A stretch of DNA of 50,234 bases from Nitrospira sp. (GTDB taxonomy: Bacteria; Nitrospirota; Nitrospiria; Nitrospirales; Nitrospiraceae). Positions 1-50,234 of this stretch are shown in pieces (position 1 is the first letter of the stretch; each line of letters starts with the position of its first letter). The stretch is from positions 1 to 50,234 of the forward strand of contig JAJONL010000006.1 in assembly GCA_021323395.1 (NCBI GenBank). Direction: 5' to 3'. A program made the translations under genes and the position numbers. A model generated the notes under the pieces. It had not been told where the DNA came from, did not search any database, and worked only from the letters and a program-made list of their open reading frames with translations.

Positions 1-324
1 GCACTGCAACGACCGAATCGGCCCAATGTGCTCGCGTCCGTCCTCCGAAAATATCTCGACAATTCTCGGCACAACGTCGATGCGCTACGGGAGGCCATTC
101 GCGCGAATAATCCGGCGGCACTGCAGGCCATTGCACACCGGCTCAAATCAAGCAGCGCCCAACTCGGAGCCATCGCCGTGGCCGCGCGTTGCCAGGAACT
201 TGAAACCATGGCGGGCCGCAAAAATTTGATCGAAGCCGATCACGTCCTCTCACAATTGGAGTCGGAGTACCGCGCCGCTTGCACCGTGTTTCGCAACGAG
301 ATCGTCAAGAGGATACAGCCATGA
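1..324 (+). CDS. Hpt domain protein, C-terminal part (5' end outside window)
   Basis: The open frame runs in from the left edge and ends at the TGA at 322-324. It contains a histidine phosphotransfer (Hpt) helix with the signature AHRLKSSSAQLGA, whose His is the expected phosphoryl acceptor. Such domains relay phosphate between receiver domains, either as separate proteins or as the last domain of a large hybrid kinase. With the N-terminus missing, I cannot tell which this is. Its stop overlaps the ATG of the following receiver-kinase gene (ATGA, 321-324), so the two are probably translationally coupled and belong to one phosphorelay. The GTG at 28 is an internal codon of the open frame and need not be the start. 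Confidence 0.8.
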   Translation, partial: ALQRPNRPNVLASVLRKYLDNSRHNVDALREAIRANNPAALQAIAHRLKSSSAQLGAIAVAARCQELETMAGRKNLIEADHVLSQLESEYRAACTVFRNEIVKRIQP

Positions 325-1496
325 ACCAACTCATACCAGGACGGACACCGGTTGCGCTGGTGGCGGATGACGATGTCATCATACGCATGTTCGCTCGGGA
401 GGCTCTGGAACAGGCCGGATGGATCGTGGAGGAGGCTCAAAACGGACGGGAGGCCTGCGCCGTTTTCCAACAGCACGCGCCCGATGTGGTGCTTCTCGAT
501 GTCATGATGCCGGAAATGGACGGTTTCGCGACCTGTGCGGCTTTACGTCGCCTGCCGGCCGGCGAGCATACGCCCATTCTCATCATGACGGGACTGGATG
601 ATTTCGATTCGATTACGAAAGCCTACGACGCCGGCGCGACGGATTTTATCGTCAAGCCATTGAACGCGATGCTGTTGAGCCATCGCATCCGTTACATGGT
701 CCGAGCCAACCAAGTCCTGCAGGAACTTCGCGCGAGCCAAGCGACCCTGACGCAGGCCCGTGATGCGGCCATCGAAGGGACTCGACTGAAGTCTGAGTTT
801 CTCGCCACCATGAGTCACGAGATCCGCACGCCGATGAACGGTGTGCTGGGGATGACCGATTGGCTCCTGGATACTGCGCTGACGGCTGAACAACAGGACT
901 GCGCTCACACCATCCGTGCCTCCGGCGATGCCTTGATGGTGATCATCAACGACATCCTGGACTTCTCCAAGATCGAATCCGGCAAACTGTCGCTTGAGCT
1001 GCTTGGCTTCGAATTGCCGGTTTTCCTCAATCGCGTCATGGCGTTATTTTCCGAACGTGCCCAGCGCAAGGGCTTGGTGCTGACTTCACGGATCGCCGAC
1101 GATGTGCCCAGCGGCTTGCTGGGCGATCCTTCCCGCCTTCAACAAGTCCTCAGCAATTTACTGGCCAATGCGATCAAGTTCAGCGATCAGGGCACGGTGT
1201 CTGTTCAGGTCGATCTCGACGCGCGCCCTCCTGAGCAACGACTAGAATTTCCGGCTACCAGATATGGAGAAACATCAACCAACCAGGGCCGAGTCATCCA
1301 TGTGCGATTCTCGGTGTTTGACAAGGGGATCGGTATTGCGCCCAGCGCCTTTTCGAAGTTGTTTCAGCCCTTTGTACAAGCAGATGGATCTACAACCAGA
1401 AAATACGGAGGAACAGGGCTGGGCCTTGCCATCTCGAAGCAACTGGTATTAGCCTCTACCATTTCCTCTCCGTCTCGCCTGACAAAAGTATCCTAA
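321..1496 (+). CDS. Receiver-histidine kinase with truncated ATPase domain
   Basis: The protein has 391 residues. An N-terminal receiver domain (about 12-125) carries the phosphoacceptor Asp60 in LLDVMMPEMDG and the late Lys in VKPL. A short coiled linker leads to a HisKA domain with His166 in SHEIRTPMNG. The HATPase domain shows the N box (LSNLLANAIKF, about 278-287), G1 (DKGIGI, 334-339) and G2 (GGTGLGLA, 363-370). Family members continue after ISKQLV with a further 30 or more residues (usually V/E-L-M-G-G-x-I). Here the match ends at Val376, near base 1448, and about 15 unrelated residues precede the stop. The last strands of the ATPase fold, and any following receiver, are therefore absent. 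The start at ATG 321 is chosen because it overlaps the upstream Hpt stop. Kinase activity is doubtful; the receiver could still work in the phosphorelay. Confidence 0.85.
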   Translation: MNQLIPGRTPVALVADDDVIIRMFAREALEQAGWIVEEAQNGREACAVFQQHAPDVVLLDVMMPEMDGFATCAALRRLPAGEHTPILIMTGLDDFDSITKAYDAGATDFIVKPLNAMLLSHRIRYMVRANQVLQELRASQATLTQARDAAIEGTRLKSEFLATMSHEIRTPMNGVLGMTDWLLDTALTAEQQDCAHTIRASGDALMVIINDILDFSKIESGKLSLELLGFELPVFLNRVMALFSERAQRKGLVLTSRIADDVPSGLLGDPSRLQQVLSNLLANAIKFSDQGTVSVQVDLDARPPEQRLEFPATRYGETSTNQGRVIHVRFSVFDKGIGIAPSAFSKLFQPFVQADGSTTRKYGGTGLGLAISKQLVLASTISSPSRLTKVS

Positions 1497-1736
1497 CAGA
1501 TACACCGAGACTGACTTCTGGGATACCGGCCAACTCTCTCGCTCCCTTCTTTGCCGCGATCACCTTGATAATATTACAAACATAGCGGGTTCAAACTTTG
1601 CTTTACTTCGCGTGGCGCACATAGTATACAAAGCACGTCGAAAGGGACCTGCGGTGAACCTCGCATTCCGATCCCCTGCTCAATCCTTAAACTATCTCGC
1701 CCTGTATGCAATATCCTACAGTCAAGGAACTGGTCT

Positions 1737-2630
1737 GTGCATTGCCTAACATTCGACATTGAAGAACATTTCCAGGTCGCCCGGTTCGACTCTCCGATTC
1801 GTCGGCGACATTGGGGATCCTTTGAGAGCCGCGTCATGTCGAATACGTGCAAGCTGCTTGATCTCCTCTCCCGTTACCAAACTCGGGCTACATTTTTTGT
1901 ATTGGGTTGGGTAGCGGAACGTCACCCTAGCCTGATCAAGCAAATCCTTGAATGCGGCCATGAGCTTGCCTCACATGGGTATGGACACGAGCTGGTGACA
2001 GCCCAAACACCAGAATTGTTTCGTGCAGACGTCAGAAAATCCAAACACCTTCTCGAAGATCTGACCGGCCGGCCGATCCAGGGTTACCGGGCACCCGGCT
2101 TCACCATTACCCGGGAAACCTTGTGGGCATTACCGATTCTTGCGGAAGAAGGTTATACCTATGATTCAAGCGTCGTCCCCATTCGACATGACCATTGCGG
2201 TCTTCCCGGGGCAGATCCTTACAACCATCTGCGACAAACCATTTCCGGCCCCCTGTGGGAGGTTCCACCCACCACTGCCAGTCTCGGAGGGTTTCGACTT
2301 CCCATAGCAGGTGGCAGCTATTTCCGTCTTCTCCCCTTTCCGCTCCTATGCCAGCTGTTGAAACGTATCGAACGGCAAGGCCGCCCCCTGGTGATGTATT
2401 TTCATCCATGGGAGCTGGATCCCCATCAGCCGCACATGGAGGGGACTTTTCTTTCTCAGCTGTTTCATTACCGAAATTTGGACAAGATGGAGTATCGGAT
2501 CGCTTCCCTCATGAACACGTTCCGGTTCGGCCCGATTGCCGAACAAATCGACTGTGCTCAAATTATGCCCCTCAATCCCACGCTTTTTCCGGCCATTCCG
2601 CCGGCAGAAATCACGCAAACCGTGGCCTAA
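1737..2630 (+). CDS. Polysaccharide deacetylase, XrtA/PEP-CTERM-associated type (DUF3473)
   Basis: This 297-residue protein belongs to carbohydrate esterase family 4 (NodB fold). It shows the start motif TFDIEEHF with the catalytic and metal Asp, the metal-binding SHGYGHE segment, the RAPGFTI motif and, near the C-terminus, the MYFHPWELD segment typical of the DUF3473 extension. Proteins of this type remove N-acetyl groups from exopolysaccharide and are usually encoded in exosortase A (XrtA) gene clusters. No exosortase, glycosyltransferase or PEP-CTERM gene is visible here, so the gene stands alone. The GTG start at 1737 is supported by AAGGAA about 7 bases upstream. No signal peptide is seen. 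The surrounding DNA is noticeably A/T-richer than the rest of the window, which hints at separate acquisition. Confidence 0.88.
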   Translation: MHCLTFDIEEHFQVARFDSPIRRRHWGSFESRVMSNTCKLLDLLSRYQTRATFFVLGWVAERHPSLIKQILECGHELASHGYGHELVTAQTPELFRADVRKSKHLLEDLTGRPIQGYRAPGFTITRETLWALPILAEEGYTYDSSVVPIRHDHCGLPGADPYNHLRQTISGPLWEVPPTTASLGGFRLPIAGGSYFRLLPFPLLCQLLKRIERQGRPLVMYFHPWELDPHQPHMEGTFLSQLFHYRNLDKMEYRIASLMNTFRFGPIAEQIDCAQIMPLNPTLFPAIPPAEITQTVA

Positions 2631-2708
2631 ACCTTGCGGTCTCGAATCGCAGGCTTCTCAGGCCCCTCCCGAAAACGTCTTTTACTCTTCCGCTGCTTCA
2701 CGTAAGGA

Positions 2709-2737
2709 TTGCACTGCTCGAATGGTTTGAGTAGGGT
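2709..2737 (+). promoter_or_regulatory. Weak candidate sigma-70 promoter
   Basis: TTGCAC and TAGGGT are separated by 17 bases, about 50 bases ahead of the start of the exported protein at 2787. The -35 is good and the -10 is poor. Confidence 0.25.
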
Positions 2738-2786
2738 AACGACCGCTCCGGCTTTCGCAGCGCAGACACTTTAGGGAGAACCCAGC

Positions 2787-3362
2787 ATGCAAGACGGAAA
2801 GACGAGTCTCCAATCTGCTTCACATCTCAGACGATATGCGCGATGGATCCTGGTGCTTGTCCTTTTCTCCCCTGTCGCGGCGCTCGGCCAGACTATCGAA
2901 GATACCGTACAGTTCATCGGTGACATGGCGAATACCCACGGTTTTGTTCGCACCCTCAGCTGCAGGAATCCCAAATCTGGAAAAGCGACTAAAATCACCG
3001 AGGTCTATAGTGTCATCCCTACCGGAAATAAATTGGGGGCGGTGGAGCTCAACCATGGCCATGATGAACTGAATACCGGCTTCACTCATTTCGATCTGCA
3101 CGACATCGACACGATCGACTACAAAGGGCAAGACAGCCGCGAGAACAACCTGGTCCTGTACGGCGTCCGTTTTGCGTGCAAGGGCGGCAGCCCCTGTGTC
3201 ATGAAAACCAGTTTTTGTACCGGGGCCGTTACAGTGCTCGAAGCTCAATTCCCGGAGGACACTCTGCTGTTTCGATCAGCCTCCCATGCAGAACGGGTGG
3301 GCAAGGCCTTTGCCCATCTACTTACCCTCATCCGCGTGCAACAAAATACCCAGCCCTTCTGA
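2787..3362 (+). CDS. Exported protein of unknown function
   Basis: This 191-residue protein has an N-terminal signal peptide: a basic stretch (HLRRYAR), a hydrophobic core (WILVLVLF) and a likely cleavage site after AALGQ. The mature part has Cys residues that could form two disulfides (one near residue 59, and three in the FACKGGSPCV and SFCTG segments) and no domain I recognise. The ATG at 2787 has AGGGAGA at 2773-2779, a good ribosome binding site. It is transcribed alone, in the direction of the preceding deacetylase but separated from it by 156 bases. It is probably periplasmic or secreted; no function can be assigned. Confidence 0.75.
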   Translation: MQDGKTSLQSASHLRRYARWILVLVLFSPVAALGQTIEDTVQFIGDMANTHGFVRTLSCRNPKSGKATKITEVYSVIPTGNKLGAVELNHGHDELNTGFTHFDLHDIDTIDYKGQDSRENNLVLYGVRFACKGGSPCVMKTSFCTGAVTVLEAQFPEDTLLFRSASHAERVGKAFAHLLTLIRVQQNTQPF

Positions 3363-3454
3363 GCAGACGGTACGGTTCCTCTGACCACCGCCCGAACCAG
3401 ACTCACGAAGATGGAGTCGATATGATTTCTCAGGAGAGGAGAAAGCAGCTCCCA

Positions 3455-3473
3455 TTCACCGAGAACCGGTGAA
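3455..3473. repeat. Small inverted repeat between converging genes
   Basis: TTCACCG and CGGTGAA form a 7-bp stem with a 5-base loop. It lies in the 150-base gap between the exported protein (plus) and the cyclophilin (minus). It could contribute to transcript ends, but no T-run follows on either strand. Confidence 0.3.
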
Positions 3474-3512
3474 CGGAGCGATGCGACGGTATCACGGACC
3501 CTTCCGAACGAC

Positions 3513-4184
3513 TCACTCCAGGATCGTCACCGTCATGTCCACGCGATCGATCGGATTGTCGCAAGGTCCCTTGTCGGCTGGGGTCGGCGCACCCGTTTGG
3601 CACATGACTCTCGGCAGTGCCACAATCTTATCCGCAACCCCGATACCTTTCACCACTTCGGCAAAGATCGTATATTTTCTGTCTAAAAATCGCGACTCTT
3701 CGACGACGATAAAAAACTGGGAGCCGGCGCTATCAGGATCCTGCGCTCGGGCCATCGACACCATGCCGCGCTTATGGGGTAGGTCGCTAAACTCAGCTTT
3801 CACATTGTGTCCGGGGCCACCCTGACCATAAGCATTTTTTTTCAGGGAATCTTTAGTGTTCGGGTCACCGCCCTGGATCATGAATCCGGGAATCACACGA
3901 TGAAAAATCGTGCCGTTGTAAAGACCGGACTTGGCCAATTTGATAAAGTTTTCGACATGATTGGGAGCGACCTCGGGAAGGAATTTGATTTCGATATCGC
4001 CGAATTTTGTTTTAATGATCGCTCTCGCATTGTGGGCGTTCATCGATTCGCCGCTCCCCGGAGCGGTATCTGCCGCCATGCACAATCCTGTCATGCCGGC
4101 GGTCACGAGCCAACTCGTGACACACAGGCTCCGTAGTGCTTGCTTAAGATACGCCATCATGCCTCCTTCCCACTGCTCCTTCAC
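3513..4184 (-). CDS. Exported cyclophilin-type peptidyl-prolyl cis-trans isomerase
   Basis: The C-terminal 170 residues are a bacterial cyclophilin. The signature FHRVIPGFMIQGGD contains the catalytic Arg. Further on are GSQFFIV and the FAEVVKGIGVADKI segment, followed by a family-typical tail with two Cys. The N-terminus holds a signal peptide (basic K/R, hydrophobic stretch, AMA-type site near CMAADT), so it should assist protein folding in the periplasm. Start choice is uncertain. A GTG at 4184 overlaps the rnc stop (GTGA) and has GGGAGGG upstream. The tandem ATGs at 4160 and 4157 give a cleaner signal peptide but sit almost on top of AAGGAGG. It is the last gene of the plsX-to-rnc operon. 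Confidence 0.9.
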   Translation of the reverse strand: MKEQWEGGMMAYLKQALRSLCVTSWLVTAGMTGLCMAADTAPGSGESMNAHNARAIIKTKFGDIEIKFLPEVAPNHVENFIKLAKSGLYNGTIFHRVIPGFMIQGGDPNTKDSLKKNAYGQGGPGHNVKAEFSDLPHKRGMVSMARAQDPDSAGSQFFIVVEESRFLDRKYTIFAEVVKGIGVADKIVALPRVMCQTGAPTPADKGPCDNPIDRVDMTVTILE

Positions 4185-4900
4185 CGTTCGCCCTCCCCGG
4201 TCAACTGCGCCAGAGCTTCCCTGGCCGCCTTTTGCTCAGCCTCTTTCTTGCTATGACCAGACCCCACTCCACGCATGATACCCTGAATGGTCAGTTCCAC
4301 TTCAAACACTTTTTCGTGATCGGGCCCTGATTCCCTGACTGTTTCATACTGAGGCAGTGTTTCAAAACGCTTTTGACAGACCTCCTGGAGCTGGGTTTTA
4401 TAATCATCCATTCCTGGACGAGCCTGTTCCGCACGGGTCGCCAGCAATTCCTCTTCCAAGACTCGCAAGGTAAAGATTCTGCTAGCCTCAAGCCCGCCAT
4501 CCAGGTAAACCGCTGCTATGAGGGCTTCCAGGGCGTCTGCCAGCAAAGAATGTTTTTCCCGTCCCTTGGAGAGTTCTTCCCCTTTCCCCAGACGTAACAG
4601 GCGACCGAGCTTCATGCGCCGCGCGGCCCTCGCCAGTGACGCTTCGCTGACGAGTTGCGCCTTGAGTTTGGAAAGTCCCCCTTCACTGCTCGCTGGAAAC
4701 TCGGCGGCGAGATACTCACTCATGACGAGCGAGAGCACGGCATCGCCAAGAAACTCCAACCGTTCGTTCTGTGTGCGGTCTTTGCCGCGGCGTTCGTTCG
4801 AATAGGATTTGTGCGTCAGCGCCTCTTCCAGCAGGCGAGGTTGCTGAAAGTGGTAGCCCAGGATGCGCTGGACCGTCTCAATTGACGTTGCCGGCGTCAT
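4181..4900 (-). CDS. rnc: Ribonuclease III
   Basis: The 239-residue length is usual for bacterial RNase III, an endonuclease that cuts double-stranded RNA in rRNA and mRNA processing. The N-terminal catalytic domain shows the signature NERLEFLGDAVLSLV, with the acidic metal ligands, and a second acidic cluster in LADALEALIAAVYLDGG. The C-terminal third is a double-stranded RNA-binding domain (DYKTQLQE through KKEAEQKAAREAL). It follows fabF by 26 bases and overlaps the cyclophilin start. An acpP-fabF-rnc order is common in bacteria and supports co-transcription. Confidence 0.97.
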   Translation of the reverse strand: MTPATSIETVQRILGYHFQQPRLLEEALTHKSYSNERRGKDRTQNERLEFLGDAVLSLVMSEYLAAEFPASSEGGLSKLKAQLVSEASLARAARRMKLGRLLRLGKGEELSKGREKHSLLADALEALIAAVYLDGGLEASRIFTLRVLEEELLATRAEQARPGMDDYKTQLQEVCQKRFETLPQYETVRESGPDHEKVFEVELTIQGIMRGVGSGHSKKEAEQKAAREALAQLTGEGER

Positions 4901-4926
4901 ACGACCTGTTCTGGGTAGAAAGGGAA

Positions 4927-6177
4927 TTAAGAATCACACCGGCGAAAAAGCAGACAGGCGTTGACCCCGCCGAAGCCGAAGGAATTGGAGAGGACCACCT
5001 GAGGCTTGGCTGGACGGGCGCGGTTGGGCACGTAATCGAGATCACAAGCCGGATCCGGGTGATCCAGATTGATCGTCGGCGGCAGTATCCCATGATGCAG
5101 GGCAAGAATGCTGAACACGGCCTCAATCCCGCCGGCCGCCCCCAATAGGTGACCCGTCATAGACTTGGTCGAACTGACGGGAATGTGGAAAGCCTGCCGG
5201 CCGAATACCTGTTTGATCGCCTTGGTTTCAATGGCATCCGCCATGGTGGAGGTGCCATGGGCGTTGATATAGCCGATATCCGTTTTGGCGACGCCGGCGT
5301 CCTTCAATACCATTTCCATGCAACGAACGGCGCCTTCCCCTTCCTCAGGTGGTGCCGTGATGTGGTAGGCATCACTATTCATCGCGTACCCGATGACTTC
5401 GGCATAGATACGGGCCCCTCGCTTTCGCGCATGCTCGAGTTCTTCAAGCACGACCACCCCGGCCCCTTCACCCAACACAAAGCCGTCTCGATCCTTATCG
5501 AACGGCCGACTGGCTTTCGTCGGCTCGCTGTTTCTGAACGACAACGCCTTGGCTGACGCGAACCCAGCCACGCCCAACGGGGTGATGGCCGCTTCGGCGC
5601 CTCCGGCCAGCATCACATCCGCATCGTCCCGTTGAATGAGCCGAGTCGCATCGCCGATACAATGGTTCCCAGTCGCGCAAGCCGTGACCGCGCAGGAATT
5701 CGGCCCTTTTGCGCCGAGACGAATGGCCACTTGTCCCGAGGCCAGATTGATGATCGTCATGGGAATGAAAAACGGAGACACTCGGCCGGGGCCTTTTTCC
5801 TTGAGCACATCATGATAATGCTCGATCGAGCCCAAGCCGCCGATACCGGATCCGATATAGACTCCCACTCGCGTGGCTTCTTCAGGAGCCACGGTGAGTT
5901 TGGCATCCTCCACCGCCAGTTGGCTGGCGCCCACCGCATAGTGGATGAAGGTGTCCATCTTCTTGATTTCTTTTTTCTCGATAAACTGCGCCGGATCGAA
6001 ATCCTTGACCTCTCCGGCAATCTGCGCGTCATACCCGCTTGGATCGAAGCGCGTGATGCGCCCGATTCCCGATTCCCCGGCGCAGAGAGCTTTCCAGGTC
6101 TTCTCCACTCCGGTTCCCAGGGGAGTGACCAGTCCGAGGCCGGTGACGACGACACGTCTGGTAGGTCGGTTTTGCAT
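4927..6177 (-). CDS. fabF: 3-oxoacyl-ACP synthase II
   Basis: This is the elongating condensing enzyme of type II fatty-acid synthesis (malonyl-ACP plus acyl-ACP). The protein has 416 residues with the thiolase fold. The active-site Cys is at about 167 in VTACATG, and the two catalytic His are in NAHGTST and [10 protein letters not shown]. The C-terminal glycine-rich loop NSFGFGG is intact. The start at ATG 6177 (MQNRPTRR) matches the family. A longer open frame to 6273 would overlap acpP and is not needed. It starts 13 bases after the acpP stop, in the classic acpP-fabF pair. Confidence 0.97.
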
Positions 6178-6190
6178 CGTTGCGATCCAG

Positions 6191-6424
6191 CTAGGCCTTC
6201 TCTTTGATATATTCGAGCGCCTTCCCGACGGTAAGGATCTTCTCGGCATCCTCGTCGGGAATTTCAATTTCAAACTCTTCTTCCAGGGCCATCACCAACT
6301 CAACCGTATCGAGTGAATCGGCGCCCAAATCTTCGACGAAATGCGCTTCCAGCGTCACTTCCTCTTCCTCCACTCCCAGCTGCTCCGCAATAATTTTCTT
6401 CACCCGTTCATCTACAGTTGCCAT
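6191..6424 (-). CDS. acpP: Acyl carrier protein
   Basis: This 77-residue acidic protein carries growing acyl chains on a 4'-phosphopantetheine arm attached to Ser37 of the [10 protein letters not shown] motif. The start at 6424 ([10 protein letters not shown]) fits the family and has AAGGAGGT about 10 bases upstream. A second possible start at 6448 adds eight residues (MGKEVGKS) and has its own AAGGAGG at better spacing, so the longer form cannot be excluded. It lies between fabG and fabF in the fatty-acid operon. Confidence 0.96.
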
Positions 6425-6518
6425 TGACTTGCCCACCTCCTTCCCCATCCTAGCCTCCTTACTCCACGCTGGATATACCGGCTCGACAGGAGCGATCCGG
6501 TACTCCGACCTGACTTAC

Positions 6519-7262
6519 TTATACCATGAGCATGCCACCGTTCACGTGCAACACTTGCCCCGTGATATAGGACGCAGCGTCCGACACCAGGAAACGAACG
6601 GCCGCAGCAATATCGGCCGGCAGTCCCAACCGTCCCAAAGGAATCTGCTTCTGCAACGTTTCTTTCACCTCGGGCGACAGACCCTGTGTCATCGCCGTAT
6701 CGATAAATCCCGGCGCCACCGCATTGACCGTGACCGCCCGGCTCGCATATTCGCGCGCCGCGGTCTTGGTAAAACCGATAACGGCCGCCTTCGACGCGGC
6801 GTAGTTGGCCTGCCCCACGTTTCCCATCGCCCCCACGATCGAGGCAATATTGACGATCCGCCCATACCGCTGTTTGGTCATGGGCAGAAGGACGGCTTTC
6901 GTGCAATGAAAGGTCCCGTTCAAATTCACCTGGAGCACCAGATTCCAATCTTCCTCTTTCATCCTGAGCAGCAAGCCGTCACGGGTGATCCCGGCGTTGT
7001 TCACCAGAATATCGATCTTCCCCCACTCTTGCATGACCTGATCCGCCATGGCCTTGGCATCGTTCCAATCGGCCACATTGACCTTTACGCTGAGTGCGCG
7101 GCGTCCGAGTTTCTGGATCGCGGCCACCGCATCCTGGGATCGTGCCGGATCCAGGTCTGCAACCGCAATGTCCGCTCCGTCTTCAGCCAAAGCCTCCGCA
7201 ATCGCGCGGCCGATACCCTGAGCCGCGCCGGTGACAATCGCCACTTTCCCCTGTAATGACAT
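6519..7262 (-). CDS. fabG: 3-oxoacyl-ACP reductase
   Basis: This 247-residue short-chain dehydrogenase reduces 3-oxoacyl-ACP with NADPH in the elongation cycle. The nucleotide-binding TGAAQGIG motif is at about 11-18, NNAG follows at about 89-92, and the catalytic Ser, Tyr and Lys appear in IVNIAS and YAASK. The C-terminus VNGGMLMV is typical of FabG. The ATG is preceded by GGGAGTAG. The position between fabD and acpP supports FabG rather than another dehydrogenase of the same fold. Confidence 0.97.
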   Translation of the reverse strand: MSLQGKVAIVTGAAQGIGRAIAEALAEDGADIAVADLDPARSQDAVAAIQKLGRRALSVKVNVADWNDAKAMADQVMQEWGKIDILVNNAGITRDGLLLRMKEEDWNLVLQVNLNGTFHCTKAVLLPMTKQRYGRIVNIASIVGAMGNVGQANYAASKAAVIGFTKTAAREYASRAVTVNAVAPGFIDTAMTQGLSPEVKETLQKQIPLGRLGLPADIAAAVRFLVSDAASYITGQVLHVNGGMLMV

Positions 7263-7291
7263 CAGTCTACTCCCCGCTCTCTCTCCAAGAC

Positions 7292-8245
7292 TTACGCCTG
7301 ATTCCTCACGCCTAACGCGGCGACTGTGGCTTCCAATGATTTCGGATCATGCACATTGAAGGTGGCGGCACCCGGCAGAATTCGCTTCACCAAGCCGGTC
7401 AGGACCGTTCCAGGCCCGATTTCCACGAACGTCGTGACGCCCATCCCAGCCATCGTCTGCACCGACTCTTCCCACCGGACGGATGCCGGCAGCTGGCGAA
7501 CGAGGGAGGTGCGAATGTCATCGGCTCGCTGCAGAGCTGCGGCCTCTGCATTATTCACCAGCGGCACCGACAAATCGTGCCAAGTCACTCCGTCGAACTC
7601 CGCCGCCAGTCTGTCCGCCGCACGTTGCATCAACGGCGTATGGACCGGCACACTCACCGGCAAAGGTATCGCTTTCTTACACCCCTTGGTCTTGGCAATC
7701 TCAATCGCCCGTTCGACCGCGGCCTTCTCTCCGGCAATCACTACTTGACCCGGCGAATTGAAATTCGCCGCGGCGACGACCCCGGCGGAAGCCGCTTCCT
7801 GGCAGGCCGCCTTCACCATATCAGCGGAGAGTCCCAACAACGCGGCGACCAAGCCGGTTCCCGGCGGCACGGCTTCGGCCATATACCTGCCTCGCTTCTG
7901 CACTAGGGCGACGGCATCTCGAAACGATAGACCGCCCGCCGCGTACACCGCTGAATATTCACCCAGACTGTGCCCTGCCACTGCGACCAGCGTCAATCCT
8001 GCCGGCTCCAATGCCTTGAGTGCCGCCGCGCTACTGACCAGCAAGGCCGGCTGTGTATGCTCCGTCAGATTCAGACGTTCGGCCGGACCTTCGAAGCAAA
8101 GCTGCGCGACGTCGTAACCGAGGACGGACGAAGCCTCTTCATAGACTGCCTTCACCGCCGGGAACGCGTCGTACAAACCACGTCCCATCCCGACGGATTG
8201 CGAACCCTGTCCAGGGAACAAAAATGCAATGCCCGAAGTCGTCAT
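7292..8245 (-). CDS. fabD: Malonyl-CoA:ACP transacylase
   Basis: The enzyme loads malonyl groups from CoA onto ACP. It has 317 residues from the ATG at 8245 (MTTSGIAFLFPGQGSQ), where the family normally begins. The nucleophile Ser sits in GHSLGEYSA and the partner His in PVHTPLM. The GQGSQ and VEIGPGTVLTGLVKRI motifs are present. No strong ribosome binding site is visible. An upstream TTG at 8284 would add 13 residues without family support. It follows fabH by 95 bases and precedes fabG by 29. Confidence 0.96.
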   Translation of the reverse strand: MTTSGIAFLFPGQGSQSVGMGRGLYDAFPAVKAVYEEASSVLGYDVAQLCFEGPAERLNLTEHTQPALLVSSAAALKALEPAGLTLVAVAGHSLGEYSAVYAAGGLSFRDAVALVQKRGRYMAEAVPPGTGLVAALLGLSADMVKAACQEAASAGVVAAANFNSPGQVVIAGEKAAVERAIEIAKTKGCKKAIPLPVSVPVHTPLMQRAADRLAAEFDGVTWHDLSVPLVNNAEAAALQRADDIRTSLVRQLPASVRWEESVQTMAGMGVTTFVEIGPGTVLTGLVKRILPGAATFNVHDPKSLEATVAALGVRNQA

Positions 8246-8340
8246 AACCGCGTAAGGTATCGTAGAAACCAGGTTCAAAGTCAACGGGAAAAAGCTGGGC
8301 GCGTCACGCCCTCACCACATACCACATGCTGGATCTTCAC

Positions 8341-9318
8341 CTACCAGCGAATCAATGCGGAGGCCCAGGTTAAGCCCGCCCCGAATGCCCCCAACATCAC
8401 CAACTGCCCATCCCGCACCCGCCCGTCACGAGCCGCCTCGTCCAAGGCCAGCGGAATCGAGGCCGCGGACGTGTTGCCGTACCGGTCCATGTTCAGCACC
8501 ACTTTTTCAAGTGGAAGCCCGAGACGGTCCGCCACGGCCTTGATGATCCGCAGATTCGCCTGATGCGGAATATACAGATCCAGATCCTCGACCGTCAGAT
8601 GATGCGACGCGAGCGTCTCACGTGCCACCTCCTCGAGAGTCCGCACCGCCACCTTGAAGGTTTCATTGCCCTTCATCTTGATGTATTGTGATCGCTCGTT
8701 GAGCATCTCCTCAGAGGGAGGAATTCGCGTGCCGCCGCCCGGCACCACAATCAGATCTGAGAGACTCCCATCCGAATGCAGATGGGTGGACAAGATACCC
8801 TGTTCGCCCTCGAAGGCACTCACGACCGCTGCCCCGGCGCCGTCGCCAAAGAGAATACAGGTATTGCGATCCGTCCAATCGGTAATCGCCGACATGACTT
8901 CCGATCCCACCACCAACACATGGCGCATACCGGTTCTGACATAAGCATCAGCCACACCGAGCGCGTAGACGAAGCCACAGCAGGCGGCAGAGATATCACA
9001 GGCAGCGGCACGGGTCGCGCCCAGACGATGCTGGAGCAGACAGGCGGTCGAGGGGAGGGGCATGTCCCCCGTGCAGGTTGCCATGAGAATCAGATCGAGT
9101 TCCGCCGCCGACAGACCCGCCGCCTTCAAGGCTCGCTCCGCCGCGATCAGTCCGAGATCGGAACAGGCTTGGCCCTCGGCCGCAATGCGACGTTCGCTGA
9201 TACCGGTCCGTTCCCTGATCCAAACATCGGACGTCGCCACCAACCGCTCCAATTCGGCGTTGGTCATCACTCGTTCAGGCGCATAGGACCCGGTCCCGGT
9301 AATTCGCGCCCGTATCAC
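8341..9318 (-). CDS. fabH: 3-oxoacyl-ACP synthase III
   Basis: FabH starts fatty-acid synthesis by condensing acetyl-CoA (or a branched primer) with malonyl-ACP. The protein has 325 residues. The catalytic triad is visible: Cys in ISAACCGFVYA, His in YIPHQANLRI and Asn in YGNTSAASIP. The GTG start at 9318 overlaps the plsX stop (GTGA), so the two are probably translationally coupled. plsX-fabH is a widely conserved pair that links phospholipid and fatty-acid synthesis. Confidence 0.97.
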   Translation of the reverse strand: MIRARITGTGSYAPERVMTNAELERLVATSDVWIRERTGISERRIAAEGQACSDLGLIAAERALKAAGLSAAELDLILMATCTGDMPLPSTACLLQHRLGATRAAACDISAACCGFVYALGVADAYVRTGMRHVLVVGSEVMSAITDWTDRNTCILFGDGAGAAVVSAFEGEQGILSTHLHSDGSLSDLIVVPGGGTRIPPSEEMLNERSQYIKMKGNETFKVAVRTLEEVARETLASHHLTVEDLDLYIPHQANLRIIKAVADRLGLPLEKVVLNMDRYGNTSAASIPLALDEAARDGRVRDGQLVMLGAFGAGLTWASALIRW

Positions 9319-10346
9319 GCCTGCTTCCCTTCCGGTCGCTCCTCTTGGTGCCGTGCGAAACTTTCTTCAATATCCCGCTGGATCAATTCATCCAGCCTGG
9401 TCTCGGCCAGTCCCTTGGCCCGGCGAATGGCATTCTTGATCGCCTTGGCGGAGGAGCGGCCATGGCAGATGATGGTCGTGCCATTCACACCAAGCAGGGG
9501 AGCGCCGCCGAACTCGGCATAATCGATTTTTCGCTTCAGATTCAGCAACGGCCCTGCGATCAAGGGATAGGCTAACCGCCCAAGCCATGAACCAGAAATC
9601 TCTTTCATCAGCAGCTTCTTGATGACGTCGGCCACACCCTCGGAAATCTTCAACGCCACATTGCCGATAAACCCGTCACAAACCACCACATCCGCGCTGC
9701 CGCTATAGACTTCCCGGCCCTCGATGTTGCCGATGAAGTTGAGGGGACTGGACTTCAGCAGTTTAAAGGCTTCTTTCGTAACTTCATTGCCCTTCGTATC
9801 CTCTTCCCCGATGCTCAGAAGCCCCACGCGCGGATTGGGCTTGGCATAGAGGTGCTTGGCAAATTCATTGCCCATCAATGCGAACTGCTCCAGATGCTGC
9901 GCCGAACAATCGACGTTGGCGCCGACATCCAGCATGACAGCGCTTCCCGTCAGCGTAGGCAACATCGTGGCGATCGCCGGACGCTCCACTCCTTTGGTCA
10001 ATCCCAGCACGAAAAACGAGGCCACCATGCTCGCGCCGGTATTACCCGGGCTCACCACCGCATCGGCTTCGCCGGATTTCACGAGTTCCGTCGCCACCCA
10101 AATCGAAGAGTCCCGCTTTTTACGAGCCACCGACGCCGGCGACTCGTGCATCTCCACCACCTGCGGCGCATGGCGAATGCTGATACGCGCATCGGTACAG
10201 CGGAGCTTCCGACAGGCGGCGGTCAGCTCGTCTTCCTTCCCGACCAGGATGACGCCGACGCCGAGCTCCTGCGCGGCTTGCATCGCGCCTTCAATGACCG
10301 GGGCTGGTCCGTGGTCTCCGCCCATCGCATCGACGGCAATCTTCAT
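9315..10346 (-). CDS. plsX: Phosphate acyltransferase PlsX
   Basis: PlsX converts acyl-ACP to acyl-phosphate, the donor used by PlsY in phospholipid synthesis. The 343 residues begin with the diagnostic MKIAVDAMGGDHGP. Other conserved parts are PGNTGA and the C-terminal GGAPLLGVNG. It is the first gene of the fatty-acid block and is separated from rpmF upstream by about 150 bases. yceD-rpmF-plsX-fabH is a common bacterial order and is kept here. Confidence 0.97.
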   Translation of the reverse strand: MKIAVDAMGGDHGPAPVIEGAMQAAQELGVGVILVGKEDELTAACRKLRCTDARISIRHAPQVVEMHESPASVARKKRDSSIWVATELVKSGEADAVVSPGNTGASMVASFFVLGLTKGVERPAIATMLPTLTGSAVMLDVGANVDCSAQHLEQFALMGNEFAKHLYAKPNPRVGLLSIGEEDTKGNEVTKEAFKLLKSSPLNFIGNIEGREVYSGSADVVVCDGFIGNVALKISEGVADVIKKLLMKEISGSWLGRLAYPLIAGPLLNLKRKIDYAEFGGAPLLGVNGTTIICHGRSSAKAIKNAIRRAKGLAETRLDELIQRDIEESFARHQEERPEGKQA

Positions 10347-10497
10347 GGGCGGTTAGCGGTCCACGGATAGAGATGTGAAGAGTCGTGTAGAGACGCCTCG
10401 TCGGCGAAGGCCTGAACGGCCTCACGCGGCACATGGCGTCGGATCGTGATCACGGTGCACGATTGTATCCGAATCACGTCTGGAAAAGAATATGCAG

Positions 10498-10683
10498 TTA
10501 GGATTCTTCGACGACGATGACGGCCTTCCCCTTATAGGTCCCGCAATTCATGCAGGTATAGTGCGGGAGTTTCAATTCGTGGCACTGCGGGCAGAGCGAA
10601 AACCCCGGAGGAACCAGTCTGGTCTTGGCCGTTCGCCGCATGTCTCGCCGGGACCGTGAATGTTTGTGTTTTGGATTTGGCAT
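10498..10683 (-). CDS. rpmF: 50S ribosomal protein L32
   Basis: This 61-residue basic protein begins [17 protein letters not shown], typical of L32. It has a zinc ribbon (CPQC and CMNC, about 34-50), so it is the zinc-binding form of the large-subunit protein. The ATG at 10683 has AAGGAGT at good spacing. It lies between yceD and plsX as in many bacteria. Confidence 0.97.
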
Positions 10684-10721
10684 GAAGACTCCTTCAACGG
10701 GCACATGACCCGGTTAACAGA

Positions 10722-11393
10722 CTATGCGTTTCCACTTTTCGACTGGCGCCCTCGCAGCACACGAAACGGGCTCGGCCCCGGTGCCGGTGGACAGGCACAG
10801 CCACGTTCGTTGAGATTTTGTCCGCATTGCGGACAGAGCCCGAGGCAGTCTTCTCGACACAAGGGCTGAATGGGAGCAGCCAAGATGATCTGTTCGCGCA
10901 CCATCGGGACGAGATCGAGGTGATCACCCTGATAAAGATACAACTCATCTTCCTCTTCGAGCTCGTCGACAGGTTTCACAGGCTGAGCAGATCGTTTGGG
11001 GCCTCTTCGGCCCTGTACCGCCGGTGGTTTGATGGTTTCCTCGGGCTGTCGCACGAACTCTGCGTACAGCGAGACAGCCAGGGCATCGGAAAATTCCGTG
11101 AGACAGCGCACACATTGTCGAATTGCCGTCCCCTCCAAAGTGCCGGTGACCGTAATCGGACCTGCCGGCTGGACAAGTTCCAAATTGATCGTGAGTGGTC
11201 CTTCAAACTTGTCTTCGGGCTCGTTCAAGCCAAGCTCCGGTCCGGTCGCCGCGCACGACAAAGAAAGCCCCTCGGGAGCAATATCCACGATCGCTGGGTT
11301 GAGGGTATCCATAGACAACATCATGGTGGAGGATACCGTCTCCAGATAGCGCGGGAGACAGCCCACTCCACCACTTGATTCCAGACTCACCAA
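10722..11393 (-). CDS. yceD: YceD/DUF177 family protein
   Basis: The protein has up to 223 residues. The C-terminal half carries the family hallmark of paired cysteines (CLGLCPQCGQNLN and CACP), preceded by the conserved CVRCL segment and an acidic stretch. Family members are encoded next to rpmF and influence 23S rRNA accumulation in some bacteria and chloroplasts. The rpmF neighbour, 38 bases downstream, fits this role. The start is unclear: TTG at 11393 or GTG at 11390 follow AGGA, while the ATGs near 11324 lack a good ribosome binding site. A proline-, lysine- and arginine-rich insert lies in the middle. Confidence 0.85.
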   Translation of the reverse strand: MVSLESSGGVGCLPRYLETVSSTMMLSMDTLNPAIVDIAPEGLSLSCAATGPELGLNEPEDKFEGPLTINLELVQPAGPITVTGTLEGTAIRQCVRCLTEFSDALAVSLYAEFVRQPEETIKPPAVQGRRGPKRSAQPVKPVDELEEEDELYLYQGDHLDLVPMVREQIILAAPIQPLCREDCLGLCPQCGQNLNERGCACPPAPGPSPFRVLRGRQSKSGNA

Positions 11394-11408
11394 ATCCTAC
11401 CCCTCGCC

Positions 11409-11666
11409 CTATCGCTCTTCGGCAAAACTAACCAGGGCGATCTGGCGCGCCCGCTTTACCGCCACGGTCAAGACGCGCTGGTGTTGCAGACAATTCCCGG
11501 AGATGCGCCTCGGCACAATGCGACCACGCTCCGTCAAAAAGTTGCGCAACAGACCGACATCTTTAAAATCGATCGGCGCCTTATCGACGCAAAACCGGCA
11601 GGGCTTGCGGCGTTGAAAAAACCGGCCGCCGCCGCCCCCGCCATTACCTCGTTCTCCTCGTTCCAT
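11409..11666 (-). CDS. rpsR: 30S ribosomal protein S18
   Basis: This 85-residue protein pairs with S6 on the small-subunit platform. The glycine-rich N-terminus (about 8-14) leads into [11 protein letters not shown] and the conserved [25 protein letters not shown] core. The ATG at 11666 has GGAGG six bases upstream. It is the third gene of rpsF-ssb-rpsR. The usual fourth gene, rplI (L9), is not here; yceD follows instead. Confidence 0.97.
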
Positions 11667-11681
11667 GTTCGCCTCCGTCTG

Positions 11682-12074
11682 CTACGACTGTTCGTCTTCG
11701 TATGAGGGTTCTTCGTGCAGGCCGCCGCTGTCACCCGCAGCCTCGCCCCGCTTCGGCAGGAAGGTCACGCCCTGCGCCACGACTTCATGCTTGCTGCGTT
11801 TCTGGCCGTCTTCCGTCTCCCAACGGCGTTGCTGAAGACGGCCATCGATGATCACCCCATTGCCCTTGCTCAGATACTGGCCGCAATGCTCCGCCTGTTT
11901 CCCGAACACGACGATGTCGATGAAGCAGACCTCTTCCTTGAGTTCTTCCGCCTGCTTGAAACGCCGACTCGTCGCCAACCCGAAACTGGCTACCGGCGTC
12001 CCGCTCGGCGTGTAGCGCAGCTCCGGATTGCGGGTCAGATTGCCGACCAGAATGACTTTATTGAACCCCGCCAA
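11682..12074 (-). CDS. ssb: Single-stranded DNA-binding protein
   Basis: This 130-residue OB-fold protein protects single-stranded DNA during replication and repair. Conserved pieces are FNKVILVGNLTRNPELRYTPSG, ASFGLA and FIDIVVFGKQAE. The C-terminus is acidic (EEPSYEDEQS) but lacks the strict DDDIPF tip that recruits partners in Escherichia coli. The best start is a TTG at 12074 (reading AGFNKV next) with AAGGAG six bases upstream. Both lie inside the last codons of rpsF, so the genes overlap by 17 bases and are probably translationally coupled. Confidence 0.95.
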   Translation of the reverse strand: MAGFNKVILVGNLTRNPELRYTPSGTPVASFGLATSRRFKQAEELKEEVCFIDIVVFGKQAEHCGQYLSKGNGVIIDGRLQQRRWETEDGQKRSKHEVVAQGVTFLPKRGEAAGDSGGLHEEPSYEDEQS

Positions 12075-12411
12075 CGGTCGCTCCTTGCGGTGCCGGCACC
12101 GGCGCACCTCGCGGTGGAGCGGGCTCTTGCTCCAACTTGACGGTCAGAAATTTAATGATCGAATCTTCGAGCCGGTAGGAACGCTCCAGCTCCGCGATCA
12201 CCGACCCCGGCCCTTGGAAATAGAAGTACACGTAGGTGCCTTTGCGCTCACGCTTGATCTCGTAGGCGAGTTTCTTGCGGCCCCAATTCTCAGCGCGCTC
12301 GAGCGTAGCCCCGTTCTTCGTCACGGTGCTTTTCATCTTTTCAATTAACGCGGTGGTTTCTTCGTCGGTCAACGACGGACGAATAATGAACAGGGACTCA
12401 TAGAGTTCCAT
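12058..12411 (-). CDS. rpsF: 30S ribosomal protein S6
   Basis: This 117-residue protein forms a complex with S18. The family start MELYESLFIIRPSLTDEE and the KLAYEIKRERKGTYVYFYF strand are clear. A proline- and alanine-rich tail of about 20 residues follows the conserved core. The ATG at 12411 has AGGAGG at 12417-12422. It is the first gene of the operon, with a promoter and a structured leader upstream. Confidence 0.97.
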   Translation of the reverse strand: MELYESLFIIRPSLTDEETTALIEKMKSTVTKNGATLERAENWGRKKLAYEIKRERKGTYVYFYFQGPGSVIAELERSYRLEDSIIKFLTVKLEQEPAPPRGAPVPAPQGATVGGVQ

Positions 12412-12484
12412 GCAGAATCCTCCTGGGCAACGGCCCCCATTCCTAGATGGGAGCGAGGTGTAGGTATGCCGGACAGGCCGGCAA
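12412..12484 (-). promoter_or_regulatory. Structured rpsF leader, candidate S6:S18 autoregulatory element
   Basis: Read on the minus strand, the 5' leader first forms a hairpin TGCCGG/CCGGCA (12468-12483). A second structure follows in which CTCC (about 12450) can pair with the GGAG of the ribosome binding site. It encloses two small stems: CCAT/ATGG, and GGGC/GCCC with CCG at the loop edge. Leaders of rpsF in many bacteria contain a hairpin with a conserved CCG that binds the S6:S18 complex and shuts down translation. The CCG placement and the masked ribosome binding site fit that, but I have not matched it to the consensus model. Confidence 0.45.
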
Positions 12485-12493
12485 TAAGTGGGA

Positions 12494-12523
12494 ACGCTAC
12501 CACAGGATTTTGTAATCTGTCAA
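12494..12523 (-). promoter_or_regulatory. Candidate sigma-70 promoter for rpsF-ssb-rpsR
   Basis: TTGACA (12518-12523) and TAGCGT (12494-12499) are 18 bases apart on the minus strand. The predicted start lies about 75 bases ahead of the rpsF ATG, leaving room for the structured leader. Confidence 0.55.
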
Positions 12524-12866
12524 TCATCCACGGTGCCATGACACTCGATTCTCGCGACCGTTCCATCGACTTCGAGGGGTCGATCCTCCACTACGCAGGC
12601 CAACGGACTCTCAGGTCATCGCTTCTGGGCGTTTCCCCCCAAACCATGACTCTTCCAACTCGACATAGACGAGACCTCCCTCTTCAGATGCCGACGGCAA
12701 GGCCACCTCTGCACCGAACGAATATGCGGTGAGCCTCGCGTGTAACCGTGACCCGAAGTCGAGCCTACTCCAGGATACCAGGTGGCCGGCCGAACAGACT
12801 GGCGTTCCTGCATCTATCTTCGGGCTATCGAATGCGATCGTGGGGACAGGACCTTCCGGCGGACGC
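12524..12866. other. Intergenic stretch with no convincing gene
   Basis: No RNA gene or clear regulatory site is seen between the rpsF promoter and the small membrane protein gene. A minus-strand frame ending at 12611 reads protein-like near its end (VYVELEESWFGGKRP). It has no usable start except TTG or GTG codons inside the 3' end of the neighbouring gene. It may be a gene remnant or chance. Confidence 0.4.
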
Positions 12867-13079
12867 TTACGGCTCGTTTCGAGCGGATGGATTGTAGAGA
12901 AGATACAACGCAAACCCACCGGCAACGGCGATACCTACACCCGCGAGTGCGCGTACCCCGAAACTCAACGGGCCAACGAAGACTTCCGCCAAACGCGGCA
13001 ACACCACCGTGGCGGCAATGACCAACGCCAAGGCGATCAAGTGAATGCGCAAGTAGATCGGCTCGCCGGGTTTTCGCAT
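12867..13079 (-). CDS. Small membrane protein, unknown function
   Basis: The 70-residue protein has two predicted membrane segments (about 10-30, IHLIALALVIAATVVLP, and about 40-62). A short basic N-terminus and a polar tail flank them. The start at ATG 13079 has no strong ribosome binding site. It lies 79 bases downstream of the dioxygenase gene on the same strand and could be co-transcribed with it. No family is recognised; the hydrophobic pattern is the main evidence that it is real. Confidence 0.55.
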   Translation of the reverse strand: MRKPGEPIYLRIHLIALALVIAATVVLPRLAEVFVGPLSFGVRALAGVGIAVAGGFALYLLYNPSARNEP

Positions 13080-13158
13080 CGGTCAGAATGAAGAATCGCC
13101 TGTTTGACTTATAGTGTCGTTATTCTACTGAAGAACAATTCGAAAGTCAGGACTCTGC

Positions 13159-14376
13159 TCAATCTTGAATCAATCGCTTGGTTTCATCGAGATGCTTGCT
13201 CAAGTAAGGCATGAACGGCGTGCCGCCCGTGCCGACGGCAACCGGATTGCTCGTATGGGATTGATGTTGCCGGAAAATATATCGCTCTGCATACCCAATG
13301 TGAATCTCACGAAATTGCGCGAGCAGGTCCACGCAGGCGCAGAACGCCTTCCATAGTTCAGGATTCCTTCTTTGTCGATCACGGGCATAGCCGTATACCA
13401 GCGGTCGCTGCTGCGCATCCACTCTCGCCTCCAGGGCGGTCACAAACGCGCGGTGGCGCGGCGGCATATAATCGCGCATCTCCTCCAGGTATTGCGTCAA
13501 CGGGTCATCGGCATGGGGCACGCCAAGCCCGGCATCCAGGGCCGGCACGATCGAGCTTTGCGAACCGGTTTCTCCGCGAAGCTGCTGCGGGCGTGCCTCG
13601 TAGGCTTCCACGCCTTCATAGACCAATCCTTCGGGCAACGCCGGATTGTTCTTCCAACCGTGGATGTACGGCCGCACACGATTGTAATAGACATAGGGAT
13701 CACAGCGTTCAGGCATGCGGAGGAGCGTCTCTCGCATGGCTTCTTGCGCGGTGGCAAGGGCGCGTAAACCTTGCAATACATCGTCTTCCCTATTGTGCTG
13801 CGCAGCATTCTGCGCCTGGACCAAACCTACTAAACCCGGCGCTGCTTTCGCCTCGATTTCAATATGCACGAGGACAAACCATTCTTCATCGAGACCACCG
13901 AGAAAATTCTGCAGCAGCACGATATTTCCTAACTCGACAGGCTTCTGCGGATCGAGCCGGCGCCAGTTATACAGCGCATAGGAGGCATAGGAAAGGACTG
14001 GCGGACGGCCAAGCTGTTGCGCGACCGTGTGCCAAGGCAAGGCCAGGCTCCCCGGCAGGCAGGTGGCGGGATGGTCGGGATCTTCCCACACATAGGCATG
14101 CCCGCAAAAAGACAGGGTACGCATCGCGCAACGATAGGCATCGAGTCCCCAGTCATCGGCCACCGCTCCCATGACCGCTTTGCGATCCTGAATAATCTGC
14201 CGGAATCGTCGAGCAGTGAGGAGTTTGGGAAGGTCCGCACCGAGTTGGTTGAGCACGGGCTCATCCGGAACGTCCTCCAGCGGATCAGCCGCGGGAAGGA
14301 ATCCGCGCTCGGCCGAAATATCAAATGCCGAATGCGAAAGAGACGAGAGGGGCTGCTGTTGGTGGGAAGGCGTCAT
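13159..14376 (-). CDS. Indoleamine 2,3-dioxygenase family heme protein
   Basis: This 405-residue protein aligns by eye with animal and bacterial indoleamine 2,3-dioxygenases, which open the indole ring of tryptophan to N-formylkynurenine using heme and O2. Shared blocks are FLPAADPLEDVP near the N-terminus, RPYIHGWKNNPAL with GLVYEG (the Arg of the substrate pocket), GSQSSI, LEEMRDYMPPRHRAF, and the C-terminal IHIGYAERYI with the proximal heme ligand His359. The GTGGTP motif (382-387) follows it. The ATG is preceded by GGGAG. No kynurenine-pathway gene is adjacent, so the substrate (tryptophan or a related indole) is an inference. It is divergent from the exported protein at 14766. Confidence 0.92.
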   Translation of the reverse strand: MTPSHQQQPLSSLSHSAFDISAERGFLPAADPLEDVPDEPVLNQLGADLPKLLTARRFRQIIQDRKAVMGAVADDWGLDAYRCAMRTLSFCGHAYVWEDPDHPATCLPGSLALPWHTVAQQLGRPPVLSYASYALYNWRRLDPQKPVELGNIVLLQNFLGGLDEEWFVLVHIEIEAKAAPGLVGLVQAQNAAQHNREDDVLQGLRALATAQEAMRETLLRMPERCDPYVYYNRVRPYIHGWKNNPALPEGLVYEGVEAYEARPQQLRGETGSQSSIVPALDAGLGVPHADDPLTQYLEEMRDYMPPRHRAFVTALEARVDAQQRPLVYGYARDRQRRNPELWKAFCACVDLLAQFREIHIGYAERYIFRQHQSHTSNPVAVGTGGTPFMPYLSKHLDETKRLIQD

Positions 14377-14765
14377 GGTATCTCCCGTGAATCGATCACC
14401 GATAATTCTTTTTTTACTGTACCACAGTGATCCCGTTCACCGCCGAGCCCATCCATAAAATTTGAGACGCGCGAATCCACGCAGTTCACCCAAGCGAATC
14501 CGTCCGTTCCTCATCGCCCAAACGGTGTAGATAAAATCACTCTCACCGGGAGTAGTAGGCAACTCATCCCACTCGTACAATCAATCCGTCCCGGCCATAT
14601 GTCGCGAAGAGACTCCGTCTATGATCCACCCATACTGTTCAGAAGCCAGATCACCACCGGTTCCGCCCTCGGCACGCAGTGAAAAATCACCTCTTGCAGA
14701 CCGAGAAAACCACTCAATGAATTGAGATATTCTGATTGAACCCAAGCTCCGAAAGGAGTGCGACC
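14377..14765. other. Divergent intergenic region
   Basis: About 390 bases separate the dioxygenase from the divergent exported protein. A small inverted repeat ACTGT-acc-ACAGT lies near 14414-14430 beside a T-run. Both genes have good ribosome binding sites, but no clear promoter or operator was found. No tRNA or other RNA gene is visible. Confidence 0.5.
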
Positions 14766-15275
14766 ATGAACTGGAACAGCCTACAACCCACCGTGCGACT
14801 GGTGCTGCCGGTGAGCTGCGCCCTCGTGCTCCTGTGCGGCGGAACGGCGCTGGCCGGCGAGACTTGGATCCACGATGTGTGGAACATGGTGATCTTTGAA
14901 AAAGCGAACTACCCCACCTCAGATTTTTCCCCCTACCTTCAGAAGCTCGACCGGATCAGGGCAGGCTTGGAACGGGACAATCAACAGGTCGCCAAGATGG
15001 AAACCGACCGCTTCCTGAAGATGTTGCTGGATCGACGGCACGGCATCAATGATGTGGCGGCAGACGAGATCTATAACTTCGTTTTAAGCGTCAGGCCGAA
15101 CGGGTCGAATGAATCGACCGCATTGAGTGCACCTATCGAGCTGGGAATCAACACTGAACGTCCCATCAGCGTCCCGGATTTCTCGGTGAACACGCCCTAT
15201 GAAGGAGGACCACTCTGCGGGTCAGGCGGCTGCGACTACTGGAGCAACGATGTGTTTGATCCAGGCGCTTCATAG
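14766..15275 (+). CDS. Exported protein of unknown function
   Basis: The protein has 169 residues. The N-terminus is a signal peptide (RLVLPVSCALVLLCGG, likely cut after ALAGE). The mature part starts WIHDVWNMVIFEKANYP, contains a charged helical middle (about 55-100) and ends with a Gly- and Cys-containing segment (CGSGGCDYW). The ATG at 14766 has AAGGAG seven bases upstream; an earlier ATG at 14736 would place extra residues before the signal peptide and lacks such a site. It is a single plus-strand gene. No family is recognised. Confidence 0.72.
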   Translation: MNWNSLQPTVRLVLPVSCALVLLCGGTALAGETWIHDVWNMVIFEKANYPTSDFSPYLQKLDRIRAGLERDNQQVAKMETDRFLKMLLDRRHGINDVAADEIYNFVLSVRPNGSNESTALSAPIELGINTERPISVPDFSVNTPYEGGPLCGSGGCDYWSNDVFDPGAS

Positions 15276-15326
15276 CAGACGCGCCTCACTGGAAATTAGC
15301 ATCTCCGCTTCCCGAGAGAAAAAACG

Positions 15327-15356
15327 GGTGGCCCCCAGTCTGCCACAGGGGCCACC
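15327..15356 (-). terminator. Intrinsic terminator on the minus strand
   Basis: GGTGGCCCC and GGGGCCACC form a perfect 9-bp stem with a 12-base loop. On the minus strand it is followed by CG and six T residues, a textbook factor-independent terminator for transcripts coming from pth. It also lies 52 bases after the stop of the plus-strand exported protein, where the T-run is weak, so it may act in both directions. Confidence 0.75.
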
Positions 15357-15863
15357 AGACTTCGATTTTGCCAATCTGGCTCTTCACCTACAAGACCGTC
15401 GAGATTTTCTTTCGTTACAACAGAACGATCGGCCCATTCTCGGCAACCAAATCCCGGCGTCTCTCTATCAGAGCGCACTCAAATGCGCTGTCGTATACCA
15501 CTGCCCTACTGAACAGACCGCCGAAAACTTATTGATGCCGTTGAGAAGCATCATCACAATATTGCAAGCCTTGAGTCCGCCGTCGTGCAATCAGCGGGGG
15601 CTGGCGGAGTGTTGAATAGCCTGCCGGTCTCGCTTCGCTATACTCTGAACGGCTTAGACTTTTTGGCCGCTCATGAAGAACGCTACTATCCCACTGTTGG
15701 CTCTGACGATTGGGGCTTAAATCCTTTCGCGCTTATCGAGCAGGTCTTTAAGGATCTGGGTGCGCAGCTAAGTAAGCACAGTGCGATCATATCAGCAGCG
15801 GATATATCCTTCGAAACAACTACTGGAAGAGGGGGCCACACTGTACGCTCTAGATGGAAAAGA
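15357..15863. other. 507-base stretch with only fragmentary reading frames
   Basis: This lies between pth and the terminator. A plus-strand frame (about 15513-15947) is protein-like in its middle (VSLRYTLNGLDFLAAHEERYYP, reading about 15625-15690), but it runs into the antisense of pth and has no good start. The frame before it ends in a stop near 15615. The pattern suggests an eroded gene or chance. On the minus strand it would be an unusually long 3' untranslated region of the prs-rplY-pth transcript. Confidence 0.35.
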
Positions 15864-16454
15864 CTATATCGGCGGCTCCTCTCCCTCGATCTTGTCCCGC
15901 ACATTGAACTGATTCATGGCCGTGGCGAGATCGCGATTCAGCAGTAGTTCGAGGGCATCGACCGCTCGTTCGAGGCAGGGTTCATAGACCGCCCTCTCAT
16001 CCGGCGAGACGCGCTCCAACACATAGTCTGCGGAATCTTGTCTGGGGGCCGGTCGACCGATGCCGATCTTGAGGCGCACGAACTGCGGAGTTCCCAAGGC
16101 GTCGATCACTGATTTGATGCCGTTGTGACCTCCGCTTCCACCATTTTGTCTGATCCGCAAACGACCTGGCTCTAGATCCAGATCGTCGTGCACCACCACC
16201 AGTTCTTCGGGAGTCAGGCCGAGTTCGCGAAGGAGACCCTTGAGGGGGGGACCACTGAGATTCATCCAGTCGAGGGCACAGGCGAGTTCAACGGGTTTGG
16301 AACCGGCGCGACCCGAGCCTCGCTGGGCCGCGCCCTTCCTCGTGAGCCGTACCGACCAACGCGCCGCGGCCCGTTCAATCACCCAACAGCCGATATTGTG
16401 CCGCGTATCGGCATATTCGGCTCCCGGATTGCCCAATCCGATGAGAAGGCGCAA
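15864..16454 (-). CDS. pth: Peptidyl-tRNA hydrolase
   Basis: This 196-residue enzyme releases tRNA from peptidyl-tRNA that has fallen off ribosomes. The signature LIGLGNPGAEYADTRHNIG carries catalytic His19, WMNLSG follows, and VVVHDDLDL gives the catalytic Asp. GGSGGHNGIKS completes the site. The start is most likely the TTG at 16454, five bases after rplY stops, since family members begin at this point. The ribosome binding site is weak, so translation may depend on rplY. Confidence 0.95.
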   Translation of the reverse strand: MRLLIGLGNPGAEYADTRHNIGCWVIERAAARWSVRLTRKGAAQRGSGRAGSKPVELACALDWMNLSGPPLKGLLRELGLTPEELVVVHDDLDLEPGRLRIRQNGGSGGHNGIKSVIDALGTPQFVRLKIGIGRPAPRQDSADYVLERVSPDERAVYEPCLERAVDALELLLNRDLATAMNQFNVRDKIEGEEPPI

Positions 16455-16459
16455 CGCGA

Positions 16460-17227
16460 CTACTTCTTCTTTTCCGGTTCCTTCTTGGCTGGAGCCGCTC
16501 CAGCCTTCGGCGCCGCTGCACCGGCCTTGGCGTCGCCGGCCTTGCCTGCGTCGGCGCCGGCGGCCCCTTCGGCCACTCCTTTACCCTTGACGGCCACTTC
16601 CGGTTCCTTGGCCGCTTCGGCGCCAGGCGCGCCAGTAGTGAGCAAGGACTCGAGCTTGGCGTCCGTCATCGGCGCGGCCACACTCACGACCATATGCTCA
16701 GGATCATCGAGAAACCGCAGCCCCTCCGTCTTTGGAATGTCCTTCAAGTGGATGCCTTCGTTGATTTGCAACTGGGATGCATCGATGGCAATGAAGTCCG
16801 GCAATACGGAGGGAAGACATTCGACATGCAACTCGCGTAATGCCTGATGCAGTACCCCGCCTTCCTTCAAGCCCCGCGGCTGTCCGCCGGTCAAGTGGAT
16901 GGGGACCTTGACGCGGATCGGCTTATCCATCGCCACTTCGAAGAAATCCGCATGCAGCACATTCCCCGCAATAGGATCGACTTGGTAGTCCCGCAGAAGT
17001 GCCGTGCGATTCGCCTTGGATTTCGCACCATTGATGGTGATGGAAATGAGCGCGGTGGAACCGGCCTGAGCGCGTAAAATTTTCACGAGTTCTTCGGGCT
17101 TGACTGAGAGGAGGAGACATTCCCCCTGCCCATACAACACAGCCGGCACCCGGCCTGCGCGACGAAGTTGACGCGCGGGGCCCTTCCCTCCACCTTCTCT
17201 GTTCTCAACGATCAAATCGAATTTCAT
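16460..17227 (-). CDS. rplY: 50S ribosomal protein L25/general stress protein Ctc
   Basis: This 255-residue CTC-type L25 binds 5S rRNA. The N-terminal L25 domain (about 1-90) includes the GKGPARQLRRAGRVPAVLYG motif. The C-terminal beta domain (to about 190) includes PVHL-type strands. A low-complexity Ala/Gly/Lys tail of about 50 residues ends in EPEKKK. The ATG has AGGAGG at good spacing. prs-rplY-pth is a conserved order and the short gaps imply one transcript. Confidence 0.95.
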   Translation of the reverse strand: MKFDLIVENREGGGKGPARQLRRAGRVPAVLYGQGECLLLSVKPEELVKILRAQAGSTALISITINGAKSKANRTALLRDYQVDPIAGNVLHADFFEVAMDKPIRVKVPIHLTGGQPRGLKEGGVLHQALRELHVECLPSVLPDFIAIDASQLQINEGIHLKDIPKTEGLRFLDDPEHMVVSVAAPMTDAKLESLLTTGAPGAEAAKEPEVAVKGKGVAEGAAGADAGKAGDAKAGAAAPKAGAAPAKKEPEKKK

Positions 17228-17264
17228 GGTGCTCCTCCTCGACCAATCCCGCGACGCGGACGGC

Positions 17265-18206
17265 CTACACGAATAACGAACTCACTGATTCATCTTCATG
17301 GATGCGCCTGATGGCTTCGCCGAACAGCGGAGCCACCGACAGCACTTTCAACTTCGGACATTTCTGCTCTTTCCCCCGCAACGGAATTGAATCCGTTACG
17401 AGCACCTCCCCCAGGCAGGACTGCCGGAGGCGCTCCAAGGCCGGACCCGACAACACGCCATGACTACAGCCGGCCCACACCTCGCGCGCGCCTTTTTCCA
17501 TGCAGGCTTGAGCGCCCTGCACAATCGTGCCCGCCGTATCGATCATATCGTCGAGCAGCAATGCGCTTTTCCCCTGCACGTCGCCGATAATATTCATCAC
17601 CTGCGCCTGATTGGGTCCTTCACGGCGCTTATCGATGATGGCGAGGTTCACCTGCAGCCGTTTCGCAAAGGCGCGGGCTCGCTCGACCCCGCCCGCATCC
17701 GGCGACACCACGACGAGATCGGCAATCTTGCGTTTGGTGATGTAATCCATCAAGACCGGCAAGGCGTAGAGGTTGTCGACGGGAATGTTGAAAAAGCCCT
17801 GGATCTGGCTCGCATGGAGGTCCATTGTCAGCACCCGGTCTGCCCCGGCGGTGGTAATGATGTCGGCGACCAACTTCGCCGAAATCGGCACCCGCGGCTG
17901 ATCCTTTCGGTCCTGCCGCGCATAACCAAAATAGGGAATCACGGCCGTAATGCGATTGGCGGATGAGCGCTTCAACGCATCGATCATAATGAGCATTTCC
18001 ATGATCGAGTCGTTGACCGGGGAACAGCAGGACTGAACCACAAACACATCCGCCCCGCGCACGTTTTCTTCCACGCGAATGCGGATCTCGCCGTCGCTGA
18101 ATGATGAGACGGTTGCGGAACCGATCGACAGATCGAGATAGGTGCAAATCGCGCCTGCAAGCGCAGGATTGGCGCTGCCCGAAAAGAGCTTCAGTTCCCT
18201 GTTCAT
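17265..18206 (-). CDS. prs: Ribose-phosphate pyrophosphokinase
   Basis: The enzyme makes PRPP from ribose 5-phosphate and ATP for nucleotide, His and Trp synthesis. The protein has 313 residues, the usual length for class I. The flexible-loop and active-site segment YFGYARQDRK, the divalent-metal motif DLHASQIQGFF and the PRPP-binding LLLDDMIDTAGT are all intact. The ATG at 18206 follows AGGGGTGG. Two promoter-like sequences lie 90-180 bases upstream. Confidence 0.97.
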   Translation of the reverse strand: MNRELKLFSGSANPALAGAICTYLDLSIGSATVSSFSDGEIRIRVEENVRGADVFVVQSCCSPVNDSIMEMLIMIDALKRSSANRITAVIPYFGYARQDRKDQPRVPISAKLVADIITTAGADRVLTMDLHASQIQGFFNIPVDNLYALPVLMDYITKRKIADLVVVSPDAGGVERARAFAKRLQVNLAIIDKRREGPNQAQVMNIIGDVQGKSALLLDDMIDTAGTIVQGAQACMEKGAREVWAGCSHGVLSGPALERLRQSCLGEVLVTDSIPLRGKEQKCPKLKVLSVAPLFGEAIRRIHEDESVSSLFV

Positions 18207-18296
18207 TCCACCCCTTCGATGCGGTACGTGGCGCTGCCGGTGCTGTTACGGTTCTTGTCGAATGCGTGTGAAACGGTGGGCACGACAGGACCGTTG

Positions 18297-18326
18297 ATAA
18301 TCCCGCTGGGCCTCGTGCACTGTCAA
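18297..18326 (-). promoter_or_regulatory. Candidate second promoter for prs
   Basis: TTGACA (18321-18326) and GATTAT (18297-18302) are 18 bases apart on the minus strand, just downstream of the stronger promoter. Transcription would begin about 85 bases ahead of prs. Confidence 0.4.
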
Positions 18327-18354
18327 GACAAGAGGACGTCGGCCAAAGCTCAGC

Positions 18355-18384
18355 ACAATAGCGAAAACACTCAGAAGTTGTCAA
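18355..18384 (-). promoter_or_regulatory. Candidate sigma-70 promoter for prs-rplY-pth
   Basis: TTGACA (18379-18384) and TATTGT (18355-18360) are 18 bases apart on the minus strand, in the 265-base gap between ispE and prs. The match to consensus is strong. In some bacteria a tRNA-Gln gene sits in this gap, but none is visible here. Confidence 0.6.
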
Positions 18385-18471
18385 CCAATCGAGGTGTCCC
18401 GCCGCCACCGGTCGGGCAGGCCGGCGGCCTGCTATCCAGCCACGCGTCCCCTTCCACAGGGGGCCTTGTCA

Positions 18472-19371
18472 TCAGGTCGCGCTGATCACCGGTGCGCCGG
18501 CCGCCGGCACGGCATGGACCTTCACCTTCAGATCGCGAGCCAATTCTGCCGCCGCCCTCTCCGCGCCACTCTGGTCAGGAAAGACGCCGAACATCGTGGC
18601 GCCGCTTCCGGATAACAGGGCGATTTCCGCTCCTTGGCTCAACAAGTGATCTTTGATCCGTGCCAGCACCGGCTGTTCCGCAAACACCGGCGCTTCGAAA
18701 TCATTTTCCGCCAGGCGGATGATCTCCGACCAATCCAACACCGAGCGGCGCCCCAATTGCTGCAACGCCGGAGAGAGCGGGCGTATGGCGTTCCTACTGG
18801 CAGAAAGTTGCTGATAGGCCCATTTCGTTTCGACCGCAAATCCGGGATTCACGAGGACGATCCAGCGTGTTCCTGTTACTTGTACTGGTCGCACCTCCTC
18901 GCCTCGCCCCGTGACTACGGCGGCAGGGGCCAGGAAGAAGAACGGCACATCGCTGCCCAATTGCTGCCCGATCTCCGCCATCCGTTCGACCGGCCAGTTC
19001 AAATCCAGCAAGCGAGTCAGGCCGAGAATGGTGGCCGCCGCATCACTGCTCCCGCCCCCTAATCCGGCTCCCAGAGGAATCCGCTTGGTCAGAGTGATCG
19101 ACAGATCCACGCTCTGTTCCACCTGGTCCAGCACCAGTTGTGCCGCTCGATAGACCAGATTCGTCTGATCTGCCGCCAGTGCGGCATGATCGCAACACAA
19201 GGCGATCCGGCGAGAGCTGCCCAGATGAAGGGTCAGGAGAAGTTCGTCTTCGAGTCCGACCGTATGCATCAGAGACCAGACGGCGTGAAAACCATCAGGG
19301 CGCCGTTCAAGCACGCGAAGGATGACATTCACTTTGGCAGGGGTCAGAACACGCAGGCTGATGACATTCAC
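18472..19371 (-). CDS. ispE: 4-diphosphocytidyl-2-C-methyl-D-erythritol kinase
   Basis: IspE phosphorylates CDP-methylerythritol in the non-mevalonate isoprenoid pathway. It is a 299-residue GHMP kinase. It shows the N-terminal PAKVNVILRV, the ATP-binding loop PLGAGLGGGSSDAAA and the C-terminal LLSGSGATMFGVF. The start is GTG at 19371 with a weak ribosome binding site, 20 bases after the pilR stop. Co-transcription with pilR is possible but functionally unrelated. Confidence 0.95.
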   Translation of the reverse strand: MNVISLRVLTPAKVNVILRVLERRPDGFHAVWSLMHTVGLEDELLLTLHLGSSRRIALCCDHAALAADQTNLVYRAAQLVLDQVEQSVDLSITLTKRIPLGAGLGGGSSDAAATILGLTRLLDLNWPVERMAEIGQQLGSDVPFFFLAPAAVVTGRGEEVRPVQVTGTRWIVLVNPGFAVETKWAYQQLSASRNAIRPLSPALQQLGRRSVLDWSEIIRLAENDFEAPVFAEQPVLARIKDHLLSQGAEIALLSGSGATMFGVFPDQSGAERAAAELARDLKVKVHAVPAAGAPVISAT

Positions 19372-19391
19372 TCCACGATCACTGGGCGGCG

Positions 19392-20771
19392 CTAGTCCCG
19401 GCCTCCTTTGATTTCAAATTTTTCCAGACGGTACCGGAACGACCGGGTATTCAAGCGCAATAACCGCGCAGCCCGTTTCTTGACCCACTGACTCCGTTCG
19501 AGCGCTTTCAAGAGCAGGTCTTTCTCGATCGTGTTGATGAGCCCTTCCAAATCCAGGCCCTCTTCCGGCAACTCAGCGGGCAGAGCCTGCTGGTTGTTCA
19601 CGGGCTTGTGCAGCCAACCGCGAATATCCGCATCCGTCACCGACGATCCCGTGGTGAAGGCCACGACGCGTTCGACGACGTTCTCTAATTCACGAACGTT
19701 GCCTCGCCACTCATGCGCCAACAGCACGCGCATGGCCTCCTGGCTCATCGTCGGGACTGGTTTACCACTTTCCTTGGAGAATTTCTCCAGGAAATGTTGG
19801 CTCAGCAATGGAATGTCGCCGGTTCGCATGCGTAACGGCGGAAGCTTGATCGGAATCACATCCAGTCGATAGTAGAGGTCTTCGCGGAAGGCGCCTTCGG
19901 CCACCGCCTTTTCGAGATCCCGATTGGTGGCCGCGACGATGCGGACATCCACCTTCACATCCTGGGTACCGCCCACACGCCGAAATTCTCGCTCTTGTAT
20001 CACACGAAGGAGTTTCACTTGAATGGCCGGCGTCGTATCCCCGATTTCGTCGAGAAACATCGTGCCGCCATTGGCGACTTCAAACAGACCGGCTTTATTG
20101 GCGATCGCGCCCGTAAAGGATCCCTTCATATGGCCGAACAACTCGCTTTCCAGCAATGTTTCCGGCACCGCGCTGCAATTGACCGTCACAAACGGCATCG
20201 GGGCCCGAGTGCTGTTGTAGTGGATGGCTCGCGCAACCAATTCTTTGCCCGTTCCGCTTTCACCGCCGATCAGCACGTTGCTCTTGGAATCGGCCACCTT
20301 CTTGATCACGTCGTAGACCTTCTGCATCGCCTCGCTCTGGCCGATGATCTGTGAAAAGGAAGACTGGCCGGCCAACTCCCGCTTCAGGAGCATGTTCTCC
20401 GTGGAGAGACGCCGCCGTTCCATCGCGTTGCGGATGATGAGCTGCACTTCATCCACCTGGAAGGGTTTGGTGAGATAGTCGTAGGCGCCGTGCTTCATGG
20501 CCTCGACCGCCGACTCGGCCGACGCGAACGCCGTGATCATCAAGACGACGGTTTCCGGCGATGAGGCCTTCACGGCCTTCAGCACCTCCAGACCGCCCAC
20601 CTTGGGCATCTTGAGGTCGGTGATCACGAGGTCGAAAATTTCTTTCTGAATTTGTGAGATTGCCTCTTCGCCATCCGAGGCCAGCGTGACGGCGTACCCG
20701 GCCCGCTTCAGCATGATGCTCAAAACCTCGCGCAGCCCCTGCTCGTCATCGACGACTAAAATCTTTTCCAC
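19392..20771 (-). CDS. pilR: Sigma-54-dependent response regulator, PilR-like
   Basis: The 459-residue NtrC-family regulator has three domains. The receiver domain carries phosphoacceptor Asp52 in VITDLKMPK. The central AAA+ domain (about 140-380) carries Walker A GESGTGKE and the sigma-54-contact loop GSFTGA. The C-terminal Fis-type helix-turn-helix (about 415-457) includes KKRAARLLRLNTRSFRYRL. The gene begins GTG at 20771 after GGAAGGAAG and overlaps the kinase stop by 16 bases. Pairing with a membrane sensor of PilS type and the nearby pilC suggest it controls type IV pilus genes with RNA polymerase-sigma-54. No pilA is in the window. Confidence 0.9.
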   Translation of the reverse strand: MEKILVVDDEQGLREVLSIMLKRAGYAVTLASDGEEAISQIQKEIFDLVITDLKMPKVGGLEVLKAVKASSPETVVLMITAFASAESAVEAMKHGAYDYLTKPFQVDEVQLIIRNAMERRRLSTENMLLKRELAGQSSFSQIIGQSEAMQKVYDVIKKVADSKSNVLIGGESGTGKELVARAIHYNSTRAPMPFVTVNCSAVPETLLESELFGHMKGSFTGAIANKAGLFEVANGGTMFLDEIGDTTPAIQVKLLRVIQEREFRRVGGTQDVKVDVRIVAATNRDLEKAVAEGAFREDLYYRLDVIPIKLPPLRMRTGDIPLLSQHFLEKFSKESGKPVPTMSQEAMRVLLAHEWRGNVRELENVVERVVAFTTGSSVTDADIRGWLHKPVNNQQALPAELPEEGLDLEGLINTIEKDLLLKALERSQWVKKRAARLLRLNTRSFRYRLEKFEIKGGRD

Positions 20772-22450
20772 GGCTTCCTTCCTTCATGCCACAGCCGCAC
20801 TCCGGTCTCTGCTGACTGCGGGAGACACACCACGAACCGCGCTCCGGTTCGGACTTCGCTCTCAACCTTGACCCATCCACCATGCAAATCCACTATACGA
20901 TGGACCTGGGCCAGCCCCAGACCGGAGCCTTCTTTTTTTGTGGTAAAAAACGGGAGAAAGATTTTGTCGAAATTCTCTTTGGGGATCCCCTCCCCATCGT
21001 CCTGAAATCCGATTTCGATGACATCGGTGCGGCACCCGCCGACTTCGATCCGCCGCAACCCCGTCGTAATGGTGAGGGTGCCGCCGGCGGCCATCGCATC
21101 GAAGGCATTGACGGCGAGGTTCCAGAACACCTGCTTCAACTGATCGAGATCGATCTGCGCCGTCAACGTCCCGAGCGCCACTCTGGGGGTGATCGTAATG
21201 TCCTTTCGGGATCGCGCTTCATGGTGAATCAGATCCAGGGTATCGGCAAGGACTTTGTTCAAATCATGCTCCGACAGATTCAACGCCGGCGGGCGGGCAT
21301 ACTGCAGAAATTCGGTGATGATATTGTCCAGCCGTCTGGCCTCTCGAATGGCGATATCCATCAGCCGCCGGCTGGTTTCGTCCGCCCCCACATCCTGCCG
21401 CAGCATCTGCATCGCTCCGGCCAATGCGCCGAGCGGATTGCGGATCTCGTGCGCCATTCCGGCCGACATTTCGCCCAGGTTAGCCAACCACTCGCGGCGG
21501 CGCATTTCTTCTTCCAAGTACCGAATTTGAGTCAGGTCTTTGAATACGCCGACCAGTCCGCGCTGCCTGCCTTGCTCATGCAATGGGGCCACGGTCATGC
21601 CCAGCACAAGACGGCTCCCATCCGCCCGTTGGCATTCCACCTCGAACCGAATGGGAGTCAGCGACGTGAGATCGATCGCCTCCGACGGCTCGCTGGGATG
21701 CCAATTGAACACCTCCAGCCAGGAGCGTCCTTGAACTTCTGGAAACCCATATCCCGTCACTTCGTGCGCAGCCGGATTAAAGGAAGTGATACGGCCTGCT
21801 TCGTCCGTGGTAAACACCCCGCTGCTGATACTCCGCACGATATTTTCGTGGAACACCTGAAGGCGCGAGAGCCCCTGCTCCTTCTCCTGCAATGACTCGT
21901 CGGCGCTGCGAAGCTGGTCGGCGAGCGCGCCGCTCAAGAATCCTACGACGAGAAAGGCTAGACCGTACACCCCGAAGGTTTGCCACATTTCCGGGGCGGC
22001 CAGCTTACTGGGAGCCAGCCAGGCGCCGGACGGCAGAAGGCCGACGTTCTGAACCATTGTGATCGCCCCAAACAACAGCGTGCACCCGGCGCCGGTCACC
22101 AACCCCACACGCCGGCGCGGAACCAGACTCGCGACCGTGACGGTAATCACATACAACACCGCAAACGGACTTTCGATGCCGCCGGTCCGTGCCACCAGAA
22201 TCGTTTCCAAAACGAAATCCATTCCCACCTGCACCCATGTAAATGCGGTGAGCGCGCCGGCAGAAATCAGATCACGCAGCAACAGGGCGTACAGAATGGT
22301 GATCAGGTAGGTGAAGATGATCAAGGAGAAGAACGTTACCGCCGGCTCGCCACGCGTCGCTTGGAACGCGAGGGACAGGCCGAGCATGAGCGTCACCACG
22401 ACGACGCGGAGCCCCATCAACCAGTGGAGTCGGGTTTTCAGTTCAGGCAT
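20756..22450 (-). CDS. pilS: PilS-like membrane sensor histidine kinase
   Basis: The protein has 564 residues from ATG 22450 (MPELKTRLHWL). About six hydrophobic segments fill residues 12-185. A coiled linker and a PAS domain (about 205-320) follow. The HisKA box carries the phosphoacceptor His in GMAHEIRNPLGAL. The ATPase domain has the N box (WNLAVNAFDAM), DDGEGIP, FFTTKKEGSGLGLA and a normal C-terminus. This layout matches PilS, the partner of PilR. The open frame extends to 22564, but the extra N-terminus is not family-like. Confidence 0.88.
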   Translation of the reverse strand: MPELKTRLHWLMGLRVVVVTLMLGLSLAFQATRGEPAVTFFSLIIFTYLITILYALLLRDLISAGALTAFTWVQVGMDFVLETILVARTGGIESPFAVLYVITVTVASLVPRRRVGLVTGAGCTLLFGAITMVQNVGLLPSGAWLAPSKLAAPEMWQTFGVYGLAFLVVGFLSGALADQLRSADESLQEKEQGLSRLQVFHENIVRSISSGVFTTDEAGRITSFNPAAHEVTGYGFPEVQGRSWLEVFNWHPSEPSEAIDLTSLTPIRFEVECQRADGSRLVLGMTVAPLHEQGRQRGLVGVFKDLTQIRYLEEEMRRREWLANLGEMSAGMAHEIRNPLGALAGAMQMLRQDVGADETSRRLMDIAIREARRLDNIITEFLQYARPPALNLSEHDLNKVLADTLDLIHHEARSRKDITITPRVALGTLTAQIDLDQLKQVFWNLAVNAFDAMAAGGTLTITTGLRRIEVGGCRTDVIEIGFQDDGEGIPKENFDKIFLPFFTTKKEGSGLGLAQVHRIVDLHGGWVKVESEVRTGARFVVCLPQSAETGVRLWHEGRKPWKRF

Positions 22451-22656
22451 GGATGCCTCGTTCGCCGTCGCGCGCCGCTCCCTCACGCACCTCGCAGGCG
22501 GCGTCCGCGTAAGAAGCGACGATACACGTCCGCCGGTTGTAGTAGGATCGGCCGAGGATGACATGGAGGGGCGCAGCGCCCAGTGAAATACGGTGAGGGG
22601 CCTCGATCGACAGCGTAAGCCGCTCGTCAGGGGATCGTCTCGACCGCGGGACGTCG

Positions 22657-23874
22657 TTACTGGATGGCCTGCGCCATCGTAAAGATCGGCAGATACATCG
22701 CGATGACGATAAATCCGATAATGGTACCCAACACCACCATCATGATCGGTTCGAGCAGGGAGGTCAGGGTCTCCACCGCTTGGTCGACCTCATCTTCATA
22801 AAAGTCGGCGATTTTCCCCAGCATCGCATCGAGCGCGCCGGTCGATTCACCCACGGCGATCATATGGGTCACCATCTTGGGAAACACATTGCACTTAGCC
22901 AGCGGTTCGGAGATCGTTTTCCCGCCGCTGATGCTGACCCGGGCGTTCATCAGCGCTTCCTCGATCACCTTATTACCCGACGTCTTGGCGCAAATGCTCA
23001 GTCCCTCGAGTAACGGCACGCCGCTGGTGATCAACGTGCCCAACGTGCGCGTGAATTTGGCAACTGAGGCTTTCCTGATGAGGTCCCCAACGATAGGGAC
23101 TTTGAGCAGGAACCGATCGATGACGATGCGGCCGTTGACGGTCGCATAGTAGCGCTTGATCCCCATGATCACGCCCACTAACACCCCGCCCATGACGTAC
23201 CAGTAGCTCTGAAAAAAGTTGCTGATGTTGATCACCAGCTGCGTCGGTCCCGGCAATCCGATCTTTCCGCCCGACATCTCGAGAAACATCTGGGCGAACA
23301 CCGGAATCACCCACACCATGAGCACGCTGATCACGATGATCGCCACTCCCACGATCGCCGAGGGATAGACCATGGCGGATTTGATCTGCCCTTTCAGCTT
23401 CATCGCCTTTTCGATGTGCTTGGCTAATCGGGTGAGAATCGTATCCAGCAAGCCGCCGACTTCACCGGCGTGGATCATGTTGGTATACAGCTCATCGAAC
23501 AATTTCGGATGCCGCTTCAACGCATCGGAGAAGGTCGAACCGGCCTCCACACTGTTCTTTACATCTCCGACCGTTTCTCTGAGGACCTTATTTTCCGATT
23601 GGGTGGACAGGATGTCGAGACATTGGATCAGAGGCAATCCAGCGTTGATCATCGTTCCGAATTGCCGTGTAAACACGACCAGGTCCTTATCGGTGAGCCC
23701 GCTCCCAAGACTCACTTTGAACTTTCCGCCCTTGTCGGATTTCTCTTCCAAGCTGGTCACGACGACATGTTGCTTGCGCAGCTGGTCCACCGCCTCGTCT
23801 CTCGTCTTGGCGCTGAGTTCGCCCTTTTTGACCGCCCCCTGGCGATTTCGTCCGACGTAGGCGAATGTACTCAT
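22657..23874 (-). CDS. pilC: Type IV pilus inner-membrane assembly protein PilC
   Basis: The 405-residue member of the type II secretion F family forms the platform on which the pilus motor ATPases act. Two GspF repeats (about 70-195 and 275-395) carry the conserved FTRQFGTMINAGLPL and FTRTLGTLITSGVPLLEG motifs. Three to four membrane segments are present, including the C-terminal IMMVVLGTIIGFIVIAMYLPIF. Start ATG 23874 (MSTFAYVGRNRQG) fits the family; the earlier frame to 23922 does not. The motor genes pilB and pilT are not adjacent. A promoter lies about 70 bases upstream. Confidence 0.93.
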   Translation of the reverse strand: MSTFAYVGRNRQGAVKKGELSAKTRDEAVDQLRKQHVVVTSLEEKSDKGGKFKVSLGSGLTDKDLVVFTRQFGTMINAGLPLIQCLDILSTQSENKVLRETVGDVKNSVEAGSTFSDALKRHPKLFDELYTNMIHAGEVGGLLDTILTRLAKHIEKAMKLKGQIKSAMVYPSAIVGVAIIVISVLMVWVIPVFAQMFLEMSGGKIGLPGPTQLVINISNFFQSYWYVMGGVLVGVIMGIKRYYATVNGRIVIDRFLLKVPIVGDLIRKASVAKFTRTLGTLITSGVPLLEGLSICAKTSGNKVIEEALMNARVSISGGKTISEPLAKCNVFPKMVTHMIAVGESTGALDAMLGKIADFYEDEVDQAVETLTSLLEPIMMVVLGTIIGFIVIAMYLPIFTMAQAIQ

Positions 23875-23941
23875 AACGCTGTTTCCACTCCTTTGACCGC
23901 CGGGCAAGACGCGCGCGTACACAGCGGAAAACTATGCTCGA

Positions 23942-23970
23942 AGTCTATAAGACGACCCAAAAACTGTCAA
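23942..23970 (-). promoter_or_regulatory. Candidate sigma-70 promoter for pilC
   Basis: TTGACA (23965-23970) and TAGACT (23942-23947) are 17 bases apart on the minus strand. TATAGA, overlapping at 15-base spacing, is an alternative -10. It lies between pgsA and pilC, so pilC-pilS-pilR may be transcribed separately from pgsA. Confidence 0.5.
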
Positions 23971-24029
23971 ACCATTGCAGGAAATACGATGAGATCTGAT
24001 CTCGGAAAATCGGCTCGGGAAAAGACGCG

Positions 24030-24572
24030 TTACGCCTGACCTGAAGTGAGACGGCTGTAGCCGCGAGAGAGGTAATGCACGCCGGACAGGAATGTGACGC
24101 AGGCCATGACATAGAGAAGTGGATCTAGGACGGCGAGATCCATCCGCCGCGAGGCAAAAAAGACGACGGCCACCAGCGTCGTCAGTTGCACGAGCGTGGT
24201 TCCCTTCCCCAGGGCAGTCGGCGAGATATCCACCTCCATATTGGTGAAATGCGCGACTGCGGCGCCGAGCATCAGCATCAGGTCGCGGCTGGTCACCAAA
24301 ATGGTGATCCAGAGAGGCACGAGATGCATCACAGACAGCGTAATGAAGCCGGTCGTGAGTAGCAGCTTGTCCGCGAGAGGATCCAGCACTTCCCCGAGTC
24401 TCGTTCGCTGGTTGGCAACCCGGGCAATAGTGCCGTCGAGCGCATCCGTCAGTCCGGCGATGAAGAGGGTCGCCAGCGCATAGTCGAATTGCTCGTAGTT
24501 CAGCAAACCCACATACACGGGAATCAGGAAGATGCGCAGGATCGTGAGGCTGTTAGGAACATTCATGTTCAT
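24030..24572 (-). CDS. pgsA: CDP-diacylglycerol-glycerol-3-phosphate 3-phosphatidyltransferase
   Basis: The 180-residue membrane enzyme makes phosphatidylglycerol phosphate. The CDP-alcohol phosphotransferase signature (DG-x2-AR-x8-G-x3-D-x3-D) is complete, beginning DALDGTIAR and ending GEVLDPLADK. Four to five membrane segments surround it. The size and the N-terminal NVPNSLTILRIFLIPVYV support PgsA rather than a phosphatidylserine synthase. Starts at 24572 and 24566 are both possible, and neither has a strong ribosome binding site. Confidence 0.9.
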   Translation of the reverse strand: MNMNVPNSLTILRIFLIPVYVGLLNYEQFDYALATLFIAGLTDALDGTIARVANQRTRLGEVLDPLADKLLLTTGFITLSVMHLVPLWITILVTSRDLMLMLGAAVAHFTNMEVDISPTALGKGTTLVQLTTLVAVVFFASRRMDLAVLDPLLYVMACVTFLSGVHYLSRGYSRLTSGQA

Positions 24573-24666
24573 CGGCTTGCATGGCGCCTGGCATCGTCGC
24601 GCACGGCCGGGCGAGGCCGTAAGGACCGGGCATCATAGAAAGGGCTGGGAACCTTGTCAACGACGG

Positions 24667-24695
24667 TTGCACTCCAGCAGGCAGGTCCCTATAAT
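24667..24695 (+). promoter_or_regulatory. Near-consensus sigma-70 promoter for the gene at 24741
   Basis: TTGCAC (24667-24672) and a perfect TATAAT (24690-24695) are 17 bases apart. The expected start is near 24702, about 39 bases ahead of the ATG. Confidence 0.65.
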
Positions 24696-24740
24696 TCGGT
24701 CGCTTGACGTGCTCCTTACGACTGATCGACGGAGGTGTGT

Positions 24741-25061
24741 ATGAGTGGGCTCCCTCTCCTCTTCAAAAAAGAGGGCTTAATCGAACGACACCAAGTCGAA
24801 GGGATCGATCCAAGCGATCGCTATTTCAACCGAGCGATCCTCGTCAATCGCGTGGCGGTGGGGTATGTCGGCAAGGTCACGTACGAAGCCTTCGCCGTGG
24901 AGGGGACCGCCCATCCGACCACGAGCGCTGCCGTCCAGTCGGTGGTCGAACGGCTACGGAGTTTTGGGTTTACCCAATTGCGCACACGCCTGAACTTCAA
25001 AGGCAAACGATACTTGGCCGAAAAAGAAACCTGGACCGACTATCCGGACCTGCCTTCTTGA
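24741..25061 (+). CDS. Small protein of unknown function
   Basis: The 106-residue protein begins MSGLPLLFKKEGLIE. It has no signal peptide or membrane segment. The composition is that of a small globular protein with alternating strands and helices, and the C-terminus is charged. The ATG at 24741 has GGAGGT just upstream, and a near-consensus promoter precedes it, so expression is likely. Its last 22 bases overlap, tail to tail, the 3' end of the serine hydrolase gene on the other strand. No family is recognised. Confidence 0.7.
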   Translation: MSGLPLLFKKEGLIERHQVEGIDPSDRYFNRAILVNRVAVGYVGKVTYEAFAVEGTAHPTTSAAVQSVVERLRSFGFTQLRTRLNFKGKRYLAEKETWTDYPDLPS

Positions 25062-26188
25062 GCTCCCAACAATTCCCGGCACACCAGATCGTGAATCAGC
25101 GGGCGAAAGGTGCGAATGCGCTCGTTGCGTCTCGTGGGATGAACCCTGTTCGAGAGCAACACCACCTCGAGTTCCTGGACTGGATCAATCCATAGCGACG
25201 TGCCGGTATACCCGAGATGGCCGAACGACTCGGGAGCAAACAACGCTCCCGAGGATGACAGCGCCGAGGGGGTATCCCATCCGAAGCCCCAACTGGATTG
25301 CGGAACCGCTTGCTGCCGCGTCGTGAAACACTTGGCCAGGTTGGGCCCCAACAACCCGTCATTCCCTCGCCAGGCCTGTATCCATGCCTGCGCCACCGCG
25401 AGCACCGCTCGTGCCGTCCCAAATAATCCCGCGTGACCGGCTACACCACCCAACGTAAACGCATTTTCATCATGGACCTCCCCGCACAACGTTCTTCCCC
25501 GCCAGGGATCCTCTTCGGTGGGAGCGATCGAAAGCGGCGACTCTGGTGGTTCAGCATGCAGAGTAAGAGGCCCACGCGGCACATAGGTCAGCGGATGGGC
25601 ATCCAGCGGATCGAAGATCCGCCGCCGACAAAACCCGTCGAGCGATTCGCCAGACAGGCGCTCCACACCGAATCCCAGCAGCATAAACCCCAGGTCGCTA
25701 TAGAGGCTACGCGAGCCCTGCTCATACAGGAGATCTTCCTTCGCAATATAGCCCAGCAGGGCCTGGCGGGCGGCAACACTCCCCATAAATCCGGGCTGCG
25801 TTGCCTCGATTGCGGCGATCCGCTCATAATAAGGACGCCACCCCGGAAGGCCTGAGCTGTGCGCCAGCAGCTGACGAATTGTCGCCGCGCCGACCGGACT
25901 GCCTCGGAGTTCCTCAAGGATACGATCGATCGGATCGTCCAGTGTCGCGCGACCACCCTGGATCAAGAGCGCCCAGGCCGTCGTTGTCGCCAGCACCTTG
26001 GTCAGAGAGGCAAGGTCGTAGCACGTGTCGACTGTCACGGCACTACTCGGATCTTGCTGGGAACGACAGCCGGCGGCGCCTTCGTAGACGATCCTACCCC
26101 GCACACGAACCGTGAGCACTGCCCCAGGAAAGGTGCCGTCGTAGACTGCCTCCTGCAGCGCCGACTGAATGGAATCTGAGGATGACAT
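25040..26188 (-). CDS. Serine hydrolase, class C beta-lactamase/esterase family
   Basis: This 382-residue protein has the penicillin-binding/class C beta-lactamase fold. The nucleophile motif SLTK (Ser61-Lys64) is present, YSDLG (about 163) stands in the YxN position, and HLGYTGTSLW provides the third motif. No signal peptide is seen, which argues for a cytoplasmic hydrolase or esterase rather than a resistance enzyme. Members of this group also act on peptidoglycan fragments or amides. It is the last gene of the long series that starts in the dcw cluster, 107 bases after divIVA. The exact substrate is unknown. Confidence 0.85.
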   Translation of the reverse strand: MSSSDSIQSALQEAVYDGTFPGAVLTVRVRGRIVYEGAAGCRSQQDPSSAVTVDTCYDLASLTKVLATTTAWALLIQGGRATLDDPIDRILEELRGSPVGAATIRQLLAHSSGLPGWRPYYERIAAIEATQPGFMGSVAARQALLGYIAKEDLLYEQGSRSLYSDLGFMLLGFGVERLSGESLDGFCRRRIFDPLDAHPLTYVPRGPLTLHAEPPESPLSIAPTEEDPWRGRTLCGEVHDENAFTLGGVAGHAGLFGTARAVLAVAQAWIQAWRGNDGLLGPNLAKCFTTRQQAVPQSSWGFGWDTPSALSSSGALFAPESFGHLGYTGTSLWIDPVQELEVVLLSNRVHPTRRNERIRTFRPLIHDLVCRELLGAQEGRSG

Positions 26189-26295
26189 GGATGGGAGCTA
26201 CATCCTGCTCAGAAGACGAGTGACACAGATCAAGGGGCTCCACCGGCGATTATGTGGGAGTAGACACGAATGGCCGCCAAGAGGACGCAGAAACC

Positions 26296-26808
26296 TTATC
26301 GCGCGGAACTGGATTCGCCGGCCAACTTGCCCTCGACCGACCCAGCATCAGGCTGATAGGCGTCACTCTCTTCAACTTCCAACATGCGCTCGAATGAACG
26401 CAAGGTCGACCGGAAACGCTCGACCATCATCAGGCGTTGTTTCTGCAGGTCTGCCACACCACGCTGCATCTCGGAGAGGCTCACCCGCGCCTGTCGGATA
26501 ATTTCACTCGCCTTCAGCTCCGCTTCCTTGACGATCAAGTCCGCTTCCCGCTGCGCGGACCGCTTCACGTCCTCGGCGATCGTCTGAGCCGAGACTAAGG
26601 TATTGGAGAGCGTCGACTCAGTCCGGCGCAGGTCGGCGACCTGTTGTTCCGTGATGGCCAGCTTGTCACGTAATGCGCTGTTGTCCCGATTCAAATTCTC
26701 AACGGTCAAGGCCAATTCTTCGAGAAATCGGTTGACTTCGTCTCGATCATATCCTCGGAACTTCACCTGGAAGACCATCTGCTGAATGTCGATGGGAGTG
26801 ATTTTCAT
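26296..26808 (-). CDS. divIVA: DivIVA domain protein
   Basis: The protein has 170 residues. The N-terminal membrane-targeting DivIVA motif includes ITPIDIQQMVFQVKFRGYD and EVNRFLEEL. A long coiled coil (about 30-145) follows, then a short polar tail. DivIVA proteins mark curved membrane and organise division or polar growth. The ATG at 26808 has GAGGTG upstream. It lies immediately after yggT, in the same order (ftsZ, pgeF, yggS, proC, yggT, divIVA) seen in many Gram-positive and deep-branching bacteria. Confidence 0.92.
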   Translation of the reverse strand: MKITPIDIQQMVFQVKFRGYDRDEVNRFLEELALTVENLNRDNSALRDKLAITEQQVADLRRTESTLSNTLVSAQTIAEDVKRSAQREADLIVKEAELKASEIIRQARVSLSEMQRGVADLQKQRLMMVERFRSTLRSFERMLEVEESDAYQPDAGSVEGKLAGESSSAR

Positions 26809-26829
26809 ACGACACCTCTTGCCCGACGG

Positions 26830-27126
26830 TTAGTGCATCCGCACGGCGATATCACGTAACGATTGAACCACGGCATACTGCAAAAAGACAAGGATCAGGA
26901 TGGCGATCATCGGAGAGAGATCCATGTTCATGCGCCATCCGACAAAGCGGCGGATCGGCGCGAGCACCGGTTCCGTCGCGCGCTCTAAAAATTGGACGAT
27001 CGGATTCCAAGGATCCGGATTGACCCACGAAATCAACGCGCGGGCGATGATCACCCACATGTAGAGCCACAATACGGTATCCAACACCGTCGCCGTACCC
27101 TGCAGCACATTGCTCATGACAAACAT
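26830..27126 (-). CDS. yggT: YggT family membrane protein
   Basis: The 98-residue protein has two membrane segments (about 10-30 and 70-92), between which lies the family motif RALISWVNPDPWNPIVQFLERATEPVL. YggT proteins are associated with membrane and division functions, but the mechanism is not settled. The ATG at 27126 overlaps the proC stop by one base (TGATG). A second ATG at 27117 is possible. Confidence 0.9.
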   Translation of the reverse strand: MFVMSNVLQGTATVLDTVLWLYMWVIIARALISWVNPDPWNPIVQFLERATEPVLAPIRRFVGWRMNMDLSPMIAILILVFLQYAVVQSLRDIAVRMH

Positions 27127-27944
27127 CAGCGTCCCAACTCCTGTGATCGTTTCGTGGCCGCCTCGACGGCCGCCATTAAACAACTCCGCATGCCCCCGGC
27201 TTCCAACTGATGCAAGCCGGCGATGGTCGTGCCTCCCGGTGAGGCCACCTGATCCTTCAGCCGCGCCGGATGCTCGCCGCTCTCGAGCACCATCCGAGCG
27301 GCGCCCAACACCGTCTGCGCGGCCAGCAACTCCGCCGTCGCGCGCGGCAAACCCATCTTCACTCCGCCGTCGGCCAAGGCTTCGATCGCCACGAATACAT
27401 AAGCAGGCCCGCTGCCGCTCAACCCAGTCACGGCATCCATGAGTCGTTCCTCGACCGACACGACCGACCCCACCGCCTCGAACAGCATTCGCGCCGCGGC
27501 CACATCGTCGGCAGGAAGATCAGCCTGATACGACAAGGCCGTCGCGCCGGCGCGCACCAATGCGGGCGTATTCGGCATGGCTCGGACGATCCCTCTGGAG
27601 GCTGCGATCCGTTCACGAATCCACGCCGTGGTCACGCCGGCCGCAATGGACACGACTAATTTCCCGTCCAGGGCCGGTCCCACGTCGGCGAGCAACGAGG
27701 GCATCGCCTGGGGTTTGACCGCCAGCACCACTATGTCAGCCGCTCGAGCAGCCGCCGTATTGTGGTCATCAACGTGAATGCCGAACCGGGCCTTGAGCAC
27801 ATCTCGGCGAGCGGCAAGGGGGTCCGTCGCAACAATCGAGGCGGACTCGGCAACATGCGCTGCCAGCAATCCGCCGATCAAGGCCTCCGCCATTTGCCCG
27901 CCGCCGAGAAAGGCGATCGATCCTGGCAAGATCCGGTCAGTCAT
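27126..27944 (-). CDS. proC: Pyrroline-5-carboxylate reductase
   Basis: The enzyme performs the last step of proline synthesis, NAD(P)H reduction of pyrroline-5-carboxylate. The protein has 272 residues. The N-terminal Rossmann motif FLGGGQMAEALIGG, the VLAVKPQ strand, RAMPNTPALV, and the C-terminal signature LSGSGPAYVF with SPGGTTIAGLHQLE are all intact. The start at 27944 has GGAG six bases upstream and lies within the end of yggS (8-base overlap). Confidence 0.96.
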   Translation of the reverse strand: MTDRILPGSIAFLGGGQMAEALIGGLLAAHVAESASIVATDPLAARRDVLKARFGIHVDDHNTAAARAADIVVLAVKPQAMPSLLADVGPALDGKLVVSIAAGVTTAWIRERIAASRGIVRAMPNTPALVRAGATALSYQADLPADDVAAARMLFEAVGSVVSVEERLMDAVTGLSGSGPAYVFVAIEALADGGVKMGLPRATAELLAAQTVLGAARMVLESGEHPARLKDQVASPGGTTIAGLHQLEAGGMRSCLMAAVEAATKRSQELGR

Positions 27945-28644
27945 GTCGCGCTCCAAAAATCGCGGTTCCCACTCGTACCCATGTGGCGCCCTCTTCAACG
28001 GCCACCTGATAGTCGTGGGACATACCCATCGACAATTCCTGCATATTAATGTTCGCGCAACCTTGCGCTGTCAACATCTGAGCCAATTCTCGAAGCCGCC
28101 GGAAGTAGGGACGCGCATCCTCTGCCAGGGTACTCGGCGGGGGAATGGTCATCAGACCCCGAATGTCCAGAGATAGAAGTCCATTCAAAGCCGGTAGGGC
28201 CGCAAGCAGAGCTCCCGACTCAAATCCCCCCTTGCTTGCCTCTCCGCCAAGATTCACCTCCAACAGGATACGCTGTCGGAGACCCGCCTCCTGAGCTCGG
28301 CGGCCGATCTCTTCCGCGAGGGCCAAACTGTCGACCGAATGGATCGTCTCAAATCGACCCACGACCGATTTGACCTTGCGCCGTTGTAATCTCCCGATAA
28401 AATGCCATATCACGTCGTCGCGATCCAATGCCTCAATTTTCGGCAAGGCTTCCTGGAGGCGGTTTTCTCCGACATGCCTGATGCCGCCGTCCACAGCCTC
28501 GCGCAGACGTTCGACGGGCACATTTTTGGAGACCGCGATGAGCCGAATGGCCTCCGGAGCTCGCCCCACACGCAGGGCTGCGCTACGGATCTCATCGAGG
28601 ACCAGTCGAACCCGAGCGCCAACCGAACCCGAGGCTACATCCAT
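27937..28644 (-). CDS. yggS: YggS/PROSC family PLP homeostasis protein
   Basis: This 235-residue alanine-racemase-like barrel binds pyridoxal phosphate through the Lys of IAVSKN (about residue 39) and helps balance the cofactor in the cell. HVGENRLQEA, WHFIGRLQRRK, RGLMTIPPP and LSMGMSHDY are characteristic. The ATG at 28644 has GGGAGCG upstream. It lies between pgeF and proC. Confidence 0.95.
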   Translation of the reverse strand: MDVASGSVGARVRLVLDEIRSAALRVGRAPEAIRLIAVSKNVPVERLREAVDGGIRHVGENRLQEALPKIEALDRDDVIWHFIGRLQRRKVKSVVGRFETIHSVDSLALAEEIGRRAQEAGLRQRILLEVNLGGEASKGGFESGALLAALPALNGLLSLDIRGLMTIPPPSTLAEDARPYFRRLRELAQMLTAQGCANINMQELSMGMSHDYQVAVEEGATWVRVGTAIFGARHD

Positions 28645-28764
28645 GTCGCTCCCTAGGCCCTACGCGGTGAATTGGATCAGCACGCTGAAGCCGGTCTCGA
28701 CAGGAAGTCTCATTGCCTGAGGCTAGTCGCATCCATCGATGCGCAGTCGAGCGGCCATGAAGGG

Positions 28765-29505
28765 TTACGGCTTCGGCAGGAGCGCGATTCCGCTGACCAT
28801 CGTCGCCTTCACCACACCTTCGCGACGATAGCTAAAAAACAGGTCGGGATGGCAGATCGTGCAGGCATTCACCGTCGAAATTCGGTCCGCTTGCAATCCC
28901 TCCGCAAGCCCCTGCCGCCGCACAAACGCGCGCAAGTCAAGATGAGCCCTCTCAGTCCCCACCGGCTCAACCACGTCGCGCCAGTCAGGGAACGCCTCAC
29001 GTAACCGCATCAGCACCGGCGCATCCACTTCATAGCAGCAGGGGCCGGCGGACGGGCCGATGGCCATGCGCAGCCTGTCCACAGTGGCACCGAATCGGGC
29101 CACGAGTAACGCCACGGTTTTCGGCACGATCCCGGAGACCGCTCCGCGCCAACCGGCATGCACCGCCGCGACAACCCGCTGCACAGGGTCGTGCAAGAGC
29201 ACCGGAACGCAATCAGCAGTCCGCACGGTCACCATCACGCCAGGCTGATTGGTGACCAGTGCATCCCACCCTCCTTCAAACGACTCTCCCTCCCGAACCG
29301 GCTGATCGAGGACCAGCGCATCAGTTCCATGCACCTGCCGGACCGACAAGACGACGGTTGCGGCACCGCGGTCCCCATGTCTGCGCGAGGCCGCGAACGA
29401 ACGACCCGGCGTCATCGAAAGAGACGACCACCGGGTCCCGAAGAAGTGGTCTATACCATCCGGGCTCGGCGCAAAGGAGGGAACAGTAATCTCCGCTGAC
29501 GCCAT
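28765..29505 (-). CDS. pgeF: Polyphenol oxidase/purine nucleosidase family protein (YfiH)
   Basis: The protein has 246 residues. The metal-binding His and Cys lie in VRTADCVPVLLHD and AAVHAGWRG, with a conserved C-terminal NACTICHPDLFFSYRREG segment. The family is linked to peptidoglycan editing in Escherichia coli (PgeF) and to purine nucleoside cleavage in others; which applies here cannot be read from sequence. Start ATG 29505 has GAGAGGA upstream; a GTG at 29520 is less likely. It is the first gene after ftsZ. Confidence 0.92.
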   Translation of the reverse strand: MASAEITVPSFAPSPDGIDHFFGTRWSSLSMTPGRSFAASRRHGDRGAATVVLSVRQVHGTDALVLDQPVREGESFEGGWDALVTNQPGVMVTVRTADCVPVLLHDPVQRVVAAVHAGWRGAVSGIVPKTVALLVARFGATVDRLRMAIGPSAGPCCYEVDAPVLMRLREAFPDWRDVVEPVGTERAHLDLRAFVRRQGLAEGLQADRISTVNACTICHPDLFFSYRREGVVKATMVSGIALLPKP

Positions 29506-29538
29506 CGTGTCCTCTCTCACCGATGAAGGAGCCGGCCT

Positions 29539-30738
29539 TTAGTCGGTCTGCTTCCGCAGGAAGGTCGGCACATCCCACTCATCATCACCGACGACCGCCA
29601 CCCGTTCTACCGCTTCCCGCTGTTCGCCCATTCGCCGTAGGAAGGTCGGTCGGTCCAGATCTTTATGGGGACGATCAGATCCTGCCGCCTGCACCCCCGT
29701 CAACACCTGTTGTGCGGGGCGTCCGTTGGGAGTCCTGGCTGCGGTGCGCTCCGGGATCGCCGGGCGGGCGGGCGGCGCGTCTTCCCGCTCAAATCCTGTC
29801 GCGATGACTGTCACGATCAGGTCGTCGCCGATCTCCGGATTGATGACCTGTCCGACGATGATGTTCGCCTCGGCGTCCGCAGCATGTTGTACGATCGAGG
29901 CCGCTTCTTCCACTTCATGCAGCGACATGTTCGGTCCGCCTGTGATATTCAGTAGCACCCCTCGCGCGCCTTCCACGCTGCCTTCTTCGAGCAACGGGCT
30001 GCAGATCGCTTGATTCGCCGCATCCTGGGCTCGATTGGCGCCACGCCCGATGCCCATACCCATGACCGCCCGTCCTGTGTGGGCCATGATGGTCCGCACG
30101 TCGGCAAAGTCGACATTCACCAACCCCGTAGTCGTGATCACATCGGCGATGCCTTGAATGGCTTGGCGCAACACGTCGTCCGCCACCTTGAACGCATCCA
30201 GCAACGGAGTGGCTTTGTCGACGATGCCGAGCAACCGTTGATTCGGAATAATCAGCAGTGTGTCGACATGCCGACCGAGATCACGGATGCCTTCTTCGGC
30301 ATGGCTCATCCGTCGGTGGCCTTCGTACTGAAAGGGTTTCGTGACGACGGCGACCGTCAGGATTCCCAACTCACGCGCGATGCTCGCCACAATCGGCGCG
30401 GCCCCGGTGCCGGTGCCGCCGCCCATGCCGGCGGTGACGAAGACCATGTCGGCTCCGACTAAACTCTCGCGAATCTCATCCTTGCTTTCCAGCGCGGCGT
30501 CGCGCCCGACCTCAGGCTTGGCGCCGGCGCCGAGCCCGCGAGTCCGCTCCGGCCCGATCTGAATTTTATAGGAGGCGTGGGACCGCTCCAGCGCCTGCAC
30601 GTCCGTATTGGCGGCCACGAAATCGACCCGGCACAATCCGCCGGTAATCATGGTATTGACGGCATTGCAACCGGCCCCTCCCACACCGATCACCTTGATG
30701 CGGACGGGTGATTGAGGCTCTTCTTGAAATGAAAACAT
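29539..30738 (-). CDS. ftsZ: Cell division protein FtsZ
   Basis: The 399-residue tubulin-like GTPase forms the division ring. The N-terminal [13 protein letters not shown], the GTP-binding [10 protein letters not shown] (about 108-117) and the [11 protein letters not shown] synergy-loop region are intact. A proline- and arginine-rich linker (about 320-360) follows. The C-terminus has the conserved peptide PTFLRK (391-396), which binds FtsA or other tethers, and a second copy, PTFLRR (364-369), 27 residues earlier. The ATG has GGGAGGTG upstream. It lies 54 bases after ftsA. Confidence 0.98.
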
Positions 30739-30792
30739 CGTGGCACCTCCCTTGACGATGGCGCGGATACAGCTTCATGCCGCCCGCGACAG

Positions 30793-32037
30793 TTAGAAAA
30801 ACTCGAACATCCACGATCGCATGCGATCGAACACTTTCCCCAAGCCTTTGCCGTGTCGAATGCCGGCCGCTTCCAAATTGTCGGCATGCTGGCGCGCGTG
30901 CAGCAGGAGTCCGACGCCGGTCGCATGCATCGGATTGCTCACGATATCGCGTAACCCGCCGATGCCCGTCGGCATGCCCCGTCGGGCCGGCAGGTTTAAC
31001 CCTCGCTCCGCCGCATCGGGCATGCCCTCCAACAATGACGTGCCGCCGGTAATGACGACCCCGGCGCCCAACATGCCTTCGTAGCCGGCTCGCACGATTT
31101 CACGTTTGACCAGATCGAACATTTCTTCGACCCGCGGTTCGAGGATCTCGGCGATATCACGGCGCGTGAACTGCCGGGGCGGACGGTCGCCGACGGACGG
31201 GACCTCGACCATCTGGTGTCCGTGCACCAGTTCGGTACGGGCAATCCCGTGCTGCACTTTGATTTTTTCCGCATCGGTTTGCGAGGTCAATAAACCGATC
31301 GCCAGATCTTTGGTCAGATTCTGTCCACCGATCGGCAGCACCGCCGTGTGCCTGATGCTCCCGTCGAGAAAGATCGCCAAATCAGTCGTGCCGCCACCCA
31401 GGTCCACCATGGCCACTCCCAACTCGCGCTCCTCCGCGCTGAGCACGGCTTCGCTCGACGCGAGCGGCTGCAGGATAATGTCCACCACATCGAGTCCCGC
31501 GCGATTCACACTCTTGATGATGTTCTGCGCGGAGGTGACGGCTCCCGTAATCACATGGACATTCACTTCGAGTCGATTGCCCGACATGCCCAATGGCTCG
31601 CGCACACCCTCTTGGTCATCGACCATGAATTCGCGCGGCAACACGTGGAGGATGCGCCGTTCGTGCGGAATCACCGCCAGGGTCCGCGCGCTTTCCACGG
31701 CGCGGCTGATGTCGTCTCGCGTGACCTCCTGCTTCTTGAGGGCGACGACGCCCTTGAGATTTTCACCGGAAATATGACTCCCGGCGATGCCGGTATAGAC
31801 GGAATTGATCTGCACAGCCGCCATGAGTTCCGCCTCTTCCACCGCCTTCTTGATCGACTCCACTGTACTCTCGATATTGACCACCACACCCTTGCGAAGC
31901 CCGCGCGAGGCACAGGAGCCGACACCGATGATGTTCAGCGGGCCCTCATCCGGCACTTCGGCGACAATCGCACAAATCTTGGTGGTCCCGATGTCGAGGC
32001 CGACCAGGATATGATCCCGCTTAGACACTCGGCTCAC
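30793..32037 (-). CDS. ftsA: Cell division protein FtsA
   Basis: The 414-residue actin-like ATPase ties FtsZ filaments to the membrane. LVGLDIGTTKI (phosphate 1), VDLGGGTTDLAIF (phosphate 2) and VITGGTSLLEG (adenosine) are conserved. The C-terminal amphipathic helix (FDRMRSWMFEFF) needed for membrane contact is present. The GTG start at 32037 overlaps the ftsQ stop (GTGA), so coupling is likely. Confidence 0.97.
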   Translation of the reverse strand: MSRVSKRDHILVGLDIGTTKICAIVAEVPDEGPLNIIGVGSCASRGLRKGVVVNIESTVESIKKAVEEAELMAAVQINSVYTGIAGSHISGENLKGVVALKKQEVTRDDISRAVESARTLAVIPHERRILHVLPREFMVDDQEGVREPLGMSGNRLEVNVHVITGAVTSAQNIIKSVNRAGLDVVDIILQPLASSEAVLSAEERELGVAMVDLGGGTTDLAIFLDGSIRHTAVLPIGGQNLTKDLAIGLLTSQTDAEKIKVQHGIARTELVHGHQMVEVPSVGDRPPRQFTRRDIAEILEPRVEEMFDLVKREIVRAGYEGMLGAGVVITGGTSLLEGMPDAAERGLNLPARRGMPTGIGGLRDIVSNPMHATGVGLLLHARQHADNLEAAGIRHGKGLGKVFDRMRSWMFEFF

Positions 32038-32906
32038 CCCCTTCCTCGAACAATGACGCGGTCGGCGAAGCGAAGATCGATTTCATTCGTCCTCGCCCCC
32101 TCGCCGTCAAAAGCCACGTCGTGCAGCGCAGGCCGCATCTTCAGAAACCGAGACCATTGTTGATCCATGGACGCCTCGCTGAACTGGAAGGTCACGCCCT
32201 GCACGACCACGACCAGATTATTCAAATTGCTGACATTGATGTCGGGGCGTCCCCCTGTCGTCTGGCTCACCAGGCGAGCCAAGTTTGCGCCGACATGGAC
32301 CGCGCGACGATCCTCCGGTTTCCCCTGCACGAGCCGCTTCCCATCGACGCCAGATAAGATCGGCAACGAGGGATCGTCCGTCGAACCCAGATGTGCCAGT
32401 AAGAACCCTTCCGCATCCGTCAGAAGATTTTCGGTCACGGTGCGCACGACCGCGGCCGGCTCCCGTTCGACGATTTCGATGTGAATGTCATGGAGCGGCT
32501 TCAACGTCACCGTCGCGTCCTTGATCCAGGGATGGGACCGGATCCGTTCCGCCAACCAGGAGGGGTTGATGGAATACAGCGCGGTATCGGGCTTCAGCGC
32601 CAGCCGGCCGAGGACTTCTTTTCTCGTCACATGGTGCAAACCATTCACAGAGACCGAACGCACCAGAAACCATTCTCGCGTGATCGGGCCCAGTTCGCGG
32701 GCCAAGACGAACAGGCCGGAACAACCCCCGACCAGCACCGTCACCGTCGCGACGACCCGCAGGGAGATCAACAACCCCCGCCCCAATCGCGACCAGTACC
32801 CGCGCGCCACGCCGCCTCGGTCCCGCTTGTAGGGAGACTCCGACCGCGCGTTGGCCCGCGGGTTCTCTTTTTTTGCGCGTGCTGTGCGGCGCCATTGCAG
32901 AGCCAT
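32034..32906 (-). CDS. ftsQ: Cell division protein FtsQ
   Basis: The 290-residue bitopic protein has a basic cytoplasmic N-terminus of about 45 residues and one membrane segment (about 47-70, LLISLRVVATVTVLVGG). A POTRA domain (about 80-150, VSVNGLHHVTRKEVLGRL) and the FtsQ beta domain follow in the periplasm. It links early and late divisome proteins. The ATG at 32906 has GAGGTAACG upstream and follows ddl by two bases. Confidence 0.93.
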   Translation of the reverse strand: MALQWRRTARAKKENPRANARSESPYKRDRGGVARGYWSRLGRGLLISLRVVATVTVLVGGCSGLFVLARELGPITREWFLVRSVSVNGLHHVTRKEVLGRLALKPDTALYSINPSWLAERIRSHPWIKDATVTLKPLHDIHIEIVEREPAAVVRTVTENLLTDAEGFLLAHLGSTDDPSLPILSGVDGKRLVQGKPEDRRAVHVGANLARLVSQTTGGRPDINVSNLNNLVVVVQGVTFQFSEASMDQQWSRFLKMRPALHDVAFDGEGARTNEIDLRFADRVIVRGRG

Positions 32907-32908
32907 CG

Positions 32909-33892
32909 TTACCTCACCGCTCGAAACGAGCCGCTTCCTGCTCGCTCGATAGCAGACTGGAGAATCCGTTCCGTCAAGGCGTCATAGGAGAGACCGGCCT
33001 TACCCGCCGCCATCGGCAAGAGACTCGTCTCCGTCATTCCCGGCACCGTGTTGATTTCCAGCACAAAGGGCTTCCCCTTCGGCGTAATGCGAAAATCGAC
33101 GCGTGCGGCTCCATTGCATCCCAGCACTTGATAGGTCTTGATCGCTACTTGCTTGATTTGGCGAGTCATCGCAGCCGACAGGGGTGCCGGGCAGAGGTAC
33201 TGCGTCCGGCCTTTCTCGTACTTGGCGGAAAAATCGTAGAATCCGTCGGGAGCGACAATTTCTACGGCGGGCAGGCCGGTCACCGTTCCATCAGCTCCAC
33301 CCAACAACGAAACGGTAACTTCGTGTCCGGGGACAAAGGCCTCGACCATCGCCTCCGCGTCGTACTGATGCGCCAGGCTGAGGGCCTCTTTCCACTGGGA
33401 GGGTTGGCGAACGATGGTCACACCGATCGTGGATCCTTGACTCGCCGGCTTGACGACCACGGGCAGTTTCAACTTGTACGCGCTGAGAATGCGCCCGAGG
33501 GTCGGAGCCGTCCTCCGCAGCACCACCGCCCCTTTGGGAACGGGAATGCCCTCAGCAGCCAGTTGCGTCTTAGTCGCCACCTTGTGCATACCGATGGCGC
33601 TGGCCCGCACCCCGGATCCCGTATAAGGAATACCCAGCGTCTCCAAAAAACCTTGAATTGAACCATCTTCTCCGCCTGGGCCGTGTAGAGCCAGGAACGC
33701 CATCTCGACCCTCTGCTCTTGCATCGATTGGGTCAGCGCCGGACCGACATCGATGGCCACCGCATCGTAGCCACTTCGTACCAGTGAGCGATATACGGCC
33801 TCGCCGGTCTTCAGCGACACCTCACGCTCCGAAGATTGGCCGCCCATCAGCACTCCGATTTTTGCGCGAGTCAATGGTTTACGTTCCGTCAC
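32909..33892 (-). CDS. ddl: D-alanine-D-alanine ligase
   Basis: This ATP-grasp enzyme makes the D-Ala-D-Ala dipeptide for MurF. KIGVLMGGQSSEREVSL is the family start region. GPGGEDGSIQG, the ATP-binding VVVKPASQGSTIGV and the metal-binding EINTVPGMT are intact. I chose GTG 33892 (327 residues) because AAGGA lies 8 bases upstream. A TTG at 33919 overlaps the murB stop (TTGA) and would add nine residues. Confidence 0.95.
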   Translation of the reverse strand: MTERKPLTRAKIGVLMGGQSSEREVSLKTGEAVYRSLVRSGYDAVAIDVGPALTQSMQEQRVEMAFLALHGPGGEDGSIQGFLETLGIPYTGSGVRASAIGMHKVATKTQLAAEGIPVPKGAVVLRRTAPTLGRILSAYKLKLPVVVKPASQGSTIGVTIVRQPSQWKEALSLAHQYDAEAMVEAFVPGHEVTVSLLGGADGTVTGLPAVEIVAPDGFYDFSAKYEKGRTQYLCPAPLSAAMTRQIKQVAIKTYQVLGCNGAARVDFRITPKGKPFVLEINTVPGMTETSLLPMAAGKAGLSYDALTERILQSAIERAGSGSFRAVR

Positions 33893-33915
33893 AGCCCTGT
33901 CCTTCCTCGACTTCG

Positions 33916-34851
33916 TCAAGCCTGGCCCACAACTTTCAGTTCCAATTCCAGGGTGATACCTGACTGTTTCTTCACGGCCGCTCGCACCTTCTTTATGAGG
34001 GTCACCACATCCCCGGCTCGCGCGTGGCCGACGTTGACCACGAAGTTCGCATGTTTTTCGGACACCTGGGCGTCCCCGACACGGACACCCTTCAACCCCG
34101 CCGCTTCCACCAGACGGCCGGCTGAATCATGCGGAGGATTCTTGAAGACGCAGCCGGCGCTCGGCAACGTCAACGGCTGGGTGTCCTTGCGATACTGCAA
34201 ATATTCCTTCACGGTTTTTTCAACCCGTCCATGCTCACCGGGCTTCAACTGCAACCAGACTCCGACGACGATACCGCGAGGCAGGTGGGCCCGCCGATAG
34301 CTGAACGGGATATCGGCGGCCGGAATGTCGCGCATCCGACCGCGGAGGTCGAGCAAACGGACGGCTTTCACTGAATCCTTCATTTCCCCCAGCCGCGTAC
34401 CCGCGTTCATCACGACGCAACCGGCGACGGTACCCGGTATTCCCGCCCCCCACTCCAACCCGGTCAACGACCGGCGGACCGCATACCCGATCAAGGTCGG
34501 CATTCCCACGCCCCCTTCCGCATAGAGCACATGGCCCGGCTCCTGGCGAATGGCCTTGAATTTTTTCAGACTGACCACGATCCCGCTGATGCCGCCGTCC
34601 CGAATCAAGAGATTCGTCCCGCCCACGACGAAGGTCGGAATGTTTTCAGCGCGCGCCTGTGCCATCACCCGACGGAGGTCCTCCACATCCGCCGGTTCGA
34701 TGAGCACCTCCGCTGGTCCACCGATGCGGAAGGAAGTATACGATTGCAACGACGCTCCATAGCTGACCGTGCCTCGCACTCCCTGAAGTATGCGCGCCCA
34801 GTCCTTTTTGTTTCTCGCCGGCGGCTGCTTGCTCTTCGCACCTGGCTCCAT
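33916..34851 (-). CDS. murB: UDP-N-acetylenolpyruvoylglucosamine reductase
   Basis: MurB is a flavoenzyme that reduces the enolpyruvyl group to give UDP-MurNAc. The protein has 311 residues from ATG 34851 with GAGGG upstream; a TTG at 34890 would overlap murC. The FAD-binding VVGGTNLLIRDGG and GIPGTVAG motifs are conserved. The proton-donor position, Ser in Escherichia coli, reads Cys here (SAGCVFKNP), a substitution common in the type II form. The C-terminal SEKHANFVVN is typical of type II MurB. Confidence 0.95.
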   Translation of the reverse strand: MEPGAKSKQPPARNKKDWARILQGVRGTVSYGASLQSYTSFRIGGPAEVLIEPADVEDLRRVMAQARAENIPTFVVGGTNLLIRDGGISGIVVSLKKFKAIRQEPGHVLYAEGGVGMPTLIGYAVRRSLTGLEWGAGIPGTVAGCVVMNAGTRLGEMKDSVKAVRLLDLRGRMRDIPAADIPFSYRRAHLPRGIVVGVWLQLKPGEHGRVEKTVKEYLQYRKDTQPLTLPSAGCVFKNPPHDSAGRLVEAAGLKGVRVGDAQVSEKHANFVVNVGHARAGDVVTLIKKVRAAVKKQSGITLELELKVVGQA

Positions 34852-34870
34852 TTCGGCCCTCGCAGTCTGC

Positions 34871-36253
34871 TCAGGCCGGTAACCGATCAAGAATCGCCAG
34901 ACCCGCTTTCCAGATGTCCCCTGCGCCGAGAGTAATCACCAGATCGCCGGACTTCAGGGAGGGCAGCACCTGATCCGCCAATGTCTCCTTGCGTTCCACG
35001 AAGGTCGCCGAAGGATGTCCCCCGGCACGCACGGCCTCGACCAGTTTTTCACCGGACACACCGGGAATCGGCTGTTCGCCGGCCGCATAGATCTCCGTCA
35101 GGAACAAAACATCCGCCTGATCGAACGCATGAGAAAATTCTTGCAGCAAATCTCGCGAGCGGCTGTACCGATGGGGCTGGAACAGCACCACCACGCGCCG
35201 GTCCCATCCTTGCTTCGCCGCCGCGATGGTAGCCCGCACCTCGGTCGGATGGTGCCCGTAATCGTCCACGACCATAATCCCGGCCTTCTCGCCGCGTAGA
35301 TGGAACCGCCGCTCCACACCGGTGAAGGCCGCCAAACCTTTCCGAATCAGATCGACGGGAATGTCCAATTCCAGCCCGATGGCGATCGCGATCAGCGAGT
35401 TGCACACGTTATGGATGCCGGGGATGGCCAGCCGGAACGGCCCCAGATTTCGCCCGCGAAAAAAGACGCGAAACTCCGAACCCCACTGCCGCAAACTGAT
35501 ATCGGTCGCGCGAAAATCCGGCGCTTGACCGGCATGCTCGTGGAGACCGTAGGTCTGGTAGCGCTTGACCACTCGTGGAAGCAACTCGCGCAGCCGCTCA
35601 TCATCGGCACATAGGACGGCCAAGCCGTAGAACGGCACCTTGTTGATAAATTCCAGGAAGCTGTCATTGAGCCGTTCCATGGTCCCATAATGGTCGAGAT
35701 GCTCGCGATCTATATTCGTCACGGCGGCAATCGTCGGCGCCAGGCGAAGAAACGACCCATCGCTCTCATCGGCCTCCGCAATGAGCAGATCGCCCCGTCC
35801 CAACCGCGCATGGCTCCCCAACGCATTCACCTTGCCGCCGATCACCATTGTGGGGTCCAAGCCACCCTGGGCCAGCACATTGGCCACCATCGATGTGGTC
35901 GTCGTCTTGCCATGAGCGCCGGCAATGGCGACCCCAAATTTCAACCGCATCAGTTCCGCCAGCATTTCAGCACGCGGGATAACGGGGATCTGCTTGGCTC
36001 TTGCCGCGACCACTTCGGGATTGGTGGCGGCCACTGCGGAGGAGATCACCACGACCTGCGCCTCGCCGATATTGGATTCCTGATGACCGAACGCAATACG
36101 CCCGCCTAATTCTTCGAGCCGGCGGGTGGTTTCCGATTGAGTGAGATCCGATCCGCTGACCTTGTACCCGAGCGTTAACAAGACTTCGGCGATCCCGCTC
36201 ATCCCGGAGCCGCCGATACCCACGAGATGAATATGTTGTGTTTTTCTAAACAT
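34871..36253 (-). CDS. murC: UDP-N-acetylmuramate-L-alanine ligase
   Basis: The enzyme adds L-Ala to UDP-MurNAc with ATP. The protein has 460 residues. The N-terminal Rossmann motif [17 protein letters not shown], the ATP-binding [12 protein letters not shown] (about 113-124) and the C-terminal [12 protein letters not shown] are diagnostic of MurC. ATG 36253 ([12 protein letters not shown]) is the family start; the longer open frame extends into the murC-murG spacer without family resemblance. Confidence 0.97.
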
Positions 36254-36335
36254 CGTCGCCTGCTTTATGCCCTCCGTCCGGAATGGTCTGCGTAGGCCGC
36301 CCCTGTCATGGCGCGGGCCTTCCCGCGGTCGCTGA

Positions 36336-37457
36336 TCATAGGACGCGAGCGCTCCCGCTGCTCTCATGGCGCCTCCTTATGACGTCGTAACACTCGCGAA
36401 CAATAGCTGTCGCCGCATCGCTGCGTCGCATCGTCCAACTCTGCCGACTCATGGTTTGAAGCCGCTGGGGCTCGCCCAAAATGTCCGTGATGATCCGAGC
36501 CAAACCTGCGCCGGTCAGGTCCGCCTGCGGCAGGAGCACGGCGCCGCCGGCCTGAGCCATCACTTCCGCATTGCGCAGCTGATGATTGTAGATCGCCGTC
36601 GGGAGCGGAATCAGAATCGCAGGCTTTCCGCACACGGTCAGCTCTGCGATGGTCATGGCGCCTGCCCGAGACACCACCAGGTCAGCGGCACGAAGCACCG
36701 CCGGCATGTCGTACAGAAACGGCACCACCTGGGCAGAGATCCGAGCCTTCTCGTACGCTGCGACGACCCGTGCATGGTCGGCCTCTCCGGTTTGATGTGT
36801 GATGGCCAGTTCATCTTTCACGACACCGAGCAACGGCAGCGCCTCGATCACCGCCGAATTGATCGCCTTCGCCCCTTGACTGCCGCCGAAAATCAACAGA
36901 TGCCGGGTGGAGCCCGCTTCAATCCGCCTCGGTTCAGGCTCTGGCGCGTCCAGGAATGCCTGGCGGACCGGGGTCCCGACGACCCTGGCCTTGCGTCGGT
37001 CAAAGAATTGCCCTGTCGATTCAAAGGCGAGAAAGACTCGCTGAACGAGCGGCGCGACCACCTTGTTGGCCATCCCAGGAAAAGCGTTCGGTTCCAGGAT
37101 CACGCCGGGAATTCGTCGCAGAAACGCTGCCACGAGCATCGCCGGACTGGTATACCCTCCAACCCCCAACACCAGATCTGCTCCCTGTTTTTTCAGGATG
37201 GCCAGCGATTGCCATACACTCACCGGCGAGGTGCCCACTGCCTTCATCATCTCGATGGGCCGCTTGCCCATCAATGGATGTGCGCTGATGCACTGCAACG
37301 AGAAGCCTTCGTGCGCCAACACCTTGCGTTCGATGCCCCGGTTCGTGCCGACGAACAGAATGCGCGTGGAAGGATCGCGCCGCAGAAATTCCCGGGCTAC
37401 CGCAATGGCCGGATACAGATGACCCCCCGTTCCGCCGGCTGCAATCACAATATTCAC
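36336..37457 (-). CDS. murG: UDP-GlcNAc-undecaprenyl-pyrophosphoryl-MurNAc-pentapeptide transferase
   Basis: The enzyme adds GlcNAc to lipid I to form lipid II at the inner face of the membrane. The 373-residue GT-B transferase begins [17 protein letters not shown] (GTG start at 37457, overlapping the ftsW stop as GTGA). [13 protein letters not shown] and [13 protein letters not shown] are the donor-binding parts. The same frame stays open far upstream, through ftsW, but that part is a shadow. Confidence 0.97.
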
Positions 37458-38662
37458 GCCGTGACGACCCCGCGCTTCCGCACGCCGCGCGGCCCGCCAC
37501 TCTCCCGCCCGCCCTGCCGGTCGCGAGAAATGCTCAGTAGGATCCCGACGCCGAACAAATTGGCGACCAAGGACGATCCGCCGTAACTGACGAACGGCAG
37601 AGTCAACCCCTTGGTCGGCAACAGCCCGGTGACGACCCCGGCATTGACCAGCGCTTGCATGCCGACCAGCATGGTGATGCCCATGGCGAGATGCCGGCCG
37701 AAGGGACTGCGCGCGCGGCCGGCGATCTGGAATCCCTTGAGGACAAATAAGCCGAACAGTAAGACAATGGCCACGCTCCCGGCGAGCCCTAACTCCTCTC
37801 CTACCAGGGCCAGCACAAAATCCGTATGCGCCTCGGGCAGAAAAAACAATTTTTGTTTTCCCTCGCCCAATCCCACGCCGAAGGGTCCGCCGCTGCCGAA
37901 TGCCAAAAAGGACTGGGTCATCTGATACCCAGCGCCGGACGGATCCTTCGCAGAGCGCAGAAACTCCAAGATACGTTGCCGCCGATAGCTCGACCCAAAA
38001 ATCAATGCCGCCACCGCCGGCAACGCGCACAGCGACAGGAGGCCCAAGTGTTTGATGCGCGCCCCTGTAAGGAACAGCAGCGTCACCACCACCAGACCCA
38101 TGACCACGACTGTTCCCAAATCGGGCTCCAAGAGGATCAATCCACTGAGCGCTCCGAGTATGATTAACGGCGGCAGCAGGCCGCGAGCGAACTGCGTGAG
38201 CTGGTCCTGCTTCTTGCTGACATAGGCCGCCACATAAATCACCATGACAAATTTGGTGAGTTCGGCCGGCTGAATGTTGATCGGGCCTGCATGCAGCCAT
38301 CGCCGAGCCCCCTTGGCCGCGCTGCCGAACGACGGAACGAGCACCAGTACCAGCAGGACGGTCGTCATCAATAACAAGGGAACCGAGAGCTTCCTCCAGA
38401 GGGCGTAGTCGATCTTCGACACAAGATGCATCACGAGCAGGCCGGCACCCATCCAGGCCAATTGACGTTTGAGAAAATACCAAGAATCGTGAAACCGAAT
38501 CCCTGCCACCACCGCACTGGCGCTGTAGACCATCACGACCCCCACCAGCGCGAGCACGAGCGTGATCGCCAAGAGCGCGGGGTCCACCGGCACGCGCTTG
38601 TACGTCCGCTGGGGTGAGGCCGACCAGGGCAAACTGAGGGTTTCGAGCGCATGCTGTCGCAT
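37454..38662 (-). CDS. ftsW: SEDS glycosyltransferase FtsW
   Basis: The 402-residue polytopic membrane protein has about ten segments. It polymerises lipid II at the septum together with its partner FtsI. Conserved pieces are VMVYSASAVVAG, the HAGPINIQPAELTKFVMVIY loop, LLEPDLGT and the C-terminal LTLPFVSYGGSSL. Its position between murD and murG supports FtsW rather than RodA. Confidence 0.96.
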   Translation of the reverse strand: MRQHALETLSLPWSASPQRTYKRVPVDPALLAITLVLALVGVVMVYSASAVVAGIRFHDSWYFLKRQLAWMGAGLLVMHLVSKIDYALWRKLSVPLLLMTTVLLVLVLVPSFGSAAKGARRWLHAGPINIQPAELTKFVMVIYVAAYVSKKQDQLTQFARGLLPPLIILGALSGLILLEPDLGTVVVMGLVVVTLLFLTGARIKHLGLLSLCALPAVAALIFGSSYRRQRILEFLRSAKDPSGAGYQMTQSFLAFGSGGPFGVGLGEGKQKLFFLPEAHTDFVLALVGEELGLAGSVAIVLLFGLFVLKGFQIAGRARSPFGRHLAMGITMLVGMQALVNAGVVTGLLPTKGLTLPFVSYGGSSLVANLFGVGILLSISRDRQGGRESGGPRGVRKRGVVTA

Positions 38663-38697
38663 CGTTCAGCTGCCGTTCCTCCCCTGCTACGGCCGGC

Positions 38698-40086
38698 TCA
38701 TGCCGGCAGTCCATGCACAAGAGCCTTGAACTGTCGACCCCGGTCCTGATAATCCGCGAACATGTCAAAACTGGCGCAGGCCGGCGAGAGTAAGACCACC
38801 TCGCCGGGCTGCGCCTCGCGAGCAGCAAGCTCCACGGCTTCGCGGAGAGTCGCTGCAGGACGACACCGATCAAAATCGCCCATGGCGGCTTGGATGCGGC
38901 CTGCCGCCTCGCCGATCAGAATGAGGCCCTTGACACGCTCCCGGATCAACCCGCGTAGACGGGCAAAATCGCCTCCCTTGTCACGTCCGCCGGCGATCAG
39001 CCATATAGGTTGCTCGATACCTTCCAAGGCCTTGAGCACGGCATCCACGTTGGTCCCTTTGGAGTCGTTGACAAAGCGGATCCCTCGACGTTCTCGGACG
39101 ACTTCAAGCGCATGTTCCAAACCGGGAAAGGCCCGCAACACCGTGCGGATCGATTCGATCGAACAGCCGCAGAGCAAGCCGTAGGTGACCGCGGCCATCA
39201 CGTTTTCAACATTGTGGAGCCCGATCAGTCGCATGTCACTGCGACGGCAAATCTCTTCCCGTTGTCCTCTGACCGTCGTGACGATCCGATCGCCATCCAA
39301 GAAGGTCGCCTTGGAAACCCCGGACAGAGAGGCGCCGGTCCGGCTGAATCCCAAGACGGTCGCCTTGGTGCATGCACGGAGCTCGGTGACGCGCGCATCG
39401 TCGAGATTGAACAGCGAATAGTCGCCGGCTGTCTGATTAGAGAAAATGTTCGCCTTGGCCGCCACATACTCTTTCTCTGACGCGTACCGATCCATATGGT
39501 CCAACGTCACGTTCAGCACCGCGGCGATCCATGGATGAAACTGCACAATCGTTTCGAGCTGAAAGCTGGAGACCTCCAGCACTGCATAGTCGTAGGGCGC
39601 GGCGCCTCCCAACTTGGTTTCGAGACAGTTGAGCGCCGCCTGGGTGGCGGCGATCCCCAAATTCCCGCCGACGAAGGCCCGCTTCCCGGCCTCCTGCAAA
39701 AATTTGCCGATCAACGTGACCGTCGTGCTTTTCCCATTGGTCCCAGTCACCGCCAAAATGGGCGCGGTCAGAAATCGGGACGCCAGCTCCAATTCGCCGA
39801 TCACCGGCACGCCCCGAGCGCGGGCGCGGTCAAGGACATCAAGGCGGGTCGGCACTCCAGGGCTGATCACAATGAGATCCGCTCGGTCGAGCGCCGATGC
39901 GTACTGCGCTCCGACGTTCACGGCGATTTTCGTCTGGTCCAGCTGCGATAGCACGGCGGTCAGCTCCTGCGACTTTTTTCGATCGGCCACGGTTACCCGC
40001 GCACCGAGCTGATGCAGCAACTTCGCGGCTCCCACACCGCTTCGCGCCAGCCCGACCACTGCGACTTGTAGATCTTTGACGTTCAC
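38698..40086 (-). CDS. murD: UDP-N-acetylmuramoylalanine-D-glutamate ligase
   Basis: The 462-residue Mur ligase adds D-Glu. The N-terminal [15 protein letters not shown], the ATP-binding [23 protein letters not shown] and the C-terminal [19 protein letters not shown] identify MurD. The GTG start at 40086 lies 10 bases after the mraY stop. Confidence 0.97.
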
Positions 40087-40096
40087 AGGGCTCCGG

Positions 40097-41173
40097 CTAT
40101 CGAAGTTTGAGCGTGCTCAAGCTGAGCAACGCCAGCAAAATAGCAATGATCCAGAGACGCACCACGACTTTCGGCTCGTCCCATCCCTTCATCTCGAAGT
40201 GATGATGAATAGGGGCCATGTTGAAAATTCGCTTGCCTCGCAGCTTGTAGGATCCGACTTGTAAGATGACCGACAACGCCTCGATGACGAACACGCCGCC
40301 GACCAGCAACAACAACAGTTCGTGCTTGCTGATCACCGCCACCGTTCCGAGGGCTGCTCCCAAGGGAAGCGATCCAACATCCCCCATGAAGACCGACGCC
40401 GGGTAGGTGTTGAACCAGAGAAAGCCCAAACTTGATCCCAATATGGCGCCGGTAAAGATAGCGATTTCTCCCGCCCCTTCGATATAGGGAATAAGCAGGT
40501 ATTCGGCCATGACCCGGTTGCCGGTCACATAGGCCACGATCGTATAGGCCAAGGCCGCGATCATGACGGGACCAATGGCCAGCCCATCGAGCCCATCGGT
40601 CAGATTAACGGCATTCGAGCTGCCCACGATGACGAGAATGACGAAGACAATGTAGAACCAGCCCAGATCTGGCGTAAAGAACTTGAAGAACGGCACGCTC
40701 AGCCTGGTGGTGTAACTGGGAAGCGTGTACAGAAACACACCGATGGTGAGCGCCACCAGAATCTGGCACGTGAACTTTTGCGTCGCCGACAGGCCCCTCG
40801 ATCGTCGCTTGATGAATTTGAGATAGTCGTCGACGAACCCCACCGCCCCAAACCCCACGGTCGCAATCACCACCAGCCATACGTAGCGGTTGGTCATATC
40901 GGCCCAGAGTAACGTGGACAACACGACGGCGAAGATGATGAGAATTCCACCCATGGTCGGGGTGCCGCTTTTCGCCAGATGCCGCTTCGGCCCATCATCC
41001 CGAATCTGTTGACCGAGCTTGATCTCCTGCAGCTTACGAATCACCCAGGGCGCCATGACAAAGGCGATGAGAAATGCCGTCACCGCCGCGTAAATGATCC
41101 GAAAGCTCTGATAGCGAAACACATTCAGGAACGAAAACTGTGTATGCAGTGGATAGAGCCAGTTGTATAACAT
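40097..41173 (-). CDS. mraY: Phospho-N-acetylmuramoyl-pentapeptide-transferase
   Basis: MraY makes lipid I by moving phospho-MurNAc-pentapeptide to undecaprenyl phosphate. The protein has 358 residues and about ten membrane segments. [15 protein letters not shown] (catalytic Asp pair), [10 protein letters not shown] and the C-terminal MAPIHHHFE are all conserved. ATG 41173 (MLYNWLYPL) is the family start; the upstream ATG at 41194 is less likely. Confidence 0.97.
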
Positions 41174-41230
41174 CCTGCGATCTTTGCCCGTCATCCGTCG
41201 ACGGGGGTTAGAGTCCTTCCGTACTGTCTT

Positions 41231-42670
41231 TCAGCCGGCCTTGGTGGCGATTCGTCGCATCCCGGTGATGGCTTCCACGACCTGTTCCATCCGCATGCCG
41301 CGAGAGGCTTTCACCAGCACCACGTCGCCCTGCCGCACCATCGATGCTAGAGCGGTTCCCGCAGCCGCCGCATCCGGCAATTCCATAATGCTATCGGTCC
41401 GCATTCCGGCCCGATGGGCGCCTTCCGCAAACTCCCGTCCCAGCAGGCCGCAGGCCAGCAATTGTCCAATTCCCTGCCCGGCTAGAAATGCCCCTATCTC
41501 TCGGTGCATCTGCTTGCTACCCGCTCCCAGTTCCAACATGTCACCCAGCACCGCGATCGAACGCTTCCCGCGACCGAGCGCGGCAAGAAGCTGAATCGCC
41601 GCCTTCATGGAAGCTGGGTTGGCGTTGTAGCAATCATTGATGATCTGGACGCCCTGTGAGGTACTGATCTGCGAACGCATGGCCGCCGGGCGGAACTTTG
41701 CCAAACCTTCGGCGATGACCATCCCGGGGAGCCCTAGCACGACGCCCACCCCCGCGGCGGCGAGCGCATTGCTCACATTGTGTGATCCCTGGGTGCGAAT
41801 ACGCACTTCTGGCTGACGGCTTTTGCCAGGCAACACCAGGCCAAAAACCGTCCTGCCCTTGTCATCGGTTCGTATGTTGACGGCGCGAACTTCCGCCTTG
41901 GGAGAACAACCGAATGCTACCACCCGGCATTGCGCCCGCGCGGCGAGATAATCGAAATAGTCATCATCCGCATTCAACACGACCGCGCCGCCTTGCGGCA
42001 GGTGATCGAGCAACTCAGCCTTGGCTTGGGCGGATCCCTCTATATTGCCGAAGAACTCGAGATGGTCCGGCCCGATATTCGTAATGACTCCGATGGTCGG
42101 TCTCGCAATTTCACACAGCCGAGTCGTTTGTCCTTCCTGATCCACTCCCATTTCGATGACCGCCGCTTGATGGCGCGCGGCGAGCTGAAACAGGGTCTGG
42201 GGAACGCCGATTCGATTATTGAGATTGCCCTCGGTCTTCATCGTCTTCCAGCGTTGCGCGACCACCTGAGCGACCATTTCTTTCGTGGTCGTCTTACCAT
42301 TACTCCCCGTAATGGCGATCACCGGGATCGAAAAACGGTTCCGATAATGGGTGGCGAGACATTGGTAGGCTTCCAGGGTATCCTGCACCCCCACCAGGAT
42401 CGGCCTATGCGCACGTTTCGGCGACGACGGGAGCCGATAGTCTTCCTGCGCGATGACGCACACCGCTCCTTGCGCGAGCGCCTTCGTCACGAACGCATGG
42501 CCGTCAAAGCGATCGCCCTGCAACGCGATGAACAGATCCCCTTTTCGCGCCACTCGCGAATCAGTGATCACCCGCTGGATCCGCTGTTTGAGATCACGCG
42601 GCGTCAGCCCTGCAGGCGTCTTGGCGCCCAAGACCTCGCAGATCTCTTCAACGGTAAACAGCGGCATCAT
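41231..42670 (-). CDS. murF: UDP-MurNAc-tripeptide-D-alanyl-D-alanine ligase
   Basis: MurF completes the cytoplasmic pentapeptide by adding D-Ala-D-Ala. The protein has 479 residues from the first of two tandem ATGs (42670, 42667). DSRVARKGDLFIALQGDRFDGH, the ATP-binding TGSNGKTTTKEMV and NDCYNANPASM are diagnostic. It follows murE by 34 bases. Confidence 0.96.
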   Translation of the reverse strand: MMPLFTVEEICEVLGAKTPAGLTPRDLKQRIQRVITDSRVARKGDLFIALQGDRFDGHAFVTKALAQGAVCVIAQEDYRLPSSPKRAHRPILVGVQDTLEAYQCLATHYRNRFSIPVIAITGSNGKTTTKEMVAQVVAQRWKTMKTEGNLNNRIGVPQTLFQLAARHQAAVIEMGVDQEGQTTRLCEIARPTIGVITNIGPDHLEFFGNIEGSAQAKAELLDHLPQGGAVVLNADDDYFDYLAARAQCRVVAFGCSPKAEVRAVNIRTDDKGRTVFGLVLPGKSRQPEVRIRTQGSHNVSNALAAAGVGVVLGLPGMVIAEGLAKFRPAAMRSQISTSQGVQIINDCYNANPASMKAAIQLLAALGRGKRSIAVLGDMLELGAGSKQMHREIGAFLAGQGIGQLLACGLLGREFAEGAHRAGMRTDSIMELPDAAAAGTALASMVRQGDVVLVKASRGMRMEQVVEAITGMRRIATKAG

Positions 42671-42704
42671 TACATGGTTCCCTGCTCGCGCACCCCGTCC
42701 TCGC

Positions 42705-44213
42705 CTAGACCCCAGATCGCAATGTTCCAATGGTTTCACGCGCGACTTTGCGATCGTCAAAAGGATGCTTCGTGGTCCCCAGGATCTGATAATCCTCATG
42801 ACCCTTTCCCGCGATCAATACCATGTCGCCCGCTTTCGCCTCGTGAATCGCCGCCTCGATGGCAGCCCGGCGATCCGCAATCATGCGGTACCGAACCTGG
42901 GACCGATCGGAGAGCGCTTCTTTCACGCCGACTTCGACTTCGCGTAAAATGGCAGCAGGATCTTCGGTGCGCGGATTGTCCGACGTCAGCACCACCACGT
43001 CACTGTATTGCACCGCCGCGCGTCCCATCTTGGGGCGCTTGGTGCGGTCTCGGTCGCCGCCGCACCCGAAGACGGTGATAATGCGTCCCGCGCGAAGCGC
43101 TTGCGCCGCCGTCAACAGGCGGACCAACGCATCTTCGGTATGCGCATAATCGACCACGACAGTGAAATCCTGGCCCGCCTCGACCAGCTCAAATCGTCCC
43201 GGCACGTTGGTAACCGCTCGGATAGCCGACCGAACCTGATCCAGCGTCAGGCCTTCGTGCAGCGCCACACCGATGGCAGCCAAGAGATTATAAACATTGT
43301 GCTCGCCCACCAACCGGCTCTGTATCGCGCAGCTCCCCAGAGGACTACGCAGAGTGAAGGTGGTGCCGGTAGGCGATAGCCTCACATCTTCAGCCCGCAG
43401 GTCCGCCTGGTGGCGCAGTCCATAGGTCCAGACCGGAACCGTACAGGCCTCACCAATCCGACCGCCCCAGGGATCGTCCACATTGACGATCGCGCGCTTG
43501 CTCGGCTTGCTGGACCCAGCCTGCTCGAGTTCCGCGAACAGTTTGCGCTTCGCCTGAAAATAAGATTCCATGTCGACATGAAAATCCAGGTGATCTTGGG
43601 TCAGATTCGTAAAGACCGCGACATCAAACTCGGAGCCGGTGGTCCGATCCAGCGCCAGCGCATGCGATGACACTTCCATGACGACGGTATCCAATCGGGC
43701 CTCAACCATGCGCGCGAACAACCGCTGCAGCTCCAGTGCGCCCGGCGTGGTGTGGGACGCCGGGATCGATTCTTTCCCGATAAGGTAGACCACGGTGCCG
43801 ATCAGACCCACCTGCCGGCTCGCCGCTTCGAGCATGGTCTTCACAATGTACGTCGTCGTCGTTTTTCCGTTCGTTCCTGTCACCCCGATCATCCGTAAGG
43901 TTGCCGAAGGATCGCGATAGAACCGACTACCGAGGATCCCCAAGGCCTCGCGCGAATCCTGCACACGGACGGAAGCGATCGACCCGACCGCCGCGTCTCG
44001 CTCCACCACAACCGCTGCCGCGCCCGCGGCCACGACGCGGTCGAGAAATGCATGCCCATCGACCCGCTCGCCCTTCACGGCGACGAAGAGGGACCCAGCC
44101 TCCACAGTTCGGGAATCATCGGTCAGCCCGGAAATGGTCACGCGCTGGTCTCCGGTTCGCTCCAGCACCTTGAGACGCCCCTGGATAGGGCTGATCAGTT
44201 CATCAAGGGTCAT
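42705..44213 (-). CDS. murE: UDP-MurNAc-L-Ala-D-Glu-2,6-diaminopimelate ligase
   Basis: The 502-residue Mur ligase adds the third stem residue. DSRTVEAGSLFVAVKGERVDGH, TGTNGKTTTTYIV and AGKGHEDYQI are conserved. The substrate-selecting motif reads DNPRTEDP, the form found in ligases specific for meso-diaminopimelate, so the peptidoglycan is probably of the diaminopimelate type. It starts 4 bases after the ftsI stop. Confidence 0.97.
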   Translation of the reverse strand: MTLDELISPIQGRLKVLERTGDQRVTISGLTDDSRTVEAGSLFVAVKGERVDGHAFLDRVVAAGAAAVVVERDAAVGSIASVRVQDSREALGILGSRFYRDPSATLRMIGVTGTNGKTTTTYIVKTMLEAASRQVGLIGTVVYLIGKESIPASHTTPGALELQRLFARMVEARLDTVVMEVSSHALALDRTTGSEFDVAVFTNLTQDHLDFHVDMESYFQAKRKLFAELEQAGSSKPSKRAIVNVDDPWGGRIGEACTVPVWTYGLRHQADLRAEDVRLSPTGTTFTLRSPLGSCAIQSRLVGEHNVYNLLAAIGVALHEGLTLDQVRSAIRAVTNVPGRFELVEAGQDFTVVVDYAHTEDALVRLLTAAQALRAGRIITVFGCGGDRDRTKRPKMGRAAVQYSDVVVLTSDNPRTEDPAAILREVEVGVKEALSDRSQVRYRMIADRRAAIEAAIHEAKAGDMVLIAGKGHEDYQILGTTKHPFDDRKVARETIGTLRSGV

Positions 44214-44216
44214 ATG

Positions 44217-45935
44217 TCACGATTTGACGCCGGCCATGGCTAGTTTGACCGGCTCATCCACTGCCACACCGAGGTAGTTCAGGACTTGTTCACCGACACG
44301 CCGGAACACCGGCGCAGCCACGACACCGCCCCAGCCTTCTCCGCGCGGTTCATCAATGACGACGATCATCGCCAATCGGGGGTCCTCCGCCGGAACATAT
44401 CCCAGAAACGAACCCACCAGAAGCGTGGAGGAATAGGCGCCGGTTCGCGGATCCACTTTCTGTGCGGTACCGGTTTTGCCGGCTACGCGATAGCCTGGGA
44501 TGGCCGCTTTTCCTCCCGTCCCGCTCGTGACGACGCCCTCCAGCAGCGTCGTCAGCGTCCTGGCGGTATCGGCAGATATGATACGCCGTTTCGCATGGGG
44601 CATCGTTTGCGATACCAGCTGGCCCTTGGCATTCCGGATTTCCGAGACCACATAGGGCTTCATGAGCAGGCCGCCATTCGCGATAGCCGACGCGGCCGTG
44701 ACCATTTGAAGCGGAGTCACCCCGATTTCTTGCCCCATCGAGATGGAGGCGAGGGAACGCTTCCCCCATTGGCGCGGCCCCCGCAACAACCCCCCTGTTT
44801 CGCCCGGCAGGTCGATGCCGGTCTTATCCCCGAATCCAAATTCTTTCAAATAGTCAAATACACGCCACTCCCCCAACGCCATGCCCACCTTCGCCGCGCC
44901 GATGTTGCTGGACTTCTGAATCATTTGCGCGAAGGTCATCCAACCCAATTTTTCATGGTCATGAATCACGGTGTTGGCAATCGACAACTGCCCATTATCC
45001 CCATAGATCATGCTGCCTGGGGTCATCACTTTTTCTTCAAGGGCGGCCGCCGCAATCACCGTCTTCATGGTTGAGCCCGGCTCATAGGTGTCCGTCAAGG
45101 CCCGATTGCGCCATCGATCAGGAGCCAACGCCGCCACCGCATTCGGATCGAACCGAGGGCTGACCGCCATAGCCAGTACCGCTCCTGTCCTGGGATCCAT
45201 GACAATGATCGTCCCGGATTTCGCATTGGATCGGCTCACAGCCTCATCCAACTCTTTCTCGGCAATGTACTGAATCACTTCGTCCACCGTGAGGGTTAAA
45301 CTATGCCCTGCCGCCGCGCCTTCTTCATTGAGGCCCTTAGGAAAGACGGCCCGCCCCAGCGCATCCCGCTGCAAGATGACGGCTCTTTTCTCGCCCCTCA
45401 AATATTGCTCGTATCGCAGCTCCACACCCTCCAACCCACGATCGTCCATTCCCGCGAAGCCCAGCACATGTGAAAGCAACGGTCCTTTAGGGTAAAATCG
45501 GCGGCCCTCCATCACGACCCCGACACCATCGAGGGACAGCCGTTCGAGGCGTCTTCCCTGTTCGGGCTCCAGCTTTCTCGCCAACCAAACAAAATGCTTT
45601 TCCTGTTTGAGCTTCTTCTCAATTTCCGTCGCTTTCACATGCAAAATCGGTGAGAGATTGCGAGCCGTGAGGCCGGGATTGCCGAGCGACGCAGGCACCC
45701 CGAACACGGAGGGCACCTCCATATTCATTGCCAAGACCTTACTGTTTCGATCGTAGATCGTACCTCGCGCACCCTCCAGGGTCACGTTTTTCTGATGTTG
45801 TCGATCCGCCCTTACCGTCAATTCGGCAGCCTGCAGCACTTGGAGATTCACGAGCCGGATGATGACCAGGATGAACGCCACCGCAAGTCCGCAGGCCACC
45901 ACCATGCGGCGACCCCGAAAGGGCATGGCCGTCAC
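44217..45935 (-). CDS. ftsI: Septal transpeptidase FtsI (class B penicillin-binding protein)
   Basis: The 572-residue class B PBP has one N-terminal membrane segment (about 12-30) and a PBP dimer domain (about 55-205). The transpeptidase domain carries STMK (Ser288), SSN (about 346) and KTGTAQK. It cross-links septal peptidoglycan with FtsW. No C-terminal PASTA domains are present. The GTG at 45935 overlaps the ftsL stop by one base; ATG at 45926 is an alternative. Confidence 0.96.
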   Translation of the reverse strand: MTAMPFRGRRMVVACGLAVAFILVIIRLVNLQVLQAAELTVRADRQHQKNVTLEGARGTIYDRNSKVLAMNMEVPSVFGVPASLGNPGLTARNLSPILHVKATEIEKKLKQEKHFVWLARKLEPEQGRRLERLSLDGVGVVMEGRRFYPKGPLLSHVLGFAGMDDRGLEGVELRYEQYLRGEKRAVILQRDALGRAVFPKGLNEEGAAAGHSLTLTVDEVIQYIAEKELDEAVSRSNAKSGTIIVMDPRTGAVLAMAVSPRFDPNAVAALAPDRWRNRALTDTYEPGSTMKTVIAAAALEEKVMTPGSMIYGDNGQLSIANTVIHDHEKLGWMTFAQMIQKSSNIGAAKVGMALGEWRVFDYLKEFGFGDKTGIDLPGETGGLLRGPRQWGKRSLASISMGQEIGVTPLQMVTAASAIANGGLLMKPYVVSEIRNAKGQLVSQTMPHAKRRIISADTARTLTTLLEGVVTSGTGGKAAIPGYRVAGKTGTAQKVDPRTGAYSSTLLVGSFLGYVPAEDPRLAMIVVIDEPRGEGWGGVVAAPVFRRVGEQVLNYLGVAVDEPVKLAMAGVKS

Positions 45936-46267
45936 TACCGCGCTCTCCGCGTCACGATATTTTTGGCGATTCGCACCTCACCCTCCGCCGCGATCGGATT
46001 CGTCGGCGCCTCAGGCTCAATGTTGATAACCACGACCTGGCCCTTCTCAGGCTGCATCATTCCCAACTTATCGGTGGCCAGTCGGGCAATTCGCTCAGGC
46101 GCCGTGTACCCGGACAACTTCACCCGCAATTCGTCGCGTTCCCGCTCGAGAGCGACCTTCTGCGTCTTCAGCCGCTCAATCTGATAACCGATGCGAACGA
46201 TGTCCACCCGCTCCCATACAAAGAGCAAGACCAGCGACGTGACCGCAGCAAACGCAACGGCTTTCAT
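45935..46267 (-). CDS. ftsL: FtsL-like cell division protein
   Basis: The 110-residue protein has one N-terminal membrane segment (about 4-20, VAFAAVTSLVLLFVW), a leucine- and arginine-rich coiled coil (about 25-60) and a short tail including PERIARLATDKLGM, typical of FtsL/DivIC proteins. It bridges FtsQ and FtsI-FtsW in the divisome. Its ATG overlaps the rsmH stop (ATGA). Sequence similarity in the family is low; the rsmH-ftsI position carries much of the call. Confidence 0.88.
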   Translation of the reverse strand: MKAVAFAAVTSLVLLFVWERVDIVRIGYQIERLKTQKVALERERDELRVKLSGYTAPERIARLATDKLGMMQPEKGQVVVINIEPEAPTNPIAAEGEVRIAKNIVTRRAR

Positions 46268-47187
46268 TGCATACACTCCTTGGAACACCGCTCCGCAACG
46301 CGCAACTTTGCGCTCCGCGACCGCGGGTTTCGGTTACGCTCGTTATCCGAAGCCGTGACAGGCTTTTTCGTCAGTAGTCTCAATGAGGCGCCGGGGCCGT
46401 TCGCCATCGCCCGAAACGTATTCTTAACGATCCTGTCTTCCAGGGAGTGAAAAGAAACGGCACAGACCCGCCCCCCGGGAACTAGAATATCGACGGCATC
46501 CCGAAGAGCCGGCTCCAGTACATCCAACTCGCGGTTGACTGCAATCCGCAATGCCTGAAAAGTTCTGGTGGCGCAATGAATCCGTCCATGCCGGTACGAA
46601 GCCGGCACGGCGCGCTCGACCACAGCCGCTAATTTCCAGGTGGTCTCGATCGCACCCAGCATTCTTGTCTGCACAATCGCTCGCGCAATCCTCCGTGAGT
46701 ATCGCTCCTCACCAAAATGGTAGATCAGGTCAGCCAACTCAGTTTCCGGCAGATCACGAACGAGGTCCGCCGCAGTGCGGCCCTCGCTCTGATCCATGCG
46801 CATATCCAAGGGACCGTCTTCGCGAAAACTAAATCCACGCTCGGCCCGATCGAGCTGGGGAGATGAGACGCCAAGATCGAAGATCACGCCGTCCACCCGC
46901 CGCACTCCACTCTCGGCGACATGCGCCTTGAGGTCTCGAAAGTTTCCATGCCTCAAACGCACACGAGCGCTGTCGCCTCCAAGGCGCGTTTGCGACTCCC
47001 TGAGTGCCGCTGCATCGCGATCGATTCCCACGAGGATGCCGTCTGGAGAGATATGATCGAGAATGTGAGAAGCCAGCCCCGCATATCCGAGAGTGCAGTC
47101 CACGTAAACTCCACCGGGTTTGCACTGCAGCCAGAATAGGATTTCTTCGACTAAAACCGCCTCATGGGAATCGCGAGTAGAATTCAT
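46264..47187 (-). CDS. rsmH: 16S rRNA (cytosine-1402-N4) methyltransferase
   Basis: RsmH methylates C1402 in the ribosomal decoding centre using S-adenosylmethionine. The protein has 307 residues from ATG 47187. FDLGVSSPQLD, RGFSFREDGPLDMRMD, FQALRIAVNREL and CAVSFHSLEDRIVK are conserved. Motif I reads DCTLGYAGLASHIL, where most homologues have Gly-x-Gly-Gly-His-Ser. It is the first gene of the dcw cluster here; the usual leading gene mraZ is absent. Confidence 0.95.
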   Translation of the reverse strand: MNSTRDSHEAVLVEEILFWLQCKPGGVYVDCTLGYAGLASHILDHISPDGILVGIDRDAAALRESQTRLGGDSARVRLRHGNFRDLKAHVAESGVRRVDGVIFDLGVSSPQLDRAERGFSFREDGPLDMRMDQSEGRTAADLVRDLPETELADLIYHFGEERYSRRIARAIVQTRMLGAIETTWKLAAVVERAVPASYRHGRIHCATRTFQALRIAVNRELDVLEPALRDAVDILVPGGRVCAVSFHSLEDRIVKNTFRAMANGPGASLRLLTKKPVTASDNERNRNPRSRSAKLRVAERCSKECMQ

Positions 47188-47190
47188 TTC

Positions 47191-47214
47191 ACCACTTCCA
47201 CCCACTTCACCCCA
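47191..47214 (-). promoter_or_regulatory. Candidate MraZ operator: three 10-bp-spaced TGGG-type repeats
   Basis: On the minus strand, TGGG (47214-47211), TGGG (47204-47201) and TGGT (47194-47191) occur exactly 10 bases apart. They lie between the predicted rsmH transcription start and the ATG. MraZ of Escherichia coli binds TGGGN repeats separated by 5 bases, which is the same period, in the same position of the dcw operon. Confidence 0.6.
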
Positions 47215-47226
47215 TTAATGGGCTGG

Positions 47227-47254
47227 AGTATACACCCAACCAAATGACTGTCAA
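47227..47254 (-). promoter_or_regulatory. Strong sigma-70 promoter for the dcw operon
   Basis: TTGACA (47249-47254) and TATACT (47227-47232) are 16 bases apart on the minus strand, with transcription expected near 47220. Directly upstream, AAAATTTG occurs twice with a 12-base period (47267-47274 and 47255-47262), an A/T-rich pattern like an UP element. Confidence 0.75.
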
Positions 47255-47331
47255 CAAATTTTGCCGCAAATTTTCATGTATTTTGTCTTGGTCTTCCCTC
47301 ATGATTTCACGACCACGAGCATGGATGAAAG

Positions 47332-47394
47332 TTATCCACATTTGTGGATAACTCTGTGGGAAACTAACCCACCTATGATTAAAATTGTGCGTAA
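47332..47394. promoter_or_regulatory. DnaA-box cluster with a perfect inverted pair
   Basis: TTATCCACA (47332-47340) and TGTGGATAA (47343-47351) are two perfect consensus DnaA boxes in opposite orientation, forming a 22-base palindrome. Weaker boxes lie at 47355-47363 (TGTGGGAAA) and 47386-47394 (TGTGCGTAA), each with two mismatches. The cluster is about 80 bases upstream of the rsmH promoter. Confidence 0.65.
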
Positions 47395-47723
47395 AAGTTC
47401 AGCCCCCAAAATGAGTGGTTTTTTGACGCCAACCCAGTCGTCCACGGCTAGCCTCTCACTCGCTAAACCAAATCGGAAAAAACATATCAACGGAACTGAA
47501 ATCAGGTGTGTCAAGCAACTAACCCTTGGAGCAGAACAGCCCCTATAAGCTTCAGCCCCCTAGGAAATCCATCTTTATTCAGACGCCCAGAAGCCCCTCG
47601 GTTTCGACCCCTTCAATATCGATCCATGGAGCCGAAACCATAGAAGACTGCGCACCTGGTGAACCACCACAAATTCCTGTTTGATTGACACACTTGCACC
47701 CTGAGCGCATCATCCAATCAACG
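47395..47723. other. Rest of the divergent intergenic region
   Basis: Between the DnaA boxes and the exported-protein gene I see no gene, tRNA or clear promoter for the plus strand. The stretch has short A-runs and T-runs and is somewhat A/T-richer than the flanking genes. Confidence 0.5.
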
Positions 47724-48818
47724 ATGCGCCTGCCGTTCACTCAGCATCATCTCAGCGCGAAAGCAACCCTGCTGGGCAGTCTGCTGGTCATGACGCCGGC
47801 TTCCCCTATTGGGGCGGGTGAGTTCAGAACGGACAATCCGCTCAACCAGCCTGCCAAAATCTATTGGTGCCCGAATCGCCAGGCGGACAAGCAAATCACG
47901 GCCACCCCCGACGCTGGCTGCACAGCGCTGTACGACGCGGACCGTGATGGGAAGAAACCCGAGACGGTCGGTCAGTCCAGCCACGATGAAACCACGCCCA
48001 GGGAACCGTTAAAAATTATCGAGATTCAGAATGAAGCCGCGAAATTTACGCGCGAGTACCGAGCATTTCTCGACTGCTGCGCCGGCGACTTCGACTCGCT
48101 CGAACAGATCGACGAGCTTCTCGACAAATCCAATCACCTCCTCATGTCAGTGCAACAAAAGGGCATCTACAATAGCGCGGGATTCGGCGTGGGAAGCGGG
48201 GCCGGTGGACTGGGCGGGGGACCGGGCCAATCGCCCAAACTCGGCACCTTCGCGCGGCAATGGACGCTCAGTGAGATTGTGGGTGCTGTGGCGACGGCCC
48301 GCGATAGCCTGACGAAAATCAAGTCTCGAGTGAAGGCCCTCGGCGATCGGTTTGAGAAACTCGACGCCCTGGACTATGAGCAGCGTGCTAGGGAGGAACG
48401 CCGCATCGAGGAAGAACGAGAAACCATCACTCGCGATCTGCGAGCCAAGAGACCGCCCGCATCAGCTCCGACAGGCATGGACATTCAAGACACGACGATT
48501 CCGACGAGAATCGGCGGAGAGATTGAAAACACGAATCTGAATCGCTCCCTCAATCCGAGCTTCGGCGCTGATATAGGCGCGACCGTCTCTCCCTACAGCA
48601 ACGTCAATGAGTCGTTGCGTCCTCGGCGGGGAGAGGACCTCAAGGACAGCAATTTGCCGGATCGAGTGGGTCCCCATACACAAGACACCACCTTGCCGAA
48701 TGCATTCGGATTCGAGATCAACGACTCCCAGAATGCCGACAACTCATCATCCGTGCAGATGCGGGGCGTCGGGCCCTCGATCGGTGACTCATCCCTCAAT
48801 AACCAATCTCGCCGATAG
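47724..48818 (+). CDS. Exported protein with repetitive C-terminus, unknown function
   Basis: The protein has 364 residues from ATG 47724, which begins a signal peptide (LSAKATLLGSLLVMTPASPIGAG). The mature part has a Cys-containing N-terminal region (YWCPNRQ, GCTALYDADRDGK) and a helical middle (about 105-250) with a glycine-rich loop (GVGSGAGGLGGGPG). It ends in about 110 residues of degenerate repeats of the form I-x-D-T-x-[IL]-P-x-R-x-G (DIQDTTIPTRIG, DLKDSNLPDRVG, HTQDTTLPNAFG, EINDSQN). No ribosome binding site is evident; a TTG at 47685 would add 13 residues. No known family is recognised. It is divergent from the dcw operon. Confidence 0.75.
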   Translation: MRLPFTQHHLSAKATLLGSLLVMTPASPIGAGEFRTDNPLNQPAKIYWCPNRQADKQITATPDAGCTALYDADRDGKKPETVGQSSHDETTPREPLKIIEIQNEAAKFTREYRAFLDCCAGDFDSLEQIDELLDKSNHLLMSVQQKGIYNSAGFGVGSGAGGLGGGPGQSPKLGTFARQWTLSEIVGAVATARDSLTKIKSRVKALGDRFEKLDALDYEQRAREERRIEEERETITRDLRAKRPPASAPTGMDIQDTTIPTRIGGEIENTNLNRSLNPSFGADIGATVSPYSNVNESLRPRRGEDLKDSNLPDRVGPHTQDTTLPNAFGFEINDSQNADNSSSVQMRGVGPSIGDSSLNNQSRR

Positions 48819-48842
48819 CCCTGCCTATCGATTCAGCGAATT

Positions 48843-49862
48843 CTATTCCTTTGGGAAAACTGACGGAAGCGCTTCCCAATGGGCGCCGCCGTCCCCGCTT
48901 CGGTACAGCCCGCTCCCATTGGTGCCGGCGTAGAACAATCTCGGATCGACTCGGCTCTGCGCGAGTGATCGAATATTAGTGGTCGACAGGCCGTCATTCA
49001 GCCCGACCCATGTCTGCCCGCCATCCTCGCTTCGATGGATTCCATCCCTGGCCGCCACATACAGCACACCCGCGCGTGCGCGATCGAGCACCATCGCCAC
49101 GATCATCTGATCGGGCAACGCCTCCGCGACTCTCGTCCATGAAGCTGCGCCATCCGTAGTTTTGAACAGGCCGGCGAGCGTGGCGGCATAGACTGTCCCC
49201 GCCGCGAACGGATCGACCTGCACGGATGTGACACTCAACGCGCGTGATGTCTTCACCATATCCGTCGGCACGAGACCATTATTCACTTGCACCCAATGCG
49301 CGCCTTGATTGGTCGACTTGTATACACCGCCGCTCGTGCCGGCATACAATACCGACGACCGACTGGGATCCAAGCCCAACGTCACGACCATCAACACTTC
49401 CTTCATCCCCTCCATTCGCTTGATCCAACGCTCGCCGGCAGTCTTCGATTCGAAGACTCCCATGGTCGTCGCCAAAAAAAGATGCTGGGCATCAGCCGGG
49501 TCAAAGACAAACTGGTTCACCACAGAGGAGATGGTGGCATCGTCCAAGCCCACGCGTAGAGAGGTCCAACGCTGGCCGCCATCATAACTCTTATACACAG
49601 CATCTCCCTTCGTGCCGGCATAGATCGTGGCTGGATAGGCCGGGTCAATCGCCATCGCGATCACACGCGAATAACTCATTCCCTTCGACAGATTGCTCCA
49701 GGTCTTCCCGCCGTCCCGCGTTTTGTAGATGTAGTCGTTGGTGGCGATGTAGATGATGTCGGGATTGGTCGGATGCAACTCAATAACGACGATCGGATCG
49801 CTGCCTGTGCATCCGCCGAGGGATAGCGCGAAAAACAAAAGACAGATGAGAAGTTTGGCCAT
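48843..49862 (-). CDS. Asp-box beta-propeller lipoprotein
   Basis: The 339-residue protein has a lipoprotein signal peptide ending in the lipobox LGGC (Cys18). Seven regularly spaced Asp-box/BNR motifs of the S/T-x-D-x-G-x-x-W type follow: TRDGGKTW, SYDGGQRW, SKTAGERW, STNQGAHW, TTDGAASW, SEDGGQTW and SGDGGAHW. They imply a seven-bladed propeller related to sialidase, VPS10 and Ycf48 folds. It should be anchored in the outer or inner membrane facing the periplasm. The ligand is unknown; similar proteins act in assembly or binding rather than catalysis. It converges with the gene at 47724. Confidence 0.85.
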   Translation of the reverse strand: MAKLLICLLFFALSLGGCTGSDPIVVIELHPTNPDIIYIATNDYIYKTRDGGKTWSNLSKGMSYSRVIAMAIDPAYPATIYAGTKGDAVYKSYDGGQRWTSLRVGLDDATISSVVNQFVFDPADAQHLFLATTMGVFESKTAGERWIKRMEGMKEVLMVVTLGLDPSRSSVLYAGTSGGVYKSTNQGAHWVQVNNGLVPTDMVKTSRALSVTSVQVDPFAAGTVYAATLAGLFKTTDGAASWTRVAEALPDQMIVAMVLDRARAGVLYVAARDGIHRSEDGGQTWVGLNDGLSTTNIRSLAQSRVDPRLFYAGTNGSGLYRSGDGGAHWEALPSVFPKE

Positions 49863-49884
49863 GCTGGAGTTGGCGGATATTTTA

Positions 49885-50007
49885 TGGGATGGTCAAACAG
49901 GTCGCCCAGCAAGGCCGCAGCGAGAGAAGAGGCGAGGCGTACTGCGCTTGTACGTCGAGCCTCTGATCGACGCGAGAACGAAGCTGGAAGCCTGTTTCAC
50001 CATCCCA
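49885..50007. repeat. Nested inverted-repeat element in an intergenic gap
   Basis: The outer arms (49885-49901 and 49991-50007) pair over 17 bases with one central C/C mismatch. Inside, CCAGC (49906-49910) can pair with GCTGG (49983-49987). A hairpin of 14-base arms (49929-49942 and 49950-49963) has 11 Watson-Crick pairs plus a GU and a 7-base loop. The element fills nearly the whole gap between yajQ and the propeller gene. It resembles a REP/MITE-like unit or a structured RNA; no second copy was seen in the window. Confidence 0.65.
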
Positions 50008-50009
50008 TG

Positions 50010-50234
50010 CTAGCGGTAATTGGTGAATTGCAAATCAATCCCAAAATCCTTCCCCTTCAGAAAGGCAATGGCCGACTGCAAATCATCCTTGCTCTTGCTG
50101 ATTACCCGCACCTGTTCGCCTTGGATCTGCGCCTGCACTTTTAGTTTGGACTCTTTCACGGCCTTGGTGATTTCCTTGGCCTTCTCCGTGGAGATGCCGC
50201 TCTGTATTTTAATGACCTGTCGGACCGTGGCGCC
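50010..50234 (-). CDS. yajQ: YajQ family nucleotide/cyclic-di-GMP-binding protein, C-terminal part
   Basis: The 74 residues before the stop match the end of YajQ (UPF0234/DUF520): [46 protein letters not shown] and the terminal DLQFTNYR. The N-terminal half lies outside the window. Family members bind nucleotides, and some bind cyclic di-GMP and influence transcription; whether this one does is not shown by the visible part. Confidence 0.92.

Follow-up and report, generated by a model that had tools for sequence, protein, structure and literature searches.

A genus-wide DnaA-box module upstream of the predicted division-cluster promoter of Nitrospira suggests a link between replication and division genes

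DnaA is the protein that starts chromosome replication, and two of its boxes, placed face to face upstream of a division operon in Nitrospira, raise the question which process they serve: the transcription of the division genes, the handling of DnaA itself or the initiation of replication. The stretch of DNA analysed here (the window, 50,234 nucleotides) is contig C128 of a 3.5-Mb Nitrospira assembly in 234 contigs, which belongs to the defluvii lineage and has Candidatus Nitrospira defluvii among its relatives. It carries a division/cell-wall (dcw) cluster, entirely on the minus strand and in the order rsmH-ftsL-ftsI-Mur ligases-mraY-murG-murC-murB-ftsQ-ftsA-ftsZ, with the following coordinates:

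46264-47187, minus strand: rsmH (mraW), the first cluster gene
45935-46288, minus strand: ftsL
44217-45935, minus strand: ftsI (penicillin-binding protein)
29539-44213, minus strand: remaining cluster (Mur ligases, mraY-type transferase, murG, murC, murB, ftsQ, ftsA, ftsZ)

The predicted promoter upstream of rsmH reads TTGACA-16-TATACT, both promoter and transcription start being predictions from consensus. The facing boxes lie 78 bp upstream of its -35 hexamer in the window, and the elements of the region are, from the upstream end:

47386-47394, minus strand: second weak box TTACGCACA, two mismatches, in unconserved DNA
47368-47372, minus strand: GTGGG half-site, inverted relative to the CCCAC of the third box
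47355 to about 47363/47364, minus strand: third, weaker DnaA-like box TTTCCCACA, two mismatches, inside the block GTTTCCCACA
47343-47351, minus strand: DnaA box 2, exact TTATCCACA, facing box 1 over 2 bp (TT), the promoter-distal box of the pair
47332-47340, plus strand: DnaA box 1, exact TTATCCACA, nearly invariant at this position in relatives
47261-47287, minus strand: A/T-rich block just upstream of the -35 hexamer, mean pairwise identity 0.87 in the genus
47249-47254, minus strand: predicted -35 hexamer TTGACA
47227-47232, minus strand: predicted -10 hexamer TATACT
47192-47215, minus strand: MraZ-box-like array, made up of GTGGG-type repeats every 10 bp and extending over the predicted transcription start

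The first-pass annotation had described two exact boxes facing each other over a 2-base spacer, and these are indeed present, the 11-bp arms of the pair forming an almost perfect palindrome. Its two weaker boxes are present as well and have fared differently: the first, 3 bp from box 2 and directed as box 2, shows no variation among the 27 readable genomes of the genus (defined below), whereas the second is not conserved, for which reason we reject it as probably a chance match. The module at rsmH reads TTATCCACA-TT-TGTGGATAA-CTC-TGTGGGAAA, with the layout > 2 < 3 <. The A/T-rich DNA reported alongside the boxes was also found, the stretch between boxes and -35 hexamer having 61% A/T compared with 41% in the window.

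Taken singly, exact boxes occur about as often as chance would have it (13 genome-wide against 11 for a control, the pattern read backwards), and the eight other exact boxes of the genome that were examined lie mostly inside open frames, none of them in a facing pair. A facing exact pair is expected only about 7e-6 times per 3.5 Mb. With up to one mismatch allowed, such a pair occurs at just two places in the genome, here and before dnaA; the same two places hold it in most genomes of the genus, and in other genus members one of the two falls below the threshold. Among the 175 genomes of the family that were searched, most matching genomes from other genera carry one facing pair, and the control pattern at the same threshold gave zero matches. 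A chance origin of the pair is rejected by its conservation.

For this conservation, 29 genomes of the genus were compared; 28 contain rsmH, and in G025 the contig ends just before this gene, leaving 27 readable upstream regions. Both boxes are kept with at most one mismatch in 26 of them, and the possibility that the boxes are absent in close relatives, on which the first-pass annotation had staked its proposal, can thereby be set aside. The remaining genome, G020, is the most distant one (RsmH identity 73%) and keeps the layout with weaker boxes (three mismatches). The pair keeps a distance of 95-97 bp to the -35 hexamer in the 26 genomes and of 100 bp in G020, and the inner spacer is 2 bp in every readable genome. 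The pair has a mean pairwise identity of 0.95, the adjoining block GTGGGnnnGTTTCCCACA one of 0.88 and the stretch from -35 to -10 one of 0.93. By the same measure, the sequence immediately downstream of the pair scores 0.41 and that upstream of the block 0.38; genomes of one genus do not count as independent observations, but these flanks have drifted enough for conservation to carry meaning. That the sequence has drifted while its length stayed constant is a sign of a protein complex in phase with the promoter. At base 3, box 2 has A in 12 genomes and G in 14, and the box is otherwise almost constant; TTATCCACA and TTGTCCACA, which differ at base 3 in just this way (A or G), are known DnaA-box alternatives, and two relatives have TTGTCCACA in their dnaA-proximal clusters as well.

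The strongest argument for the rsmH site being a DnaA site comes from the region before dnaA, where the same layout is found. Directly upstream of this gene stands TTATCCACA-AC-TGTGCATAA-AGC-TGTGAACAT, which shares with the rsmH module the strong box TTATCCACA and the identical > 2 < 3 < arrangement; the third box is however TGTGAACAT instead of TGTGGGAAA, and the GTGGG half-site is lacking. The layout recurs at the matching place in each of the 14 inspected relatives, which include four from other genera, dnaA having been confirmed only in the window's genome and the place recognised in the 14 relatives by the same downstream sequence.

With two exact boxes and one weak box found upstream of rsmH-ftsL-ftsI, in the promoter region of the division operon, we regard it as probable that they form a DnaA-binding regulatory module of the dcw promoter, which would be DnaA-responsive; this suggests DnaA as the link that couples replication to the division genes. 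According to this proposal, DnaA would bind the facing pair and the third box cooperatively, at about -112 to -143 relative to the predicted transcription start, and from this fixed helix position would modulate a sigma-70-type promoter, with transcription of the rsmH-ftsL-ftsI-mur genes, and perhaps of ftsZ, following the amount or the nucleotide state of DnaA. MraZ would probably act on the same promoter via the GTGGG repeats at the transcription start. Activation appears slightly favoured because of the upstream position, repression being possible as well. The idea of DnaA control over the division operon, already voiced in the first-pass annotation, has thus gained comparative support (genus-wide conservation, fixed promoter distance, dnaA-like layout), while DnaA binding, the change in transcription and its direction are what we infer from these sequence patterns.

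The proposed connection between DnaA and division genes has precedents. In Bacillus subtilis, DnaA binds the promoter region of the ftsL operon, according to ChIP results as cited in PMC8203912 and PMC11019786, and in Caulobacter crescentus it activates ftsZ, as related in PMC8203912. The B. subtilis case is similar in that DnaA sits at the promoter region of an operon with rsmH, ftsL and pbpB/ftsI; it differs in that the Nitrospira evidence is one of sequence conservation, with three boxes in a fixed arrangement such as also precedes dnaA, and the regulatory sites of the two organisms are probably independent. Caulobacter shares with our proposal DnaA as a division-gene regulator, acting on a different target promoter. 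What would be new is DnaA-type control of a division promoter in the form of a genus-specific module. Our literature search found no report of DnaA boxes in promoters of Nitrospirota.

The downstream part of the promoter region fits a better known pattern. The MraZ-box-like array lies between promoter and start codon and is kept across the family, and GTG-type repeats with a 10-bp period over the start site, together with an mraZ gene in the genome, are what would be expected of an MraZ-controlled mra promoter; MraZ repeats are similarly placed at the start site in E. coli and Burkholderia, by the account in PMC7761207. Unlike such promoters, the one described here has its mraZ outside the division cluster on another contig (G000:C81:82442-82849), MraZ-box-like repeats at the cluster promoter notwithstanding, and has the upstream DnaA module of this genus in addition. 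The A/T-rich block at 47261-47287, which reads ACAATATTCTTGATAAAT in most relatives, is possibly an UP element, a site for a second factor or a site for a bending protein. An IHF-like site in this block (TTGATA in most relatives) was considered and discarded, its spacing being off by one and the window copy having lost it.

A striking resemblance exists to DARS1 and DARS2 of E. coli, whose core reads TTATCCACT-ATTCC-TGTGGATAA-CCA-TGTGTATTA in NC_000913.3 (MG1655): here as there, two facing boxes I and II are followed, 3 bp on, by a weaker box III directed as the second one, so that > 5 < 3 < compares with > 2 < 3 < in Nitrospira. A DARS-like site would use the facing boxes, which are essential for ADP release in E. 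coli, together with the third box to set ADP-DnaA molecules head to head and to promote this release, thus acting on DnaA and not on the promoter. The stable chromosome position would suit such a role, although it may simply reflect gene order: measured in four single-contig genomes, the distance between the site and the dnaA-proximal cluster is 583-717 kb, which corresponds to 13.5-16.6% of the chromosome. The inner spacer, however, is 2 bp and not 5 bp in every readable genome, for which reason we do not class the module as DARS. Furthermore, the same layout stands before dnaA, and the fixed spacing to the -35 hexamer is not expected of DARS; we know of no DARS tied to a promoter at fixed distance. 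The DARS2 core is moreover described as kept among gamma-proteobacteria related to E. coli (PMC4245941). Taken as the whole explanation, a DARS-like function seems unlikely to us. A combination of both ideas, a DARS-like DnaA-reactivating site built into a division promoter outside Proteobacteria, would be a long shot; if true, one nucleoprotein complex would reset DnaA as well as set division-gene transcription, coupling the two in both directions.

Alternatively, the palindrome could be the operator of another transcription factor and its match to DnaA boxes a coincidence. The almost perfect palindromy of the arms is consistent with this, and so is the adjoining block GTGGGnnnGTTTCCCACA (window 47355-47372), which has no known owner. 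The block is longer than the weak DnaA box alone and hardly varies within the genus; the exact GTGGGnnnGTTTCCCAC occurs a single time, only at this site, in 27 of the 29 genomes, and a search for copies of GTGGGnnnGTTTCCCACA elsewhere, by which a regulon might have been named, found the exact sequence nowhere but here in each genome. Since GTGGGnnnGTTTCCCACA matches the DnaA pair in its degree of conservation and is what G020 has preserved best, a second factor may even be the main regulator. Such a factor may bind GTGGGnnnGTTTCCCACA, and on account of the GTGGG core MraZ might be suggested, which is a guess. As an explanation of the pair itself, we nevertheless find a foreign operator rather improbable: both arms are exact 9-base DnaA boxes, their variation is concentrated at base 3, the same three-part layout precedes dnaA, and neither block nor pair is repeated at other promoters.

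A site that titrates DnaA, as the first-pass annotation had proposed in the alternative, or one that resembles datA, with no part in transcription in either case, would explain why strong boxes cluster outside the origin. Only three or four boxes are available, however, and loss of the neighbouring gene leaves the module in place at rsmH. The essential boxes of datA share one direction (PMC5742627) and have an IHF site between them, whereas the strong boxes here face each other, 2 bp apart. The distance of 95-97 bp held to the -35 hexamer in particular makes pure titration quite unlikely.

DnaA boxes beside A/T-rich DNA are also reminiscent of a replication origin, the other alternative named in that annotation, together with the proposal to locate dnaA and the turn of GC skew. 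Both place the origin elsewhere, at dnaA. The genes dnaA and dnaN and their own further boxes are on contig C185, not on the window contig, and in the single-contig chromosome of N. defluvii, sampled in 20 stretches, skew has positive values between 0 and 2.16 Mb and negative ones beyond (one stretch near zero), turning near dnaA, with the site at 717 kb inside the positive-skew arm and thus 717 kb away from this turn. A second or true replication origin at a site that neither adjoins dnaA and dnaN nor coincides with the skew turn can be practically dismissed.

The reading of the module as a DnaA-responsive part of the division promoter has to account for its distribution, since the absence of the module from other genera in the family speaks against this reading. 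Pair and block are absent from 62 rsmH upstream regions of other genera, in which the TTGACA -35 hexamer and the GTGGG repeats are kept; the module has hence either been gained in one lineage or lost in others. The core promoter is the same in this genus and in its sister genera, and only in the former is it accompanied by the module, at one fixed promoter distance; such a natural with/without comparison opens the proposed link to tests in vitro and by promoter fusions.

Within the genus, the gene neighbourhood has changed around the module. In most relatives, asnS lies between the divergent gene and the module, and it is gone in the window's own lineage; the module remains with rsmH whether asnS is present or lost, which ties it to the rsmH promoter. 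Reading the site as a transcription terminator was dropped, none having been found there and the site being situated between divergent genes. The divergent gene itself (window 47685-48818) has no Pfam match and is kept near the cluster in the genus with 72-84% identity. As to asnS, it is missing in the window genome (window 47395-47685), and remnants are left in two close relatives (L002:1949-2155 and L003:2397-2603); GatB is present in the window genome, and with asnS missing, Asn-tRNA is probably made via the indirect route. Outside the genus, several genomes (loci L068, L072, L077 and L079) share the motif GTTTTCCACA, which differs from a DnaA box at one position and lies at about -292 to -308, roughly 300 bp ahead of rsmH.
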